Below the pieces are notes generated by a model, which saw only the letters and a list, made by a program, of their open reading frames with translations, had not been told where the DNA came from and searched no databases. From Clostridia bacterium (GTDB lineage: Bacteria; Bacillota; Clostridia; Oscillospirales; Acutalibacteraceae): a stretch of DNA of 57,733 nt. The number at the start of each line of letters is the position of its first letter. The stretch's first letter is position 1. Below are positions 1-57,733 of this stretch, one piece after another. Where the stretch lies: the NCBI GenBank assembly GCA_017549105.1, contig JAFYVN010000001.1, forward strand, positions 1 through 57,733. The letters run 5' to 3'. The position numbers and the translations under genes were made by a program.

Positions 1-765
1 ATTTGTTTCCTTTTCGTAACATTCCGTTGCTGTAAATTTGTTTTCAATAGTATATTCAGTGCCTACGGAATAATCGCCCCACCAATCGCTGACTACAATA
101 TAGTATTCTCCGCCGCTTATCATTCCCACTGTCGGAAGTTTAACCGTTTCGCTTCCAAGCAATCTTATTGCAGTATAGCTGAGTTCAACATATTCATTTC
201 CATCATAATAATATGTTCTTACATGCCAACCATTGTCTTCGTCAACAGATGTATGTTTAAAAGTGAGTTCAAGCTTGCCGTTTTCTTCTGCAACTACCTT
301 GTAATAATCAGAATCATTTCCTCTGTTTATCGTTCCGCCATATGTCTGATTCAATTCTGTTTTAGTCGAAGTTGACCAACTGTCATTTGTTTCCTTTTCG
401 TAACATTCCGTTGCTGTAAATTTGTTTTCAATAGTATATTCAGTGCCTACGGAATAATCGCCCCACCAATCGCTGACTACAATATAGTATTCTCCGCCGC
501 TTATCATTCCTACTGTCGGAAGGTTGACTGTTTCACTTCCAAGCAATCTTATTTCAGTATAGCTGAGTTCAACATATTCATTTCCGTCAAAATAAAATGT
601 TCTTACTGCCCAGCCATTATCTTTATCAACAGATGTGTGCTTAAAGGTAAGTTCAAGCTTACCTTGTTCATCTGCAGTTACTTTATAATAATCACAATCA
701 TCCCATACCGATAGAACACCATTAATTTTAGCATTAACGCTTACAACATTTGCACTTGCGTAATC
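1..765 (-). repeat. Tandem 384-bp coding repeat inside the secreted protein gene
   Basis: The block beginning at 1 recurs beginning at 385. Bases 1-126 and 385-510 are identical, and the match continues at roughly 85-90 percent for the rest of the unit. The unit is 384 bp, exactly 128 codons, so it is an in-frame domain duplication. The array runs off the left edge, so the copy number is unknown. Confidence 0.9.
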
Positions 766-882
766 ATCATTTGACTCTGTTTCGGAAATAACTGTTTCTG
801 CATTTGCAACATAGCAGGCAGTAAAAAGCATTATCGCCGTAAGCAAAATCGAAATTGCTGCTTTGAATTTTTTCAATTTCAT
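1..882 (-). CDS. Secreted repeat protein with PPC-like domains (C-terminus outside window)
   Basis: The reading frame is open from an ATG at 882 to the window edge (294 codons), so only the N-terminal part is present. It starts MKLKKFKAAISILLTAIM, a basic then hydrophobic signal peptide, so the product is probably exported. After it come beta-rich repeats of 128 residues with motifs such as DCDYYKVTADEQGKLEL and SGGEYYIVVSDWWGDYS, which resemble bacterial pre-peptidase C-terminal (PPC) domains. The second unit is almost a copy of the first. AGGTG precedes the ATG with good spacing, and a consensus promoter lies at 907-936. It diverges from the XRE gene at 978, which probably represses it. The target of the secreted protein cannot be told from this fragment. 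Confidence 0.8.
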   Translation of the reverse strand, partial: MKLKKFKAAISILLTAIMLFTACYVANAETVISETESNDDYASANVVSVNAKINGVLSVWDDCDYYKVTADEQGKLELTFKHTSVDKDNGWAVRTFYFDGNEYVELSYTEIRLLGSETVNLPTVGMISGGEYYIVVSDWWGDYSVGTEYTIENKFTATECYEKETNDSWSTSTKTELNQTYGGTINRGNDSDYYKVVAEENGKLELTFKHTSVDEDNGWHVRTYYYDGNEYVELSYTAIRLLGSETVKLPTVGMISGGEYYIVVSDWWGDYSVGTEYTIENKFTATECYEKETN

Positions 883-906
883 CACCTCATAATATCAATT
901 TTTATA

Positions 907-936
907 ATTATACACCACATATGATGTAATTGTCAA
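907..936 (-). promoter_or_regulatory. Promoter of the secreted repeat protein gene
   Basis: On the minus strand TTGACA (936-931) and TATAAT (912-907) are separated by 18 bases, both perfect sigma-A consensus boxes. The spacer is filled by an imperfect copy of the XRE operator. Confidence 0.8.
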
Positions 937-956
937 TACATCATATATGATGTATT
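911..956. promoter_or_regulatory. Paired palindromic operators between divergent genes
   Basis: Bases 935-956 are a perfect 22-bp palindrome, half-site AATACATCATA followed by its exact reverse complement. A second, imperfect copy lies at 911-928 (TACACCACA / TATGATGTA, 7 of 9 positions paired). Each sits in the spacer of one of the two divergent promoters. The adjacent XRE protein is the obvious candidate ligand. Confidence 0.75.
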
Positions 957-958
957 AA
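930..958 (+). promoter_or_regulatory. Promoter of the XRE regulator gene
   Basis: TTGTCA (930-935) and TATTAA (953-958) are separated by 17 bases. The -35 box overlaps the -35 box of the divergent promoter almost completely. The 22-bp palindrome fills the spacer, which fits autorepression. Confidence 0.65.
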
Positions 959-977
959 TATTGTATAGGGTGATAAA

Positions 978-1190
978 ATGAAGGAATATCCCGAAATTCT
1001 CAGGGAATTGCGTGAGGATAACGACCTCACTCAACAAGAAATTGCCGATATTCTTGGCACAACACAGCAGGTATACTCACGATACGAAAAAGGCATCAAC
1101 GAAATTCCCGTGCGCCATATCATTACATTATGTAAATATTATAAAATCAGCTCCGATTATGTTCTGGGGCTGACGGATGAACAAAAATAA
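978..1190 (+). CDS. Small XRE-family HTH transcriptional regulator
   Basis: This 70-residue protein is little more than one Cro/CI-type helix-turn-helix. The segment LTQQEIADILGTTQQVYSRY (from about residue 17) is the classical scaffold, with helix 3 at TTQQVYSRYEKG. There is no sensor domain, so it probably binds as a dimer and responds through its own level or through another protein. GGGTGA precedes the ATG. It diverges from the secreted repeat protein and shares its operator region, which suggests that it represses both promoters. Its 3' end runs into a hairpin shared with clpX. The DNA-binding role is secure; the target is inferred from position. Confidence 0.88.
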   Translation: MKEYPEILRELREDNDLTQQEIADILGTTQQVYSRYEKGINEIPVRHIITLCKYYKISSDYVLGLTDEQK

Positions 1191-1230
1191 AACGGACTGC
1201 TCGTATTGAACAGTCCGTTAATCTTTTATT
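1191..1230. terminator. Bidirectional terminator between XRE gene and clpX
   Basis: AACGGACTG (1191-1199) pairs with CAGTCCGTT (1211-1219). T-rich runs follow on both strands (ATCTTTTATTT on plus, TTATTTTTG on minus), so it can serve both convergent genes. Confidence 0.85.
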
Positions 1231-2528
1231 TAGCCTACCTTGCCGGGTTTTGACACCTTCGGGGGCGGGGCAAGCTTTGCGCGCTTGCTGTTGGGGTTGC
1301 GTTCAACGAGCGGCTCTGCACCGTCGTTTACGCTTGCTGCGGTTATGCAGACTCTTTCAACCGTTGTATCGGAAGGAACATCATACATAACTGGCATAAG
1401 CACTCCTTCGATAATTGAGCGCAATCCTCTTGCGCCCGTCTTCTTTTCGAGTGCTTTATCGGCAACCGCTTCAAGAGCAGAGTCGTCAAATTCAAGCTCA
1501 ACGCCATCGAGTCTGAACAGCTCTTTATACTGCTTGACGATTGCGTTCTTGGGGGTTGTGAGAATCTTTATAAGTGCATCCTTATCAAGCTCTCTGAGCG
1601 TTGTGATTACGGGCAAACGACCGACAAGTTCGGGAATAATACCGAACTTCACAAGGTCCTGCTGAATAACCTTTTCAAAAAGGTTTTCCTTTGCAGACTC
1701 CGCCTTACTCTTGACCTGTGCACCAAAACCGAGAGCCGAACCCTCGGAACGCTTTTCGATTATCTTATCGATGCCGTCAAACGCACCGCCACAGATGAAG
1801 AGAATATTTGAAGTATCGATCTGAATGAACTCCTGCTGGGGATGCTTTCTGCCGCCCTGGGGTGGAACGTTCGCAACCGTACCTTCGATTATCTTAAGAA
1901 GCGCCTGCTGAACGCCTTCACCGCTGACATCTCTTGTTATTGACGGATTTTCGCTCTTGCGGGCAATCTTATCAATCTCGTCAACATAGATAATGCCTCT
2001 TTCGGCACGTTCGATATCGAAATCAGCCGCCTGAATAATTCTCAGAAGAATATTTTCAACATCTTCGCCTACATAGCCTGCTTCGGTAAGTGTTGTTGCG
2101 TCTGCAATTGCAAAAGGCACATCAAGAATCTTTGCAAGAGTCTGTGCAAGCATCGTCTTACCGACACCGGTAGGTCCGAGAAGAAGAATATTACTTTTCT
2201 GGATTTCAACATCGGTTGCGCCCTTGCTTGCGATACGCTTATAGTGATTATAAACAGCAACGCTGAGAGCAACCTTTGCACTGTCCTGACCGATGACATA
2301 CTCATCGAGCATAGCCTTGATTTCGTGAGGCTTGGGCAGTGAACCCGTATCAATGTCGCTGTGATTATGAACAGGTTCGGATTCGATTATCGAACAGCAA
2401 AGGTCAATGCATTCGTTGCAGATATATACATTGGGACCCGCGATAAGCTTCTCTACCTGGTCCTGCGTTTTATAGCAGAACGAGCAGGAAACAAGCGGCT
2501 TTTCGCGTCTTTCATCGTCTCTGGGCAT
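1230..2528 (-). CDS. clpX: ClpX, ATP-dependent unfoldase of the ClpXP protease
   Basis: ClpX unfolds tagged proteins and feeds them into ClpP. The 432-residue length is normal. The N-terminal C4 zinc-binding domain has Cys15, Cys18, Cys37 and Cys40. The AAA+ core shows Walker A GPTGVGKT (118-125), the pore loop GYVG (151-154), Walker B IIYVDEID (179-186) and a sensor-2 GARGLRS motif. The segment LGFGAQV corresponds to the loop that docks on ClpP. The gene starts 13 bases after the clpP stop codon and is the last gene of tig-clpP-clpX, ending at the shared terminator at 1191-1230. Confidence 0.97.
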
Positions 2529-2541
2529 TGGTTATTCTCCC

Positions 2542-3123
2542 TTATCTTCTATCTATAACCTTATCAACAAGACCGTACTCCATAGCTTCCTGAGCTGTGA
2601 GATAATTGTCACGCTCGGTGTCTCTTGCAATCTCTTCGATTGAACGGCCTGTGTTTTCAGCAAGGATTCTGTTGAGTCTTTCTCTGGTCTTGAGAATATG
2701 ATCAGCAACAATCTTGATTTCGGTTGCCTGACCTCTTGCACCGCCAAGGGGCTGATGAATCATAATTTCGCTGTTGGGAAGAGCAAATCTCTTGCCCTTT
2801 GCACCTGATGAGAGCAGGAATGCGCCCATTGACGCTGCCATACCCATACAGATTGTTGAAACATCGCACTTGATGTACTGCATTGTGTCATAAATTGCCA
2901 TACCTGCGGTAACTGAACCGCCGGGGCTGTTGATATAAAGGCTGATATCCTTATCGGGATCCTGACCTTCAAGATAGAGGAGCTGAGCAACAACAATGCT
3001 TGCAGTTGCGTCGTTAACCTCATCGGAGAGAACGATAATTCTGTCGTTCAGAAGACGTGAAAAAATATCGTATGAACGCTCACCTCTGTTTGTCTGTTCA
3101 ACAACATAAGGTACTAATGCCAT
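2542..3123 (-). CDS. clpP: ClpP, proteolytic subunit of the Clp protease
   Basis: This is the 193-residue serine peptidase that forms the double-heptamer chamber used by ClpX. The catalytic triad is visible at the usual numbering: Ser98 in GMAASMGAF, His123 in [11 protein letters not shown], and Asp172. The segment [12 protein letters not shown] (63-74) shapes the oxyanion region. It has a typical length and no propeptide worth noting. It lies directly upstream of clpX and downstream of tig, a common order in Firmicutes. A hairpin at 3168-3197 between tig and clpP may tune read-through from tig. Confidence 0.97.
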
Positions 3124-3167
3124 TTTAATTCAATCCTTTCTCCGCAATAAATATTGTTTTTTAGAAT

Positions 3168-3197
3168 GAACAAACCGGCTTTGACACCGGTTTGTTC
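3168..3197 (-). terminator. Hairpin between tig and clpP, possible attenuator
   Basis: GAACAAACCGG (3168-3178) pairs perfectly with CCGGTTTGTTC (3187-3197). No clean T-run follows on either strand, so it may be a partial terminator or an mRNA processing/stability stem rather than a strong stop. Confidence 0.5.
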
Positions 3198-3232
3198 TGC
3201 TCATATTTAAGTATAGTTAAATTAAGGAAGAA

Positions 3233-4648
3233 TTATTCAGCAGCTTCTTCTTTCTTCTCTGCAGCCTTCTTGGTTGTCTTCTTTGCTGCGGGCTTCTTTG
3301 CGGGCTTTGCTTCTTCAGCTTCGCCTTCAGCTGCTTCCTTCTTCTTTGTTGCTCTCTTTGCAGCGGGCTTCTTTGCCTTTGCTGAATCAATTACAAGCTT
3401 GATTGCCTGCTGTCTTGAAATCTCTGCTGCAACTGTTGCCTCGGGAACGAGTTCCTTAATCTTTTCAACGTCGAGATTGTACATCTCTGACATCTTTGTG
3501 AATTCTTCTGCGATAGCTTCGTCAGTTGCCTTAAGACCTTCAAGCTCAATGATCTTTTCAACAGCAAGCTCAATCTTAACGTCTGCAACTGCACGCTCTC
3601 TCATCTGGCTCTCGAAGATTGCCTTATCCATACCCATATACATAAGGTATGTGTCAAGGTCGATGCCCTGCTGACCGATTCTCTGTGCAAATGAATCAAC
3701 ATTTTCCTTAGCCTTGTTGTCATACATGCATTCGGGGATTTCGCCCTCAACATTTTCAACAAGAGCTTCGATAACTGCATCTTCGAATGCATTCTGAGCG
3801 CTCTCCTGCTTTCTCTTGAGCATATCCTCTTCGATGCCCTTCTTAAGCTCGTCAACTGTTTCGTATTCGCCCATATCCTTTGCGAATTCGTCATCAAGCT
3901 CGGGAAGTTCCTTAACCTTGATTTCGTGAAGCTTAATCTTGAAAACAGCGTCCTTTGAAGCAAGCTCGGGAGCATACTCTGCGGGGAAGGTAACGTTTAC
4001 GTCGAACTCTTCGCCGATTGAGTGACCGATAATCTGATCTTCAAAACCGGGGATGAATGAACCTGAGCCGATTGTAAGCTCATATTTTTCTGCCTTGCCG
4101 CCGTCGAATGCTACGCCGTCAACAAAACCTTCAAAGTCGATAACTGTGATATCGCCAGCCTGAGCTGCTCTGTCATCAACGTTAACGATTCTTGCGCCTC
4201 TGTCGAGCATATGCTCGATTTCGTGGTCGATTTCTTCCTTGGCAACTTTAACTTCTGCCTTTTCAGCGGTAAGACCCTTATAAGCCTTAAGAGTGATTTC
4301 GGGCTTAACAGTTACGTTGAAGGTCATAACAACGCCTTCTTCTTTGCTCATTGTCTTAACGTCGAAATCCTTGGGTGAATCTACGGGAACGATGCCTGCT
4401 TCTTCGTAAGCAGCCTGAACTGCTTCAGGGAACACGATATCAAGAGCGTCTTCGAAGAAAACTTCCTGACCGTAAAGCTTCTCGATCATCATGAGAGGAG
4501 CCTTGCCCTTACGGAAGCCGGGAATCTGAATTGACTTTCTCTGCTTGAGATAAGCCTGCTGGATTGCAGCTCTGAAATCTTCTGCCGCAATAGCGATTTC
4601 AACCGAATAAGTGTTGGTTTCTGTTTTGTTTGCTGATACTAAGCTCAT
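3233..4648 (-). CDS. tig: Trigger factor, ribosome-associated chaperone and prolyl isomerase
   Basis: Trigger factor meets nascent chains at the ribosome exit tunnel. The ribosome-docking signature GFRKGKAP is at 44-51. The FKBP-type domain spans about 155-240 (GDITVIDFEGFVDG, GSFIPGFEDQ), followed by the helical C-terminal chaperone arms. At 471 residues it is longer than the usual 430 or so because of a tail from about residue 425. That tail is made almost only of Lys, Ala, Pro and Glu (KKPAAKRATKKK, KPAAKKTTKKAAEKK), resembling histone H1 tails. GGAGG lies just before the ATG. It is the first gene of tig-clpP-clpX. Confidence 0.96.
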   Translation of the reverse strand: MSLVSANKTETNTYSVEIAIAAEDFRAAIQQAYLKQRKSIQIPGFRKGKAPLMMIEKLYGQEVFFEDALDIVFPEAVQAAYEEAGIVPVDSPKDFDVKTMSKEEGVVMTFNVTVKPEITLKAYKGLTAEKAEVKVAKEEIDHEIEHMLDRGARIVNVDDRAAQAGDITVIDFEGFVDGVAFDGGKAEKYELTIGSGSFIPGFEDQIIGHSIGEEFDVNVTFPAEYAPELASKDAVFKIKLHEIKVKELPELDDEFAKDMGEYETVDELKKGIEEDMLKRKQESAQNAFEDAVIEALVENVEGEIPECMYDNKAKENVDSFAQRIGQQGIDLDTYLMYMGMDKAIFESQMRERAVADVKIELAVEKIIELEGLKATDEAIAEEFTKMSEMYNLDVEKIKELVPEATVAAEISRQQAIKLVIDSAKAKKPAAKRATKKKEAAEGEAEEAKPAKKPAAKKTTKKAAEKKEEAAE

Positions 4649-4682
4649 TTGAATTCCTCCAATTGTTCTTTTGACGATTAGA

Positions 4683-4711
4683 ATTATAACAAATAAATTT
4701 TAAAATTTCTA
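4683..4711 (-). promoter_or_regulatory. Probable promoter of tig
   Basis: On the minus strand TAGAAA (4711-4706) and TATAAT (4688-4683) are separated by 17 bases, in an AT-rich region about 35 bases before the tig start codon. The -35 box is weak and the -10 box perfect. Confidence 0.5.
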
Positions 4712-4787
4712 TATATATTTGTATTTTCTTATGTTTAGTTAAATTTTCCGTATTTTTCCGCTTTCTTTTGTGTATATTGACAACAAA

Positions 4788-5474
4788 TCAGTACACAAGA
4801 GCAGGGCAAAACTGCAAAAAGTCGCTTGAAATAAGCGAAAAACGGATTCCGTCCTTCTCTCCGATAAACGCACCTGCGTGGGAATAAGAGTGAAGATGAC
4901 CGTAATAACAGCGGGTAATCTGCTCTTCAACAAGCACATTATAAATTTCATCGCATTTCTGCGTGATGTTGATTGGCGGATAATGAAGGAAAACAACGGG
5001 TTCAAGGCCTGTTTCTTTTGCTGCCGCAATCGAAGCGCGGAGTCGGCCCGCTTCACGGAGAACAACCTTTTTATCCGCATCGCTTTCGGCATCAAAAAAC
5101 CAGCCTCTTGTGCCGCAGATTGCAAAGCTATCTGCCGTGTATGTATTATTATGCAGAATGTTGAGTGTGCTTAAAGAATATTTTTCAAAAAATTCATCCG
5201 CTTTTTTCTTTGTTGCCCACCAATAATCGTGGTTACCTTTGAGAATTATTTTTCTACCCGGCAGTGAATCAAGAAATCTGAAATCCTCAAGCCCCTGCTC
5301 AAGATTCATACACCAGGATATATCGCCCGCAATAACAACGGTATCTTCGGGTCTGATGAGTCTTCGCCAGTTTGTTTCGAGGCGCTTCTCATAGTCGCTC
5401 CAGCCGCCGAAAATATTCATCGACTTGCCCGTGGCGAGCGAAAGATGCGTATCTCCGATTGCAAAAAGAGCCAT
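4788..5474 (-). CDS. Cytoplasmic calcineurin-like metallophosphoesterase
   Basis: The protein has the metal-binding blocks of this fold in order: GDTH (D and H near the N-terminus), AGDISW, KGNHDYWW and a late YGHLHSYSH. There is no signal peptide or membrane helix. It resembles the COG1768 group of predicted phosphohydrolases, whose substrate is unknown to me. Two start codons are possible. The ATG at 5474 (MALFAIGDTH) is spaced 7 bases from AGGA, while the one at 5480 is too close to it, so I chose 5474. The gene stands alone between tig and the divergent DUF1540 gene. Confidence 0.85.
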   Translation of the reverse strand: MALFAIGDTHLSLATGKSMNIFGGWSDYEKRLETNWRRLIRPEDTVVIAGDISWCMNLEQGLEDFRFLDSLPGRKIILKGNHDYWWATKKKADEFFEKYSLSTLNILHNNTYTADSFAICGTRGWFFDAESDADKKVVLREAGRLRASIAAAKETGLEPVVFLHYPPINITQKCDEIYNVLVEEQITRCYYGHLHSYSHAGAFIGEKDGIRFSLISSDFLQFCPALVY

Positions 5475-5564
5475 AGACATATCCTTTCCAAAAATAATTC
5501 TGAATTTGCTTCACATAATATAGTTACGGAGTTCTTCCGATAAAAACCGAAAGGAGAAATAACG

Positions 5565-5753
5565 ATGGATAAAAAGATTGGTGCAATCACCTGCTTTGCG
5601 AAAAACTGCGTTTACCACAAGGGCAACACAGACTGCACAGCAGGCACAATTGAGGTTGGTAACTCAACTGCTTGCAAATGCGGCGAAACACAGTGCTCAA
5701 CCTTCAGACTCAACGATAACGCTGTCGGCGGAGCACGCGGATGCTGCGATTAA
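5565..5753 (+). CDS. DUF1540 cysteine-rich small protein
   Basis: This 62-residue protein holds cysteines in the spacing ITCFAKNCVYHKGNTDC, then CKCGETQCSTF and a final CC pair. That is the pattern of DUF1540 proteins, which are common in Clostridia and probably bind a metal; their role is not established. An AAGGAG site precedes the ATG. It converges on thrC with a 3-base gap and no visible terminator. Being short and of ordinary composition for the region, it is supported by the family pattern and ribosome binding site rather than by neighbours. Confidence 0.85.
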   Translation: MDKKIGAITCFAKNCVYHKGNTDCTAGTIEVGNSTACKCGETQCSTFRLNDNAVGGARGCCD

Positions 5754-5756
5754 CAG

Positions 5757-7241
5757 TTAAATTCCAAGCATATTAAACACTACACCGTCCATGCTGTCCT
5801 TTGAACAGCAGCCGTCAAATCTGACCGCCTTATCACGAAGATTTGCAAGCTGTTCGGGGCAGCATTTGCCTGTTACTTCAGCAAGACGCTCAACCATTTC
5901 AAACTCATCAAGACCGTCGTTCTTGCCGTCAACGGCTTCAAGAACTGCTGCGCTGAACTTGAAGGGGCTTGCAGTCGAAGCAATAACCGCAGGAGTTGCA
6001 TCGCCCGTCTGCTCTTTATAGTCATAGTATACCTTGACTGCAACAGCTGTATGAGTGTCGCAGAGATAATTCTTTTCATTGAATACCTTGGCAATTGTTG
6101 CCTTGGTTTCGTCATCGTTGCAGCAGCCTGCAGCAAAGAGAGCCTTGATTGCCTCAAGAGTTGCGGCATCAACCTCGTACTTACCGTCTGCGGAAAGCTG
6201 CTTCATCCATGCGGTAACATTTTCGCTGCCCGCTACGGAATAAAGAAGTCTTTCAAGGTTTGAGGAAATAAGAATATCCATTGAAGGAGAAATTGTTGTG
6301 AAAAATTCACGGTTTCTGTCATAAACACCGGTGTTAAGGAACTCAGTGAGAACAGAGTTACTGTTTGAAGCGCAGATAAGCTTCTTCACGGGGAGTCCCA
6401 TTTCCTTTGCATAGTATGCTGCAAGAATATTGCCGAAGTTACCGGTGGGAACAACAACGTTGATTTCATCGCCCGCATTGATTTCACCGCTTGCAACAAG
6501 ATCGCAGTATGCGGAGAAATAATAAACAATCTGAGGACAGAGTCTGCCCCAGTTGATTGAATTTGCAGACGAGAAAGCCATTGAATTCTCTGCAAGCTTT
6601 TCACCAATCGTCTTGTCGGTAAAGATTCTCTTAACACCGCTCTGAGCATCGTCGAAGTTACCTTCGATTGCACAAACCGCAACGTTATTACCCTCCTGGG
6701 TGCACATCTGAAGCTTCTGCATGGGACTTACACCGTCGCTGGGATAGAATACAAGAATCTGAGTGTTTTCAACATCCTTGAAGCCTTCAAGAGCTGCTTT
6801 ACCGGTATCGCCCGAAGTTGCAACAAGAATAACTATTTTTGTGCCGGGAGCTGCCTTACCGCTTGAAACGGTGAGGAGTCGGGGAAGAATCTGGAGCGCC
6901 ATATCCTTAAAAGCGCAGGTGGGACCTTTGAAAAGTTCAAGAATATGAACTCCGTCCTCAATCTTTGCGAGAGGAGCAACCTTTGCGTCGGAGAAGCCTG
7001 TTTCATAAGCACCTCTTACGCACGAATCAACCTCAGCTTCGCTGAAGTCGGTGAGGAACAGAGAAAGAATCGACTTTGCTCTGCCAATATAATCAAGACC
7101 TGCAAGTTTTTTGATTTCATCAAGAGAAACAGCAGGAAGATTTTCGGGAACGAAAAGTCCGCCCTCAGATGAAATACCCTTGGTGATAGCCTGCGAAGCC
7201 GTAACCTTGACCGCAGTGTCTCTTGTGCTTACATAATTCAT
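5757..7241 (-). CDS. thrC: Threonine synthase
   Basis: This PLP enzyme converts O-phosphohomoserine to threonine, the last step of threonine synthesis. The PLP lysine is Lys112 in FKGPTCAFKDMALQ. Other family blocks are SGDTGKAAL and VPTGNFGNILAAYYAKEMG. With 494 residues it belongs to the longer class, and the N-terminus NYVSTRDT is typical. Three in-frame ATGs lie at 7250, 7247 and 7241; the last is 8 bases from AAGGA and was chosen. No other threonine genes are nearby. A promoter at 7276-7304 overlaps the end of the upstream dipeptidase gene. Confidence 0.95.
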   Translation of the reverse strand: MNYVSTRDTAVKVTASQAITKGISSEGGLFVPENLPAVSLDEIKKLAGLDYIGRAKSILSLFLTDFSEAEVDSCVRGAYETGFSDAKVAPLAKIEDGVHILELFKGPTCAFKDMALQILPRLLTVSSGKAAPGTKIVILVATSGDTGKAALEGFKDVENTQILVFYPSDGVSPMQKLQMCTQEGNNVAVCAIEGNFDDAQSGVKRIFTDKTIGEKLAENSMAFSSANSINWGRLCPQIVYYFSAYCDLVASGEINAGDEINVVVPTGNFGNILAAYYAKEMGLPVKKLICASNSNSVLTEFLNTGVYDRNREFFTTISPSMDILISSNLERLLYSVAGSENVTAWMKQLSADGKYEVDAATLEAIKALFAAGCCNDDETKATIAKVFNEKNYLCDTHTAVAVKVYYDYKEQTGDATPAVIASTASPFKFSAAVLEAVDGKNDGLDEFEMVERLAEVTGKCCPEQLANLRDKAVRFDGCCSKDSMDGVVFNMLGI

Positions 7242-7275
7242 TTTCATCATCCTTTTTCGGAAAATAATTCATAAT

Positions 7276-7304
7276 ATTATATCATATTATTTTAGTTTTG
7301 TAAA
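7276..7304 (-). promoter_or_regulatory. Promoter of thrC
   Basis: On the minus strand TTTACA (7304-7299) and TATAAT (7281-7276) are separated by 17 bases, about 35 bases before the thrC ATG. Confidence 0.65.
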
Positions 7305-8257
7305 ACATTTTTAAAGAAGTTATATGCATTTTTATAAAAAATCTTTTCTGCAAGTTCTTTTCCGATACCTTTTTCAAGCAAAAACGCTTCAAGAGCGGGT
7401 ATTTTATCAACACCCGAAAGCTCCGGATTGATTTCGCATCCGTCAAAATCCGAGCCGATTGAAAGTACGTTTTCGCCACCCAGTTCAAGGATATGCGACA
7501 TATGCCGGTAAACCGCCTCAAATCCGTCGTCGCCCTCATCACCAAGAAAACTTTTGCAAAAATTGATTCCGATGAGACTGCCGCTCTCAACAAGCAATTT
7601 TATCTGCTCATCATCAAGACTACGTCTGCACGAAAAAAATTTATCCTCACTGTCGGCTCTCGTCTTTTCGAGCACAGATTTACTGTTTGAATGGGATGCG
7701 ATAACCCTCGCACCGCTTGATACAGCATCATAAAAACCCGCCGTGTTGAGATGCGAAACATCAGCAACGATATTCAGCCTCTCCATATCACGCAAAAGGC
7801 GCTTTCCGAGCGGTTTAAGACCCGAATCACACCCGGACTGACATCCGTATCCTATCTCATTTTCGCTGTTCCACGTCAAGGTGATAAGCTTTACACCAAG
7901 TTCTTTCGCGCGTTCAATTCCACCGTCATAAGCAAACGGTGATGCTCCTTCGCAAGTCAGAATTGCAGCGCATTTACCGCTGTTTTCAGCCTCTTTCAAG
8001 TCCAAAAAGTCTTGACACAGCTTGATTTTTGAATCGTATAGCGAAATTTCGTTTTTGAAATTCAAAAGCACGTTTTCGAAATACTCAACAGCATCGTTAC
8101 CACGCAATTCATCGGGAATCCAGATTGCAAAAAGTCTGCACTCTTTGTCAAGTATATTACCTTTACATAAGTTGTAATGTAAGTTGCCGTTATAAAGCGA
8201 CATTTTTCGGTTAAAGCACTCGCCAGCCGTGTCACAATGGAGGTCGAAAAGGTTCAT
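7292..8257 (-). CDS. Membrane dipeptidase-type (M19) metallopeptidase
   Basis: The protein (321 residues) carries the dinuclear zinc ligands of renal dipeptidase relatives: His7 and Asp9 in DLHCDTAGE, Glu103 in TCEGASPF, His169 in DVSHLN and His189 in ASHSNSK. SIGSDFDG follows near the end. M19 enzymes cleave dipeptides, including ones with a D-residue. No signal peptide is visible, so this one probably works in the cytoplasm on imported peptides. It lies 32 bases downstream of yraN on the same strand and may be read from that operon. Confidence 0.93.
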   Translation of the reverse strand: MNLFDLHCDTAGECFNRKMSLYNGNLHYNLCKGNILDKECRLFAIWIPDELRGNDAVEYFENVLLNFKNEISLYDSKIKLCQDFLDLKEAENSGKCAAILTCEGASPFAYDGGIERAKELGVKLITLTWNSENEIGYGCQSGCDSGLKPLGKRLLRDMERLNIVADVSHLNTAGFYDAVSSGARVIASHSNSKSVLEKTRADSEDKFFSCRRSLDDEQIKLLVESGSLIGINFCKSFLGDEGDDGFEAVYRHMSHILELGGENVLSIGSDFDGCEINPELSGVDKIPALEAFLLEKGIGKELAEKIFYKNAYNFFKNVLQN

Positions 8258-8289
8258 TTTATCACCTCAGAAAGCGTTTTCGATATAAT

Positions 8290-8610
8290 TTATTCGAACA
8301 AGATTATTTTAAAAACTTCGCACACATCAAATCTGATTCTTCCCGTTATTTTAGCATAAGCGAAGAAACTTTTCGTTGTCGCTTCAAGACGCTCTCTTTT
8401 CCCTTTATCAACAGCTTCTTTGGGACTGATTTCGCTTTTTATGTTTCGGGTTTTCACCTCGGTGACACAGTATATTCCGTCCTTTGCGGAAACAAGATCA
8501 AGCTCACCGAAACGGCTGACAAAATTTCTTTCAATCACCTCATACCCATTATCTCGCAGATAGCGTGCCGCATAAATCTCGCCCCATACACCTGTTTTAT
8601 TCTTTATCAT
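8290..8610 (-). CDS. yraN: YraN/UPF0102 family endonuclease-like protein
   Basis: This 106-residue protein has the restriction-endonuclease-like core of the family: GEIYAARYLRDNGY at the start, FGELDLVSAKDG and the EVKTRN motif. E, D and ExK are the presumed metal-binding catalytic residues. Its cellular role is unclear; members often sit next to rnhB, as here. Its ATG overlaps the rnhB stop by 4 bases, so translation is coupled. Confidence 0.9.
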   Translation of the reverse strand: MIKNKTGVWGEIYAARYLRDNGYEVIERNFVSRFGELDLVSAKDGIYCVTEVKTRNIKSEISPKEAVDKGKRERLEATTKSFFAYAKITGRIRFDVCEVFKIILFE

Positions 8611-9209
8611 TTCTTTTCAAAAAAACTTCTGAGAAAGCTCATACGGTGGCAATCCGAAACTCCGTGCTCTGTAAGCATTTCATAGTGGAGCTTTGTGCCG
8701 TAGCCTTTGTGCTGAGAAAATTTATACTGCGGATATTTTTTATCAAGTTCGAGCATAAATCTGTCTCTGCTGACCTTTGCAAGAATCGATGCTGCCGCAA
8801 TTGACGGACTTTTGGCATCGCCCTTGACAACGGTTTCTCCGTCAATCGAAATCGGAGGCATACGGTTGCCGTCAATCAGAGCGTAATCCGCAGGCACGTC
8901 AAGACCTTCAACCGCATTTCTCATTGCAAGATATGTCGCCTGAAGAATGTTGATTTCGTCAATCGTCTTTTCATCGACACTCGCTATACTGTAGCTCACT
9001 GCTTTCTCTTTTATAACATCAAAAAGAGCTTCTCTTTTCTTTTCTGTTAATTTTTTTGAATCGTTAAGACCTGCAATTTCACAGTTTTCGGGCAGAATGA
9101 CAGCCGCAGCAAAAACAGGACCCGCAAGAGGACCTCTGCCCGCTTCGTCAACACCGCAAACCGCAGTATATCCCTTGTTTTTTGCGTTTATTTCAAACTC
9201 AAAATCCAT
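8607..9209 (-). CDS. rnhB: Ribonuclease HII
   Basis: RNase HII nicks RNA in RNA-DNA hybrids and removes single misincorporated ribonucleotides. The catalytic start of the fold is CGVDEAGRGPLAGPV with Asp21 and Glu22, followed by LNDSKKLTEKKRE, LIDGN and KGDAKSPSIAAASILAKV. Length (200) is standard. An AGGAGG site precedes the ATG. The gene follows the CapA-like gene after a strong hairpin (9230-9248), so it may depend on read-through or a local promoter. It overlaps yraN by 4 bases. Confidence 0.96.
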   Translation of the reverse strand: MDFEFEINAKNKGYTAVCGVDEAGRGPLAGPVFAAAVILPENCEIAGLNDSKKLTEKKREALFDVIKEKAVSYSIASVDEKTIDEINILQATYLAMRNAVEGLDVPADYALIDGNRMPPISIDGETVVKGDAKSPSIAAASILAKVSRDRFMLELDKKYPQYKFSQHKGYGTKLHYEMLTEHGVSDCHRMSFLRSFFEKK

Positions 9210-9229
9210 ATTTTCCTCCTATTAAAAAC

Positions 9230-9248
9230 GGGCGACCACAGGTCGCCC
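9230..9248 (-). terminator. Hairpin after the CapA-like gene, REP-like palindrome
   Basis: GGGCGACC (9230-9237) and GGTCGCCC (9241-9248) pair around a 3-base loop. On the minus strand the stem is followed by GTTTTTAAT, a terminator layout. The stem sequence also looks like short palindromes repeated in many Firmicutes genomes, so it may be a dispersed repeat recruited as terminator. Confidence 0.7.
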
Positions 9249-9258
9249 CTACGTTTTA

Positions 9259-10452
9259 TTATTTGAGAAATCGCTTATCCACAACCTCATTTACGATATC
9301 GTGAAGATATTCAAGACTGAATGAGGATGTTTTGCTGATTACACCGTGCTTCGACGCAAGCTCCTCGGTATAATCCTCAAGTGGGTAAACCCTGATATTC
9401 GAATAACCCTGACCGTAATGAGTAACAACACCGTTGAAGGTAACATTTTCGATAGCAACGCTGCCGGTTGTGTTGTTTTTCACAATTTCAAAGTTAAGTC
9501 TGCCGCCAAGCATTCTCGGTCCTCTGTTCTGCGCTGAAATGAAGTTGCCGAGTGAATAAGCAACAAGTGTTCTTCTGCCGTCGGTATTTTCAATATATTC
9601 AACGGGCTGAATTACGTGAGGATGATGACCGATTATAACATCCGCACCCCAGGATGCCATTTTTTCGGCAAGCTGACGCTGATTATCCGTTGGCTCGTGG
9701 GTATATTCGTTACCCCAATGCGCATTGACGATAACAACATCCGCCTGCTGCTTTGCCTGGGCAATTCTCTGCTGAATACGCGATTCTTCACTCGCAAGAA
9801 CAAGGATAACATCACTGTCATCAGGCAGTTTGAGACCGTTTGTGGACTCTGTAAGTCCGATATATGCAATCTTAACTCCATTAACCTCGTGTATCGGAAG
9901 GTCGGCATAATCGTCGCTGTTGAGGTATGCACCCGCAGTTATTGCGCCCTTTTCCTTCCAGTAATTTATTGCAGAAACAAGACCCTTTTCGCCGCAGTCG
10001 AGCGAATGGTTGGTTGCAATATTGAACACATCAAAACCGATTTCAAGCATTTCTTCACCCACTTCAACAGGCGAATTGAACATCGGATAGCTTGAAACAT
10101 TATGTTCGGTTGATATTATTGTTTCCTGATTGAGAATCGCAACGTCGGGTTCTGCAATAAGATGCGCTATACGCTCATAGGCATCGGTAAAATCATAACC
10201 CGTGCTGCTTCTTGCCTTTGCCTGTTCATAGACCGTATCGTGAATAAGATTATCGCCGACAGCAACAAAACTGACTCGCGAAAAAAGCTCCTGCTGAGTT
10301 GTGGGAGGAGCGGTTTCTTCGGCTGAGGTTACAGCCGGTGCCGTTGCACTGACGGGTGTGCGGTCAATATCACGGGTAAAAAACATCACTCCGAGCGCAA
10401 CGATATCAAGCACGATTATAACGGCAAGAAATATAAGTAGTTTCTTTTTCAC
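9259..10452 (-). CDS. CapA-like membrane-anchored metallophosphatase-fold protein
   Basis: An N-terminal membrane segment (LLIFLAVIIVLDIVALGVMFF) is followed by a Thr/Pro linker. The extracytoplasmic CapA domain begins VSFVAVGDNLIHDT. Typical blocks are LNQETII, NIATNHSLDCG, NAHWGNEY and IGHHPHVIQPVE. The CapA family is named for poly-gamma-glutamate capsule synthesis, but most members have unknown substrates and their fold is calcineurin-like. No capB/capC partners are present. The gene sits inside the conserved rplS-lepB-rbgA-rnhB string, which is unusual. Length is 397 residues; a terminator-like hairpin follows. Confidence 0.88.
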   Translation of the reverse strand: MKKKLLIFLAVIIVLDIVALGVMFFTRDIDRTPVSATAPAVTSAEETAPPTTQQELFSRVSFVAVGDNLIHDTVYEQAKARSSTGYDFTDAYERIAHLIAEPDVAILNQETIISTEHNVSSYPMFNSPVEVGEEMLEIGFDVFNIATNHSLDCGEKGLVSAINYWKEKGAITAGAYLNSDDYADLPIHEVNGVKIAYIGLTESTNGLKLPDDSDVILVLASEESRIQQRIAQAKQQADVVIVNAHWGNEYTHEPTDNQRQLAEKMASWGADVIIGHHPHVIQPVEYIENTDGRRTLVAYSLGNFISAQNRGPRMLGGRLNFEIVKNNTTGSVAIENVTFNGVVTHYGQGYSNIRVYPLEDYTEELASKHGVISKTSSFSLEYLHDIVNEVVDKRFLK

Positions 10453-10472
10453 ATTATCAACTCCCCGGTTGA

Positions 10473-11324
10473 TTAATCCAAAGTGAGTTTACCGAGCTTT
10501 CCGCTGCGGTATTCATCAAGCAGCATAACCGCTGCACGCTCTGTATCGGTTTCGCCGCCCTTGATGAGCATTCCTCTTTTTGCACCTATAAGTTCAAGAA
10601 GCTCATAGGGTTCGAGGTCAGCAAAATCTTTGATTTTATATCTTTCTTCGAGACGGTCGGGATAATTCTTCTGAAGAACAACGAGAAGTCTTACCGCAAT
10701 CTCCTGGCTGTCAAGAATTTCATCCTTGACGGAGCCGATAAAGGCGAGCTTGAAGCCGACCTCTTTATCTTCAAACTTGGGCCAGAGCACACCCGGAGTA
10801 TCGAGAAGCTCAATTCCCGATCCGATAGCGAACCACTGATTGCTTCGGGTAACACCCGGCTTGTCCGCAACCTTGGCACGGTTTTTACCTGCCATACGGT
10901 TGATAAATGAGGATTTACCCGTGTTTGGAATTCCGACAACCATAACACGCAAAGATTTGCCTGCCATACCTTTTTCGGTGTTTGCTTTTATTTTTTCTTT
11001 CAGCACTTCCCTTACGGCAGGCTGAAATTTTTCAAGGCCTTTACCGCTTCTGCAGTCAACCGGCAGAGCGGTTATTCCTTTTTCGGCAAGTTCTTTTATC
11101 TTTCTTGCCGTTGCACCCGGGTCAGCAAGGTCGCATTTGTTGAGCAGAACTATTCTCGGCTTTGAACCGATAATTTCGTCAAGCTCGGGGTTGCGGCTGC
11201 TCTCGGGTATTCTTGCATCAACAATTTCACACACGGCATCAACGAGCGAAAGACTCTCTTTGATGAGTCTTCGGGTTTTTGCCATATGACCCGGAAACCA
11301 TTGAACCACTAAATTTTCATTCAT
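10473..11324 (-). CDS. rbgA: Ribosome biogenesis GTPase RbgA (YlqF)
   Basis: This circularly permuted GTPase helps to mature the large ribosomal subunit. The permutation is visible: the G4 motif NKCDLAD comes before G1 GIPNTGKSSFINR, followed by G3 DTPGVLWPK. The N-terminal WFPGHMAKTRR is a family hallmark. Length is 283 residues. It starts 3 bases after the signal peptidase gene and precedes the CapA-like gene, matching the rplS-lepB-ylqF-rnhB order seen in many Firmicutes. Confidence 0.95.
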   Translation of the reverse strand: MNENLVVQWFPGHMAKTRRLIKESLSLVDAVCEIVDARIPESSRNPELDEIIGSKPRIVLLNKCDLADPGATARKIKELAEKGITALPVDCRSGKGLEKFQPAVREVLKEKIKANTEKGMAGKSLRVMVVGIPNTGKSSFINRMAGKNRAKVADKPGVTRSNQWFAIGSGIELLDTPGVLWPKFEDKEVGFKLAFIGSVKDEILDSQEIAVRLLVVLQKNYPDRLEERYKIKDFADLEPYELLELIGAKRGMLIKGGETDTERAAVMLLDEYRSGKLGKLTLD

Positions 11325-11327
11325 AAT

Positions 11328-11876
11328 TTATTCCACTCTCCCGAAAGAAGGCATCATTCGGAAAAGAAGCTCTCCGAGTATATATTCTTCTCTGATAAGA
11401 CCGACTCTGTTGTCACGGCTGTCGGTCGAATGATTTCTGTTGTCACCCATAACAAAAACATATCCTTCGGGAACGGTTACGGGAGCAAAGAAATCCTCTT
11501 TGTCGCGCGTAGGCTCATTGATATAGGGCTCGTCAAGAGCAACACCGTCAACATAAACGATGCTGTTTTCAAAGTCGATATCAACTGTCTGACCGCCCGT
11601 TGCGATTATTCTTTTGACAAGCACATCTTCAATTGCGGGAGATTTGCTCGGCTGACAGGTAACAACGATATCTCCGTTTTCGGGTACATAATCAAAAGCG
11701 GAGAGAATTATTCTGTCGTAATTGTGGAGAGTCGGATACATTGAATTACCTGAAACACCAACTGTTCTGAAAAGAAAAATAAACGAGAATGTTACTGCAA
11801 CAACAGCTGTTGCAACAATAGAAACAATATCATAAATCCCTGAAAACGGCTTCTTTTCTGCATTTTCTTTGCTCAT
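11328..11876 (-). CDS. lepB: Signal peptidase I (second copy of a tandem pair)
   Basis: Signal peptidase I removes signal peptides from exported proteins. The nucleophile Ser45 is in SGNSMYPTL and the general base Lys88 in DVLVKRIIATGG. The late box VMGDNRNHSTDSRD is intact. One N-terminal membrane helix (about 17-38) anchors the 182-residue protein with the catalytic part outside. It lies 14 bases after the other signal peptidase gene and 3 bases before rbgA. Both copies keep all catalytic boxes, so neither is a remnant. Confidence 0.95.
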   Translation of the reverse strand: MSKENAEKKPFSGIYDIVSIVATAVVAVTFSFIFLFRTVGVSGNSMYPTLHNYDRIILSAFDYVPENGDIVVTCQPSKSPAIEDVLVKRIIATGGQTVDIDFENSIVYVDGVALDEPYINEPTRDKEDFFAPVTVPEGYVFVMGDNRNHSTDSRDNRVGLIREEYILGELLFRMMPSFGRVE

Positions 11877-11890
11877 TATAACATCCTCCT

Positions 11891-12499
11891 TTATCCTTCA
11901 AAATTACTGTAAATATCCCATTCTTCGATGGGGTAGATTCTGACGAGCGCCTTGCCGAGCACATATCTTTCGTCAATAAGACCGATTTCACTCGAACGGC
12001 TGTCAATCGAATCGTTTCTGTTATCACCCATAACAAAAAGCTTGCCCTCATCAACAGTCAGAGGGAACTGAACATCATAACTGAGTTCGGTAGGCTCAAG
12101 AATATAGGGTTCATTCAGCTTTACACCGTTGACATAAACCTCATGTTTTTCAAAATCAATATTGACCGTATCTCCGCCAACCGCAATAACTCGCTTGATG
12201 ATGGGAACATTACGTCTCCATGGCTGATTGATGATAACAATATCGCCGTATTCAAATTCGGTAACAGCACCCGCAACTCCGACCCAATCCTTATCGTGGA
12301 GAGTAGGCATCATTGAACCTCCGTCAACACCGACCGCTCTGAATACAAGCGCAAAAACAAGGAAAACAACCAGGACTGCGCCCTTGACGGAATCTGTTAT
12401 ATCAAAAAGAAACGATGCAATGAATGGCGGCTTTTTTTCTTCTTCTGCCTTGCCGGCATCGGGATTAAATTCAATCCAGAATTCTTCTATGCGGCGCAT
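11891..12499 (-). CDS. lepB: Signal peptidase I (first copy of a tandem pair)
   Basis: Ser62 in GGSMMPTLHDKD and Lys102 in VPIIKRVIAVGGD form the catalytic dyad; VMGDNRNDSIDSR is the conserved late box. The 202-residue protein has a longer acidic cytoplasmic N-terminus (EEFWIEFNPDAGKAEEEKK) before its single membrane helix (about 38-55). That is unlike its neighbour copy and may set a different partner or regulation. A hairpin at 12552-12579 separates it from rplS. AAAGGAG lies before the ATG. Confidence 0.95.
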   Translation of the reverse strand: MRRIEEFWIEFNPDAGKAEEEKKPPFIASFLFDITDSVKGAVLVVFLVFALVFRAVGVDGGSMMPTLHDKDWVGVAGAVTEFEYGDIVIINQPWRRNVPIIKRVIAVGGDTVNIDFEKHEVYVNGVKLNEPYILEPTELSYDVQFPLTVDEGKLFVMGDNRNDSIDSRSSEIGLIDERYVLGKALVRIYPIEEWDIYSNFEG

Positions 12500-12551
12500 T
12501 GGTGTTCTCCTTTCTCAATAAACTGTAATTAATTAATAAAATAAGAATAAA

Positions 12552-12579
12552 GGTGTAACAACAGAAAAATTGTTACACC
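12552..12579 (-). terminator. Terminator after rplS
   Basis: GGTGTAACAA (12552-12561) pairs with TTGTTACACC (12570-12579). On the minus strand TTTATTCTTATTTT follows. It probably limits read-through from rplS into the signal peptidase genes. Confidence 0.8.
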
Positions 12580-12590
12580 CTCAAGCTTTT

Positions 12591-12935
12591 TTATCTGATC
12601 TGTTCCTTAACTTTAGCAGCCTTACCTACTCTGTCTCTGAGGTAGTAGAGCTTGCTTCTGCGTACACGACCGTGTCTTACTGTTTCAACCTTTGCAACGT
12701 TGGGAGAATGAACGGGGAATACTCTTTCAACGCCTACGCCGTATGATACACGGCGAACAGTGAAGGTTTCAGAAATGCCTGAACCCTTGCGAGCGATAAC
12801 AGTACCTTCAAAAAGCTGAATTCTTTCTTTGTCACCTTCGCGAATCTTAACGTGAACCTTAACAGTGTCACCTACTTCGATTGCGGGTACTTCGGACTTA
12901 AGTGAGTCCTGTGCGATAAGTTTGAGTGCATCCAT
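12591..12935 (-). CDS. rplS: Large-subunit ribosomal protein L19
   Basis: L19 lies at the 30S-50S interface. The 114 residues match the family along the whole length: [42 protein letters not shown] and [18 protein letters not shown] precedes the ATG by 7-8 bases. A sigma-A type promoter at 13071-13099 gives a leader of about 130 bases that can fold, consistent with the autogenous L19 leader of Firmicutes. A terminator follows the gene. Confidence 0.97.
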
Positions 12936-13056
12936 TGTAAATTTCCTCCGATTTTTTCAGAAGTTCGTATCTGCCGTCAGGCAAAAAGAGGAACGTCCTT
13001 TTTAATGTTATTGGCATTAAATCTCGTCTTTGAGCGCAATTACTCTAATGACGGCA
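12936..13056 (-). promoter_or_regulatory. Candidate L19 (rplS) mRNA leader
   Basis: The untranslated leader holds TGCCGTCA (13056-13049) and, 70 bases later, TGACGGCA (12979-12972), an 8-bp helix that would enclose the intervening RNA just before the ribosome binding site. A leader with a long-range helix is known for L19 mRNA in Firmicutes; I infer the identity from position and this helix only. Confidence 0.5.
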
Positions 13057-13070
13057 CAAATGCGAGTAAT

Positions 13071-13099
13071 ATGATATCATAAGAAAGTGAAGAATGCAA
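13071..13099 (-). promoter_or_regulatory. Promoter of rplS
   Basis: On the minus strand TTGCAT (13099-13094) and TATCAT (13076-13071) are separated by 17 bases. Confidence 0.65.
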
Positions 13100-13177
13100 G
13101 TGTTTTTTTGCTTATTTCAAATATTTTTAACATTTTGAGAGTTATGCACCAAAACGCCTGCAAAAATCACTCTTCAA

Positions 13178-13840
13178 TCATTCAAAAATGCTTAAATCAC
13201 TGCGTAAAAGTTTTGTTCTGACGATGTTTCTGTCCGTTTCCTCAAGCGAAAGTTCACTCAGAAGCGAGTTCACAAGCAGCTCCGCATTAAGATTGACGGT
13301 GTTGCCGGCAGCAAGGATTGTTTTGATATACACCTTGTTTTCGCAAGCCGAAACATCGAACGAACGGACAAGCTCGCAGAGGTTAACGGTCTTTATACCC
13401 TTCTTGCTTCGCTTCTCTGCGTTAAGCACTCCGCCTTCTATAATTTTTGACGCACCCAGCGAAAATTTCTCTGCATCTGATGCGTTTTCAAACCACAAAT
13501 CAACTTCATATTCCGCAGCATCAATCTCGTTCGGCTTATGCTCGGGCTTTGCAACATCAACAATTTCAATGCCCTCGGGCATAACGGAATTGAGTCTTTT
13601 TTGAATTTCTCCGAAAGACATTTCGCCCTCAATTCTGATATCAAGAGGTTCTCTCATGCCCGACTGACCGAGCGGAAGAGGCATAAGGAACGTCATATAA
13701 GGATGGGGGTTGAAGCCTTCAGTATACCAAAGCGGGATATCCGCACGTCTTACTGCTCTGGTCATGCAGCGGTTCATATCAAGATGTGAAATGTAGACGG
13801 CAAGTCCGTCTTTTTTAAACCACAGTCTTACCGGTTTCAT
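13178..13840 (-). CDS. Radical-SAM-linked DUF2344 protein (TIGR03936 type)
   Basis: The protein begins MKPVRLWFKKDGLAVYISHLD and has the conserved block WYTEGFNPHPYMTFLMPLPLG. These mark the DUF2344 family that accompanies, or is fused to, a radical-SAM protein. The molecular function is not established. I chose the ATG at 13840 because GGAGGTG lies 6-7 bases before it; a longer frame upstream would run through the end of the preceding gene. With this start the gene overlaps the radical-SAM gene by 26 bases, so the two are probably translated together. Confidence 0.85.
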   Translation of the reverse strand: MKPVRLWFKKDGLAVYISHLDMNRCMTRAVRRADIPLWYTEGFNPHPYMTFLMPLPLGQSGMREPLDIRIEGEMSFGEIQKRLNSVMPEGIEIVDVAKPEHKPNEIDAAEYEVDLWFENASDAEKFSLGASKIIEGGVLNAEKRSKKGIKTVNLCELVRSFDVSACENKVYIKTILAAGNTVNLNAELLVNSLLSELSLEETDRNIVRTKLLRSDLSIFE

Positions 13841-15671
13841 CGCACACACCTCCGTTGAGTCTGTTTGCACCGCATCCTGCACATTTTTCACGGCAGCTTG
13901 CAGTTGTTTCGCCCTTATGAGCCTTGACATTTTCATTCATAAGGAACTTCTTTGTAACACCGTAGTCCATATGGTCCCACGGAAGAATTTCATCGTATTC
14001 ACGGCGTCTTGCAGTATAGAAATACGGGTCGATTCCGTTTTCCTTGAAGCTCTCTTCCCAGACTTCGGGTTTGAGGCATTCTGCCCATCCGTCAAACTTG
14101 CATCCCTTGCGCCAAGCGGTTTCGATAACATCGGCAAGACGTCTGTCGCCTCTTGCAAAAACGCCTTCAAGGAAACTTGTCCAGGGCACGTGTCTTGAAA
14201 CGGTAACCTTTCTTGTCTTTACGCAGGAGATGAGATAATTCTGCTTATCGATAAGCACATCGGGTTTATCCTGAGGCTCCCACTGGAAGGGAGTGAACGG
14301 CTTCGGCACAAGCGATGCAACGCTGATGCTGACATTGACACCCTTTCCCTTGGGTTTGTCGGGATTCTTATAGAATTCGTCAACAACCGCCTGAGCAAGA
14401 TTTGCAATGCCCTCGATATCCTCTTCGGTTTCAGTGGGCAGACCGATCATAAAATAGAGCTTAACAGCAGTCCAGCCGCCCGCAAAAGCCTGTGCAGCGG
14501 TTGTAAGCACTTCTTCTTCGGTTATGTTTTTATTGATAACGTCACGCAGACGCTGTGTACCTGCTTCGGGGGCAAAGGTAAGACCGCTTCGTCTTACGGC
14601 ATTGAGCTGCTCCATAAGCTCCTTGGGGAAGTTATCTGCACGGAGCGAAGGCAGAGCAATATTGATTTTTTGCTCAACTGTCCACGGAAGCATATTTGTT
14701 ATGAGTTTCTCAAGACCCTTGTAGTCGCTCGTGCTGAGTGAGCAAAGCGAAATTTCATCGTAACCCGTGCTGTTACAGATTGCTTTGCACTGAGCCTCAA
14801 CGGTTTCGGGCGACTTTCTGCGCAGAGGTCTGTTGAGGAAGCCTGCCTGACAGAAACGGCATCCTCTGATGCATCCTCTGAAAATTTCAACGGTCGTTCT
14901 GTCGTGCACAACCTCAAGGAACGGAACAACAAATTCCGTAGGCGAAAACATACTGTCAAGGTCGGCAACGTTGCGCTTTTCAACCTTTTCGGGTGCTCCG
15001 CAAGTGGGAGTGACCGACTTAACCGTATTATCTTCATTATATTCGACTTCATAAAGTGAGGGAACATAAACACCCTTGATCTGAGCTGCCGCAGCAAGAA
15101 ATTCCTGCTTTGTTGCGCCCTTTGCTTTATATTCCTTGAGCAAATCGATAAGCTCGTTTGTTACCTCTTCACCGTCACCCGGAAGAGTGATATCAACAAA
15201 TTCGGCAATAGGTTCTGCATTGCATACGCAAGCACCGCCCGCAACCACAATCGGAGTCAGAGAGGTTCTGTCCTTCGCTCTTACGGGCAGACCCGCAAGG
15301 TCGAGCATATTGAGAACATTGGTGTAGCTCAGTTCATACTGCATCGTAAAACCGAGAATATCAAAATCTTTTATAGCGTCACCGCTTTCGAGACCGAAGA
15401 GCGGAATATTGTTTTCACGCAGAACTTCTTCCATATCTGTCCATGGCGCAAAAACGCGCTCGCACCACGCATCTTCTCTTGCGTTGATGAGAGAATAGAG
15501 AATCTTCATTCCGAGATGAGACATACCGATTTCATAAGTATCGGGGAAGCAGAACGCATAGCGGATATCAACGGAATTTTTATCCTTGACAACGCTGTTG
15601 AGTTCGCCGCCCGTATATCTGCCGGGTTTTTGTACCTTAAGCAGAAATCTTTCAAGTTCCTTGGGATACAT
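13815..15671 (-). CDS. Radical SAM protein of the TIGR03960 type with B12-binding-like N-terminus
   Basis: The 618-residue protein has a B12-binding-like region (about 40-230, with AFCFPDTYEIGMSHLG). The radical-SAM core follows, with its [4Fe-4S] cysteines in RGCIRGCRFCQAGF (Cys267, Cys271, Cys274). Further cysteines cluster at the C-terminus (CREKCAGCGANRL), perhaps a second metal site. Its reaction is unknown; it is paired with the DUF2344 gene, as in many Clostridia, often close to ribosome-related genes as here. The start at 15671 (MYPKEL) is 7 bases from AGGAG; the ATG at 15689 precedes the ribosome binding site and is rejected. Confidence 0.9.
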   Translation of the reverse strand: MYPKELERFLLKVQKPGRYTGGELNSVVKDKNSVDIRYAFCFPDTYEIGMSHLGMKILYSLINAREDAWCERVFAPWTDMEEVLRENNIPLFGLESGDAIKDFDILGFTMQYELSYTNVLNMLDLAGLPVRAKDRTSLTPIVVAGGACVCNAEPIAEFVDITLPGDGEEVTNELIDLLKEYKAKGATKQEFLAAAAQIKGVYVPSLYEVEYNEDNTVKSVTPTCGAPEKVEKRNVADLDSMFSPTEFVVPFLEVVHDRTTVEIFRGCIRGCRFCQAGFLNRPLRRKSPETVEAQCKAICNSTGYDEISLCSLSTSDYKGLEKLITNMLPWTVEQKINIALPSLRADNFPKELMEQLNAVRRSGLTFAPEAGTQRLRDVINKNITEEEVLTTAAQAFAGGWTAVKLYFMIGLPTETEEDIEGIANLAQAVVDEFYKNPDKPKGKGVNVSISVASLVPKPFTPFQWEPQDKPDVLIDKQNYLISCVKTRKVTVSRHVPWTSFLEGVFARGDRRLADVIETAWRKGCKFDGWAECLKPEVWEESFKENGIDPYFYTARRREYDEILPWDHMDYGVTKKFLMNENVKAHKGETTASCREKCAGCGANRLNGGVCDETGKTVV

Positions 15672-15704
15672 AGACTTTCTCCTGTTCAAAAATCATATAT
15701 GGAT

Positions 15705-15733
15705 ATGTTATCACAAATTTACCGAAAAATCAA
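15705..15733 (-). promoter_or_regulatory. Promoter of the radical-SAM gene pair
   Basis: On the minus strand TTGATT (15733-15728) and TAACAT (15710-15705) are separated by 17 bases, about 35 bases before the start codon. Confidence 0.55.
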
Positions 15734-15776
15734 TTGCAGGAAATGAGACCGATTTATTTGCGGATATTCACTGCCG

Positions 15777-16310
15777 TTAAGATTCTTTTTCGTTTTTTAT
15801 TTCTTTTTCTGAATTTCTGAATCTGTAAAGCGCAATCAGTGACGAGATGATTCCCGCAATCTGTGCAAAAACAGCAGTTGATCCGAGAATTCCGTGGTAA
15901 ACGGTCCAGGTTGACAAATTAACAAGCAGAAACATTCTGATACGCTGTTCTTTTTTCTGAAACACGGCAAGCATATAGAAAAGTGCCGCAAAGGTTGACA
16001 GCAAATCAATCGGAGCTTTTATTCCGATTATTCCTCCGCCTGCATAAAGAATGAGGAAGATTATTTTTTCAACCGTACCCGGCTGAGTTCCTTTGAACTC
16101 GTGCCAGATTGAAAAAATGAGCTGAAAAACAGCAACAAGACAAACCACAACGCCAGAATTGAAACCGTCAAGCAAAAGAATATTGGCTGCCGAAAAAAGG
16201 TTGACAAAAACAGACAGTATAAGCATCTGCTTTTTCTTCTTTAACTGTTGATTTATAATTACTCCCGCCGTAACGAGAATTCCGAAAAACTGAGCTATAT
16301 AGTATTCCAT
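15777..16310 (-). CDS. YgjV-type inner membrane protein
   Basis: About six short hydrophobic segments fill this 177-residue protein (for example MLILSVFVNLFSAANILLL and GVVVCLVAVFQLIFSIW). Its pattern resembles the YgjV/Imp-YgjV family of small bacterial membrane proteins, whose role is unknown. The start at 16310 (MEYYIAQF) follows AGGTGA at 5 bases. It lies 41 bases after the VTT-domain gene and is probably co-transcribed with it. The C-terminus is charged (RNSEKEIKNEKES). Confidence 0.65.
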   Translation of the reverse strand: MEYYIAQFFGILVTAGVIINQQLKKKKQMLILSVFVNLFSAANILLLDGFNSGVVVCLVAVFQLIFSIWHEFKGTQPGTVEKIIFLILYAGGGIIGIKAPIDLLSTFAALFYMLAVFQKKEQRIRMFLLVNLSTWTVYHGILGSTAVFAQIAGIISSLIALYRFRNSEKEIKNEKES

Positions 16311-16351
16311 AATTTCACCTGTGAATTTCAAGCTAAAACGGAGTTATGCCA

Positions 16352-17062
16352 TCATTTTGCATTGTTTTTTGCTTTTGTTTTGGTGATGAGTCTTTTGGTT
16401 ATCAGGCTTGCAATGAGCATAAACACAACAATAACCGCAACGGGAATTGCCGCAACCCAGGGCTTTTCACCGACACTTCTTAATGTTACACCGAAGAAGG
16501 TGTAAACGATAACAAGCGGAAGATTTCCGAGGTTTGCACCGATTGTGTAATTCTTGAACGAAATACCCATTGCACCAAAAAGAAGGCTTGAAAGGTCGCC
16601 CGGCATAATGCCCGAAAGCTTTATCGCAAAAGTCATTTCAACCTCGTTCGCCCCTGCAAAATCATCAATCTTTTTGATTGCTTTAAACTTACCTTTGAGA
16701 GTTTCGACCATACCGGCACCCGTGAATTTTCCAAGAAAATACGGAATCGAAAGACTGAGAAAAACCGAGACAATATTGACCAGAAGCGCAACCCAGAAAT
16801 TGGGCATTATGTAAGCGCAGACCGAAAAAACAACAGCGGGCGGAAAAACAAGTGCAAAAGATTTTACTACAGAAAAAAGAATGATTCCGAACGCAAGAGT
16901 AAGAGTTCCTCCGGTGAGCTTTTCACTCAGTTCGGGAATATTGGAAACTTTGATATTGTATTTCTGCGTAAGAAAAACGCAGAGAATAACCATTGCAATC
17001 ATAAAAATTCCCGCTGCAATCTGCAGGATTTTGATGAGCTTTTCATAGTTTTTGTTTGCCAT
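16352..17062 (-). CDS. TVP38/TMEM64 (VTT domain) family membrane protein
   Basis: The 236-residue protein has five to six membrane segments. The VTT/SNARE-associated core includes FPPAVVFSVCAYIMPNFW and the small-residue motif PGDLSSLLFGAMGISFKNY. Relatives in eukaryotes move lipids between membrane leaflets; bacterial members are poorly defined. A consensus promoter at 17157-17185 precedes it, and the YgjV-like gene follows. Membrane location is certain, the role not. Confidence 0.8.
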   Translation of the reverse strand: MANKNYEKLIKILQIAAGIFMIAMVILCVFLTQKYNIKVSNIPELSEKLTGGTLTLAFGIILFSVVKSFALVFPPAVVFSVCAYIMPNFWVALLVNIVSVFLSLSIPYFLGKFTGAGMVETLKGKFKAIKKIDDFAGANEVEMTFAIKLSGIMPGDLSSLLFGAMGISFKNYTIGANLGNLPLVIVYTFFGVTLRSVGEKPWVAAIPVAVIVVFMLIASLITKRLITKTKAKNNAK

Positions 17063-17156
17063 AAAGCAACTCTCCCTAACTGTATTTTCGAATTAAAAAA
17101 TCAAGCCGTTTTTTATCGCAATTCTGTATCCGCGTTCTGCGAACCGTAATATTCAA

Positions 17157-17185
17157 ATCATATAACACTATCCCTTAAATGTCAA
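17157..17185 (-). promoter_or_regulatory. Promoter of the VTT-domain gene
   Basis: On the minus strand TTGACA (17185-17180) and TATGAT (17162-17157) are separated by 17 bases. Confidence 0.75.
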
Positions 17186-17239
17186 CATCGGCAATCCGGT
17201 AACTTTTTCGTTTTTATGGAATATTTGCATAAATAAATG

Positions 17240-17268
17240 TTTACTTTTTCAAAAAATAATGTTAAAAT
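17240..17268 (+). promoter_or_regulatory. Promoter of the ceramidase-like operon
   Basis: TTTACT (17240-17245) and TAAAAT (17263-17268) are separated by 17 bases, 34 bases before the first ATG. The same two hexamers with the same spacing occur before the HAD/GH38 operon at 27701-27729. Confidence 0.6.
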
Positions 17269-17301
17269 TATTAAAATGAAATTACTGAAAGAGGTAATAT
17301 T

Positions 17302-19143
17302 ATGAAAAAAGCTGTCAAAATCATTATTTCTCTGGTTTTGTGCATCTGTTTTATGATGCCTTCGGTTGCTTTTGCTTCCGAAAGCGAAAAGACCTATGAC
17401 TCCGTTGCCGAGTATGTTGCGGAATCCGAATCGGAAAGCAGCGGTTCGTCAGACTTCAAAATCGGATTTTCAAGAGCTGTAAACGCTCTGAGCAACTTTG
17501 TTATCAACGGTCTGCTCGGCACAGCTCTCAAGCTCGTCATTCCCGATTCTGCCGCAGTTGCCGACTACGAAAAGTTCGATATCAACGAATATGACAACTT
17601 CTACCCTGGCACAGAAAACTTCATCGATGAGCCTCAGGGCGACAAAGTCTGGAGCCTCGGCTACGGCAAAGCATCCGTTCTCCCTGCCGATTTCGGTGAA
17701 AAGCAGTATGCAAAAGGTGCATATATCCCTTATGTTTTCGGCAACGATATGTATACCGATGAGGATGGTAATAAAGAAGACCTTATGGTCAGAGCCGTTG
17801 TTATGAATGACGGTTCAGGCAGAGGCAACGTTGTTTTTATTGCTCTTGATGCAATGGGATTTGCTAACTCAGACGTAAGAAAAATCCGCGAAGCTCTCAA
17901 GGATATCGCAAAGAAACACAACATTGTCAGCATCAACGTTTCATGCACCCATATTCACACGGGCATTGACTCCCAGGGTGTATGGACCGACCCCGTCGGA
18001 TGCATTGTCAACAATATGTTCAGCGGTCTTACCCGCAACGTGAGATACGGTGTTGAGCGTTCGTTCATCGAATCTGTTGTTTCGGGTTCAAAGAAAGCGG
18101 TTGAAGATGCTCTTGCGGATATGACAACGGGTAAGCTCTACTATTCACAGCTCAACGTTGAGGAATATGTTTATGACAGAACCGCTCCCATTTCGCTCGA
18201 CACAAACTTATATAAGCTCGAGTTTGACCCGTTTGCAAAAGATAAGACTCCCACAATCATTGCAACTTTCGGATGCCACCCCGAATCCGCAAGCTATGAC
18301 TGGGCAAACGCAGACCCCGAAAAGACTCTTTCATTTGATAAAAAATTCTCGCCCGACTTCATCTGGAGCGCTGAAATGATTATGAACGACGCAGGCTATA
18401 ATTTCATCTTCATTCAGGGCAACGTTTCAACCGTCACATCCGCAAGACGTCTTACCGGTGACGGAGTTGATGAATTCCCCGGCAACGCTCACTACACCTC
18501 CATCCGCTACGGTTACGAAATTGCATATCTTCTTCTCGGTATGAATATGACCGAAGCAGAAAGAATTAAGCTCAACGAAGCAACGGGCGACAGACTCGAA
18601 ATTTCAAAATACAACGGTCAGGAAAATTACAGCGTATGGTACGAAAACCTCGAAACCGTTGAAGCTGTTGAAGTGAAACCTGTTCTCAACATCAAGACCA
18701 AACAGTTCACCGTCAAGATTGATAACAACATCATCGTTCTTCTCGGCAAAACATCCGTTGCAGATAACTTCATCCTCAAGGATAACTGGGGCAGATACTA
18801 CACCGTTACAGAAGTAGGCTACCTTGAAATCGGCAACAATATGAAAGTATATATGAGTCCCGGAGAAACCTTCGGTGAACTTGTTTTCGGCGGAAAAGGA
18901 GCAGAAGGATTTGAGCTTCTTCCCGTCAGAGAATACACCGGTGAGGACATCATCGTTATGGACCTTATGAACGATGCGGCAGGCTATGTTGCAAACCCCG
19001 CAAACTATTGCCTCGCAGGTATTCAGTATAACGAAGAATCCGACGCTTACGACAGCGATACATGGTGTCTCATCTCTTACGGAAAAGGCGCTGCGCCCGC
19101 ATTCATCGGCAACTTCTACGATGTCTATGACAGCGTAAGATAA
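17302..19143 (+). CDS. Secreted neutral/alkaline ceramidase-like hydrolase (copy 1)
   Basis: A signal peptide (about 1-27, ending SVAFASES) precedes a domain with the landmarks of neutral ceramidase: NVSCTHIHTG (zinc histidines), FGCHPESA (further histidine), FIQGNVS (position of the nucleophilic serine), SPGETFGELVFG (PGE) and AAGYVANPANY (late tyrosine). Neutral ceramidases cut the amide bond of ceramide. The overall sequence is far from the animal and Pseudomonas enzymes, so the true substrate could be another N-acyl lipid or amide. Length 613. AGAGGTAAT precedes the ATG. It is the first of four close plus-strand genes and has a paralogue 19 bases downstream. Confidence 0.75.
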   Translation: MKKAVKIIISLVLCICFMMPSVAFASESEKTYDSVAEYVAESESESSGSSDFKIGFSRAVNALSNFVINGLLGTALKLVIPDSAAVADYEKFDINEYDNFYPGTENFIDEPQGDKVWSLGYGKASVLPADFGEKQYAKGAYIPYVFGNDMYTDEDGNKEDLMVRAVVMNDGSGRGNVVFIALDAMGFANSDVRKIREALKDIAKKHNIVSINVSCTHIHTGIDSQGVWTDPVGCIVNNMFSGLTRNVRYGVERSFIESVVSGSKKAVEDALADMTTGKLYYSQLNVEEYVYDRTAPISLDTNLYKLEFDPFAKDKTPTIIATFGCHPESASYDWANADPEKTLSFDKKFSPDFIWSAEMIMNDAGYNFIFIQGNVSTVTSARRLTGDGVDEFPGNAHYTSIRYGYEIAYLLLGMNMTEAERIKLNEATGDRLEISKYNGQENYSVWYENLETVEAVEVKPVLNIKTKQFTVKIDNNIIVLLGKTSVADNFILKDNWGRYYTVTEVGYLEIGNNMKVYMSPGETFGELVFGGKGAEGFELLPVREYTGEDIIVMDLMNDAAGYVANPANYCLAGIQYNEESDAYDSDTWCLISYGKGAAPAFIGNFYDVYDSVR

Positions 19144-19162
19144 GTTTAAGGAGAAATGATAA

Positions 19163-20911
19163 ATGAAAAATAAGATTAAGAAAGCCGTCGCTCTTGTTCT
19201 TGCTCTTACAATGATGCTTTCGGGCACAACCCTTGCAACCGCATCCGACGGTGAAGCAATGGATAACAGCGGAATCATGTTCTGCACCAACGCAATCAAC
19301 GGATTGCTCAACGCAGTCTTTATGGGATTCGGCGCACTTTTTCCAAAAGATTTTGATAACATTGATGATTATGTAAGCGAGAATTTCTATGAAGGTACCG
19401 AAAATTTTCTTGATGAACCCGCAGCAGATGCAAAATGGTATCTCGGATTCGGTAAGGCAAGTATGGTGCCCGAAAATCTCAAAGACGGTTCAAAAGAATA
19501 TTACACAGGCGGTTATTTTACCCAGAAAATCAACGGTGTTTATGACGACCAGGGTGCAAACGCAGTTGCACTGAGCGATAACTCGGGCAGAGGCACTGTT
19601 GTTATGGCGGCGATTGACGGTATCGGCGTGTGCAATGCGGATATCAGAACAATCCGTGCCGAAGCTGAAAGAAAACTTGCAGAAATGGATGTTGAAAGCG
19701 ATATCGTTGCAATCAATATCAACAGCACTCATTGCCACACAGTTATCGATACACAGGGTTTCGGTCTTGAACCGCTTCTCAAAACCGTTTTCCAGAATCT
19801 TTTCTCTTTCCTTCCCTTTGTTGAAAAAACAAGAAGCATAGACCCCGAATTCTATGAACTTATGATTGACGGCGCATCGGATGCTGTTGTTGAAGCTTAT
19901 CTCAACAAAGAACCGGGCGAGCTTTATTACTTTGAAACCGAAGGTATCGGCAGAAGCGAAAGAAACAACAACTATATGGATGATAAATACGACTATCTTT
20001 TCAACAAGCGTTACGATATGGAAGGGTATCAGCACGTTATCGCCTGCTTCAAGTTTGTGCCCGATAATGCAAAATCCGCTCCCACGGTGCTTGCAAATGT
20101 CGGAGGACATCCAACAACAATCAACAGGGAAACCAAGCTTCTTTCAGCCGATTTCCCCAACTATATTGAGTATAAAATGAATACCGACGGTATGAACTTC
20201 ATGTTCATCCAGGGTGCACAGTCACCCATTTCGGTTAATAAAGGCGCTGTTAAAACCGAAGAAATCCTTGCCGAGATCGAAGCTGAAATCGAAGCTGACC
20301 CCGTAACCAAGGACTATGAGAGTGCAAAATCACTCGGCTATGAATTCGCAAGAATCATAAAAGAAGCCGAGAAAAACGCAAAGCGTGTAGAACCGATGCT
20401 CAACGTAAGAATGTCGGAAGTTGCAATACCTCTTGAATACGGTCTTATGGAGCTTGGTGCCGTTTCGGGTCTTCTCGGAATGACAACCGTCAAAGATAAA
20501 TCCGCACCCGCAGGATATTCAATCATTTCTGAAGTCGGCTATCTTGAAATAGGAACCGATATCGTTATGCTCACTGTTCCCGGTGAGCTTATTCCCCAGC
20601 TTGTTTACGGCAACGTTGTTGATAAAACGCAGTCATATACAGGCACGGATTGGGACTTTGAATACACCTCAGACCTTGTTCCCGAAGGCAAAACAGTGCT
20701 TGTTATGGGTCTTTGCAACGATGCAATCGGCTATATTGTTCCCGATAACGACTATGCTCCTTTTATTGCCGATTCCCTCTGGAATACCGACCTTGGTGAA
20801 AAACTCTGGGGCAAACCTCAGCGACACTATGAAGAAATGCTCTCTGCAGGAAGCGAAGCGGGTTCAACCGTTATCGGAGCACTCAATACAGTTGTTAAGG
20901 AATACAACTGA
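19163..20911 (+). CDS. Secreted neutral/alkaline ceramidase-like hydrolase (copy 2)
   Basis: This paralogue of the preceding gene (582 residues) has a signal peptide ending near TTLATASDG. It keeps the family landmarks: NINSTHCHTVIDTQG, VGGHPTTI, LLSADFPNYIEY, FIQGAQSP with the serine of the SP motif, TVPGELIPQLVYG and AIGYIVPDNDY. Its catalytic motifs are closer to the classical ceramidase pattern than those of copy 1. The two copies have clearly diverged, so they may differ in substrate or work as a pair. AAGGAG precedes the ATG; the transporter gene follows after 23 bases. Confidence 0.78.
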   Translation: MKNKIKKAVALVLALTMMLSGTTLATASDGEAMDNSGIMFCTNAINGLLNAVFMGFGALFPKDFDNIDDYVSENFYEGTENFLDEPAADAKWYLGFGKASMVPENLKDGSKEYYTGGYFTQKINGVYDDQGANAVALSDNSGRGTVVMAAIDGIGVCNADIRTIRAEAERKLAEMDVESDIVAININSTHCHTVIDTQGFGLEPLLKTVFQNLFSFLPFVEKTRSIDPEFYELMIDGASDAVVEAYLNKEPGELYYFETEGIGRSERNNNYMDDKYDYLFNKRYDMEGYQHVIACFKFVPDNAKSAPTVLANVGGHPTTINRETKLLSADFPNYIEYKMNTDGMNFMFIQGAQSPISVNKGAVKTEEILAEIEAEIEADPVTKDYESAKSLGYEFARIIKEAEKNAKRVEPMLNVRMSEVAIPLEYGLMELGAVSGLLGMTTVKDKSAPAGYSIISEVGYLEIGTDIVMLTVPGELIPQLVYGNVVDKTQSYTGTDWDFEYTSDLVPEGKTVLVMGLCNDAIGYIVPDNDYAPFIADSLWNTDLGEKLWGKPQRHYEEMLSAGSEAGSTVIGALNTVVKEYN

Positions 20912-20934
20912 AAAATTTTTCAAGGAGTAAAGTT

Positions 20935-22539
20935 ATGTCACCAAAAAATGACCTTCAATCAAACGCAAAAGCGTATGAAGAACTCCGCCGGATGCAAAAA
21001 CAACGTGAAGAAGATTCCGTTGCATCAAAAACACAAGACCGACGATATGTAGGCACCAAGGAATCTGTTGGCTTCATCATATGGGATGCCGCGCAGAGCT
21101 TCAACATCAATATTTTTGCAACCCGATTTATCACGAGTATCGTAGGCGTTGACCTCGGATTGCAGACAATCGTCAACACAATCAACAGCGTTTGGGATAT
21201 TGTCAACGATATTTTCTTTGGTGCAGTTGTTGATAAAACCCGTACCCGTTGGGGCAAGTTCAGACCCTTCCTTCTTTTCCTTGCCGTTCCGGGTTGCGTT
21301 CTGACCTGCCTTTATTGGCTGATGCCCCATCTGTTTGAAGGCACAAGCCAGACAGATGTGACAAAACTCATTTTCTACCTTCTTCTCACCGTCGCCCGTG
21401 AAGGCGTGACAACCTTCCAGACAATTTCGAGAACGGGACTTATGTCAACAATCACTCCCCACCCCAACGACAGAACAAGACTCATCACCCTTGCAAACTT
21501 CGCATCCGGTTTCTTCGGAGAAAAACTCCCCGAACAAGCGGTAACAATCCTTATCGACGTTCTCAGAAGTATGTATCTTCACGATGCGGGCAAGCTTGCA
21601 AAGGCATATACCAACCTTTTTGTGGGTATGGGTTGTTTCACCACCATAGCGTCAAGCGCATCTTCATTCTGGTTCTTCTATAACACAGAAGAAAGAGTTA
21701 TGCAGTCAATAAAAACACCGAGCGTTCTTATGTCGGTAAAATCCGTTATAAAGAACAAACCCCTTCTGCTGATAACTCTTTCGGATTTCCTCAGCGGCTT
21801 TGCAATCAAGGGAACCGCAGACGATTATTATACCGATGTTCTGCATTTCTCATCAATGACCCTTGTTGCGGGCATTCCCGCAGCTCCAATCAGCCCCGCC
21901 AGCTATGCCTGGGTACCCTGGATGAGAAGACGTTTTTCGAGCAGACTTCTCTACATACTCGCAAAAGAAATCGGCAATATACTCTATATCCCTGTCTTCC
22001 TTTTCGGCTGTATCGGCATGAAGAAGGATTTTTCGGGCGGTATGTATCAGAAGGTTATTCCCATGGGATTTGCAATGGCTATCTGGGAAATTATCTGGAC
22101 CCTCTTCTTCGGTCTCAAATCCGTTATCGGAACCGAAATGTATAACGAAGCAATGGACTATTGCGAATGGAAAAACGGCTACCGCACAGAAGCAATGGCT
22201 TCCGTTGCAAAAGGCATAGCCGCCAAAGTTTCGTCAAACACAAGTGCAGTTGTAACAACCGCAATCAAAAAAATGATAGGCTACGAAGCAAACGCATTCA
22301 GAACAGGTGCAGAGCAGACAGATAAAGTTAAATTCTTCCTCTTTGCAATGTTCACCATCATCCCTGCCGTAACCGGCTCACTCGGAATTATTCCGATGCT
22401 TTTCTATGACCTTGATAACGACAAAAAAGAAAGAATGTATGCCGAGCTTCTCGAACGCCGCAAGCTTATGAGCGATGCGGTTGAAAGCGATAACGAAGAA
22501 ATGCTCAGGCTTGCAACAGAAGCACAAATTAATCTCTGA
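20935..22539 (+). CDS. GPH-family (MFS_2) sugar/solute:cation symporter
   Basis: This 534-residue transporter has about 12 membrane segments after a charged cytoplasmic N-terminus. The first loop DIVNDIFFGAVVDKTRTRWGK is the glycoside-pentoside-hexuronide (MFS_2) signature (D-P-x-G-x-x-D-x-T-R pattern). Relatives import glycosides and sugars with Na+ or H+. Here the neighbours suggest uptake of a product released by the two secreted hydrolases. CAAGGAG precedes the ATG, and spacing to the gene on each side is short. Confidence 0.85.
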   Translation: MSPKNDLQSNAKAYEELRRMQKQREEDSVASKTQDRRYVGTKESVGFIIWDAAQSFNINIFATRFITSIVGVDLGLQTIVNTINSVWDIVNDIFFGAVVDKTRTRWGKFRPFLLFLAVPGCVLTCLYWLMPHLFEGTSQTDVTKLIFYLLLTVAREGVTTFQTISRTGLMSTITPHPNDRTRLITLANFASGFFGEKLPEQAVTILIDVLRSMYLHDAGKLAKAYTNLFVGMGCFTTIASSASSFWFFYNTEERVMQSIKTPSVLMSVKSVIKNKPLLLITLSDFLSGFAIKGTADDYYTDVLHFSSMTLVAGIPAAPISPASYAWVPWMRRRFSSRLLYILAKEIGNILYIPVFLFGCIGMKKDFSGGMYQKVIPMGFAMAIWEIIWTLFFGLKSVIGTEMYNEAMDYCEWKNGYRTEAMASVAKGIAAKVSSNTSAVVTTAIKKMIGYEANAFRTGAEQTDKVKFFLFAMFTIIPAVTGSLGIIPMLFYDLDNDKKERMYAELLERRKLMSDAVESDNEEMLRLATEAQINL

Positions 22540-22552
22540 TCAGGAGCAAAAA

Positions 22553-23713
22553 ATGGAAGTAAGATATATCACACCTGAAGAAGCGGCAGATTACCAGAAG
22601 ATCTCCGCAGCATCATTTATCTGGAAATTCAATGCCGAAGAAGACAGCACCGTTGAAATGCCTGTTCTTGCGGCTTTCGAAGAAGGTAAACTTATTGCAG
22701 GAGTTGAAATTTTTGATTTCAGAGTCAACTATTGCGGAAAGTTTCTCAATTCCGTTGTTGTCAGCGGAGTCTGCAGCCAGCCCGAATACCGCAGAATGGG
22801 CGGAATCCGCGAAATTATGAAAAAAATCGGTGAAACCGCAATCGAAAATGATTGGACTCTCGCATTTCTGCATCCCTTCTCGATTGAGTATTACGAAAAA
22901 TTCGGCTACGCAAATCTCAACCGTATGTTTGCAATAAAAGTACCGTTTGAAAACCTCAGACACATCCCCCGCAATACCGATGTTATTCTTTACACGGGCG
23001 AGCAAATCGATGAGCTGAGTGAGCTTCACGCAAAATGTGCCCTGCGGGAAAATCTTATGACTCTGCGTGAAGAAAAAAAGCATTTCTGCGATAAGCCTTT
23101 TGAAGAAGCTGACTACACTTATTTCAGACGTGACAAAAACGGCATTGCCGACGGATATGTCCGTTTCAACGTCAAAAGACCCGATGTGCTTCACGTTGAA
23201 GAGCTTTTTGCACTTACACCCGAAGCGGTTTACGGCTTAATCGGTTTTCTTCGCAACTATGACGGAATCGTCAAAACCCTCAGAGTAAAAAAACAGTATC
23301 AGGGCAGCGACTTTGCCTGCATTGCAGACCGCATCGACGATGTCATCTATGAATATGACCACGGTGCTGCAGGCAGAATTTACAATATGCAAAAGCTTCT
23401 GGAAAACAACATATATCCCGAAAAACACGGTAGATTCCGTATGCGTATTATTGATGAATTTGAGCAAAACAACGGAATATTTGATGTTGAATATCAAGAC
23501 GGTAAAGCAACCGTAACCCGCCGATCAGACGGAGACTATGATATTTCTCTGACTGCCTGTGCCGCCGCAAGACTGATGCTTGCGGGTGAAGGTCATACCG
23601 CACAGACCGCTGTTTATATTGACGGAGTTGAAATCAAAGGAAATGCCGACGATTTCTTCAGAGCCTTCCCCTACCGTGCCACACGTTTTGTTGACAGCTC
23701 CTGGTCGATTTAA
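22553..23713 (+). CDS. Eis-type GNAT N-acetyltransferase
   Basis: The N-terminal GNAT domain has the acetyl-CoA loop in VCSQPEYRRMGGIREIM (residues about 75-90). Two further regions follow, the last resembling the SCP2-like C-terminal domain of Eis proteins, for a total of 386 residues, normal for Eis. Eis proteins acetylate amines, including aminoglycosides and polyamines. As the last gene of the ceramidase-like operon this one may acetylate an amine released outside and imported (an inference). I chose ATG 22553 because AGGAG lies 6 bases before it and an upstream start would overlap the transporter gene. Confidence 0.82.
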   Translation: MEVRYITPEEAADYQKISAASFIWKFNAEEDSTVEMPVLAAFEEGKLIAGVEIFDFRVNYCGKFLNSVVVSGVCSQPEYRRMGGIREIMKKIGETAIENDWTLAFLHPFSIEYYEKFGYANLNRMFAIKVPFENLRHIPRNTDVILYTGEQIDELSELHAKCALRENLMTLREEKKHFCDKPFEEADYTYFRRDKNGIADGYVRFNVKRPDVLHVEELFALTPEAVYGLIGFLRNYDGIVKTLRVKKQYQGSDFACIADRIDDVIYEYDHGAAGRIYNMQKLLENNIYPEKHGRFRMRIIDEFEQNNGIFDVEYQDGKATVTRRSDGDYDISLTACAAARLMLAGEGHTAQTAVYIDGVEIKGNADDFFRAFPYRATRFVDSSWSI

Positions 23714-23748
23714 TCCGAACAAAGAAACACATTTTTACACACAAAAAA

Positions 23749-23784
23749 CCTGCCAAAGCAGTTTGCCTTGGCAGGTGATTTTTT
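23749..23784. terminator. Bidirectional terminator between convergent operons
   Basis: CCTGCCAA (23749-23756) pairs with TTGGCAGG (23768-23775). GATTTTTT follows on plus, and TTTTTTG follows on minus, so it can stop both the acetyltransferase transcript and the GH38 transcript. Confidence 0.88.
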
Positions 23785-23795
23785 ACTGTGAAATT

Positions 23796-26651
23796 TTAGC
23801 CTACGAATTTGATTGTGAGAATCTTCTTGCCTGTGATTTCGAAATCAACGAAGCCGTCGGCATCCATTGTAAGAGGAGCGGAATCAAGCTCTTCAAGAGT
23901 AACAAGCTTGACTTCCTTCCAGGCCTTGCCCGAGTATGCGGGAAGCTCGAATTCAGCCATCTGTCTTTCAACGGGTGACTGTGCCTTCTCGATGGGAGCT
24001 ATGCCGCCGTTAAGACGAATCTTGTTCTTGACTGTCTTATCCGAGGGATTGAAGAGTCTGACGATATAACCTTCACCGTCTTCGCTCTTCTTGATTGCGC
24101 TGACGGTAAGATTTTCTTCGCCGAGTTCAATGAATGAATGAACAAGACCGTTCTTGCCGTGTGCTGTGGGTGCAATCTGACCTGCTGTGAGGTAGAGGTT
24201 GAAACGTTCGCTCTCCTGCCATACGTTTGCATCCTCCCAGTTGCCCTGATGAGGCATAAATGCATAGCGGAATGTGTTTACGCCGATGCACTGTGAACCC
24301 TTGTCCCAGTCGCTGTAGTTCTGCATATCCTTGGTAACGCAGATGCGGAGAGGATATGCACGGATGAGTGAAAGGAAGAGAGTGCCGTCTTCGTCGTCTG
24401 CAGCTTCATAAGCCTTGAGACCTGTGTTGAGAAGAGCTGCACCGTATGTGCCGTCATTAATACTTACAAATGAATTCATGGGATGCTCGGTCATGGGAGG
24501 CTCATCGTAAAGTGAGTAGTCAGGCTTCTCGATAGGTCTTGAAACAACATCGAACTGACCCTGAGCATCTGCGTGGGTTGCCTTGATTCCTGTGGGGAAT
24601 GCAACCTGGAGATAGTGGTCTTCGCAGCGGTTGTTGATTGTTGTTTCAATTTCAACAAACTTTGCACCCTTACGAAGAGTTATGAGGCTTTCGATATCAA
24701 CGGGAAGCTTGTGCTCGCTTCTTGTTTTTTCATCGAATGCTCTCTTTTCGGGAAGTTCCCAGCGCATTGAGATTTTGTATGTTGTTTCAAATTCGCCATG
24801 GCGGAGAAGAGTGATTCTTGCCTGCTCACCGAGAGTTGTGAATGTTTCGTCGCATTCGGGAGCAACGTGCTGCCAGGGATTGCCGATTTCTCCGCTGTCC
24901 TTGAAGTAGCCGAGGTTCTTGTATTCCTTGCCTGATGCTTTGTCGATAACATTGTATGTACCGTTGTGGTTGAACGAAACCTTGAGATATTCGTTTTCCA
25001 TAACGTTGGTTGTCTTAACGAGAGTAACGGGAGTGGTTGCACGGACATTATAAAGAGGACGGATTTTGAGAGTCTTGTAGCCCATTGCGGGAACATCAGA
25101 AACCTCTGCCGCAATAAGATACTGCTCTGTGTGGAGCACGTTTGCAGTATCGTTGGGATTCTGGATAATCTGTGCGTTTGCTTTGTTGGTTGAGAGAATC
25201 TGATATTTAACAGCCTTGCCGTCAACATCAAGAATTTCAAAGCTGTCAGCCTTCCACTCTGCGGGAATTTCAACTCTGAGGTTGACTGTTTCTGTTCTCT
25301 TGAAGGGAGCGGGGTTGAACACTACAACCGCAACATCGTCGCGGCTGAATGACTTGAGGTCGATATCGCCTGCGATGTCCATAAATGCACGCTCGAATAC
25401 GCACATTGAAAGCTCTCTTGACTGTCTGTAACGTGACATAACGTCTTCATAAACAACGTCTCTGCCGCAAGAACCGATGCTGTCGTGGCCGTGGTTCTGA
25501 AGAAGATAGTTATATGAAAGGTCAATGAAATTCTGAGGATAGGGTGCGCCCGAAAGGGTTGCGAAAACTGCGAAAGGCTCAGCGTAGTTGATGAGTCTTC
25601 TTTCGGTGTCAAAGTTTTCCTGCTTGATGTATGTTCTTGCAGAAAGAATCCAGCCGCAGAGCTCACTTACGCTTCCCTTGGTGTAAGGATCTCGCATTTC
25701 GCCCTTGAGAACGGGTGAGTTGGGATCAAAGTTATCGATGATGCCCTGCTCCATTTCACGGAGTGTGCTGTGGAACACTTCTGCTTCGGGAAGAGCATCG
25801 TTAAGATCTTTGATAAGCTGAACTTCACGGGCATCGGGGCATGATGAGTCGTGACCCGCTGACCAGAAACGGTGGCTTGTTGTCCAGTCGTTGTCCTGCT
25901 CTTTGACAGCCTGCTCTGCTCTTGCCTGAATATTTTCTGTGTGGTACTCATAGAACGGATGTGTGTACTGATAGTCAAGCTTCCAGTCACGGTCAATCAG
26001 TTTGAAAATACCGTTGTTCTGATTCCAGAGCATATCGCGGTTGTTTTCGTCGGACTGATTGAAGTAAACGGGTCTCTGAACAACGTACCAGATGTTGTAA
26101 CGGGGTCTTTTTGCAAGACGTGAAGCCCAGATGCGTGTGCCGTCGGGGCTTTCCCAATAGAACTCCGACTTGGGAGCCTTATATTCGTTAATGCCTCTGT
26201 AAAATGAAGCAAAGTTGATGCCGAAGCCTGCATAAATCTGGGGAAGCTGTGAAATCTGACCCCAGCCGAAGGGTGAATAACCTGTCTTGCTGATGCCGCC
26301 CATTTCCTTGCCCTGCTTGTGGCCGAGAAGGAGGTTACGGATAAGAGCTTCGCTTCCGACTGTGAATTCATCGGGCAAGCAGAACCAGGGACCTGCTGCA
26401 ATTCTGCCCTCTTTGATATATTTCTGAAGCTTTTCTTTCTTTTCGGGATAAACTTCGAGATAATCCTGCATAGGCATTGTCTGCGAGTCAAAATGGAAAT
26501 GCTTGTATTCGGGATATTTGTCGAGAATATCAAGAAGCATATCTACCATATAACCGAGCATATGCTGTGTGCGGCGTGCTGAGAAACGCCATTCTCTGTC
26601 CCAGTGTGTGTTTGATATAAAATGACACTGGAGCTTATCTTTTTTGTCCAT
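23796..26651 (-). CDS. GH38-family protein lacking the catalytic aspartate
   Basis: The 951-residue protein has the GH38 alpha-mannosidase layout: N-terminal catalytic fold with SNTHWDREWRFS (metal ligands His16, Asp18), a helical middle and a large beta-rich C-terminal half. The nucleophile block is altered: where family members have P-D-x-F-G, this one reads GYSPFGWGQISQLPQ, and no Asp occurs from 111 to 169. The late zinc-histidine block (G-x-D-H) reads AGHDSSCPD. No signal peptide is present. The start at 26651 is 7 bases after AAGGAG. It follows the HAD gene by 11 bases. It may be a pseudoenzyme or a divergent subfamily. Confidence 0.85.
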   Translation of the reverse strand: MDKKDKLQCHFISNTHWDREWRFSARRTQHMLGYMVDMLLDILDKYPEYKHFHFDSQTMPMQDYLEVYPEKKEKLQKYIKEGRIAAGPWFCLPDEFTVGSEALIRNLLLGHKQGKEMGGISKTGYSPFGWGQISQLPQIYAGFGINFASFYRGINEYKAPKSEFYWESPDGTRIWASRLAKRPRYNIWYVVQRPVYFNQSDENNRDMLWNQNNGIFKLIDRDWKLDYQYTHPFYEYHTENIQARAEQAVKEQDNDWTTSHRFWSAGHDSSCPDAREVQLIKDLNDALPEAEVFHSTLREMEQGIIDNFDPNSPVLKGEMRDPYTKGSVSELCGWILSARTYIKQENFDTERRLINYAEPFAVFATLSGAPYPQNFIDLSYNYLLQNHGHDSIGSCGRDVVYEDVMSRYRQSRELSMCVFERAFMDIAGDIDLKSFSRDDVAVVVFNPAPFKRTETVNLRVEIPAEWKADSFEILDVDGKAVKYQILSTNKANAQIIQNPNDTANVLHTEQYLIAAEVSDVPAMGYKTLKIRPLYNVRATTPVTLVKTTNVMENEYLKVSFNHNGTYNVIDKASGKEYKNLGYFKDSGEIGNPWQHVAPECDETFTTLGEQARITLLRHGEFETTYKISMRWELPEKRAFDEKTRSEHKLPVDIESLITLRKGAKFVEIETTINNRCEDHYLQVAFPTGIKATHADAQGQFDVVSRPIEKPDYSLYDEPPMTEHPMNSFVSINDGTYGAALLNTGLKAYEAADDEDGTLFLSLIRAYPLRICVTKDMQNYSDWDKGSQCIGVNTFRYAFMPHQGNWEDANVWQESERFNLYLTAGQIAPTAHGKNGLVHSFIELGEENLTVSAIKKSEDGEGYIVRLFNPSDKTVKNKIRLNGGIAPIEKAQSPVERQMAEFELPAYSGKAWKEVKLVTLEELDSAPLTMDADGFVDFEITGKKILTIKFVG

Positions 26652-26662
26652 ATTCATTCTCC

Positions 26663-27658
26663 TTATCCTTTTATAATTTTCATGATTTCGGCAAAGTTGT
26701 TGCAGAAGTGCGAGCAAACTGCCTTTGTGCCGCTCGATTCGATGTTGCCGCCTGCGATACCGATTGTGGTATAACCTGCAAGACGTACGGAGCAAGCGCC
26801 TGCGCCGCTGTCTTCAATACCGACAACTCTGTTTCTGTCTGCAAATGCTTCGCCGAGACCGACGATTGATGTTTCTGAATAAAGCCAGGGATGGGGCTTG
26901 GGCGAAAGCTCGCCGAGAGTACCTACACTGCCCTTGCGAAGGGGGAAACCTGCGGAGATGATTGCATCATAGAAATCCTTGGGGTCGCCCATTCCGAGGG
27001 TACGGAATGCGGAGAGAATTTCGGGCCATGCTTTTTCGTAAAGTCCCGATGTAACAAGACCGATTTTTACGCCCATATCCTTGAGTTCAAGAAGAAAATC
27101 CTTGACACCCTCTGTGGGAGTGAATGCGCCTTCTTTGCCTCTGCCTGCCATAATTTCTTCCATTTCTCTGTGAGTATGTTCAAAGTAGAAATTACGTGCC
27201 TTTTCAAGTGACTCACCGGGGCAGTATTTGTCGATGCAATACTGAAGATGCTCGGATACGCTGTGACCCGAAACAAAAGGAAGGTCGGCATCTTCAAGCT
27301 CAAACTTGGGGTTACCAAGCATACTTGCGGTGCTCATCTGAATAATCCAGATCCAGAAATCCTCACTGCGTACGGTTGTGCCGTCGAGGTCCATAAGCAC
27401 TGCATTGAGGGGATACTCGGTCTTGACGGGATAAACGGGATAGTAAACGGGGTAAGCAATCGCTGACTTTACACCTGCAAGAGTGTGACTGCCGAATGAA
27501 ACAAATTCAACCTTCTTATCGCCTGTTGCAACGATGCAGTCAACGCCGTTTTTGCCGGTTACGAACTTGCCGTCCTCGGTTGTTTCGAGGAGGTGAAAAC
27601 CGCTCTCGGGGCCGACAATGCCGAGGTCGGGGATATTGATTTTTTTGTCAAGAAGCAT
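26663..27658 (-). CDS. HAD-superfamily phosphatase with a small N-terminal domain
   Basis: The HAD core starts at MDLDGTTVRSED (Asp90, Asp92), followed by VTSGLYEKAW (motif II), the lysine region KPHPWLYSE (motif III) and VVGIEDSGAG (motif IV). The whole set of catalytic motifs is present; the family is phosphoglycolate/beta-phosphoglucomutase-like. About 85 residues of beta-rich sequence with no family I recognise precede it (GIVGPESGFHLLETTEDG). The ATG at 27658 follows AAAGGA by 9 bases; a TTG start at 27676 would lie inside that site. It is first in an operon with the GH38 protein, so its substrate is probably a sugar phosphate. Confidence 0.85.
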   Translation of the reverse strand: MLLDKKINIPDLGIVGPESGFHLLETTEDGKFVTGKNGVDCIVATGDKKVEFVSFGSHTLAGVKSAIAYPVYYPVYPVKTEYPLNAVLMDLDGTTVRSEDFWIWIIQMSTASMLGNPKFELEDADLPFVSGHSVSEHLQYCIDKYCPGESLEKARNFYFEHTHREMEEIMAGRGKEGAFTPTEGVKDFLLELKDMGVKIGLVTSGLYEKAWPEILSAFRTLGMGDPKDFYDAIISAGFPLRKGSVGTLGELSPKPHPWLYSETSIVGLGEAFADRNRVVGIEDSGAGACSVRLAGYTTIGIAGGNIESSGTKAVCSHFCNNFAEIMKIIKG

Positions 27659-27700
27659 TTCTGTTATTCCTTTCAAGAATTAATCATAAAAATACATTTT

Positions 27701-27729
27701 ATTTTACCATATATGTGCTGATAAGTAAA
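27701..27729 (-). promoter_or_regulatory. Promoter of the HAD-GH38 operon
   Basis: On the minus strand TTTACT (27729-27724) and TAAAAT (27706-27701) are separated by 17 bases. Confidence 0.6.
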
Positions 27730-27751
27730 TAATAAAAAAATATTTTTTGTG

Positions 27752-27780
27752 TTGAAAAGTATAAATATTAATGATATACT
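27752..27780 (+). promoter_or_regulatory. Promoter of the plus-strand GH38 gene
   Basis: TTGAAA (27752-27757) and TATACT (27775-27780) are separated by 17 bases. It lies back to back with the minus-strand promoter at 27701-27729. Confidence 0.65.
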
Positions 27781-27833
27781 TATTATGAATGATTTTGATT
27801 TTATTCGAATTCACATAAGAAAGGACGATAAAT

Positions 27834-30800
27834 TTGGCAGAAATCAAAAATTTCGATGCGGTTGCAGCGCTTGACGCAATGGATGCTCACGTTGACGACT
27901 GGCGCGATGCGACCAAAGGCAAGCAGAGAGGTATCTTTTCGTTTGACGACGTTGTCAACGTAAAGCTCAAAACTCTCAAAAAAAGAATTTATACCGATAT
28001 CGAATCACTCGATGCGTGGAAGATGAAGGAATGCATCTACAAGGGCATCGGCGATTACGAATATTTTTATGATGAGTGGAAGGAACTCAACGTAGGCGAT
28101 AAATGGGGTAACAACGGCTGGAGCGCATTCTTCAAGAACTCCTTCGATATACCCGAAAGATTCGCAGGCAAGAAGGTAACTCTCAACGTTTACTTCGGCG
28201 GCGACTCGCTTCTTTCGCTCAACGGTGAACCCTATCAGGGTCTTGACCCCTTCCGCAACAGCGTTCTTCTTTCAGACTGTGCAGAGGCAGGCAAGCACTA
28301 CGACGTTGATATCGAGTCATATTATGTATGGCACTCAAACGAGTCAACAGTAAAGACCCTTTCATGTTCATTCATCGGTGTTGTTGACCCCGTAATCGAA
28401 GAAGTTTACTGGGACTTCAAGGCTGTTTTCAACGCTCTCTTTATGCCCGTTCTCGACACAGGTCTTGCAGAGCTTATCCGCTCCGCTCTTAAAGAAGCAT
28501 TCACTCACGTTAACTTTGACGTTACAGGCGACGAGTTCAAAGCAGGTCTTCTTGAAGCTCAGAAGGTTCTTAAGGACAGAGTATACAACAATCCCAACTA
28601 CAAGACCGAAGGCACACTCTCTCTCGTTGGTAACTCCCACCTTGATATCGTATTTATGTGGGCATACAAAGAGTACGTCCGTAAGCTCGGCAGAACTCAC
28701 GCAACAATGCTTCGTCTTATGGAGCAGTATCCCGATTTCATCTTCTCACAGAGCACAGCTCCCACCTATATCGAAATGGCAGACAAATATCCCAACCTCT
28801 TCGATCAGGTCAAGCAGAGAATTGCAGAAGGCAGATGGGAATACATCGGTGCAATGTGGGTTGAACCAGACTGTAACCTTGTTTCGGGCGAATCCTTTGT
28901 TCGTCAGCTTCTTCACGGCGTAAGATACGCTGAAAAGACATTCGGCATCACTCCCAAGACCTGCTGGGTACCCGACGTATTCGGCAACGGCTACGCTATG
29001 CCCCAGATTCTCAAGAAGGCAGGTGTTGAATATTTCGTTACCCATAAGATGGGTATCTGGAACGATACAAACCCCTGGCAGTATAACACATTCTGGTGGG
29101 AAGGTCCCGACGGCTCAAAGATTTTCTCAATCGTTCCCCCCACCCACTTCATCGGCACAGTTGAGGCTGACTCACTCAAGATGAACTGGAAGAAGTATAC
29201 CGACAAGGCAACAATCGGCGAATCAATGTATTGCTACGGTTGGGGCGACGGCGGCGGCGGTGTTGACACCGAAATGCTCGAATATGCAAAGCGTTATAAG
29301 AGCTTCCCCGGTCTTCCCGAAACAAAGCCCAGCAAGATTGAAGATTCACTTGCAAGAATGAAGGCAAACGCAACCGATACCAACATCCCCACATGGAAAG
29401 ACGAGCTTTACCTTGAAGAGCACAGAGGCGTTCACACAACAAAGGCTCTCCTCAAGAAGCTCAACAGATACAGCGAAAATCTCTACCGTCAGGCAGAAAT
29501 CTTCGCATCAATCGCAATGAAGAACGGCTACGAGTATCCTCTTGAAAAGCTCAACGAAGGCTGGCAGATGATTCTCACAAACCAGTTCCACGATTCACTC
29601 CCCGGCTCACATATCACAGAAGTTTTCGGCGACCTTTGCGCTATCTATGATGATATCATCAAGATCGGTGAAAGCGTTCGTGACGAAGCTCTCAACATAA
29701 TTGCAGGCAACATCAGCGGCGAAGCAAAATACGGCAAGCCCTTTGCACTCTTCAACTCACTCGGCACAGCTGCAACCTCAAAGGTTGAGCTTCCCTACAA
29801 AGATGTTGAAATTTACGACGCAGACGGCAACAAGGTTCCCGTTCAGGCATATACAAAGCTTGACGGCACAAAGGTTCTCGTCTTCGTTGCAAAGGATGTT
29901 CCCGCAGTAGGTTATAAAGTATATTATACAAAGGATGCAGCTGTTGCTCAGGCAAAGGCTGTTGACTGCGCAGATATTGAAAACGACTACTTCAGCCTCA
30001 AGTTTGACGCAGCTGCAGAGCTTGTTTCAATCTTTGACAAGAAGAATGACCGCGAAGTTCTTGAAGGCAAGGGTAACGTATTCCGCATTTACGAAGACCT
30101 TCCCGGTAAGTACGATGCATGGGATATCGTTGCTACATACACAGACCGTGAATTTGAAACCGAAGCAGGCAAGGTTGAATCTGTTGTTATCGGCGATGTA
30201 TTCACCTGCGTAACAATCACAAAGAACATCATGAAGTCAAACCTCAAGCAGAACATCATTATTTATAATGAGCTTGACCGAATTGATTTTGATACCTTCA
30301 TCAGCTGGCACGAGCAGGAGAAACTCCTCAAAGTTGGTTTTGACGTTGATATCAAGGCTCAGAAGTTCACAAGAGATATCGCATATGCAACAATCGAAAG
30401 CTCCAACTACCGTCATAATCCCTATGACAAAGCAAAGTTCGAGGTTTCGGCTCACAACTTCATCGATTTGTCAGAAGACGATTACGGTCTTTCAATCCTC
30501 AACGACTGCAAGTACGGTTATGAAGTAAACGAGCAGAGAATGATTATCACCCTTCTCAAGGCTCCTATGAACCCCGACCCGAAGTCAGACAGAGGCGACC
30601 ACTACTTCACATATTCTCTCTATCCCCACGCAGGAAGCTGGAAGGATGCAGATACTCTTGCAAGAGGTCTTGAGTTCAACAATCCCATGCTTCCCGTTGA
30701 AATCGCAGAGGGTGCAAAGGGTGCAGAAAGCGCATCGTTCATCGCTGTTGACGGCAAGAATGTTACTCTTGAAGCTGTCAAGAAGTGCGAAGACGAAGAT

Positions 30801-30998
30801 GCTTACATCGTTCGTTTCGTTGAAAAGTCAGGCAGAAGAGCAAAGGTCAACGTTGAATTCTTTGCTGAAATCGCAAGCGTTGCAGAATGTAACCTTCTTG
30901 AAAGAGAAGATGTTGCAGTTGACATCGCAAACGGCAAGGCAATGAACTTCGAAATCAAGCCCTTCGAAATCAAGTGCTACAAAGTTAAGGTTAAATAA
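27834..30998 (+). CDS. GH38 alpha-mannosidase (intact active site)
   Basis: The 1054-residue enzyme has an N-terminal beta domain (about 1-255) and then the GH38 catalytic part. This has GNSHLDIVFMW (His269, Asp271), the nucleophile Asp381 in WVPDVFGNGYAMPQIL and the GDGGGG block (471-476). The long C-terminal beta region follows. The architecture is that of cytoplasmic MAN2C1/Ams1-type enzymes, and no signal peptide is present, so it acts on imported mannosides. The start is TTG: AAAGGA lies 8 bases before it and no nearby ATG fits. It diverges from the HAD-GH38 operon. Codon use is biased and translation probably strong. Confidence 0.93.
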   Translation: MAEIKNFDAVAALDAMDAHVDDWRDATKGKQRGIFSFDDVVNVKLKTLKKRIYTDIESLDAWKMKECIYKGIGDYEYFYDEWKELNVGDKWGNNGWSAFFKNSFDIPERFAGKKVTLNVYFGGDSLLSLNGEPYQGLDPFRNSVLLSDCAEAGKHYDVDIESYYVWHSNESTVKTLSCSFIGVVDPVIEEVYWDFKAVFNALFMPVLDTGLAELIRSALKEAFTHVNFDVTGDEFKAGLLEAQKVLKDRVYNNPNYKTEGTLSLVGNSHLDIVFMWAYKEYVRKLGRTHATMLRLMEQYPDFIFSQSTAPTYIEMADKYPNLFDQVKQRIAEGRWEYIGAMWVEPDCNLVSGESFVRQLLHGVRYAEKTFGITPKTCWVPDVFGNGYAMPQILKKAGVEYFVTHKMGIWNDTNPWQYNTFWWEGPDGSKIFSIVPPTHFIGTVEADSLKMNWKKYTDKATIGESMYCYGWGDGGGGVDTEMLEYAKRYKSFPGLPETKPSKIEDSLARMKANATDTNIPTWKDELYLEEHRGVHTTKALLKKLNRYSENLYRQAEIFASIAMKNGYEYPLEKLNEGWQMILTNQFHDSLPGSHITEVFGDLCAIYDDIIKIGESVRDEALNIIAGNISGEAKYGKPFALFNSLGTAATSKVELPYKDVEIYDADGNKVPVQAYTKLDGTKVLVFVAKDVPAVGYKVYYTKDAAVAQAKAVDCADIENDYFSLKFDAAAELVSIFDKKNDREVLEGKGNVFRIYEDLPGKYDAWDIVATYTDREFETEAGKVESVVIGDVFTCVTITKNIMKSNLKQNIIIYNELDRIDFDTFISWHEQEKLLKVGFDVDIKAQKFTRDIAYATIESSNYRHNPYDKAKFEVSAHNFIDLSEDDYGLSILNDCKYGYEVNEQRMIITLLKAPMNPDPKSDRGDHYFTYSLYPHAGSWKDADTLARGLEFNNPMLPVEIAEGAKGAESASFIAVDGKNVTLEAVKKCEDEDAYIVRFVEKSGRRAKVNVEFFAEIASVAECNLLEREDVAVDIANGKAMNFEIKPFEIKCYKVKVK

Positions 30999-31010
30999 GA
31001 TATAAAAAAT

Positions 31011-31040
31011 CAAGGGACTGTGCTTCGGCACGGTCCCTTG
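31011..31040 (+). terminator. Terminator of the GH38 alpha-mannosidase gene
   Basis: CAAGGGACTGTGC (31011-31023) and GCACGGTCCCTTG (31028-31040) pair around a TTCG tetraloop; TTCTTTG follows. Confidence 0.88.
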
Positions 31041-31098
31041 TTCTTTGTGAAAAAGCTCCCTCTGATAGGAGAGCCGAAATGTTTGTTTTTATCCCCAA

Positions 31099-31120
31099 AA
31101 ATGAATCCCTTTGTTTTGGT
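31099..31120. repeat. 22-nt direct repeat, copy 1, flanking the DUF559 gene
   Basis: AAAATGAATCCC followed by TTTGTTTTGG. It is identical to 31521-31542. This copy lies just after the DUF559 stop codon and is followed by a degenerate palindrome (CTCCACTTAAGGAGAAG, 31126-31142). Confidence 0.9.
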
Positions 31121-31130
31121 TTCGCTCCAC

Positions 31131-31520
31131 TTAAGGAGAAGTTGTTTTTATCCGTTCAGGGATAACCCCTCTTGCAACAAGATTGTTAAAAATATCCTGA
31201 CAAACGCTATCGAATGAGTAGTTTACATCATCATTGGAATACCTTAAAACAGTCAGTCCGATTGATGATAAATAATCATCCCTTACCATATCTTCTGCTT
31301 TGCCTTTGTCAAGATAATGCTGTGTTCCGTCAATCTCAATTACCAGATTCGCACTTGCACAATAAAAATCAACAATATAGTTGTTAATCACCTTTTGACG
31401 GTGAAATGTCACTGGCAATTCTTTCAGAAATTCATACCAAAGCTTACGCTCTTCTTTGGTCATATTTTTTCTTAATGCCTGAGAGTTTTTTGTTAACTTT
31501 TGATTGTGAATTTTATTCAT
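31131..31520 (-). CDS. DUF559 (Vsr-like) endonuclease-domain protein
   Basis: This 129-residue protein has the DUF559 pattern: MTKEERKLWYEFL, FHRQKVINNYIVDFYC, LVIEIDGTQHY and TVLRYSNDDV. D in IVDFYC, then E-x-D and the Q-H pair, match the presumed nuclease centre related to very-short-patch repair endonucleases. The start at 31520 (MNKIHNQK) follows AAAGGG, and this ribosome binding region is itself the 22-nt repeat. The stop codon lies in the left degenerate palindrome. Such genes are, from memory, numerous in gut Clostridia and often sit beside palindromic repeats; their function is unknown. No partner methylase or transposase is present. Confidence 0.82.
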   Translation of the reverse strand: MNKIHNQKLTKNSQALRKNMTKEERKLWYEFLKELPVTFHRQKVINNYIVDFYCASANLVIEIDGTQHYLDKGKAEDMVRDDYLSSIGLTVLRYSNDDVNYSFDSVCQDIFNNLVARGVIPERIKTTSP

Positions 31521-31542
31521 AAAATGAATCCCTTTGTTTTGG
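31521..31542. repeat. 22-nt direct repeat, copy 2, flanking the DUF559 gene
   Basis: Identical to 31099-31120, 422 bp away. On the minus strand it supplies the ribosome binding region of the DUF559 gene. Confidence 0.9.
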
Positions 31543-31561
31543 ATTGTTATGAGGAAACAAT

Positions 31562-31680
31562 AAGCCTTCTCCTTGAGGAGAAGGTGGCGGCGAAGCCGTC
31601 GGATGAGGTGGTGCAAAACGATTGCTTCGCAATCACCTCATCAGTCACTTCGTGACAGCTTCCCCTCAAGGGGAAGCCTT
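31562..31680. mobile_element. 119-bp MITE-like element with long imperfect inverted ends
   Basis: The left end (31562-31609) and the reverse complement of the right end (31634-31680) align over about 47 bases. They share the hairpin block (CCTTCTCCTTGAGGAGAAGG versus GCTTCCCCTTGAGGGGAAGC), a CGAAG stem-loop and GATGAGGTG. The centre folds as GATTGC-TTC-GCAATC. Stems are kept while their sequences differ, which suggests selection on structure. The right hairpin is followed by CTTTTTTAT and also lies directly after the stop codon of the leucine-rich-repeat gene. I see no coding capacity and no clear target-site duplication. Confidence 0.7.
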
Positions 31681-31682
31681 TT

Positions 31683-32888
31683 TTATACAGTGTAGTTATA
31701 ATGAATCTTTGCATCAGTGAAGCGGGCATTGTTGTCTTCAACGGTAATTGCGTTCCACTGCTCCTGAGTGCCTGCATAGTAAACATCGGTTATGCTTGTG
31801 CAACCTGCAAATGCCATTTCGCCTATTAATGTTACCGATTTGCCAATTGTCACGGTTTTAAGATTTGTGCAGTTGTAGAATGTTTTCTCACCTATTGTTT
31901 TCAAGCCATTTCCGATTGTTACACTTTCAAGACTTGTGCAACCTTCGAATGCATAATTACCTATGCTTGCTACGCTGTCGGGAATTGTTATGCTCGTGAG
32001 ACTTGTGCAACCGGAGAATGCATACCAGTCTATGCTTGTTACGCTGTCAGGGATTGTTATACTTTCAAGACTTGTGCAACCGCGGAATACAAACATGCCC
32101 ATGCTTGTCACGCTGTCGGGGATTGTTACGCTTGTGAGACTTGTGCAATCGGAGAATGCATACCAGTCTATGCTTGTTACGCTGTCAGGAATTGTTATAC
32201 TTTCAAGACTTGTGCAATTCACGAATGCAGCATCGCCTATACTTGTTACACTATCGGGGATTGTAACGCTTTCAAGATTCGTGCAATATTCGAATGCAGA
32301 ATTGCATATACTTGTCACCCCGTCTTCAATGACAACTGTTTTGATTTGACTGCTGTAACTACTCCACGCAGGTGTTGCGTCATACATTGCGCCCTTGCCC
32401 GAGATAACGAGTTTTCCGTCGGAATAAAGTGTCCAGGTTGTGTAATCTCCGCAGTAACCGCTGTCAACAACATATACCGCTGTTGTCGGTACTGTTATGG
32501 GTACCGTTGTGGGAACGGGTTTTGTTGTGGTTGGCTTTGTGGTTGTGGGCGCAGGCTTGGTAGTGGTCGGTGCCATCGTGGTCGGGATTGCGGTTGTCGG
32601 CGCCTGTGTGGTTGTGGTGGTCTGTGCCTCGGTTGTAACAGGAATTGTTGTTGTGGGTGCTTCTGTTGTTGGCGGAAGGGTTGTGGGCATTTCGGTTGTC
32701 GGGGGTATCGGCTGAGTTGCGTGTACGTGATATCTTGAAATATCACCCCTGAGCATCGAAACTTCGCTTTTGAGAGCGATAAGTTCGTTTTCAACGGTTG
32801 TTACCCTTGTTTCAATCGCTGTGTCAACGATTGTGTAGCCGAAAAGTCCGACCATTGCAGATAGGATTGTTGCGATTATTCTTTTCAT
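31683..32888 (-). CDS. Surface protein with BspA-type leucine-rich repeats
   Basis: An N-terminal hydrophobic segment (residues 1-20) is followed by a short coiled stretch and a linker of about 90 residues made mostly of Thr, Pro and Ala, probably spanning the cell wall. A small domain (CGDYTTWTLYSDGKLVISG) and about nine LRR_5 units of 23 residues follow, each of the form CTSLESVTIPDSVTSIG. BspA-type repeats act in adhesion or binding in other bacteria. Several units are nearly identical at DNA level. Length 401. AGGTG precedes the ATG, and panE-like and GH43 genes lie upstream on the same strand. The stop codon abuts the MITE-like element. Confidence 0.85.
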   Translation of the reverse strand: MKRIIATILSAMVGLFGYTIVDTAIETRVTTVENELIALKSEVSMLRGDISRYHVHATQPIPPTTEMPTTLPPTTEAPTTTIPVTTEAQTTTTTQAPTTAIPTTMAPTTTKPAPTTTKPTTTKPVPTTVPITVPTTAVYVVDSGYCGDYTTWTLYSDGKLVISGKGAMYDATPAWSSYSSQIKTVVIEDGVTSICNSAFEYCTNLESVTIPDSVTSIGDAAFVNCTSLESITIPDSVTSIDWYAFSDCTSLTSVTIPDSVTSMGMFVFRGCTSLESITIPDSVTSIDWYAFSGCTSLTSITIPDSVASIGNYAFEGCTSLESVTIGNGLKTIGEKTFYNCTNLKTVTIGKSVTLIGEMAFAGCTSITDVYYAGTQEQWNAITVEDNNARFTDAKIHYNYTV

Positions 32889-32914
32889 TTTTTACACCTG
32901 CTTTTAAAAATCCT

Positions 32915-33931
32915 TTATTTAATTAAATCTGCAAACAGTCTGATATTGGATGCTTCGAGCTTGAGTTCGCCTGCCTGCTCCTTCTTGATAACTTCAACGA
33001 TTCTGTCGTTGACGGGAGTAGGCACACCGCACTTTCTGCCCCATTCGCAAACAACACCGTTGATTGCATCAACCTCACAGGGTTTGCCGTTGCGAAGGTC
33101 CTGGAGCATTGAAGGGATAATATCAACGTGCTTTTTCATTGCAACGGGAATAAGAAGCTCGCCGATTTTGCGTTTGAATGCGTTTTTATAATAGAAAAGG
33201 CTTGTGATATTCTTGCCCTGAACGGGTGCAAATTCCGCACCTGCAGCATGACCTACATCAATGCACTCCTTCATGCAACGGATTGCAACCTTGCGTGCAA
33301 AAGCATCACCCGTAACCGAACCGAAGGTGCCGCCCATAACTGTGCCGAGACCCGAGAAGGTTGCGTTGATGAGGAGCTTTGACCATCTTGTGCCGATAAG
33401 ATTTTCTTCAAAATGAACGGGACACATCTTTTCGAGAAGCTCGGTTACTCTTGCAACCTGCTCATCGGTGATGCCGTCCATCTTGCCCATATGATATGAA
33501 AGACTGTCAGGTTCACTGGTGAGAACGCATTCACCGGGAGCTGCAAGATTTGCGCCCCATTCAACAGCACAGCCCATAGTATGCTCTTTGCCTACGATTT
33601 CTGCAATACCGGGTTCGGGAATGCCGTTCTGAAGAGTTACGATAACACCGTCATCGGTGAGGAAGGGCTTGAGGAAGGTAACAACTTCTTTGTTGAAAAG
33701 CTGCTTTGTCATGAGAAAAATAACGCTGTATTTTCCGCTCATTTCATCGGGTGTGATTGCCTTTACAGGAACTGTCATTTCAACCGTACCGGTAATGTGA
33801 GCACCCTTTTCGTTGAGAGCTGAAACGTGAGCCTTGTTGCGGTTGACGAGTTCAACATCAACACCGTTTTTTGTCATATAGGCTCCAAGTACCGTACCGA
33901 GAGAGCCTGCTCCGTAAATTGCACATTTCAT
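32915..33931 (-). CDS. Ketopantoate reductase family (ApbA/PanE-like) oxidoreductase
   Basis: The Rossmann motif is GAGSLGTVLGAYM at residues 7-19, followed by VELVNRN and FLMTKQ, typical of the family. The C-terminal helical domain has RWSKLLINATFSGLGTVMGG with the catalytic lysine. Family enzymes use NADPH to reduce 2-dehydropantoate in coenzyme A synthesis, but many paralogues act on other 2-oxo acids. No pantothenate genes are near and the upstream gene is a glycosidase, so the substrate is open. The ATG at 33931 follows GGAGG by 8 bases. Length 338. Confidence 0.88.
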   Translation of the reverse strand: MKCAIYGAGSLGTVLGAYMTKNGVDVELVNRNKAHVSALNEKGAHITGTVEMTVPVKAITPDEMSGKYSVIFLMTKQLFNKEVVTFLKPFLTDDGVIVTLQNGIPEPGIAEIVGKEHTMGCAVEWGANLAAPGECVLTSEPDSLSYHMGKMDGITDEQVARVTELLEKMCPVHFEENLIGTRWSKLLINATFSGLGTVMGGTFGSVTGDAFARKVAIRCMKECIDVGHAAGAEFAPVQGKNITSLFYYKNAFKRKIGELLIPVAMKKHVDIIPSMLQDLRNGKPCEVDAINGVVCEWGRKCGVPTPVNDRIVEVIKKEQAGELKLEASNIRLFADLIK

Positions 33932-33954
33932 AAATTTATCCTCCAAAATTCAAA

Positions 33955-34941
33955 TTATTCACTGATACCAAATGCTTCGATAAGTCTGTTATATTCTTCG
34001 TCGGACACCGCAACAACCGAACCGTGGCGGGGTCTTACGCCGTTGAAGCTGAAATTATCGGATTTTACAGGTCTGAAGTTTTCCATATCCTTTGTCTGCT
34101 GCATAAAATAATTGCCAGTGCCGTATTCGTCCATTATCATTATCCACGAATCCGTACCCGTAATTTTATACATCGAACTGCCCTCAACTCCGTGAGGAGA
34201 AAGCGAAACAACAACGCTCGGCTCTTCGTAAGGGCCTGTGAGAGACTTTGATTTTACATAAGCGATCGTCTGGTCTTCATCGTGCTTGAAATACAGATAA
34301 TAATATCCGTTATCTTCGTTGAAAATAATGTCACCGTCAATCGTCTGGATTCCGGGTCTTTCGTAGAGAAGCTGAGGCACAGTCATTGTTTTGAAATCGG
34401 TTGTGTAGGCATAATACATAGCCGCAATATCGTTCTCAACCGTTGAATTTGCCCAGTAGACCATATACGCCTGCTTTTCGGCATCCCAGATTGCCTGAGG
34501 CGCCCATGCGCGGGTTGTGTTTTTAAATTCGCCTCCGAAATCACGGATATCGATTATTGTTTCGTCAGTCCAATTTACAAGGTCAGCGGATTTCCAGGTA
34601 ACAAGAGCGTGGTTTGAAGTCCAACCCTCTTCACATTTCATATCCGTACCGATTATGTAGAAAAATCCGTCCTCACCCTTGAGAATATAAGGGTCTCGCA
34701 CACATTGCTTACCCTTTGTCTGAAGAATAACCGGTTCATTATTGTTGAGCGGTCTGAAATTGTAGCCGTCTTTGCTCAGAGCAAAATGAATCCTTTCTTC
34801 GCCCGGTCCGTTGCCCACAAAATGGCAGAAAAGATATCCGCCTTCACTGCTGACAGCAGGGTAGGCATATCCGCCGAAAATGAAATTAAAAAGATTGATC
34901 GCCACAGTAATCACCGCCATTATACGTTTAAAAATATCCAT
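33955..34941 (-). CDS. GH43-type glycoside hydrolase
   Basis: An N-terminal hydrophobic stretch (about 7-25, IMAVITVAINLFNFIFGGYA) suggests export or anchoring. The five-bladed propeller shows repeated blade motifs: RDPYILKGEDGFFYIIGTD, AWAPQAIWDAEKQAYMVYW, IDGDIIFNEDNGYYYLYF, EGSSMYKI and RHGSVVAV. The acids in RDPY, DGDI and EGSS fit the family's catalytic positions. GH43 enzymes remove arabinose, xylose or galactose units; the sequence alone does not say which. It starts the operon GH43-panE-like-LRR, behind a promoter at 34964-34993. Length 328. Confidence 0.85.
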   Translation of the reverse strand: MDIFKRIMAVITVAINLFNFIFGGYAYPAVSSEGGYLFCHFVGNGPGEERIHFALSKDGYNFRPLNNNEPVILQTKGKQCVRDPYILKGEDGFFYIIGTDMKCEEGWTSNHALVTWKSADLVNWTDETIIDIRDFGGEFKNTTRAWAPQAIWDAEKQAYMVYWANSTVENDIAAMYYAYTTDFKTMTVPQLLYERPGIQTIDGDIIFNEDNGYYYLYFKHDEDQTIAYVKSKSLTGPYEEPSVVVSLSPHGVEGSSMYKITGTDSWIMIMDEYGTGNYFMQQTKDMENFRPVKSDNFSFNGVRPRHGSVVAVSDEEYNRLIEAFGISE

Positions 34942-34963
34942 AAAAATTCTCCTATTCTATAGT

Positions 34964-34993
34964 ATTTTATCACATTTATTATTGATTTGTAAA
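34964..34993 (-). promoter_or_regulatory. Promoter of the GH43 operon
   Basis: On the minus strand TTTACA (34993-34988) and TAAAAT (34969-34964) are separated by 18 bases. Confidence 0.55.
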
Positions 34994-35076
34994 TGAAATA
35001 CACAACACTTTTAATGTGCAGTTCCGCCAAAATTCACCGCTCATTTTTGTGCATAACATCAATTTTAATTTAATTC

Positions 35077-35105
35077 TTGTTTGCAGAATAATCAGATGAT
35101 ATAAT
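35077..35105 (+). promoter_or_regulatory. Promoter of the secreted metallophosphoesterase gene
   Basis: TTGTTT (35077-35082) and TATAAT (35100-35105) are separated by 17 bases, about 37 bases before the ATG. Confidence 0.65.
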
Positions 35106-35141
35106 ATAAAATGAAAATTTATACAAAAGGAGAATATACCT

Positions 35142-36326
35142 ATGAAAAAATTTGTTTCGGTTATGCTTGTTTTGGTTATGGCACTTGCAATGCTTCTTCC
35201 CGCAAGCGCATCTGTTCAGAACGCAGATAACAAGCTTCAGTTCAATGCAGACGGCAACTTCCGCATTATGCAGATTGCCGACATTCAGGACGGCCCCTTC
35301 CTTCTTGAAATCGTAAGAGATTTCTTCAAACACGTTATCCCCGCAGAAAAGCCCGACCTCATCGTCCTTACAGGCGACAACATTTCTGCAGGCGGTTCAT
35401 CAATCGGCATTCACGCAACTGACCTTCTTCTTGTTGAAACCGCTATCGACAGATTTATGTCAATCTTTGAAGAAAACGATGTTCCCGTCGCTGTTGTTTT
35501 CGGCAACCACGATGCAGAAGAAATTGTTACAAAAGAAGAGCAGATGGCATTTTATCAGAAATATGACAACTGCGTTGCAATCGACGAGGGCGACGATGTA
35601 TACGGTTGCGGTACATACAATCTGCCTATCTACTCATCAAAGGATGCAAGCAAGATTGCATACAATCTCTGGATGTTTGACTCAAATATGTATGACGAAG
35701 AAAACGGCGGCTACGACTACGTTCATAAGGATCAGATTGACTGGTATGTCAACAAATCAAACGAGCTCAAGGCTCAGAACGGCGGCAAGGTTGTTCCTTC
35801 AATGATGTTCCAGCACATTATCGTTAACGAAATTTACGATGCACTTCTCGAAGTTCCTGCAGGAACAAACGGTGCTGTTGAGCGCAACGGCAAATACTAC
35901 GCCTTCAACCCCGAAAACACAAAGTCAGGCATCGCTCTCAACGAAGCTCCCTGCCCCTCAACTATCAACGGCGGTCAGTTTGATGCTGTCAAGAACCAGG
36001 GCGACGTTGTTGCAATGTTCTTCGGTCACGACCATGTCAACAACTTTGTTGTTGAACACGAAGGCGTTGATCTTGTAAACACTCCCGGTGTCGGCTTCAG
36101 TTCATACGGCGACGAAAACAGAGGTGTTCGCATCATTGATATCAAAGAAGGTACAACCGACTACGAAACAAGGGTTGTTACTTACAAAGATTTCTATGAA
36201 GGCGACGCTGCTGCAGATGCACGTTTCGTGCTCTACGGAAGTGAATTTGACGTTGCAAACAGAATCGCAGCATTCTTTGAATATATCCTTCGTTCCGTTT
36301 CCGGCATCCTCGGACTTATAAAATAA
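35142..36326 (+). CDS. Secreted calcineurin-like metallophosphoesterase
   Basis: A signal peptide (1-24, ending LLPASAS) precedes a domain with all metal-site blocks: MQIADIQDGP, LTGDNIS, VFGNHDAEE, MFQHI and FFGHDHVNN. Length is 394. It resembles secreted phosphodiesterases of the Dcr2/YkoQ type. The substrate is unknown; location outside the cell and the neighbouring glycan enzymes suggest phosphate removal from a host or cell-wall phosphoester (inference). AAAGGAG precedes the ATG. A strong hairpin separates it from a related gene downstream. Confidence 0.88.
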   Translation: MKKFVSVMLVLVMALAMLLPASASVQNADNKLQFNADGNFRIMQIADIQDGPFLLEIVRDFFKHVIPAEKPDLIVLTGDNISAGGSSIGIHATDLLLVETAIDRFMSIFEENDVPVAVVFGNHDAEEIVTKEEQMAFYQKYDNCVAIDEGDDVYGCGTYNLPIYSSKDASKIAYNLWMFDSNMYDEENGGYDYVHKDQIDWYVNKSNELKAQNGGKVVPSMMFQHIIVNEIYDALLEVPAGTNGAVERNGKYYAFNPENTKSGIALNEAPCPSTINGGQFDAVKNQGDVVAMFFGHDHVNNFVVEHEGVDLVNTPGVGFSSYGDENRGVRIIDIKEGTTDYETRVVTYKDFYEGDAAADARFVLYGSEFDVANRIAAFFEYILRSVSGILGLIK

Positions 36327-36334
36327 ATTATAAT

Positions 36335-36369
36335 CGGCGCAGCCTGAAAATTGCTGCGCCGTTGATTTT
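36335..36369 (+). terminator. Terminator between the two metallophosphoesterase genes
   Basis: CGGCGCAGC (36335-36343) pairs with GCTGCGCCG (36353-36361), followed by TTGATTTT. The T-run is interrupted, so some read-through is likely. Confidence 0.7.
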
Positions 36370-36381
36370 GGGAGAAAAAAG

Positions 36382-37632
36382 ATGAAAAGAAAAATATTCC
36401 GCAGAATTTTTTCTGCATTTATGGCTCTGCTGATTGCTTTTATCGGCATCACAACTGTTATCACGGTTATCGGTCTTAATCAAAACCATAAAAAAGCCAA
36501 AAGCTTTTCGCCCGTTGAAACCGAAGAAATCAAAATTGAAAATGTCGGAAACGGAGTGTGGAATATTCATTCCGACCGTGAACTCAAAGTTATGCAGCTG
36601 ACCGATATCCACCTCGGTGGCGGCTGGATGAGCATAAAAAAAGATGCTATGGCACTCAATGCGGTTGCGGCAATGATACAGGCAGAAAAACCCGATTTCG
36701 TTGTTGCTTCGGGCGATATCGCTTATCCTGTGTTCTTCCAGGCAGGCACTTTAAACAACATGTCCGGCGCAAAGCTTTTTGCAGAGCTTATGGAGACTCT
36801 CGGGGTTTATTGGACTGCCTGCTACGGCAACCACGACACCGAGGCCTACAGCTATTACGGACGTGACGATATTACCGAACTTTACGAGCAGTATCCCCAT
36901 TGCCTTATGCGCAAAAGCGCTGAAGGGATTGACGGCTACGGCAATCAGGTGTTCAATATAGTTAACTCAGACGGAGTTATAACCCGCTCAATTTTCACCG
37001 TTGATTCGCATTCATATGTTGACGGTGACATCTTCGGCATTTTCTGGAAATACGACAGCGTTCACAAAAATCAGATTGAGTGGTACAGAAAAACCGTTGA
37101 AGCAAATAAGAAACACAACGAAATGAAGCTTCTTGAATCAAGCAACAGTGATTTTTCAGCGAACAACCCGACCGTATTCAATCCCAAATCAACGGTATTT
37201 CTTCACATCCCCTTTGCCGAATACAAAACAGCGTGGGATGAATATGTGGCAAACGGCTATGCCGACACAGAAAACGTTAAGTATAATTACGGTGCCGCAG
37301 GCGAAAAAGACCCTACAGTTTATCACGGCATTTACGAAGATGATTTCTTTGAAACAATGCTTGAGCTGAACAGCACAGACAGTGTTTTCTGCGGTCACGA
37401 CCACCTCAACAACTTCTCGCTGAATTATAAAGGCATTGACCTTGCATATTCACTGAGCGTGGATTATCTTGCTTATATCGGCATCAGCAAACTCGGCACT
37501 CAGAGAGGATGCACCGTTATGAACATCGCTCCCGACGGCACAATGGAAACCTCGATTGAAAACTATTATCAGGATAAATACGTTTCTCAGTACGAGAAAG
37601 AAGAAGTAACGATGCAGGAACTCGGGAAATAA
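36382..37632 (+). CDS. Membrane-anchored metallophosphoesterase
   Basis: The protein has a basic N-terminus and one uncleaved-looking membrane helix (about 10-31), so it is probably anchored with the enzyme outside. Metal-site blocks are MQLTDIHLGGG, ASGDIAYP, CYGNHDTEA, FLHIPFAEY and CGHDHLNNFS. It is a distant paralogue of the previous gene (416 residues). Substrate unknown. GGGAG lies 8 bases before the ATG. The PHP phosphatase gene follows after 17 bases. Confidence 0.87.
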   Translation: MKRKIFRRIFSAFMALLIAFIGITTVITVIGLNQNHKKAKSFSPVETEEIKIENVGNGVWNIHSDRELKVMQLTDIHLGGGWMSIKKDAMALNAVAAMIQAEKPDFVVASGDIAYPVFFQAGTLNNMSGAKLFAELMETLGVYWTACYGNHDTEAYSYYGRDDITELYEQYPHCLMRKSAEGIDGYGNQVFNIVNSDGVITRSIFTVDSHSYVDGDIFGIFWKYDSVHKNQIEWYRKTVEANKKHNEMKLLESSNSDFSANNPTVFNPKSTVFLHIPFAEYKTAWDEYVANGYADTENVKYNYGAAGEKDPTVYHGIYEDDFFETMLELNSTDSVFCGHDHLNNFSLNYKGIDLAYSLSVDYLAYIGISKLGTQRGCTVMNIAPDGTMETSIENYYQDKYVSQYEKEEVTMQELGK

Positions 37633-37649
37633 AATCAAAGGTGATAAAA

Positions 37650-38477
37650 ATGGCAATTTATAAAAACAGAACAGACCTTCATATGCACACATCAAGCTCA
37701 TTCGACGGCAATTATTCTGCCGAAGCGATGACAGAATCTGCTATCGACCACGAGCTTTCAACAATCGCATTTACCGATCATTTTGACGTTGATTTTTACG
37801 AAAGACATAATCTCGGCTTACGTCAGCAGACAAGCTACGAAGATATCTGCCTTGCAAAAGAAAAATATTCCGATAAAATCAACATCCTCAGAGGCATTGA
37901 AATGGGTCAGCCGACCTATGAAATCGCCCTTACCGAAAAATCGCTCGCAAAATATGAATACGATTTTGTTATCGGTTCAATCCACAATCTCAGAGAAATG
38001 CCCGATTTCGGTGATCTTAAATACAGAGAAATGCCGCTTGACGAGATTTATTCGTTGCTTGACAGATATTTTGAAGAGATGCTTCTTCTTGCAAAATGGA
38101 ACGGTTTTGATACCCTTGCGCATCTCACATATCCCATGCGTTATATTGTTCAGGCAGGCAGAAACGAGGTTGACCTCAGCCGCTATGACGAGATAACCGA
38201 TGAAATTTTCAAAACCCTCATCGCAAACGGCAAAGCTCTTGAAATCAATACCAGCGGACTTCGCCAGCCCATCGGCAAAACAATGCCCACTGAAAATTAT
38301 GTGCACCGTTTCAGAGAGCTCGGCGGCGAGTTTCTCACCCTCGGTTCAGACGCTCATTTTACCGAGCATACCGGAGCAGGAATCGACGAAGGCTATGCAA
38401 TTGCCGAAAGATGCGGCTTTGAGTATGTGACATATTTCAAAAACCGCAAACCCGTTCAGGTAAAAATAGAAAAATAA
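37650..38477 (+). CDS. PHP-domain phosphatase, histidinol-phosphatase (HisJ) type
   Basis: PHP metal-binding blocks are present: DLHMHTSSSFDG, FTDHFDVDF, IEMGQP, GSIHNLREMP and GSDAHFTEHTG. The 275-residue length and order fit HisJ-type histidinol phosphatases. No other histidine gene is near, and it follows two phosphoesterases, so a role in phosphate removal from another small metabolite is possible. The ATG at 37650 follows AAAGGTG by 6 bases. A terminator ends the unit. Confidence 0.85.
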   Translation: MAIYKNRTDLHMHTSSSFDGNYSAEAMTESAIDHELSTIAFTDHFDVDFYERHNLGLRQQTSYEDICLAKEKYSDKINILRGIEMGQPTYEIALTEKSLAKYEYDFVIGSIHNLREMPDFGDLKYREMPLDEIYSLLDRYFEEMLLLAKWNGFDTLAHLTYPMRYIVQAGRNEVDLSRYDEITDEIFKTLIANGKALEINTSGLRQPIGKTMPTENYVHRFRELGGEFLTLGSDAHFTEHTGAGIDEGYAIAERCGFEYVTYFKNRKPVQVKIEK

Positions 38478-38484
38478 TAACAAA

Positions 38485-38508
38485 AGAGCTGATTTTTCAG
38501 CTCTTTTT
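38485..38508 (+). terminator. Terminator of the phosphoesterase/PHP unit
   Basis: AGAGCTGA (38485-38492) pairs with TCAGCTCT (38497-38504), followed by TTTT. Confidence 0.85.
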
Positions 38509-38528
38509 CATTAAAAAACAGTAAAAAT

Positions 38529-38550
38529 AAAAAGTTCACAAAAAGTTCAC
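38529..38550 (+). repeat. Two 11-nt tandem repeats upstream of the sigma factor gene
   Basis: AAAAAGTTCAC occurs twice head to tail (38529-38539, 38540-38550), one helical turn apart, about 80-100 bases before the sigma gene. It could be a regulator site; no partner is evident. Confidence 0.4.
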
Positions 38551-38632
38551 AAAAAAATATATCACATTTTGTCGTTTTCAGGTGTATTATAGGTAAGGAT
38601 AATATCGGATATTATCGGAAGGGGGTTTTACT

Positions 38633-39139
38633 GTGTGTGCAGTGACCGCTCAATACAATGATGAATTACGGCATATTGAATATGCGGTTGAAAAATACAG
38701 TCAGATGCTTTTCCGTATCTGCTACAGCATTCTTAACAATAAGCACGATGCAGAGGATGCACTGCAGGAAACCTTTCTGCGCTATATGCTCAAAGCTCCG
38801 CTTTTCAAGGATTCCGAACATGAAAAAGCATGGCTGATAAAGGTTGCAACCAACATCAGTAAAAATATGTGCCGATTCAACGCCCGTCATGCTGCCGAAA
38901 ATTTTGATGACCTCAAAACAATCGGTATCAAAGACAGTGACAGGGATATTTTTGAACTCATAATGCACTTACCTTCAAAGTACAAAATTGTGCTTGATTT
39001 ATACTATATCGAGGGTTATAAGGCAAATGAAATCGCTGACATAACCAATACTTCACCCGTGACAGTGAGAAAACGTCTGCAGTACGGACGTAAACTTCTC
39101 AAAAAAGAACTTGAAAGGAATGATTTGAATGACACCTAA
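38633..39139 (+). CDS. ECF-type RNA polymerase sigma factor
   Basis: Region 2 is visible in YSQMLFRICYSILNNKHDAEDALQETFLRY (written in part: ILNNKHDAEDALQETF), and region 4 as YYIEGYKANEIADITNTSP with the helix-turn-helix VTVRKRLQYGRKLLKKEL. Region 3 is absent, as in extracytoplasmic-function sigma factors. Length 168. The start is GTG, 7 bases after AAGGGGG. The next small gene overlaps its end by 11 bases, the usual arrangement for an anti-sigma factor, but that partner is only 59 residues long. Confidence 0.88.
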   Translation: MCAVTAQYNDELRHIEYAVEKYSQMLFRICYSILNNKHDAEDALQETFLRYMLKAPLFKDSEHEKAWLIKVATNISKNMCRFNARHAAENFDDLKTIGIKDSDRDIFELIMHLPSKYKIVLDLYYIEGYKANEIADITNTSPVTVRKRLQYGRKLLKKELERNDLNDT

Positions 39140-39308
39140 CAGCATAGTCAACGAATACAAAAGGGTTATGTGCTGCGTTGATGTTGAAGATGCGGTGAAA
39201 CATCAGATCATCACAAATTGCGCCCGTTACAGCACAATGAAAAAACTCAGATCAGGCAAATACCGCCTCACTGTAGTAATCAAAGAAAACTCAACCGAAA
39301 AAATCTGA
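39129..39308 (+). CDS. 59-residue coupled protein, possible truncated anti-sigma factor
   Basis: The frame begins at an ATG that overlaps the sigma stop by 11 bases and reads MTPNSIVNEYKRVMCCVDVE to a TGA at 39308. It is hydrophilic and has no membrane segment. Position and the N-terminal helical look are those of an anti-sigma factor's cytoplasmic part, while the transmembrane and sensor parts are missing. It could be a soluble anti-sigma factor, a remnant, or unrelated. The terminator follows at 39339. I do not recognise a family. Confidence 0.6.
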   Translation: MTPNSIVNEYKRVMCCVDVEDAVKHQIITNCARYSTMKKLRSGKYRLTVVIKENSTEKI

Positions 39309-39338
39309 ATCCACTTCTCATCTCCTTGATTTTTTAAA

Positions 39339-39373
39339 GAACCGTCGCTGAAAATAAGCGGCGGTTCTTTTTT
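39339..39373 (+). terminator. Terminator of the sigma factor unit
   Basis: GAACCGTCGCT (39339-39349) pairs with AGCGGCGGTTC (39357-39367) with one G-T pair, followed by TTTTTT. Confidence 0.85.
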
Positions 39374-39443
39374 ATATAGAGACTTTAGTGTCAAAAAAAT
39401 TAAACCAAATTTATATAAAATTAACAAAACGGAGGGCAAAGTG

Positions 39444-40028
39444 ATGAAAGAACCCATGTTTTACAGGGTAATAAGACGTCCGCTCGGAGCCGCTTTCAAA
39501 GCAATCTTCAAACCCACCATCGTCGGAAAGCGCTACATTCCCGAAAGCGGAAGAATAATTCTCGCAGGTAACCATACAAACTATCTTGACTGCATTCTTG
39601 TAGGATGCGCAACCAAAAGATGCGTTCATTTTCTTGCCAAAGACGAACTGATGAAAGGACCGCTTAAAATTATTTTCAAAGGTCTTGGCATCATTCCCGT
39701 CAACAGAAGAACAAAAGATAAAGCGGCTTTCGAATCCGCAATCGCAACCCTCAATGACGAAAAGCTTATCGGCATTTTCCCCGAGGGTACAATCAACAGA
39801 ACCGACGATATTATTATGCCGTTCAAATTCGGTGCGGTAAAAATGTCACGAGATGCAAAGACGGATATCGTTCCGTTTGTTATCACCGGTAAATACAAGG
39901 CGTTTGAAAGAAGCGTAAAAATCAGATTCTTCGAACCCATAAAACCCAACGACAATCTTGAAGAAGCAAACAACAACCTTATGAAAATCGTTTCAGAAGA
40001 ACTTGAGAAGGAGAATATTAAAAAATGA
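39444..40028 (+). CDS. plsC: PlsC-type 1-acylglycerol-3-phosphate acyltransferase (first copy)
   Basis: PlsC adds the second acyl chain to lysophosphatidate. The HX4D motif is in GNHTNYLDC, the second block is GIIPVNRRTKD and the third is GIFPEGTINR, all in order and spacing. Length 194. The ATG at 39444 is 8 bases after GGAGG. It overlaps the second acyltransferase gene by 4 bases (ATGA), so the two are translated together. They lead into the activase/dehydratase genes that resemble plasmalogen synthase. Confidence 0.9.
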   Translation: MKEPMFYRVIRRPLGAAFKAIFKPTIVGKRYIPESGRIILAGNHTNYLDCILVGCATKRCVHFLAKDELMKGPLKIIFKGLGIIPVNRRTKDKAAFESAIATLNDEKLIGIFPEGTINRTDDIIMPFKFGAVKMSRDAKTDIVPFVITGKYKAFERSVKIRFFEPIKPNDNLEEANNNLMKIVSEELEKENIKK

Positions 40029-40648
40029 GTAAAAAGCCCGAAGAAAGAGAGCTTGGCTACAAAATTCTCACTCCGCTGATGAGAGTTGCATTCAAGCTTT
40101 TTTATTCGCCCGAAATCATCGGTGCAGAAAAAATCCCCAAGGATTCTTCAATCGTTATTGCAGGCAACCACAAGCACGTATATGACCAGTGCTTGACAAT
40201 TATGGCAACAAAAAGAGTTATTCATTATATGGCTAAAAAAGAATATTTTGACGGTTGGCTTGCTCCCCTTTTCAGAGCAGTAGGATGCATTCCCGTTGAC
40301 CGTTCAAGAAAAGACTTTTCGAGCGCAATGTCTGCAATGAAGGTTCTTAAAAAAGAAGGTGCAATCGGCATTTTCCCCGAAGGAACAAGAAACAAAACAG
40401 AAGATTTTCTTCTCCGTTTCAAGACGGGTGCCGTTTCAATGGCAAAGAAAACCGATTCATACATAGTTCCCTTTGGTCTGACAGGTGACTACACCTTCCG
40501 CAGCAAAAACCTTAAAATACGCTACGGTGAACCCTTCAAAGTAGGCGATATGACAATCGAAGAAGCAAACACAAAACTCCGCAACGAGGTTGAACGTCTT
40601 ATGCTCGAAAACCTCAGCGAAGAAAATGAAAACCGTAAACACGCATAG
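40025..40648 (+). CDS. plsC: PlsC-type acyltransferase (second copy)
   Basis: This 207-residue paralogue of the preceding enzyme has GNHKHVYDQC (HX4D), GCIPVDRSRKD and GIFPEGTRNK. All acyltransferase blocks are intact. The two copies differ throughout, so they may prefer different acyl chains or act on different lyso-lipids. Eleven bases separate its stop from the start of the next gene. Tandem acyltransferases before a lipid-modifying pair support a role in phospholipid remodelling. Confidence 0.9.
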   Translation: MSKKPEERELGYKILTPLMRVAFKLFYSPEIIGAEKIPKDSSIVIAGNHKHVYDQCLTIMATKRVIHYMAKKEYFDGWLAPLFRAVGCIPVDRSRKDFSSAMSAMKVLKKEGAIGIFPEGTRNKTEDFLLRFKTGAVSMAKKTDSYIVPFGLTGDYTFRSKNLKIRYGEPFKVGDMTIEEANTKLRNEVERLMLENLSEENENRKHA

Positions 40649-40659
40649 GAGAACAAAAG

Positions 40660-43563
40660 ATGAGAATAGGTATGGATGTCGGCTCAACCACTCTCAAGTG
40701 CGTTGCAATCGACGATAACAACAACATAGTTTATAAGGCATATGAGCGCCACTATTCAAAAATTGCAGAAAAAAGCGCTGCAATGCTTTCCGAAATTATA
40801 ACCAAACATCCCCAGTTTGAAAAATCTTCACTCACCGTTTCAGGCTCTGCAGGTATGGGCTTTGCAACAGCTCTCGGTCTTGAATTTGTTCAGGAAGTAT
40901 ACGCAACGAGAGTCAGCGTTTCCCGCCTTCTTCCCGGCACTGATGCTGTTATCGAGCTTGGTGGTGAGGATGCAAAAATCCTCTTTTTCACGGGCGGTGT
41001 TGAGGTAAGAATGAACGGCTCGTGCGCCGGCGGTACAGGTGCTTTCATCGATCAGATGGCTTCACTCCTCGGAGTTGATCCCACTCAGATGAACACTCTT
41101 GCCGAAAGCCACGAAAAGATTTATTCAATCGCTTCAAGATGCGGTGTTTTTGCAAAATCTGATATTCAGCCTCTGCTCAACCAGGGCGCAAGAAAGAACG
41201 ATATCGCCGCAAGTATTTTCACCGCAGTTGTCAATCAGACTGTTGCAGGTCTTTCTCAGGGCAGAAAGATTGAAGGCAATGTTGTTTACCTCGGCGGTCC
41301 TCTCTATTTCCTTTCAGAGCTTCGCAAGGCATTTGACAAGGGTCTCGGAGTAACCGGAACCTGCCCCGAAAACGGACTTTACTTCGTTGCACTCGGTGCG
41401 GCTTATTCATCCGAAGGCACTGTGCTTGATATGAAGGAAGTCAAAGAAAAAATCGCAAACGCAAAGGAAAGCGGCGAATACCTCGGCGCAACTCCCCTTT
41501 TTGCGGATGAAAAAGAATATAAAGAATTTGCCGTTCGTCACGCAAAGAACACCGTTGCAACCGATGTTAAAATTCAAAAAGGCGAAGAGGTTTATATCGG
41601 TATCGACGCAGGCTCAACAACCGTCAAGGCGGCTGTTATCAACAAAAACGGTGAAATCGTTACAAGCAGATATATGCCCAACAGCGGCGACCCCGTATCG
41701 CTCATCAAGAATTTCCTTGTAGAGTTTTATGAAGAATTCCCCGATGCTGTTGTTGCATCGAGCGCTGTTACCGGTTACGGTGAAGACATAATCAAGAACG
41801 CTTTTGCGGTTGATTTCGGTCTTGTCGAAACCGTTGCACACTTCACAGCTGCAAAGAAATTCAAGCCCGACGTTGATTTCATCATCGATATCGGCGGTCA
41901 GGACATCAAGTGCTTCAAAATCAGAAACAACGCAATCGACAACATCTTCCTCAACGAAGCGTGTTCATCGGGTTGCGGCTCCTTCCTTCAGACATTTGCT
42001 GCTGCATGGGGATACGGAATTGAGCAGTTCTCAAAGCTCGGTCTTTTTGCAGACAGACCCGTTGACCTCGGTTCACGCTGCACAGTCTTTATGAACTCAT
42101 CTGTTAAACAGGCACAGAAAGACGGCGCAACAATCGAAAACATTTCAGCAGGTCTTTCGATCAGCGTTGTCAAAAATGCACTCTATAAAGTTATCAGAGC
42201 ATCAAGTGCAGATGAACTCGGCAAAAACATAGTTGTTCAGGGCGGTACATTCCTCAACGATGCCGTACTCCGTGCATTCGAGCAGGAAATCGGCAGAGAT
42301 GTTGTGCGTCCCGCAATTTCGGGCATTATGGGTGCCTACGGTGCGGCTCTTTATTCTATGGAAAGAGCGACTTCAAAGAGCACTCTCATCTCCGCAAAAG
42401 AGCTTGAAAGCTTTGAGCACAAGGTTAAGGCTGTTACCTGCGGAAAGTGCAGCAACAACTGCCGTCTTACCGTCAACACCTTCTCCTCGGGCAGAAGCTT
42501 CATCGGTGGCAACAGATGCAGCAAGCCCCTCGCAAAGGCTAACACCAATGCGGGCGACAATATGTTTGACTACAAGCGTGAGCTTCTTTCAAAATACGCA
42601 CCCGTCAAGGGTAAGAGACCGACAATCGGTCTGCCGATGGGACTGAATATGTTTGAACTTCTTCCCTTCTGGCACACTTTCTTCACACAGCTCGGATTCG
42701 GAATCGCGCTCTCCGAAAAATCAACAAGAGAGCTTTACGTTTCGGGTCAGCACACAATTCCTTCGGATACCGTCTGCTACCCTGCAAAGCTTCTTCACGG
42801 TCACATTGAATCACTCCTCGCACAGAAGGTTGAAAATATTTTCTACCCTTGTATGACATACAACCTCAACGAAGATCTCGGCGACAATCACTATAACTGC
42901 CCCGTTGTTGCATATTATCCTGAGGTTATCCGTTCAAACGTAGGCGACCTTAAGAAAATCAATTTTATGTGGGATTACGTAGGTCTTCATAGACCCAAAG
43001 ATTTTGCAAAGAAAATCCACGGAATCCTCTGCGAACACTTCAGCGGAATTTCAAAATCCGAAGTCAAAGCGGCGGCAGACAAGGCATATACCGAATACAA
43101 CAGCTTTATGAACAGAATCCATGTCAAGGGTATGGAATATATTGAAAAAGCCAAGAAGGCTGACCGTCCCGTTATCGTGCTTTGCGGCAGACCCTATCAT
43201 CTTGACGAAGAAATCAACCACGGCATCGACAAGCTCATCTGCGAATGCGGTGCAACCGTTATCACCGAGGACAGCGTAAGTCCCCTTGTTGAAAAATTCC
43301 CCACAACCGTTCTCAACCAGTGGACCTATCATTCAAGACTCTATGCGGCGGCAAAATATGTTGCAAAAGCAAACGATAAGGACCTCAACATCGTTCAGCT
43401 TGTTTCATTCGGCTGCGGCGTTGACGCAATCACAACCGATGAAATGAGAACAATCCTCGAAAAAGACGGCAAAATTTATACCCAGATTAAAATTGACGAA
43501 ATCTCAAACCCAGGTGCGGTTAAAATCAGACTCCGCAGTCTGTTTGCTGCAACAGGAAGATAA
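40660..43563 (+). CDS. Double BadF-type activase fused to DUF2229; candidate plasmalogen synthase component
   Basis: Two ASKHA ATPase domains are present. The first (1-270) has DVGSTTLKCV, GGEDAKI, CAGGTGAFIDQM and SRCGVFAKSDI. The second (about 310-570) has GIDAGSTTVKAAV, GGQDIKCF, CSSGCGSFLQTF and SRCTVFMNSSVKQ. In each, the two cysteines that would hold a [4Fe-4S] cluster at a dimer interface are kept. The C-terminal 400 residues are DUF2229-like with CGKCSNNCRLTV. This is the architecture of 2-hydroxyacyl-CoA dehydratase activators and of the anaerobic plasmalogen synthase system described in Clostridium perfringens. Length 967. The lipid neighbours favour the latter. Confidence 0.8.
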   Translation: MRIGMDVGSTTLKCVAIDDNNNIVYKAYERHYSKIAEKSAAMLSEIITKHPQFEKSSLTVSGSAGMGFATALGLEFVQEVYATRVSVSRLLPGTDAVIELGGEDAKILFFTGGVEVRMNGSCAGGTGAFIDQMASLLGVDPTQMNTLAESHEKIYSIASRCGVFAKSDIQPLLNQGARKNDIAASIFTAVVNQTVAGLSQGRKIEGNVVYLGGPLYFLSELRKAFDKGLGVTGTCPENGLYFVALGAAYSSEGTVLDMKEVKEKIANAKESGEYLGATPLFADEKEYKEFAVRHAKNTVATDVKIQKGEEVYIGIDAGSTTVKAAVINKNGEIVTSRYMPNSGDPVSLIKNFLVEFYEEFPDAVVASSAVTGYGEDIIKNAFAVDFGLVETVAHFTAAKKFKPDVDFIIDIGGQDIKCFKIRNNAIDNIFLNEACSSGCGSFLQTFAAAWGYGIEQFSKLGLFADRPVDLGSRCTVFMNSSVKQAQKDGATIENISAGLSISVVKNALYKVIRASSADELGKNIVVQGGTFLNDAVLRAFEQEIGRDVVRPAISGIMGAYGAALYSMERATSKSTLISAKELESFEHKVKAVTCGKCSNNCRLTVNTFSSGRSFIGGNRCSKPLAKANTNAGDNMFDYKRELLSKYAPVKGKRPTIGLPMGLNMFELLPFWHTFFTQLGFGIALSEKSTRELYVSGQHTIPSDTVCYPAKLLHGHIESLLAQKVENIFYPCMTYNLNEDLGDNHYNCPVVAYYPEVIRSNVGDLKKINFMWDYVGLHRPKDFAKKIHGILCEHFSGISKSEVKAAADKAYTEYNSFMNRIHVKGMEYIEKAKKADRPVIVLCGRPYHLDEEINHGIDKLICECGATVITEDSVSPLVEKFPTTVLNQWTYHSRLYAAAKYVAKANDKDLNIVQLVSFGCGVDAITTDEMRTILEKDGKIYTQIKIDEISNPGAVKIRLRSLFAATGR

Positions 43564-43575
43564 GGCGGTGCAACT

Positions 43576-44871
43576 ATGAGTAAAAAAATTATTGAAGACA
43601 GAGTTGAATTTACAAAAGATATGATGGATTACACCATTCTTGCACCCAATATGCTTGAAATCCATTTCAATCTGCTTATCAACATTTTCGGTCAGTACGG
43701 CTACAAAACCGAACTTCTCAAAAACGACGGCAGAACTGTTATAGACGAAGGTCTTAAATATGTTCATAACGACACCTGCTACCCTGCGCTTCTCGTTATC
43801 GGTCAGCTTATCGATGCGCTGAACACAGGTAAATACAATCCCGACAAAACGGCTCTTCTCATCACCCAGTCAGGCGGCGGTTGCAGAGCTTCAAACTACA
43901 TTCACCTTCTCAGAAAAGCTCTTAAAAAGGCGGGATATCCCCAGGTGCCCGTTATCTCGCTCAATCTCTCGGGTCTTGAAAAGAACAGCGGCTTCAAAAT
44001 CCGTCTTTCGATGGCTCTCAAGATGCTCTCCGCAGTTATCTACGGCGACCTGATTATGCTTCTTAAAAATCAGGTTGAGCCTTACGAAGTCAACAAAGGC
44101 GATGCAGAAAGACTCACTCAGAAGTGGATTGAAGATCTCAGTGCGGAAATGCAGAAGGGCAAGGGATATTCATTCTTTGAAATCAAAAAGAATCTCCCCA
44201 AAATCACCGAGAGTTTCTCAAAAATCCCTCTTGATAAGAGCATATCAAAAACCAAGGTCGGCGTTGTAGGTGAAATTTATGTTAAATATTCACCCCTTGC
44301 AAACAACCATCTTGAGGAATTCCTTTTCGGTCAGGATTGCGAAGTTATGGTGCCCGGTCTTCTCGGCTTCATCAACTTCAAGGTTGACAACCGTCTTGAG
44401 GATATCAAGCTTTACGGTGGAAATCCCTTCAAGAAAATCGCAATGAGAATTGCAATGTGGTATCTTTCAAAGGTTGAAAAGAACCTTCTTGATGCCGCAA
44501 GCGCATACGGTGATTTCAATGTGCCCGCACCCTATGCACACATCAAGGAAATCTGCACCAAAATTATCGGACCCGGCTGCAAAATGGGTGAAGGCTGGCT
44601 TCTGACCGCTGAAATGATGGAACTTATCGAAAGCGGCTACGGCAACATCGTTTGCGCGCAGCCCTTCGGCTGCCTGCCCAACCACATCGTCGGCAAGGGT
44701 ATGATAAGAAAGCTCAAAGAAATGTATCCGCAGTCAAACATCGTTCCCATCGACTATGACCCCGGCGCAACCAAGGTTAACCAGGAAAACAGAATCAAGC
44801 TTATGCTTGCCATTGCAAAAGAAAATTCGGGCTGCACAGGCGACTGCTCCTGCTGTTCAAATCATCACTAA
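43576..44871 (+). CDS. 2-hydroxyacyl-CoA dehydratase-like (COG3581) subunit; candidate plasmalogen synthase partner
   Basis: The 431-residue protein matches the dehydratase-like component that pairs with the large activase. Recognisable blocks are HNDTCYPALLVIGQL, TQSGGGCRASNY, GEIYVKYSPLANNHLEEFL and CAQPFGCLPNHI. Conserved cysteines occur throughout and at the end (CTGDCSCC). These would bind iron-sulfur clusters used for a difficult reduction without oxygen. It starts 12 bases after the activase stop with GGCGG upstream; translation is probably linked. Loss of oxygen tolerance and function in ether-lipid formation are family inference. Confidence 0.8.
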   Translation: MSKKIIEDRVEFTKDMMDYTILAPNMLEIHFNLLINIFGQYGYKTELLKNDGRTVIDEGLKYVHNDTCYPALLVIGQLIDALNTGKYNPDKTALLITQSGGGCRASNYIHLLRKALKKAGYPQVPVISLNLSGLEKNSGFKIRLSMALKMLSAVIYGDLIMLLKNQVEPYEVNKGDAERLTQKWIEDLSAEMQKGKGYSFFEIKKNLPKITESFSKIPLDKSISKTKVGVVGEIYVKYSPLANNHLEEFLFGQDCEVMVPGLLGFINFKVDNRLEDIKLYGGNPFKKIAMRIAMWYLSKVEKNLLDAASAYGDFNVPAPYAHIKEICTKIIGPGCKMGEGWLLTAEMMELIESGYGNIVCAQPFGCLPNHIVGKGMIRKLKEMYPQSNIVPIDYDPGATKVNQENRIKLMLAIAKENSGCTGDCSCCSNHH

Positions 44872-44878
44872 AATAAAT

Positions 44879-44916
44879 TAATCCCCGTCAGAACCATTTG
44901 GATTTGACGGGGATTG
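44879..44916. terminator. Terminator between convergent dehydratase and SH3-protein genes
   Basis: AAATCCCCGTCA-type stem: ATCCCCGTCA (44881-44890) pairs with TGACGGGGAT (44905-44914), extended by two A-T pairs. TGTTGTTTTTT follows on plus; the minus side is T-rich but weaker. Confidence 0.8.
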
Positions 44917-44923
44917 TTGTTTT

Positions 44924-46531
44924 TTATGCCTTTTTCTTCTTGTTAATCAGAATAATAGTGACTGCCGCAGTGAGAGCAATGATAACCGCACCTGCACCGC
45001 AGAATATTGCAATCTGGGTGGGGGTAAAGCTGTTTTTCTCTGTGTTTTCTTCGATTTTTTCAGCTTCAGTTTCAGCCTCTGTCAGCATTTCAGAAACAGC
45101 CTGAGTTGTCGGCTGGGCAATTGTTTCGGGAAGAGTTGTTTCTTCTGCTTTTCTGCCCGCAAAATAATCATCAAAACTGTAATTATCTGCCTCGTATTCT
45201 TCCCATGTCTTTTCAACTAATGAGTTTGCCGTTACATATCCCATTTTTCCGTCATAATCGACGAGGATGTAATCTTCAGTTTGGGCAATGGCAATAACAA
45301 CGGTGTTGGCGGGAATGGTTGCAATTACATCGGAATCCTCAGCCATCTTGCTGAGAAGATTCACTTCCTTGTTCACCGTATTTATGGGACCGAAATCCCA
45401 GTACATCAAAGACATATAACCTTCGTCTTTATCGGTGCAATCCGAATAAATCCAGCCGAGTTCACCGTCAATCTCAACGCCGTACCAACTTTTATCCACC
45501 AACATAGTCTCGTTATAGATACTGTCGTTCGGGTTGTCGTCTGCGTCAAGCCATTCGTCGTTGTATGCAACATATTTTGTTTGGACAAAGTCGCCTTTTT
45601 CAAGTTTGCCGATAACCTTGCTCGAGGTATCGCCCGCTTTGCTGTAAACCGGGAATCCATCCTTCTGCCATACATAATATGCACCGTTCATACCGATTGC
45701 GGTTGCATTATAGCTTCCACCGTTGCCGCCGGTATCCGTTTCGATCCATCCCTTTACGCCGTTATATTCGGTATAAACCCAAATTGATTTAGCGTTCTTA
45801 TAGTAGTAATTATCAAACTCAAGTCTTGTGCCTACGGGAATTTCTTTTGTAACATATTCAGCACCGGTTTTTTCATCTTCGTCACGGTACTGTTCATATT
45901 CAGGGTTTTCGGGAATATTGGTCAGCCTTACGCCGTCAAGCACAACATAGAGGTCACCAGAATAAACCGAATCTTCTTCAAACAGAGTTGCGCAATAAAA
46001 TGCCACACCGTATTCATAAATATACACCCAACCACTGACTCCGTTATAGGTTACATATGCCCAAGGCGGATCGTACTGAGCGTTGGCATATCTATATGTA
46101 AGAACAGTACCTACAGGGATTTCTTCACCGAACTTCTCAAACTTTTCCGAAGGTCCTTTATACATATAAAGACCATTTGAAATTACAATTGATTTTGTTT
46201 CTTTGTCAAGCTTATATCCCTTTTCGGGCGCATAAATATCTTCTGTCAAAGCAGTATCAGCAACTTTGATGTAGCCGTACTTTTCATTGTACTCGATGCT
46301 ATAATACTCTTCGTCATCCATCTCATATTCACCGTTGATTGTTACCACAGTATCTTTGGGAAGAAATCCGTTGACTTCTTTTAAATCATAACTAAACATA
46401 TAGGTTCCCAGAAGATTTGTTACAACAACATCAAAATTTGTAAATGCCGGACCGTCCATATCCGCAAATGCCAGCGATGAAAAACTGAAAGCAACAACAA
46501 ATACAAGGATAAGCGATAAAAACTTTCTCAT
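44924..46531 (-). CDS. Envelope protein with bacterial SH3 repeats and C-terminal membrane anchor
   Basis: A signal peptide (1-24, ending SSLAFADM) precedes four to five SH3b-like repeats, each with the W-x-Y-x-x-Y-N-G-x-x-G-W pattern (WAYVTYNGVSGWVY, WVYTEYNGVKGWIE, WYGVEIDGELGWIY, ILVDYDGKMGYV). An acidic Thr/Glu-rich linker follows, then a membrane helix (about 505-530) and a lysine tail (NKKKKA). The protein is therefore anchored at its C-terminus and probably binds cell wall or a ligand. It is the last gene of a four-gene minus-strand operon. Length 535. Confidence 0.82.
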   Translation of the reverse strand: MRKFLSLILVFVVAFSFSSLAFADMDGPAFTNFDVVVTNLLGTYMFSYDLKEVNGFLPKDTVVTINGEYEMDDEEYYSIEYNEKYGYIKVADTALTEDIYAPEKGYKLDKETKSIVISNGLYMYKGPSEKFEKFGEEIPVGTVLTYRYANAQYDPPWAYVTYNGVSGWVYIYEYGVAFYCATLFEEDSVYSGDLYVVLDGVRLTNIPENPEYEQYRDEDEKTGAEYVTKEIPVGTRLEFDNYYYKNAKSIWVYTEYNGVKGWIETDTGGNGGSYNATAIGMNGAYYVWQKDGFPVYSKAGDTSSKVIGKLEKGDFVQTKYVAYNDEWLDADDNPNDSIYNETMLVDKSWYGVEIDGELGWIYSDCTDKDEGYMSLMYWDFGPINTVNKEVNLLSKMAEDSDVIATIPANTVVIAIAQTEDYILVDYDGKMGYVTANSLVEKTWEEYEADNYSFDDYFAGRKAEETTLPETIAQPTTQAVSEMLTEAETEAEKIEENTEKNSFTPTQIAIFCGAGAVIIALTAAVTIILINKKKKA

Positions 46532-46546
46532 AAAATATTTCTCCTT

Positions 46547-46906
46547 TTAATAAATGATTTTGTTTATAACCAAACCCGAAAGATATGACGTTGCATTAAG
46601 AATCAACGACAGAAGGAACGGGTTCAATCGCCTGAATGAAAGAGTTTTTCGATAAATGAGAGCTTCGCTGATAAATGCGAAAAGCTCAAGATAAAGCGTT
46701 GCGCCTATGCGTGCATCACTACCGTAAAAGAAGCCTGAAAGAAAAGAGAAACAGACAACAAGCGGATTAGTGAACACATTCACGAGCGCAACATTAAGCA
46801 TATCTTTTTTATCTCTGACTTTTAATGCCCAAGCCATTGAGCATTCGATTATGAGCGTCAGGATAAGCGATATCGCCATATACTTAGGGAGTTCGTTAAG
46901 CATCAT
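46547..46906 (-). CDS. Small polytopic membrane protein
   Basis: The 119 residues form about four membrane segments (ISLILTLIIECSMAWAL, NVFTNPLVVCFSFLSGFF, LYLELFAFISEAL, FLLSLILNATSYLSGLVI). I recognise no family. Starts at 46906 and 46903 are both possible after AGAGGAG. It overlaps the 52-residue gene by 11 bases and is followed by the SH3 protein gene after 15 bases. Tight packing suggests that the four products work in one envelope function. Confidence 0.72.
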   Translation of the reverse strand: MMLNELPKYMAISLILTLIIECSMAWALKVRDKKDMLNVALVNVFTNPLVVCFSFLSGFFYGSDARIGATLYLELFAFISEALIYRKTLSFRRLNPFLLSLILNATSYLSGLVINKIIY

Positions 46907-47054
46907 TTTCTCCTCTACCGTTATTTTTCAGCTCAATTCCGACAAAAACAGCGGTGACGGCGATAATTGCAACTGCAATGATTCCGAGAATAATCAGCGG
47001 TTCTCTCACTCTTGAAAGAAGGAAATCACTGACAAGTATTTTGAAGCTGTCCAT
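46896..47054 (-). CDS. 52-residue single-span membrane protein
   Basis: The frame begins at ATG 47054 and reads MDSFKILVSDFLLSRVREPL, then a membrane helix (IILGIIAVAIIAVTAVFVG) and a short polar tail (ELKNNGRGENDA) ending at TAA 46896. It overlaps the MFS gene by 29 bases and the 119-residue gene by 11 bases. This layout, together with the clean helix, supports it as a real small protein. No family recognised. Confidence 0.65.
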   Translation of the reverse strand: MDSFKILVSDFLLSRVREPLIILGIIAVAIIAVTAVFVGIELKNNGRGENDA

Positions 47055-48111
47055 GCTTGTTTTCTTCCTTTCTTATAATAATCTGAAACACCGCAACACA
47101 AACGGCAGACAGCACCGTAATAAGAACACAGTTTGCCTGAACAGTTGTGAACTTAAAGAAAAATATCGGAACAGTGCCAAGGAAAAGTCCGATCGTCGTA
47201 AGCCCGAAGGCAAGACCCGGTGAATTATTCAGAACAGACACAAGAAGAGCAAGAGTAATTGACATCGTCATACTGAAAATCATTACACCGATAATGGAAA
47301 CCATCATTATTTTGTCTCCGAAAATCAGGAACGGCAACGCTCCGATAACGCTTATCATTGCCGTTTTCTTTACGCCGATTTTGTCGCCAACAATTCCGCC
47401 CGCCATCTTTCCGATACCCATGGTGACATAAAAAATGACATTCTGGATAACGGTTTTGTTCCACGAAGTCGGAATTCCGTAGCCCATATAACCTCTTACC
47501 ATAACAACAAACACCGTTAGAATTATCACGAGTACAGGAGATATATTCTTTGAATGATAATCAAATCCCGCACACGGGCACACACTTTCGGCATCCGCTT
47601 TTTTTCTATAGGTTTCTGCGAGCAGAACAAACGGAATCATTGTGAACGCAAGAAGAATCACCGCATAGAACGGTATGGGTGTTTTTGAAAGCAGCTTACC
47701 CGCAATAACGCCGAACGAACCGCCGCCCACAAAAATTGCGCCGTGAGAAAGTCTTCCACCCGAGCATCTGAGAGCAACCTCTGCGCCACCGATATGCATA
47801 CACGCATTACCGATACAGAGAATCACAAGCGCTGTAAAATCACCGGGCAGAACATCAACATTGCAGAACAGAACTCCTGCCGCAAGCAGAAATGTTCCGA
47901 TAACTCCCATGTTGATTTTCGGAAATTTGTCGCTGATGTAACCGATTATCGACTGCGGAGCGAACGCAAGCTCATCATAGATAAACGGAAACAGCCACAG
48001 AAATGCGCTGTCACCAAGCTTTCTGCCCAAAACATAGAAGCAGACAATCTCGGTTATGAAGTGGACATAAGCATAAAGCCAGCCCACTTCAATGTTGGTT
48101 TTCTTTTTCAT
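47026..48111 (-). CDS. MFS-type transporter
   Basis: The 361-residue protein has about 11-12 membrane segments, with the loop GYISDKFPKINMG after helix 2 and GGIVGDKIGVKKTA midway, both of the G-x-x-x-D-x-x-G/K type found in the major facilitator superfamily. It is slightly shorter than usual for MFS. The substrate is unknown. ATG 48111 follows AGGAGGG by 6 bases. It heads the operon MFS, 52-residue protein, 119-residue protein, SH3 protein. Two 8-nt repeats (AATCTTAA at 48192 and 48203) lie upstream. Confidence 0.78.
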   Translation of the reverse strand: MKKKTNIEVGWLYAYVHFITEIVCFYVLGRKLGDSAFLWLFPFIYDELAFAPQSIIGYISDKFPKINMGVIGTFLLAAGVLFCNVDVLPGDFTALVILCIGNACMHIGGAEVALRCSGGRLSHGAIFVGGGSFGVIAGKLLSKTPIPFYAVILLAFTMIPFVLLAETYRKKADAESVCPCAGFDYHSKNISPVLVIILTVFVVMVRGYMGYGIPTSWNKTVIQNVIFYVTMGIGKMAGGIVGDKIGVKKTAMISVIGALPFLIFGDKIMMVSIIGVMIFSMTMSITLALLVSVLNNSPGLAFGLTTIGLFLGTVPIFFFKFTTVQANCVLITVLSAVCVAVFQIIIRKEENKHGQLQNTCQ

Positions 48112-48283
48112 TTTGTCCCTCCTGAAAAACATAATCGTTCTCCATAATTACAATATAGCACACAAAATTCCAAAATCAATAGAATAAATCAAATCTTAAT
48201 CGAATCTTAAACAATTCTGAATAATTTTAATTGTTTTGTTAACTTTATTAATTTTTATGTAAATTTTGTACATAAGAAACAAA

Positions 48284-48314
48284 AAAGGTACCTTCGAAAA
48301 ATGAAGGTACCTTT
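48284..48314 (-). terminator. Terminator of the feo operon
   Basis: AAAGGTACCTTC (48284-48295) pairs perfectly with GAAGGTACCTTT (48303-48314). On the minus strand TTTGTTTC follows the stem. Confidence 0.85.
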
Positions 48315-48317
48315 GAC

Positions 48318-48482
48318 TTATTTCTCATCTGTTATTCCGCAGCAACCGCCTTTGCATCCGCTGCAACCGCCCGAGCAAGCGCATGAACTCTTGCCTTTTT
48401 TACGGCTTCTGACCGAAGTAAAAATAATTGCGAAGAAGATAACAGCGATTACCGCCGCAACCGCAAAGGTTGCAAAATCCAT
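48318..48482 (-). CDS. FeoB-associated cysteine-rich membrane protein
   Basis: This 54-residue protein reads MDFATFAVAAVIAVIFFAII, then SVRSRKKGKSS and a cysteine cluster CACSGGCSGCKGGCC. One membrane helix plus a cytoplasmic metal-binding-looking tail is the pattern of the FeoB-associated family (PF12669). The start at 48482 is 8 bases after GGAG. It lies 16 bases downstream of feoB. It may pass or sense iron at the FeoB pore, taking the place of FeoC; that role is inference. Confidence 0.85.
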   Translation of the reverse strand: MDFATFAVAAVIAVIFFAIIFTSVRSRKKGKSSCACSGGCSGCKGGCCGITDEK

Positions 48483-48498
48483 ACTTCTCACTCCTTTT

Positions 48499-50715
48499 TT
48501 ATTTTGTATTTACGTATTTATTCTTTCTGAAAATAAAGTAGATGAAGGCAACAAGAACTGCAATTGCCGCCGCTGTGCCGACTGTGAATCCCGCTCCGGT
48601 AAAGAACATACCGAACTGATAAAACATAAGTGAAACAGCATAAGCGAATATTGTCATATATCCTATTGCTGCCGCAGTCCATTTGCCGCTGTTCATCTCT
48701 TTTTTGATTGCACCCATAGCCGCAAAGCAGGGAGCACAGAGAAGGTTGAACACCATAAAAGAGAATGCACTGAACGGATTGCTGCCAAAGAATTCCTGGC
48801 CGATGATTGCAAGAGAACCTTCGCCCGATTCAATCATTTCAAAGGCAAGGTCAGCATTTGCCATTGACGAAAGCGAACCGAACACGCCGACAACCTCTTC
48901 CTTTGCAACAAGACCGAGAACGGTTGCAACCGCTGCCTGCCAGCTGTCAAATCCAAGAGGAATAAAGAGATTGGCGATAAGTTCACCAAGTGCGTTAAGA
49001 ATCGACTTCGCATCACCGTCGCCGATATAATGGAGTCCGCCCTCAAACGACAGACTGTTGAGAATCCATATGATAACGCTTGCAGCAAAAATAACAGTGC
49101 CTGCACGCTTGATAAAGCTCCAGCCTCTTTCCCATGTTGTTCTGAGAACATTTCTTGCAAGGGGTGCGTGATATGCAGGAAGCTCCATAACAAACGGAGT
49201 GGGTTCGCTTGCAAGAGACTTGAACTTTTTAAGAATGATACCCGAAATAATAACTGCAGCGATTCCTATGAAATATGCAGCAACGGCAACCCAGGCTTTT
49301 CTGCCGAAAAGAGCGGCTGAAATAAGACCGACAATCGGCATTTTTGCTCCGCAAGGAACAAAACCGGTGGTCATAATTGTTATTCTTCGGTCACGTTCGT
49401 TTTCGATTGTTCTTGAAGCCATAATTCCCGGCACGCCGCATCCCGAAGCAACAAGAATGGGAATAAAGCTCTTGCCCGAAAGACCGAAACGTCGGAAAAT
49501 TCTGTCCATAATAAACGCAACTCGGCTCATATATCCGCAGTCCTCAAGAATTGAGAGAAGGAAGAAAAGCACAAGCATCTGAGGAACAAAACCGAGAACC
49601 GCACCGACACCGCCGACGATACCGTCCATAATAAGGCTGTAAAGCCACTCAGCAATAACGGGAGTTCCGTCTGCCGAAAGAAGAACTCTGTCAAGAAGTT
49701 CAGGGATACTCGGAATATGCTGAAGCACCGAATAGCCGAAAAATCCGGGATCAAGATCCTTGAAAGAGCCAAAAAGACCGTCGTTCATAAAGCTTACGGT
49801 CCAATCTCCGACCGTTCCGATTGAAAGCGTATAGACAAGCCACATAACAAGTGCAAAAAGCGGAAGTGCAAGAATTCTGTTGGTTGCAATCATATCAATC
49901 TTATCCGAAACCGACATTTTACCAGCACGTTTTCTCTTGCTGTTTTTCATTGCACGGTCTGTTATGTAATTATATCGCTCGTTGATGATAATGCTCTCTG
50001 CATCGTCATCCATTTCAAGCTCAACATCCTTGATATCCTCTTCGATATGAGCAAGAAGTTTGGGGTCAAGATTAAGCTGTTCGAGCACCTTGGGGTCACG
50101 TTCAAAAATTTTAACCGCATACCATCTCTGCTGTTCAATCGGCATATCGTGAACAGCCGCTTCCTCGATATGGGCAAGCGCATGTTCAACGGGTCCCGAA
50201 AAAATGTGGCGATGCTCTCTTTTATCCGATTTTGCCGCCTCAATTGCCGCTTCGATTGCTTCATCAATACCCGTTCCTTTAAGTGCGGAAATTTCAAAAA
50301 TCTTGCATCCAAGCGCTTTACCGATTTCTTCGGTATCGATTTTATCGCCGTTTTTTCTGACGATATCCATCATATTTATCGCACCGACAACGGGAATACC
50401 AAGCTCGATAAGCTGAGTTGTGAGGTAAAGATTGCGTTCAAGGTTTGTGCCGTCGATAATATTCAGAATCGCATCGGGTCTTTCACCGATAAGATAATTA
50501 CGGGCAACAACCTCCTCGAGTGTATAGGGCGAAAGTGAATAAATACCCGGAAGGTCGGTTACAATAACCCCTTCCTGCTTTTTGAACTTGCCCTCTTTTT
50601 TTTCAACGGTTACACCCGGCCAGTTGCCTACATACTGATTTGAACCTGTAAGTGCGTTGAAAAGCGTTGTTTTGCCGCTGTTGGGATTGCCTGCCAGCGC
50701 AATTTTGATATCCAT
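48499..50715 (-). CDS. feoB: FeoB, ferrous iron transporter with G domain
   Basis: FeoB imports Fe2+ across the membrane. The cytoplasmic G domain starts at once with GNPNSGKTTLFNALTG (G1), then DLPGIYSLSPY (G3) and NIIDGTNLERN; NMMD supplies the G4 position. A helical insert and eight or so membrane segments follow, with the gate motifs GCGVPGIMASRTIE and CGAKMPIVGL. Length 738 is standard. A terminator-like hairpin and a palindrome with TTAG-N6-CTAA lie between feoA and feoB, suggesting separate control of feoB. Confidence 0.97.
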   Translation of the reverse strand: MDIKIALAGNPNSGKTTLFNALTGSNQYVGNWPGVTVEKKEGKFKKQEGVIVTDLPGIYSLSPYTLEEVVARNYLIGERPDAILNIIDGTNLERNLYLTTQLIELGIPVVGAINMMDIVRKNGDKIDTEEIGKALGCKIFEISALKGTGIDEAIEAAIEAAKSDKREHRHIFSGPVEHALAHIEEAAVHDMPIEQQRWYAVKIFERDPKVLEQLNLDPKLLAHIEEDIKDVELEMDDDAESIIINERYNYITDRAMKNSKRKRAGKMSVSDKIDMIATNRILALPLFALVMWLVYTLSIGTVGDWTVSFMNDGLFGSFKDLDPGFFGYSVLQHIPSIPELLDRVLLSADGTPVIAEWLYSLIMDGIVGGVGAVLGFVPQMLVLFFLLSILEDCGYMSRVAFIMDRIFRRFGLSGKSFIPILVASGCGVPGIMASRTIENERDRRITIMTTGFVPCGAKMPIVGLISAALFGRKAWVAVAAYFIGIAAVIISGIILKKFKSLASEPTPFVMELPAYHAPLARNVLRTTWERGWSFIKRAGTVIFAASVIIWILNSLSFEGGLHYIGDGDAKSILNALGELIANLFIPLGFDSWQAAVATVLGLVAKEEVVGVFGSLSSMANADLAFEMIESGEGSLAIIGQEFFGSNPFSAFSFMVFNLLCAPCFAAMGAIKKEMNSGKWTAAAIGYMTIFAYAVSLMFYQFGMFFTGAGFTVGTAAAIAVLVAFIYFIFRKNKYVNTK

Positions 50716-50734
50716 ATAAAACCCTGCCTTCCAA

Positions 50735-50752
50735 GGTTAGCCAATGCTAACC
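50735..50752 (-). promoter_or_regulatory. Operator-like palindrome before feoB
   Basis: GGTTAGC and GCTAACC are perfect 7-bp arms around CAAT, 20 bases before the feoB ATG. The core is TTAG-N6-CTAA, as at the two sites upstream of feoA. As RNA it would also form a hairpin near the ribosome binding site. Confidence 0.7.
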
Positions 50753-50768
50753 CGAACTTCGAAAAAGT

Positions 50769-50784
50769 CGGGGATAAATCCCCG
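50769..50784 (-). terminator. Hairpin between feoA and feoB, possible attenuator
   Basis: CGGGGA (50769-50774) pairs with TCCCCG (50779-50784). On the minus strand ACTTTTTCG follows. A terminator inside the operon would lower feoB relative to feoA or free feoB for its own control. Confidence 0.6.
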
Positions 50785-50794
50785 GATAATATAT

Positions 50795-51016
50795 TTATTC
50801 AACCTCAATCATTTCGGCATCGCCTTTTCTGATTGAAAGCTCATAGCCTCTTACTGAAATTTCAAGAGGATCTCCGAGAGGAGCAACTTTACGGACAAAA
50901 ACCTCAACGCCTTTGGTAATACCCATATCCATAATTCTGCGTCTGAGAGCACCTTCACCGTGAAGCTTGACAACCTTTGCGTTTTTTCCTATTTTTACAT
51001 CTCTTAAGGTTCTCAT
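50795..51016 (-). CDS. feoA: FeoA, SH3-like partner of FeoB
   Basis: The 73-residue protein has the FeoA pattern: MRTLRDVKIGKNAKVVKL, RRRIMDMGITKGVEVFV and DPLEISVRGYELSIRKGDAEMIEV. FeoA is a small cytoplasmic protein needed for full FeoB activity. ATG 51016 lies 10 bases after GGAGG. A longer frame extends upstream to 51076 but would cover the ribosome binding site. A consensus promoter and operator-like sites precede it. Confidence 0.95.
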   Translation of the reverse strand: MRTLRDVKIGKNAKVVKLHGEGALRRRIMDMGITKGVEVFVRKVAPLGDPLEISVRGYELSIRKGDAEMIEVE

Positions 51017-51064
51017 AAAAACATAACCTCCGCCACAGCACACCGTAACGGTATGACATATTTG

Positions 51065-51116
51065 GTTAGCATCCACTAACTATCATCAGTTTACTTGAAT
51101 TTTCCTGCTTTGTCAA
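51065..51116 (-). promoter_or_regulatory. Promoter of feoAB with an operator at the start site
   Basis: On the minus strand TTGACA (51116-51111) and TAAACT (51093-51088) are separated by 17 bases. The palindrome GTTAG-N6-CTAAC (51065-51080) covers the expected transcription start. A DtxR/IdeR-type iron repressor is the likely ligand, by analogy with its TTAG/CTAA-rich operators. Confidence 0.75.
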
Positions 51117-51162
51117 TCGGATTTTCAAATATATTTTTAATTTTGGCGGTTTGCACAAACAG

Positions 51163-51176
51163 TTAGTTCCGGCTAA
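51163..51176 (-). promoter_or_regulatory. Upstream operator-like site of feoAB
   Basis: TTAG-TTCCGG-CTAA lies about 50 bases upstream of the -35 box. It has the same arm sequence and 6-base spacer as the sites at 51066-51079 and 50737-50750. Confidence 0.6.
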
Positions 51177-51230
51177 TTTTCAGGTTGTATATTTTTCTTA
51201 CGCCATTTCTTTTGCCGTTTTCAAAAAAGC

Positions 51231-51261
51231 CGGGGCAGTATCATCTGAAGATACTGCCCCG
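51231..51261 (-). terminator. Terminator of the cca-femAB unit
   Basis: CGGGGCAGTATC (51231-51242) pairs perfectly with GATACTGCCCCG (51250-51261). On the minus strand GCTTTTTTG follows. Confidence 0.92.
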
Positions 51262-51313
51262 TATGGAGGAATTGAGCGGCAAAGCCAAAACTCTGCCGAG
51301 GAGTTTTTCTGAT

Positions 51314-52363
51314 TTATTTCTTGTTGATGATTTTTGCTCTGATACCTCTTGTTGACTTTGCAAGCTTCTGTGCGGCATTGACCGCAACAAAACCGAGCTT
51401 GTCAATAACAAGGTCTGCCTCACCCATCAGCTCCATATAGTCGTTGCAGAAGCCTTTTTTGAATTTGAAGATTCCGTGAAGCGGATTGCTTTCGTCAGGA
51501 TAACCGCCTCTGAAATCATAGTATTTGCAGCCTCTTTCGATTGCCCATCTTATCATTTCCCACTGAACAAGATAGTTGGGCATAACGTTGCGGTATTCGT
51601 TTGAGCTTGCGCCGTAAACATACCACTCTTTATCTCCGCATACAACATTGAGCGCACCTGCAATGGTTTTGCCTTCGTACTTTGCAAGATAAATTCTTGC
51701 ATCATCACCGAATGCATCCATAATGCGTTTAAAATATGATGTGTCACGGGTTGCAAAATTATCTCTCTCGCCGGTAACAAGCATAAGATCGTGGAATTCT
51801 TCGCAGGCTTCGGCACCCTTGATTTCGATTGTTACACCTTTTCTTGCGGAAAGACGGGTATTATAACGTGTTTTGGGATGGAAGGAAGCCATAACCTCTT
51901 CTTCGGTTTTGCCGCCGATATCAAGACGGAAAATATATCTCGCCTGAATGGTGTCAAATCCCGCACCGTGCTCCTTGAATGTAAATCCAATTTCCTTGAG
52001 AAGCGAAATATATTCGGAGTTTGATGCAAGGGTATCGGTATCTATTTTAAATGTATATGCCTTATTCTTTATGCCGTATTCCTTAACAGCGGTGAGAATT
52101 TCTTTAACGGTTTCTTTATCCGCAAGGTCACAGACGGGGCCTCTGGGAGCATACATCATCTTGAACGGAGTCATCGGTATCTGGCGCAGAAGAACACCGC
52201 ACGCACCTTTGATTTTTCCGTCGGCATCACGGCAGATAAAACCTCTCCATTCCCATTCCTTTTTAACTTTACCCCAGGCAGATGTCTGCATCATATGTCC
52301 CTTCGGATGTGAACGCACAAAGCTGTCAAACTCCTGCGCATTCTCAATTTTTACAGTTTCCAT
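51314..52363 (-). CDS. FemAB-type peptidyltransferase
   Basis: The 349-residue protein has the double GNAT-like fold of the Fem family. The start is QTSAWGKVKKEWEW, then YAPRGPVCDLADKETV, FHPKTRYNTRLSARKGV, the helical arm, and the closing YDFRGGYPDESNPLHGIFKFKKGF. Fem enzymes add amino acids to the peptidoglycan stem from aminoacyl-tRNA. It overlaps the end of cca by 20 bases, so both are translated from one message; a tRNA-charging link is attractive but may be chance. A strong terminator follows. Confidence 0.92.
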   Translation of the reverse strand: METVKIENAQEFDSFVRSHPKGHMMQTSAWGKVKKEWEWRGFICRDADGKIKGACGVLLRQIPMTPFKMMYAPRGPVCDLADKETVKEILTAVKEYGIKNKAYTFKIDTDTLASNSEYISLLKEIGFTFKEHGAGFDTIQARYIFRLDIGGKTEEEVMASFHPKTRYNTRLSARKGVTIEIKGAEACEEFHDLMLVTGERDNFATRDTSYFKRIMDAFGDDARIYLAKYEGKTIAGALNVVCGDKEWYVYGASSNEYRNVMPNYLVQWEMIRWAIERGCKYYDFRGGYPDESNPLHGIFKFKKGFCNDYMELMGEADLVIDKLGFVAVNAAQKLAKSTRGIRAKIINKK

Positions 52364-53717
52364 TGTCTCTCCTTTCCTGCTGCTTTATCAGCTGCAATGC
52401 TCTTTCGTTCAGAGCTTCATGTGTATTTTCAATCTTTTCATCCATAACTTCATCAAGAAGGATTTCAAGAATTTTTCCCGTTTTGGGTGACGGCTTCAGT
52501 CCGAGTAAAACCAGTTCTCTGCCGCCGATTGCAAGGTCGGTTATTTTAAAACATTTTTCTTCCGATGATATTTCTTCGAGAATTTTAAGTCCCGATTCAT
52601 TTCTCACAAGTTCTTCTGCAAGAAACTTCGGATTCTGAGCCGATATATCGGATTTTCTTATTTCAAAAAGATCTTTTACGGTGTCATATCCAAGCTTGGC
52701 AATATATTTTTTATAGGTTTTTTTGCTTATCTTATCGGGCAGAAAATCGTGATATTCAACAAGATCGCAAATGCGGTTTCTGAACGCTGTTGACGTTTTG
52801 AGTTTCAGAAGCACATCCTCTGCGATTTTTCTGCTAACTTTTGAATGCCCGTAAAAATGGTCGGTTCCGTTTTCGTCGGTTATTTTGCAATGAGGCTTTC
52901 CCGAATCGTGCAGAAGCATCGCAAATCGCATTTCGGGAACGGGTTCAACGCTTTCAACCGCCTTCACCGTATGTCCCCACACATCAAAAATGTGCCTTTC
53001 GTGGTTCTGCAAACAGTTTTTCATCGGCTTGAGTTCTGGCAAAATGAAAAAGAATATATCCTCGTATTCACGCAGTATTCTGCCCGCATCCTTTCCGCAA
53101 AGAAGCTTCGAAAGCTCAACAAAAATCCGCTCAACAGAAATATTTTTCAGTGAATTGCAGTTGCGGTGAATGCTTTCAGCAGTTCCGGGTTCAATTTCAA
53201 ATCCGAGCACAGACGAAAACCTGAGCGCACGCAGAATTCTGAGTGCATCCTCACCGAACCGTCGGTCTGCTTCACCGACACTGCGTATCAATTTGTTGTC
53301 TATATCTTTTTTTCCTCCGAATGGGTCTGCAAATCCCCTCTTCGGTGAATAAGCAATCGAATTCACAGTAAAATCCCGTCTCGAAAGATCAACTTCAATG
53401 CGGTCGGTGAAATCAACTCTGTCGGGGTGGCGGTTATCGGAATAACCCGTTTCAATTCGGTAGGTTGTTATTTCGAGCGGTGTGCCGTCCACAATAACCG
53501 TAACCGTACCGTGCTTTATGCCCGTTTCAATCACTCTGAATCCGTTAAACGCTCTTACTGTTTCTTCAGGAAGGGCGCTTGTTGTTATATCCCAGTCATC
53601 GGCGGTTTTACCCATTATTGCATCACGCACCGCACCGCCCACAACATAAGCACTGTGACCGTTTTCTTCAAGAATTTCGATTGCTCTATTGACTTGCGGT
53701 GGAATTTTTATTACCAT
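52344..53717 (-). CDS. cca: CCA-adding tRNA nucleotidyltransferase with HD domain
   Basis: This enzyme builds or repairs the CCA end of tRNAs. The class II nucleotidyltransferase core shows YVVGGAVRDAIMGK and the metal pair in DDWDITTSA, then LSRRDFTVNSIAY and RFGEDALRILRALRFS. The HD motif of a C-terminal phosphohydrolase domain is in FAMLLHDSGKPHC. Length 457 fits HD-bearing CCA enzymes. It overlaps femAB downstream and faces away from the ArsC/Spx gene upstream across a gap of 33 bases. Confidence 0.95.
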   Translation of the reverse strand: MVIKIPPQVNRAIEILEENGHSAYVVGGAVRDAIMGKTADDWDITTSALPEETVRAFNGFRVIETGIKHGTVTVIVDGTPLEITTYRIETGYSDNRHPDRVDFTDRIEVDLSRRDFTVNSIAYSPKRGFADPFGGKKDIDNKLIRSVGEADRRFGEDALRILRALRFSSVLGFEIEPGTAESIHRNCNSLKNISVERIFVELSKLLCGKDAGRILREYEDIFFFILPELKPMKNCLQNHERHIFDVWGHTVKAVESVEPVPEMRFAMLLHDSGKPHCKITDENGTDHFYGHSKVSRKIAEDVLLKLKTSTAFRNRICDLVEYHDFLPDKISKKTYKKYIAKLGYDTVKDLFEIRKSDISAQNPKFLAEELVRNESGLKILEEISSEEKCFKITDLAIGGRELVLLGLKPSPKTGKILEILLDEVMDEKIENTHEALNERALQLIKQQERRDNGNCKN

Positions 53718-53750
53718 AATATTATTATCACCACTTTTCGGAGGAACTTT

Positions 53751-54092
53751 ATGAATATTCAGATTTTCGGAACAAATAAATGCTTCGACACCAAGAAGGC
53801 CCAGAGATATTTCAAGGAAAGAGGAATTAAGTTTCAGTTCATTGACCTCACCCAGAAAAATCTCAGCAAAGGCGAATATCAGAGCGTTAAAACGGCAGTA
53901 GGCTCAATGGAAGCTCTCATCAATGAGAATTCCAAGGCTTACGAAAAACACTTTATCAAATATCTCGCAAGCAAAGAAGCTGTCGAAGAAAAGCTTCTTG
54001 AATTCGGTGAGCTTTACAAAACCCCGATAGTCCGCAACGGAAAAAAAGCAACCGTCGGTTATTGCCCCGAAATCTGGAAAGAGTGGGATTAA
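53751..54092 (+). CDS. ArsC/Spx-family thioredoxin-fold protein
   Basis: The 113-residue protein begins MNIQIFGTNKCFDTKKAQRY. The single cysteine before FDTKKA is the ArsC/Spx active-site position (C-x-x-x-K-K). FKERGIKFQFID and TPIVRNGKKATVGYCPEIWK continue the fold. Spx regulates RNA polymerase under thiol stress and ArsC reduces arsenate; the missing second cysteine near the first (CxxC) and the length suit a YusI/YffB-type relative. The start at 53751 is chosen because GGAGGAA lies just before it. It ends inside the GH29 gene's last codons, 4 bases overlapping. Confidence 0.85.
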   Translation: MNIQIFGTNKCFDTKKAQRYFKERGIKFQFIDLTQKNLSKGEYQSVKTAVGSMEALINENSKAYEKHFIKYLASKEAVEEKLLEFGELYKTPIVRNGKKATVGYCPEIWKEWD

Positions 54093-55510
54093 TAAGCCTC
54101 AAACTTTGAGATTGTTGCAAAGCATCTTGCTTTTTCAATAACCAATTTAAAATATTGTGCACGGATTTCTTTGAATCTGCAGATACGCTTGTAGCCGATT
54201 GTTGTACCGGCTGCAAGCTTTTTCCATTTACCGTTCAGCTTTGCATAAAGAGTGAATTTTTCAATCTGCTGACCTGTTCTGATGTGTTCACCGAGAACAA
54301 TTTTGTCGATATCGTAATCGTCACCGAGATCAATAACAAGCTCTGCGCCCTCGGGGTCATCACCCGAATGCCAGTAATCCTCGGGGTCATGACTGAGCGC
54401 CATCTGACCTGTGTGCTTTTCATCAAGGTGCTGACTGTCGGTCATCACCGAATCATCTGCAAGGTTTTCGTTGAAGTCTATTTCAAGCTGTGCGCCCATC
54501 GAAAGAAGGGTTTCGATATCCTTTTCGTGAATCTTACCCTCGGTTGTGGGCGGAATGTTGAGAAGGAAGCTTGCGTTTGCGCCGACGGAATTATAATAAA
54601 TCTCCATAAGTTTTGACAGCGGCTTTACGGAATAATCCTCTTCGGGATGATAGAACCATCCTTTTCTGATTGAAACATCAACTTCTGCGGGATACCAGAT
54701 AAGCTTGCTGCACTTTTTGATTGCTTTCCTGCTGCCCAGATCAAGAGCAGTAGGATTTATCTTTTTGGGCGGTTTGGAGACATCCTTCTGACTTGCAGCC
54801 GCAATCAGTTCACTGTTTGAGTGCCAATACGGCACAACGCTCCACTCGCTGCTTCTGCAGACACCCGCTTCGTTACCGCACCATCGCACATCGGGTCCGC
54901 TTATGCTGATAGCCGCATCCGGCTGAAGTTCACGGATAAGTTTATAATAACCTTCCCAATCGTACTGCTGAACTTTTCCGTTCGGACCTTCACCGCAAGC
55001 ACCGTCAAACCACACGCAGAAAAGATCGCCGTATGCAGTCAGAAGTTCCCGAAGCTGATTTTTGAAGAATTTATTGTATGCATCGCCTGAACCGTATGAA
55101 GGTTCGTGTCTGTCCCACGGGGAAAGATAAACACCGAACTTAAGTCCGAATTCCTTACATGCCTTTGCGCATTCGGCAACAACGTCGCCCTTACCGTCCT
55201 TCCACTTGCTTGAACGCACGCTGTGGTCAGTATATGCGCTCGGCCAGAGACAAAAACCGTCGTGATGCTTTGCGGTAAGAATAAGACCCTTCATACCCGC
55301 AAGCTGACACACCTTCACCCACTGGCGGCAGTCAAGTTTTTCGGGGTTGAAAAGCTCGGGGTCTTCGTTGCCGTTACCCCACTCCGAATTGGTAAAAGTA
55401 TTTATTCCAAAATGAATAAAAGCGTAAAATTCTGTTTCTTGCCATTTAATCTGACGTTCGCTCGGAACAATCGAGGCAGCATATTTCACAAAATCAGGTG
55501 TTTTGCTCAT
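54089..55510 (-). CDS. GH29 alpha-L-fucosidase with C-terminal discoidin-like domain
   Basis: The catalytic barrel covers about 1-330: FYAFIHFGINTFTNSEWG, LTAKHHDGFCLWPS, VYLSPWDRHEPSYG and the nucleophile Asp in LFCVWFDGACGEGPNG. A linker and an F5/8-type C (discoidin) domain follow from about 360 (AELVIDLGDDYDIDKIVLGE). GH29 removes fucose from host glycans. No signal peptide is seen, so it is probably cytoplasmic. Its ATG overlaps the stop of the XRE gene by 4 bases, coupling the regulator to the enzyme. Length 473. Confidence 0.93.
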   Translation of the reverse strand: MSKTPDFVKYAASIVPSERQIKWQETEFYAFIHFGINTFTNSEWGNGNEDPELFNPEKLDCRQWVKVCQLAGMKGLILTAKHHDGFCLWPSAYTDHSVRSSKWKDGKGDVVAECAKACKEFGLKFGVYLSPWDRHEPSYGSGDAYNKFFKNQLRELLTAYGDLFCVWFDGACGEGPNGKVQQYDWEGYYKLIRELQPDAAISISGPDVRWCGNEAGVCRSSEWSVVPYWHSNSELIAAASQKDVSKPPKKINPTALDLGSRKAIKKCSKLIWYPAEVDVSIRKGWFYHPEEDYSVKPLSKLMEIYYNSVGANASFLLNIPPTTEGKIHEKDIETLLSMGAQLEIDFNENLADDSVMTDSQHLDEKHTGQMALSHDPEDYWHSGDDPEGAELVIDLGDDYDIDKIVLGEHIRTGQQIEKFTLYAKLNGKWKKLAAGTTIGYKRICRFKEIRAQYFKLVIEKARCFATISKFEAY

Positions 55511-55884
55511 GATGATTCTCCTTTAGTAATATTTTGCAGCATCGAGCCCCAATAATCATCCGGAATACTGTTGCTCATCGCGAAATTTATAAGCTGTATC
55601 AAGGTCTGTGACTCCATCACATATCTGAACATCTCGGGCGGAAGCATACCTCTGTCTGCATAAGCGAGGAGCCTGAACCTGAGTGCATCATCATCGTCAA
55701 GGCACAGCCGTTTTATCAGTTTCTGCAAATCCGCATCATCGGGCGGTGAATTATTCTTGCCCTTTTCGATGTTGCTTATGTATTGCGCAGTTTTGCCGAG
55801 TTCCTGAGACAACTCGCCTTGCGAAAGCTTTGAATTCTCCCTTTTTTCCTTAAGCATTATGCCGAAGGGTGTGGGAATAAACAT
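55507..55884 (-). CDS. XRE-family regulator coupled to the fucosidase gene
   Basis: The 125-residue protein has an N-terminal helix-turn-helix (LSQGELSQELGKTAQYISNI, from about residue 20) and a helical C-terminal part of about 55 residues. The start at 55884 (MFIPTPFG) follows AAGGAGG by 6 bases. It overlaps the GH29 start by 4 bases (ATGA). The upstream region carries a perfect 24-bp palindrome and other inverted repeats that may be its operator. A role in control of fucose use is inferred from this arrangement only. Confidence 0.85.
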   Translation of the reverse strand: MFIPTPFGIMLKEKRENSKLSQGELSQELGKTAQYISNIEKGKNNSPPDDADLQKLIKRLCLDDDDALRFRLLAYADRGMLPPEMFRYVMESQTLIQLINFAMSNSIPDDYWGSMLQNITKGESS

Positions 55885-55980
55885 CGGACTCCTCCTTTCT
55901 GCAGTATTACAAGCCAATCCGAATTGAATTTTTCGGATATGACCCGAATTATTCGGGCTATCCTCCCGTATTTTATTGAA

Positions 55981-56004
55981 TAAATAAACAAATTTGTTTA
56001 TTTA
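55981..56004. promoter_or_regulatory. Perfect 24-bp palindrome upstream of the XRE-fucosidase genes
   Basis: TAAATAAACAAA followed by its exact reverse complement. It lies about 100 bases before the XRE start codon and is a candidate operator for that protein. Confidence 0.65.
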
Positions 56005-56202
56005 TAAATATACAACAGTAGAATATCACATATTCCTGTCGGTGTCAAGTTGGAAAATGTATTGATAAATGTGAATTGTTCAAAAAATTTGTTACAAAAA
56101 GTAAACTTTACATCTGTCAAAACATACTGACATTTATAAATTGCACCGTTAAAATTTTTGACAGTCAGATATTTCGTGAATTTCCTTTTGCGCAAAACTA
56201 AA

Positions 56203-56224
56203 GGGACGACACAGTGGCCGTCCC
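56203..56224 (-). terminator. Hairpin after the DUF4236 gene, REP-like palindrome
   Basis: GGGACG (56203-56208) pairs with CGTCCC (56219-56224); on the minus strand TTTAGTTTTG follows. It resembles in style the palindrome at 9230-9248. Confidence 0.65.
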
Positions 56225-56260
56225 GTACAGTATAAATTTCAACTTGTATTTTATTCATCA

Positions 56261-57211
56261 TCAAGGGTCACAATTACCGCAAGGTGTATATCCCCTGCCC
56301 ATAATTTCATCACGAGTACCATCGAACTCCGCATAATTTTCTGCACTAATTTTGGCAGCTGAATGACACGACGGATAATGGAACTTTTTTGACTTTGTGT
56401 TTAATACATATCTTGCATCTGTTGCAATATAGCTTGCCTTTTTCGTCGTCACAACTTTTTTCTTCGTAGTTGTTACCTTCTTGGTTGTGGTTGGCTTTTG
56501 TTTAGTTGTTGCCTTTTTGGTAGTTGTGACTTTCTTTGTTGTTGTCGGTTTCTGCGTCGTAACAACCTTCTTGGTTGTTTCAGCCTTTTTTGTAGTTGTA
56601 GCTTTTTGAGTTGTGGTTTTGATTTCGGTAGTTGTTTCTTTTTGGGTTGTGGTTTTCTGCTTGGTTGTTGTAGGTTTTGCTGTCGTTTGTTTTTCTGTTG
56701 TGGTTTCTATTTCTGTTGTTGTTTTTGTAAATGTTGTTGCGGGTTTAAGAGTTGTTGTTTCGGCAACTGCAGAAGCAATCACCGCAACTGTTGTCGGAGC
56801 AGTTGTAACTTCTTCCGATATGACCTCTTCAGATATTGTTGTGAGTACGGTTGTTGATGCCATATCAGTGCTGTCTGTTGCACAAGAGCCTATAATCCCC
56901 GCAATAATAAGCGAAATTATCACCGCAGGCAAACAACCCTTTTTCTTTGACTTATTTTTCACCTTTGTATCACCTTCAGATTCGATTAAATAATCATTTT
57001 TTTGATACTTCTTTTTCGGCTTTTCGCCTCCGCTTGTCGCACTGTATGATAATCCTGTCCCAGGGATACCCATACTTGCAGTGCGTTTTCCCTTATTGTT
57101 GACGGTATAGTGAAATCCTTTCCCACCAAAAGTGAGACCCGTTGATTTTTTATTAAAGTTAAGTTTTATACCGGGTGCAAGTTTTATGCTTTTTCTGAAT
57201 CTGAACCCCAT
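56261..57211 (-). CDS. DUF4236 protein with Thr/Lys-rich linker and Ada-like cysteine domain
   Basis: The N-terminal 55 residues (MGFRFRKSIKLAPGIKLNFN, GTGLSYS) are a DUF4236 domain. A lysine-rich segment, one membrane helix (LPAVIISLIIAGIIGS) and about 130 residues of Thr/Lys repeats (TTTKKVTTTKK type) follow. The end is a small domain, YVLNTKSKKFHYPSCHS to GYTPCGNC, whose three cysteines and histidine resemble the metal-binding domain often found at the end of secreted nucleases. It is thus a membrane protein with an outside cysteine domain on a long stalk. The start at 57211 follows GGGAGGGG. Length 316. It diverges from a ribbon-helix-helix gene. Confidence 0.82.
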   Translation of the reverse strand: MGFRFRKSIKLAPGIKLNFNKKSTGLTFGGKGFHYTVNNKGKRTASMGIPGTGLSYSATSGGEKPKKKYQKNDYLIESEGDTKVKNKSKKKGCLPAVIISLIIAGIIGSCATDSTDMASTTVLTTISEEVISEEVTTAPTTVAVIASAVAETTTLKPATTFTKTTTEIETTTEKQTTAKPTTTKQKTTTQKETTTEIKTTTQKATTTKKAETTKKVVTTQKPTTTKKVTTTKKATTKQKPTTTKKVTTTKKKVVTTKKASYIATDARYVLNTKSKKFHYPSCHSAAKISAENYAEFDGTRDEIMGRGYTPCGNCDP

Positions 57212-57254
57212 ATCTACCCCTCCCAAATCGGAGTATACCACAAATGCCAAAAAA

Positions 57255-57322
57255 TTGCAATACATTTGCAATGCATAAATATATATTTTATGTCAATACA
57301 ATAGGATATATATTTGCATTGC
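57255..57322. promoter_or_regulatory. Inverted and direct repeats between DUF4236 and RHH genes
   Basis: TTGCAAT occurs at 57255 and 57266, 11 bases apart. GCAATGCATAAATATATA (57268-57285) is the near-exact inverse of TATATATTTGCATTGC (57307-57322). Such short repeats in one-turn steps suit a ribbon-helix-helix repressor, and one is encoded next door. Confidence 0.55.
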
Positions 57323-57336
57323 GGAGTTGATAAAAG

Positions 57337-57522
57337 ATGAAAAAATTCAAAATCCCCGCCATACCTCCAACAACAAACAAATGCATAAGATTTCCCAACG
57401 ATATAATTGAAGAGGTTGAAAAATCAATTGAGGGAAAACAATGCACTTTTACTGCTTTTGTTGTTGAAGCGGTGAGAGTAGCACTCGAAAATCTTAAAGA
57501 AGACGCAGAAAAAGACGGCTGA
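57337..57522 (+). CDS. Small ribbon-helix-helix-like DNA-binding protein
   Basis: The 61-residue protein reads MKKFKIPAIPPTTNKCIRFP, then an alpha-helical part (NDIIEEVEKSIEGK, FTAFVVEAVRVALENLKED). A short strand followed by two helices is the CopG/Arc-like ribbon-helix-helix pattern, with KCIRFP as the DNA-contacting strand. GGAG precedes the ATG by 10 bases. It diverges from the DUF4236 gene, with repeats between them that could be its operator. No toxin gene follows, so it is not an obvious antitoxin. Confidence 0.72.
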   Translation: MKKFKIPAIPPTTNKCIRFPNDIIEEVEKSIEGKQCTFTAFVVEAVRVALENLKEDAEKDG

Positions 57523-57544
57523 GTTTTTACACTCAGCCGTCTTT
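57511..57544. terminator. Bidirectional terminator overlapping the RHH stop codon
   Basis: AAAGACGGCTGAGT (57511-57524) pairs with ACTCAGCCGTCTTT (57531-57544). The stop codon of the RHH gene is inside the left arm. T-rich tracts on both sides allow use by both convergent genes. Confidence 0.85.
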
Positions 57545-57559
57545 GGTTATATGTTTGAA

Positions 57560-57733
57560 TTATTTAACTTCAAAAATTGCGGGGTAGGTTACGGTCAGAC
57601 CGAAGAGCTTTTTGAAGAATGCGATTATCTTCTGGAAGAAGCCTGCCTTTGCGCTCATCATCTGTGTATCGTGGCAAACTTCTCTGCCCTCTGCGTCATA
57701 AACTGTTGCGGTAATCACTGTGTCACCTGTTGC
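57560..57733 (-). CDS. C-terminal end of a secreted Ig-like-repeat protein (start outside window)
   Basis: The last 57 codons are present, ending at TAA 57560. The sequence TVITATVYDAEGREVCHDTQ is the end of a beta-sandwich, Ig-like domain. An amphipathic stretch follows (GFFQKIIAFFKKLFG) and the protein stops at AIFEVK. Short Phe/Lys-rich tails like this one close many clostridial extracellular repeat proteins. Nothing more can be said without the missing part. Confidence 0.65.
   Translation of the reverse strand, partial: ATGDTVITATVYDAEGREVCHDTQMMSAKAGFFQKIIAFFKKLFGLTVTYPAIFEVK

Follow-up and report, generated by a model that had tools for sequence, protein, structure and literature searches.

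What would a bacterium do with an operon that joins two ceramidase-like proteins to a sugar-type symporter and an acetyltransferase? The question is raised by four plus-strand genes in the window, the whole 57,733-nucleotide stretch of contig JAFYVN010000001.1 from a Clostridia bacterium (Acutalibacteraceae) that was analysed here; the genome assembly, 64% complete, has 12 contigs totalling 1.24 Mb. The genes form one operon (17302-23713), which lies next to two genes of the α-mannosidase family GH38:

17302..19143, plus strand: CerA, 613 aa, neutral-ceramidase superfamily, signal-peptide-like N-terminus; HxH 217/219, His326, Glu522, Tyr562; ceramidase serine column, Thr379
19163..20911, plus strand: CerB, 582 aa, neutral-ceramidase superfamily, signal-peptide-like N-terminus; HxH 190/192, His316, Glu475, Tyr524; ceramidase serine column, Ser357
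20935..22539, plus strand: GPH (MFS_2) cation symporter, 534 aa, closest solved relative MelB
22553..23713, plus strand: Eis-like GNAT acetyltransferase, 386 aa, two GNAT domains and an SCP2-like C-terminal domain
23748..23776, no strand assigned: strong terminator-like hairpin with T runs flanking both sides, between the operon and the convergent GH38 gene
23796..26795, minus strand: GH38 α-mannosidase-like gene (context), start codon uncertain
27834..30998, plus strand: second GH38 α-mannosidase gene (context)

The tight spacing described in the first-pass annotation holds, with coordinates as given there and intergenic gaps of 19, 23 and 13 nt in order, and a Shine-Dalgarno-like stretch precedes each of the four genes. 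For the Eis-like GNAT, the start is most likely at 22553 rather than at the upstream ATG at 22475. The operon was also said to end in one strong terminator, and the hairpin is indeed strong (13 pairs, -21.4 kcal/mol, z -4.29, with 0 of 200 shuffles equally good); however, the terminator scan assigns it to the minus strand and, since T runs lie on both sides, it probably works for the convergent GH38 gene too. Promoter-like hits in the window are at chance level (15 observed against 11.6 expected). Two genes upstream of the operon, on the opposite strand, lies a gene for an Imp-YgjV inner-membrane protein (15777-16331, minus strand), which may belong to the module because relatives of it are found beside or near Eis at three other loci (L081, L083 and L090). 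Elsewhere, the window carries a tandem pair of calcineurin-like phosphoesterase genes (35142-37632, plus strand) and a gene for a 967-aa protein of the CoA-enzyme activase type with BcrAD_BadFG and DUF2229 domains (40660-43563, plus strand).

Are CerA and CerB ceramidases? The two proteins are 28-29% identical to one another, and both score below the Pfam gathering score of 32.1 bits for PF04734 (26.5 for CerA and 13.9 for CerB). A paralogue in the same genome (C6) totals 35 bits when its pieces are summed. Searched as single sequences against solved structures, CerA and CerB gave nothing meaningful, and the NCBIfam models gave neither of them a name. A 36-row family profile, of which 22 members match PF04734 at E <= 0.1, finds the neutral ceramidases of human (4WGK, E 1.6e-6) and Pseudomonas aeruginosa (2ZWS, E 3.4e-5) among solved structures, together with one stray match (2q5c, 0.0011). 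With this profile the homology is clear, and CerA and CerB are remote homologues of neutral ceramidase, so the family assignment of the first-pass annotation stands through the profile and not through the Pfam score.

The residues tell a divided story. In an alignment of 116 relatives (73 from the genus and 43 from outside, with two identical pairs among the rows), the HxH pair (H217 and H219, CerA numbering), the Glu of PGE (E522) and the Tyr of NDxxGY (Y562) are invariant, and a third His (H326) is kept in 113. The 73 are those that could be aligned among 79 Cer-like ORFs of the genus, the others being two wrong-frame ORFs and four shorter than 430 aa. We take these five residues to be the zinc ligands of neutral ceramidase. 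The serine of the GDVSP-like motif, presumably the catalytic residue of neutral ceramidase, behaves differently: in a column placed by the GDVSP of one relative (L200), with a register uncertain by one residue, the CerA group has Thr in four of five and Ser in one, the CerB group has Ser in all nine, outside any GDVSP-like motif, and the rest of the family has Tyr, Ile, Asn, Ser or others. Thus, of the histidine, serine, PGE and tyrosine landmarks at first ascribed to both proteins, CerB has the full set and CerA has Thr379 in place of the serine. The Cer family has probably kept the metal site and not the ceramidase serine motif. To judge by eye from their N-termini, CerA and CerB are probably exported; by the same inspection, the type P paralogues, the first type T gene and the clpC type (all described below) have no plain signal-like N-terminus.

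The other two genes are more readily placed. The symporter matches MFS_2 at E 2.7e-39 (135.4 bits against a cut-off of 27) and its best solved match is MelB, over residues 8-462; it scores below the cut-off of TIGR00792 (144.2 against 231.35 bits). The family is strongly expanded in the genus, whose genomes, about 1.2 to 2.8 Mb in size, each have between 5 and 28 matches. The window gene is one of 12 in its genome, and the presence of a GPH carrier in the module therefore says little alone. The acetyltransferase has the domain order Acetyltransf_9 (6.7e-19), Acetyltransf_17 and SCP2_2, all over their cut-offs, as expected of an Eis-type protein, and its scores against the NCBIfam Eis equivalogs (24.6 and 23.3 bits) fall far short of the respective cut-offs (701 and 576).

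Is the gene set conserved? Of 37 genomes of the genus, 35 have relatives of CerA, against 2 of 23 others of the order; four loci with close CerA relatives come from Oscillospiraceae or Clostridia assemblies, two of which are labelled sheep rectum and water buffalo cecum. Orthologues of Eis (E <= 1e-120) are present in 12 of 45 genus genomes, and in 10 of these 12 CerB adjoins Eis, with room for at most one gene between them (for G737 and G739 the adjacency is taken from coordinates). In five genomes that gene is the GPH symporter. The two exceptions are G011, with the genes on separate contigs, and G035, where a close CerB is lacking. Counting a close CerB as one of at least 75% identity, 11 of the 45 genomes have both genes, one has Eis alone and 33 have neither. 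In one genome (G006; L092, 8714-10470) the CerB beside Eis is in two pieces, so that either the gene is disrupted or the assembly is wrong there. Two genomes, G022 and G020, have the arrangement CerA, GH38 α-mannosidase, CerB, GPH, Eis, and the inserted GH38 is separated from its neighbours by 1 nt (on the CerA side) and 14 nt. Both GH38 genes of the window differ from this operon-internal GH38, to which they are 22-26% identical, and the one at 23796..26795 is not its orthologue. In G036 and G032, GPH directly follows CerA with no CerB, the contig of G032 ending there. The module is thus patchy and mosaic within one clostridial genus, the link between CerB and Eis being the firmest, and the synteny check proposed in the first-pass annotation came out in its favour: conserved clustering of this kind argues for a functional unit.

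More telling are the paralogous Cer pairs found elsewhere in the genus, whose neighbours were identified by scanning one representative per family. At six loci (type P) a NagK-like kinase, MurQ, a small GNAT and a GH84 glucosaminidase precede two Cer genes, with NamZ close by in four of the six. At five others (type T; L095, L096, L099, L102 and L105) two Cer genes and a GH3 gene diverge from genes for BNR proteins (two per locus, one in L099), a KdsB-like cytidylyltransferase, two proteins of 480 and 403 aa with no Pfam match at 1e-3 (and for the 403-aa protein no convincing match among solved structures), and a GNAT of the type P GNAT family. The type P MurQ and the type T KdsB score over their respective cut-offs, and the content of the type T clusters suggests a Kdo or sialic acid pathway. 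In the Cer tree, built with FastTree and subject to long-branch warnings, the partners of a pair fall in different clades: the first type T Cer groups with the second type P Cer, and the second type T Cer with CerB. In G022, one contig carries both the CerA-GH38-CerB-GPH-Eis operon and a type P cluster, which starts about 3.3 kb beyond the Eis gene.

All three paired architectures include an acetyltransferase. A GNAT lies at most three genes away at 14 of 14 genus loci with a clustered Cer pair (three architectures rather than 14 independent events) against 4 of 23 single-Cer loci, a comparison that omits L092 and L119 (where the two Cer genes are not arranged as a tandem), tracks two GNAT families, so that other GNATs near single-Cer loci could be missed, has the single-Cer count raised by L088, L089, L091 and L092, fetched wholly or partly for carrying Eis, and includes loci cut by contig ends (L013, L084-L087 and L089). 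Around the single-Cer places compared by eye in G022, G036 and G011, no PF00583 match is listed within 20 kb. Within G022, a GNAT accompanies three of the seven Cer loci listed (there are at least seven), against about 0.37 expected from the PF00583 list plus Eis (a rough Poisson value of 0.006). Among single-Cer settings, clpC-pth-spoU, AKR-GDSL-PTS-FtsW and AzlC have no clear amino-sugar link.

Does the association with amino sugars extend beyond the genus? In the class, at least 26 of 391 genomes (own genome included, three candidates scored per genome) match the Cer profile at 1e-10, and in the phylum 19 of 299 genomes match PF04734 at 1e-5, against 0 of 14 controls. A sample of 40 loci outside the genus contains 43 Cer genes with 99 operonic neighbours (same strand, gaps of at most 100 nt), of which 93 were scanned; five from L191, which nearly duplicates L190, and one ORF of L188 that is very long were omitted. 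Among the 93, SIS_2 occurs 9 times, Amidohydro_1 7, DegT 6, ROK 6 and MocA 5, with GH84 (3), RpiR (3), FGGY (2) and PIG-L (2) rarer; the counts for GH84, PIG-L and FGGY are too small for individual judgement. Each of these families occurs at most once among 109 control genes from the same genomes (110 were drawn at random from the 271 ORFs of 39 regions, out of 40 requested by contig number, and one was excluded for its length). With the control set at 1, Fisher values are 0.006 for SIS_2, 0.025 for Amidohydro_1 and 0.050 for ROK, which serve only as a guide because neighbours from related genomes are not independent. One Amidohydro_1 and one ROK neighbour that were checked are NagA-like and NagC-like, respectively, each below the cut-off of that model. 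Amino-sugar and glycan genes thus surround the Cer-like family more often than the control would lead one to expect, and among the neighbours identified no lipid context was noted.

The 25 commonest families of these neighbours include no GNAT family, so the acetylation partner is seen in the genus only. Apart from L170 and L171, the relatives outside the genus mostly have no signal-like N-terminus (by eye), and since they are also distant, on long branches, their function may not transfer to CerA and CerB. A NamZ-like gene lies near one such Cer gene (L174), a GH38 gene adjoins another (L189), and tandem Cer-like pairs recur at L176, L182 and L188.

The reading that we favour, at a probability of roughly 40%, is that the operon is a module for scavenging an amino-sugar-containing glycoconjugate by means of exported amide hydrolases, uptake and N-acetylation. 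In the scheme that we infer from sequence and gene context, for secretion, activity, metal, amide substrate, direction of transport and GNAT target alike, CerA and CerB would be exported, Zn-dependent members of the neutral-ceramidase superfamily with amide hydrolase activity. Their extracellular target would be an amide of the glycoconjugate, most probably the N-acyl group on an amino sugar. The soluble amino-glycoside would enter through the GPH symporter, in some species a cytosolic GH38 α-mannosidase, which has no signal peptide, would trim it, and the Eis-like GNAT would acetylate the amine set free, so that an ordinary N-acetyl amino sugar results. Lipid A, GlcNAc-Asn, N-acyl amino sugars and amides of muropeptides are all candidate substrates. 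Some of the Cer relatives outside the genus have NagA-like genes as neighbours, so these relatives cannot simply replace NagA. The route first proposed (an amide- or sphingolipid-like compound cleaved outside, its soluble part imported and its amine acetylated inside) fits the conserved clustering, whereas its sphingolipid variant is weakened by the sub-cut-off scores, a serine that is not kept across the family, the paralogous pairs beside muramic-acid or BNR/KdsB/GH3 genes, and the relatives outside the genus that often adjoin amino-sugar genes. With so many Cer relatives among amino-sugar genes, amide bonds of sugars are a likelier target than ceramide, and we favour amide hydrolysis on amino-sugar glycoconjugates, followed by uptake and N-acetylation, over sphingolipid breakdown.

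A wider and more tentative proposal is that the whole clostridial branch of the neutral-ceramidase superfamily may have switched from sphingolipids to amino sugars, the tandem Cer genes and their GNAT forming “N-acyl exchange” modules that replace a non-standard acyl group with acetyl. An amino sugar would lose, for example, an N-glycolyl group or the 3-hydroxyacyl amide of lipid A and gain an acetyl group, which would let normal amino-sugar pathways use the product. If the amino-sugar reading is right, proteins of clostridia that would be labelled “ceramidase-like”, and counted as sphingolipid degraders in gut metagenomes, are amino-sugar amide hydrolases, and gut bacteria would have both a new enzyme activity and a new way of using glycoconjugates or bacterial envelopes. 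Among the titles and abstract openings covered here, from papers treating ceramidase-family proteins in a gut or sugar context, none links PF04734 proteins to amino-sugar genes. SrfJ, which is compared with glycosylceramidases in PMC9430895, was set aside as unrelated.

Could the operon instead serve the use of bacterial cell walls? The Cer proteins would then be muropeptide amidases that cut the MurNAc-L-alanine amide in place of AmiE, which belongs to the mur cluster of Bacillus subtilis (PMC5061867). The six type P loci, the position of one of them just past the operon in G022 and the NamZ-like gene at L174 all point this way. However, clustering at 1e-15 found no member of the type P kinase, MurQ and NamZ families in the window, and two relatives insert an α-mannosidase instead; we consider this reading unlikely. 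GH84 was not found in the window's genome, 64% complete as it is, by a search that also matched no control genome.

Alternatively, CerA and CerB may be true ceramidases acting on ceramides or glycosylceramides, with the sphingoid base imported and N-acetylated. The homology to the human and P. aeruginosa enzymes, the conserved metal-site residues and the serine retained in the CerB clade are consistent with this, and MFS_2 includes the lysolipid carrier MFSD2A, to which the symporter has a weak match (2.5e-7). Set against these are the PF04734 scores of both proteins, a serine column that is Thr in CerA and variable across the family, a transporter whose best match is MelB, neighbours among which, as far as they were identified, no sphingolipid gene was noted, and a genomic context that lends ceramide less support than an amino-sugar substrate; taken together, they make a sphingolipid pathway rather improbable.

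A third possibility is that the Cer proteins cleave the amide of the GlcNAc-asparagine that remains once N-glycans have been digested, while α-mannosidases trim the glycan, as the GH38 genes within the operon of two relatives, beside the operon in the window and next to Cer at L189 might suggest; it would leave the GNAT with no role, no endoglycosidase was noted among those neighbours that were identified, and we give it little credence. Detoxification, in which the Eis-like GNAT and the amide hydrolases would inactivate aminoglycoside-like or N-acyl compounds of competitors, has the Eis-type domain order in its favour and is very improbable given the catabolic context of many relatives and the fact that GPH carriers are mostly importers.

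How does the favoured amino-sugar module compare with known systems? The homology to neutral ceramidase (4WGK and 2ZWS) is detectable across the N-terminal half; the HxH and the third His align with both structures and the Tyr with 4WGK, while the Glu is conserved in the Cer family. Unlike neutral ceramidase, the Cer proteins fall under the Pfam cut-off, have Thr (CerA) or a Ser outside an SPN motif (CerB) in the serine column, and have many relatives in a sugar-gene context. The muramic acid recovery cluster of B. subtilis (murQ-murR-murP-amiE-nagZ-ybbC) resembles type P in its MurQ, a glucosaminidase and, often, NamZ; it differs in that type P has a Cer pair and a GNAT in the place of AmiE, and the window operon is without any mur gene. 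The symporter joins MelB within the GPH carriers, over the MFS_2 cut-off and under that of TIGR00792, and the GNAT shares its GNAT-GNAT-SCP2 order with the Eis-like acetyltransferases 3N7Z, 2HV2 and 2I00.
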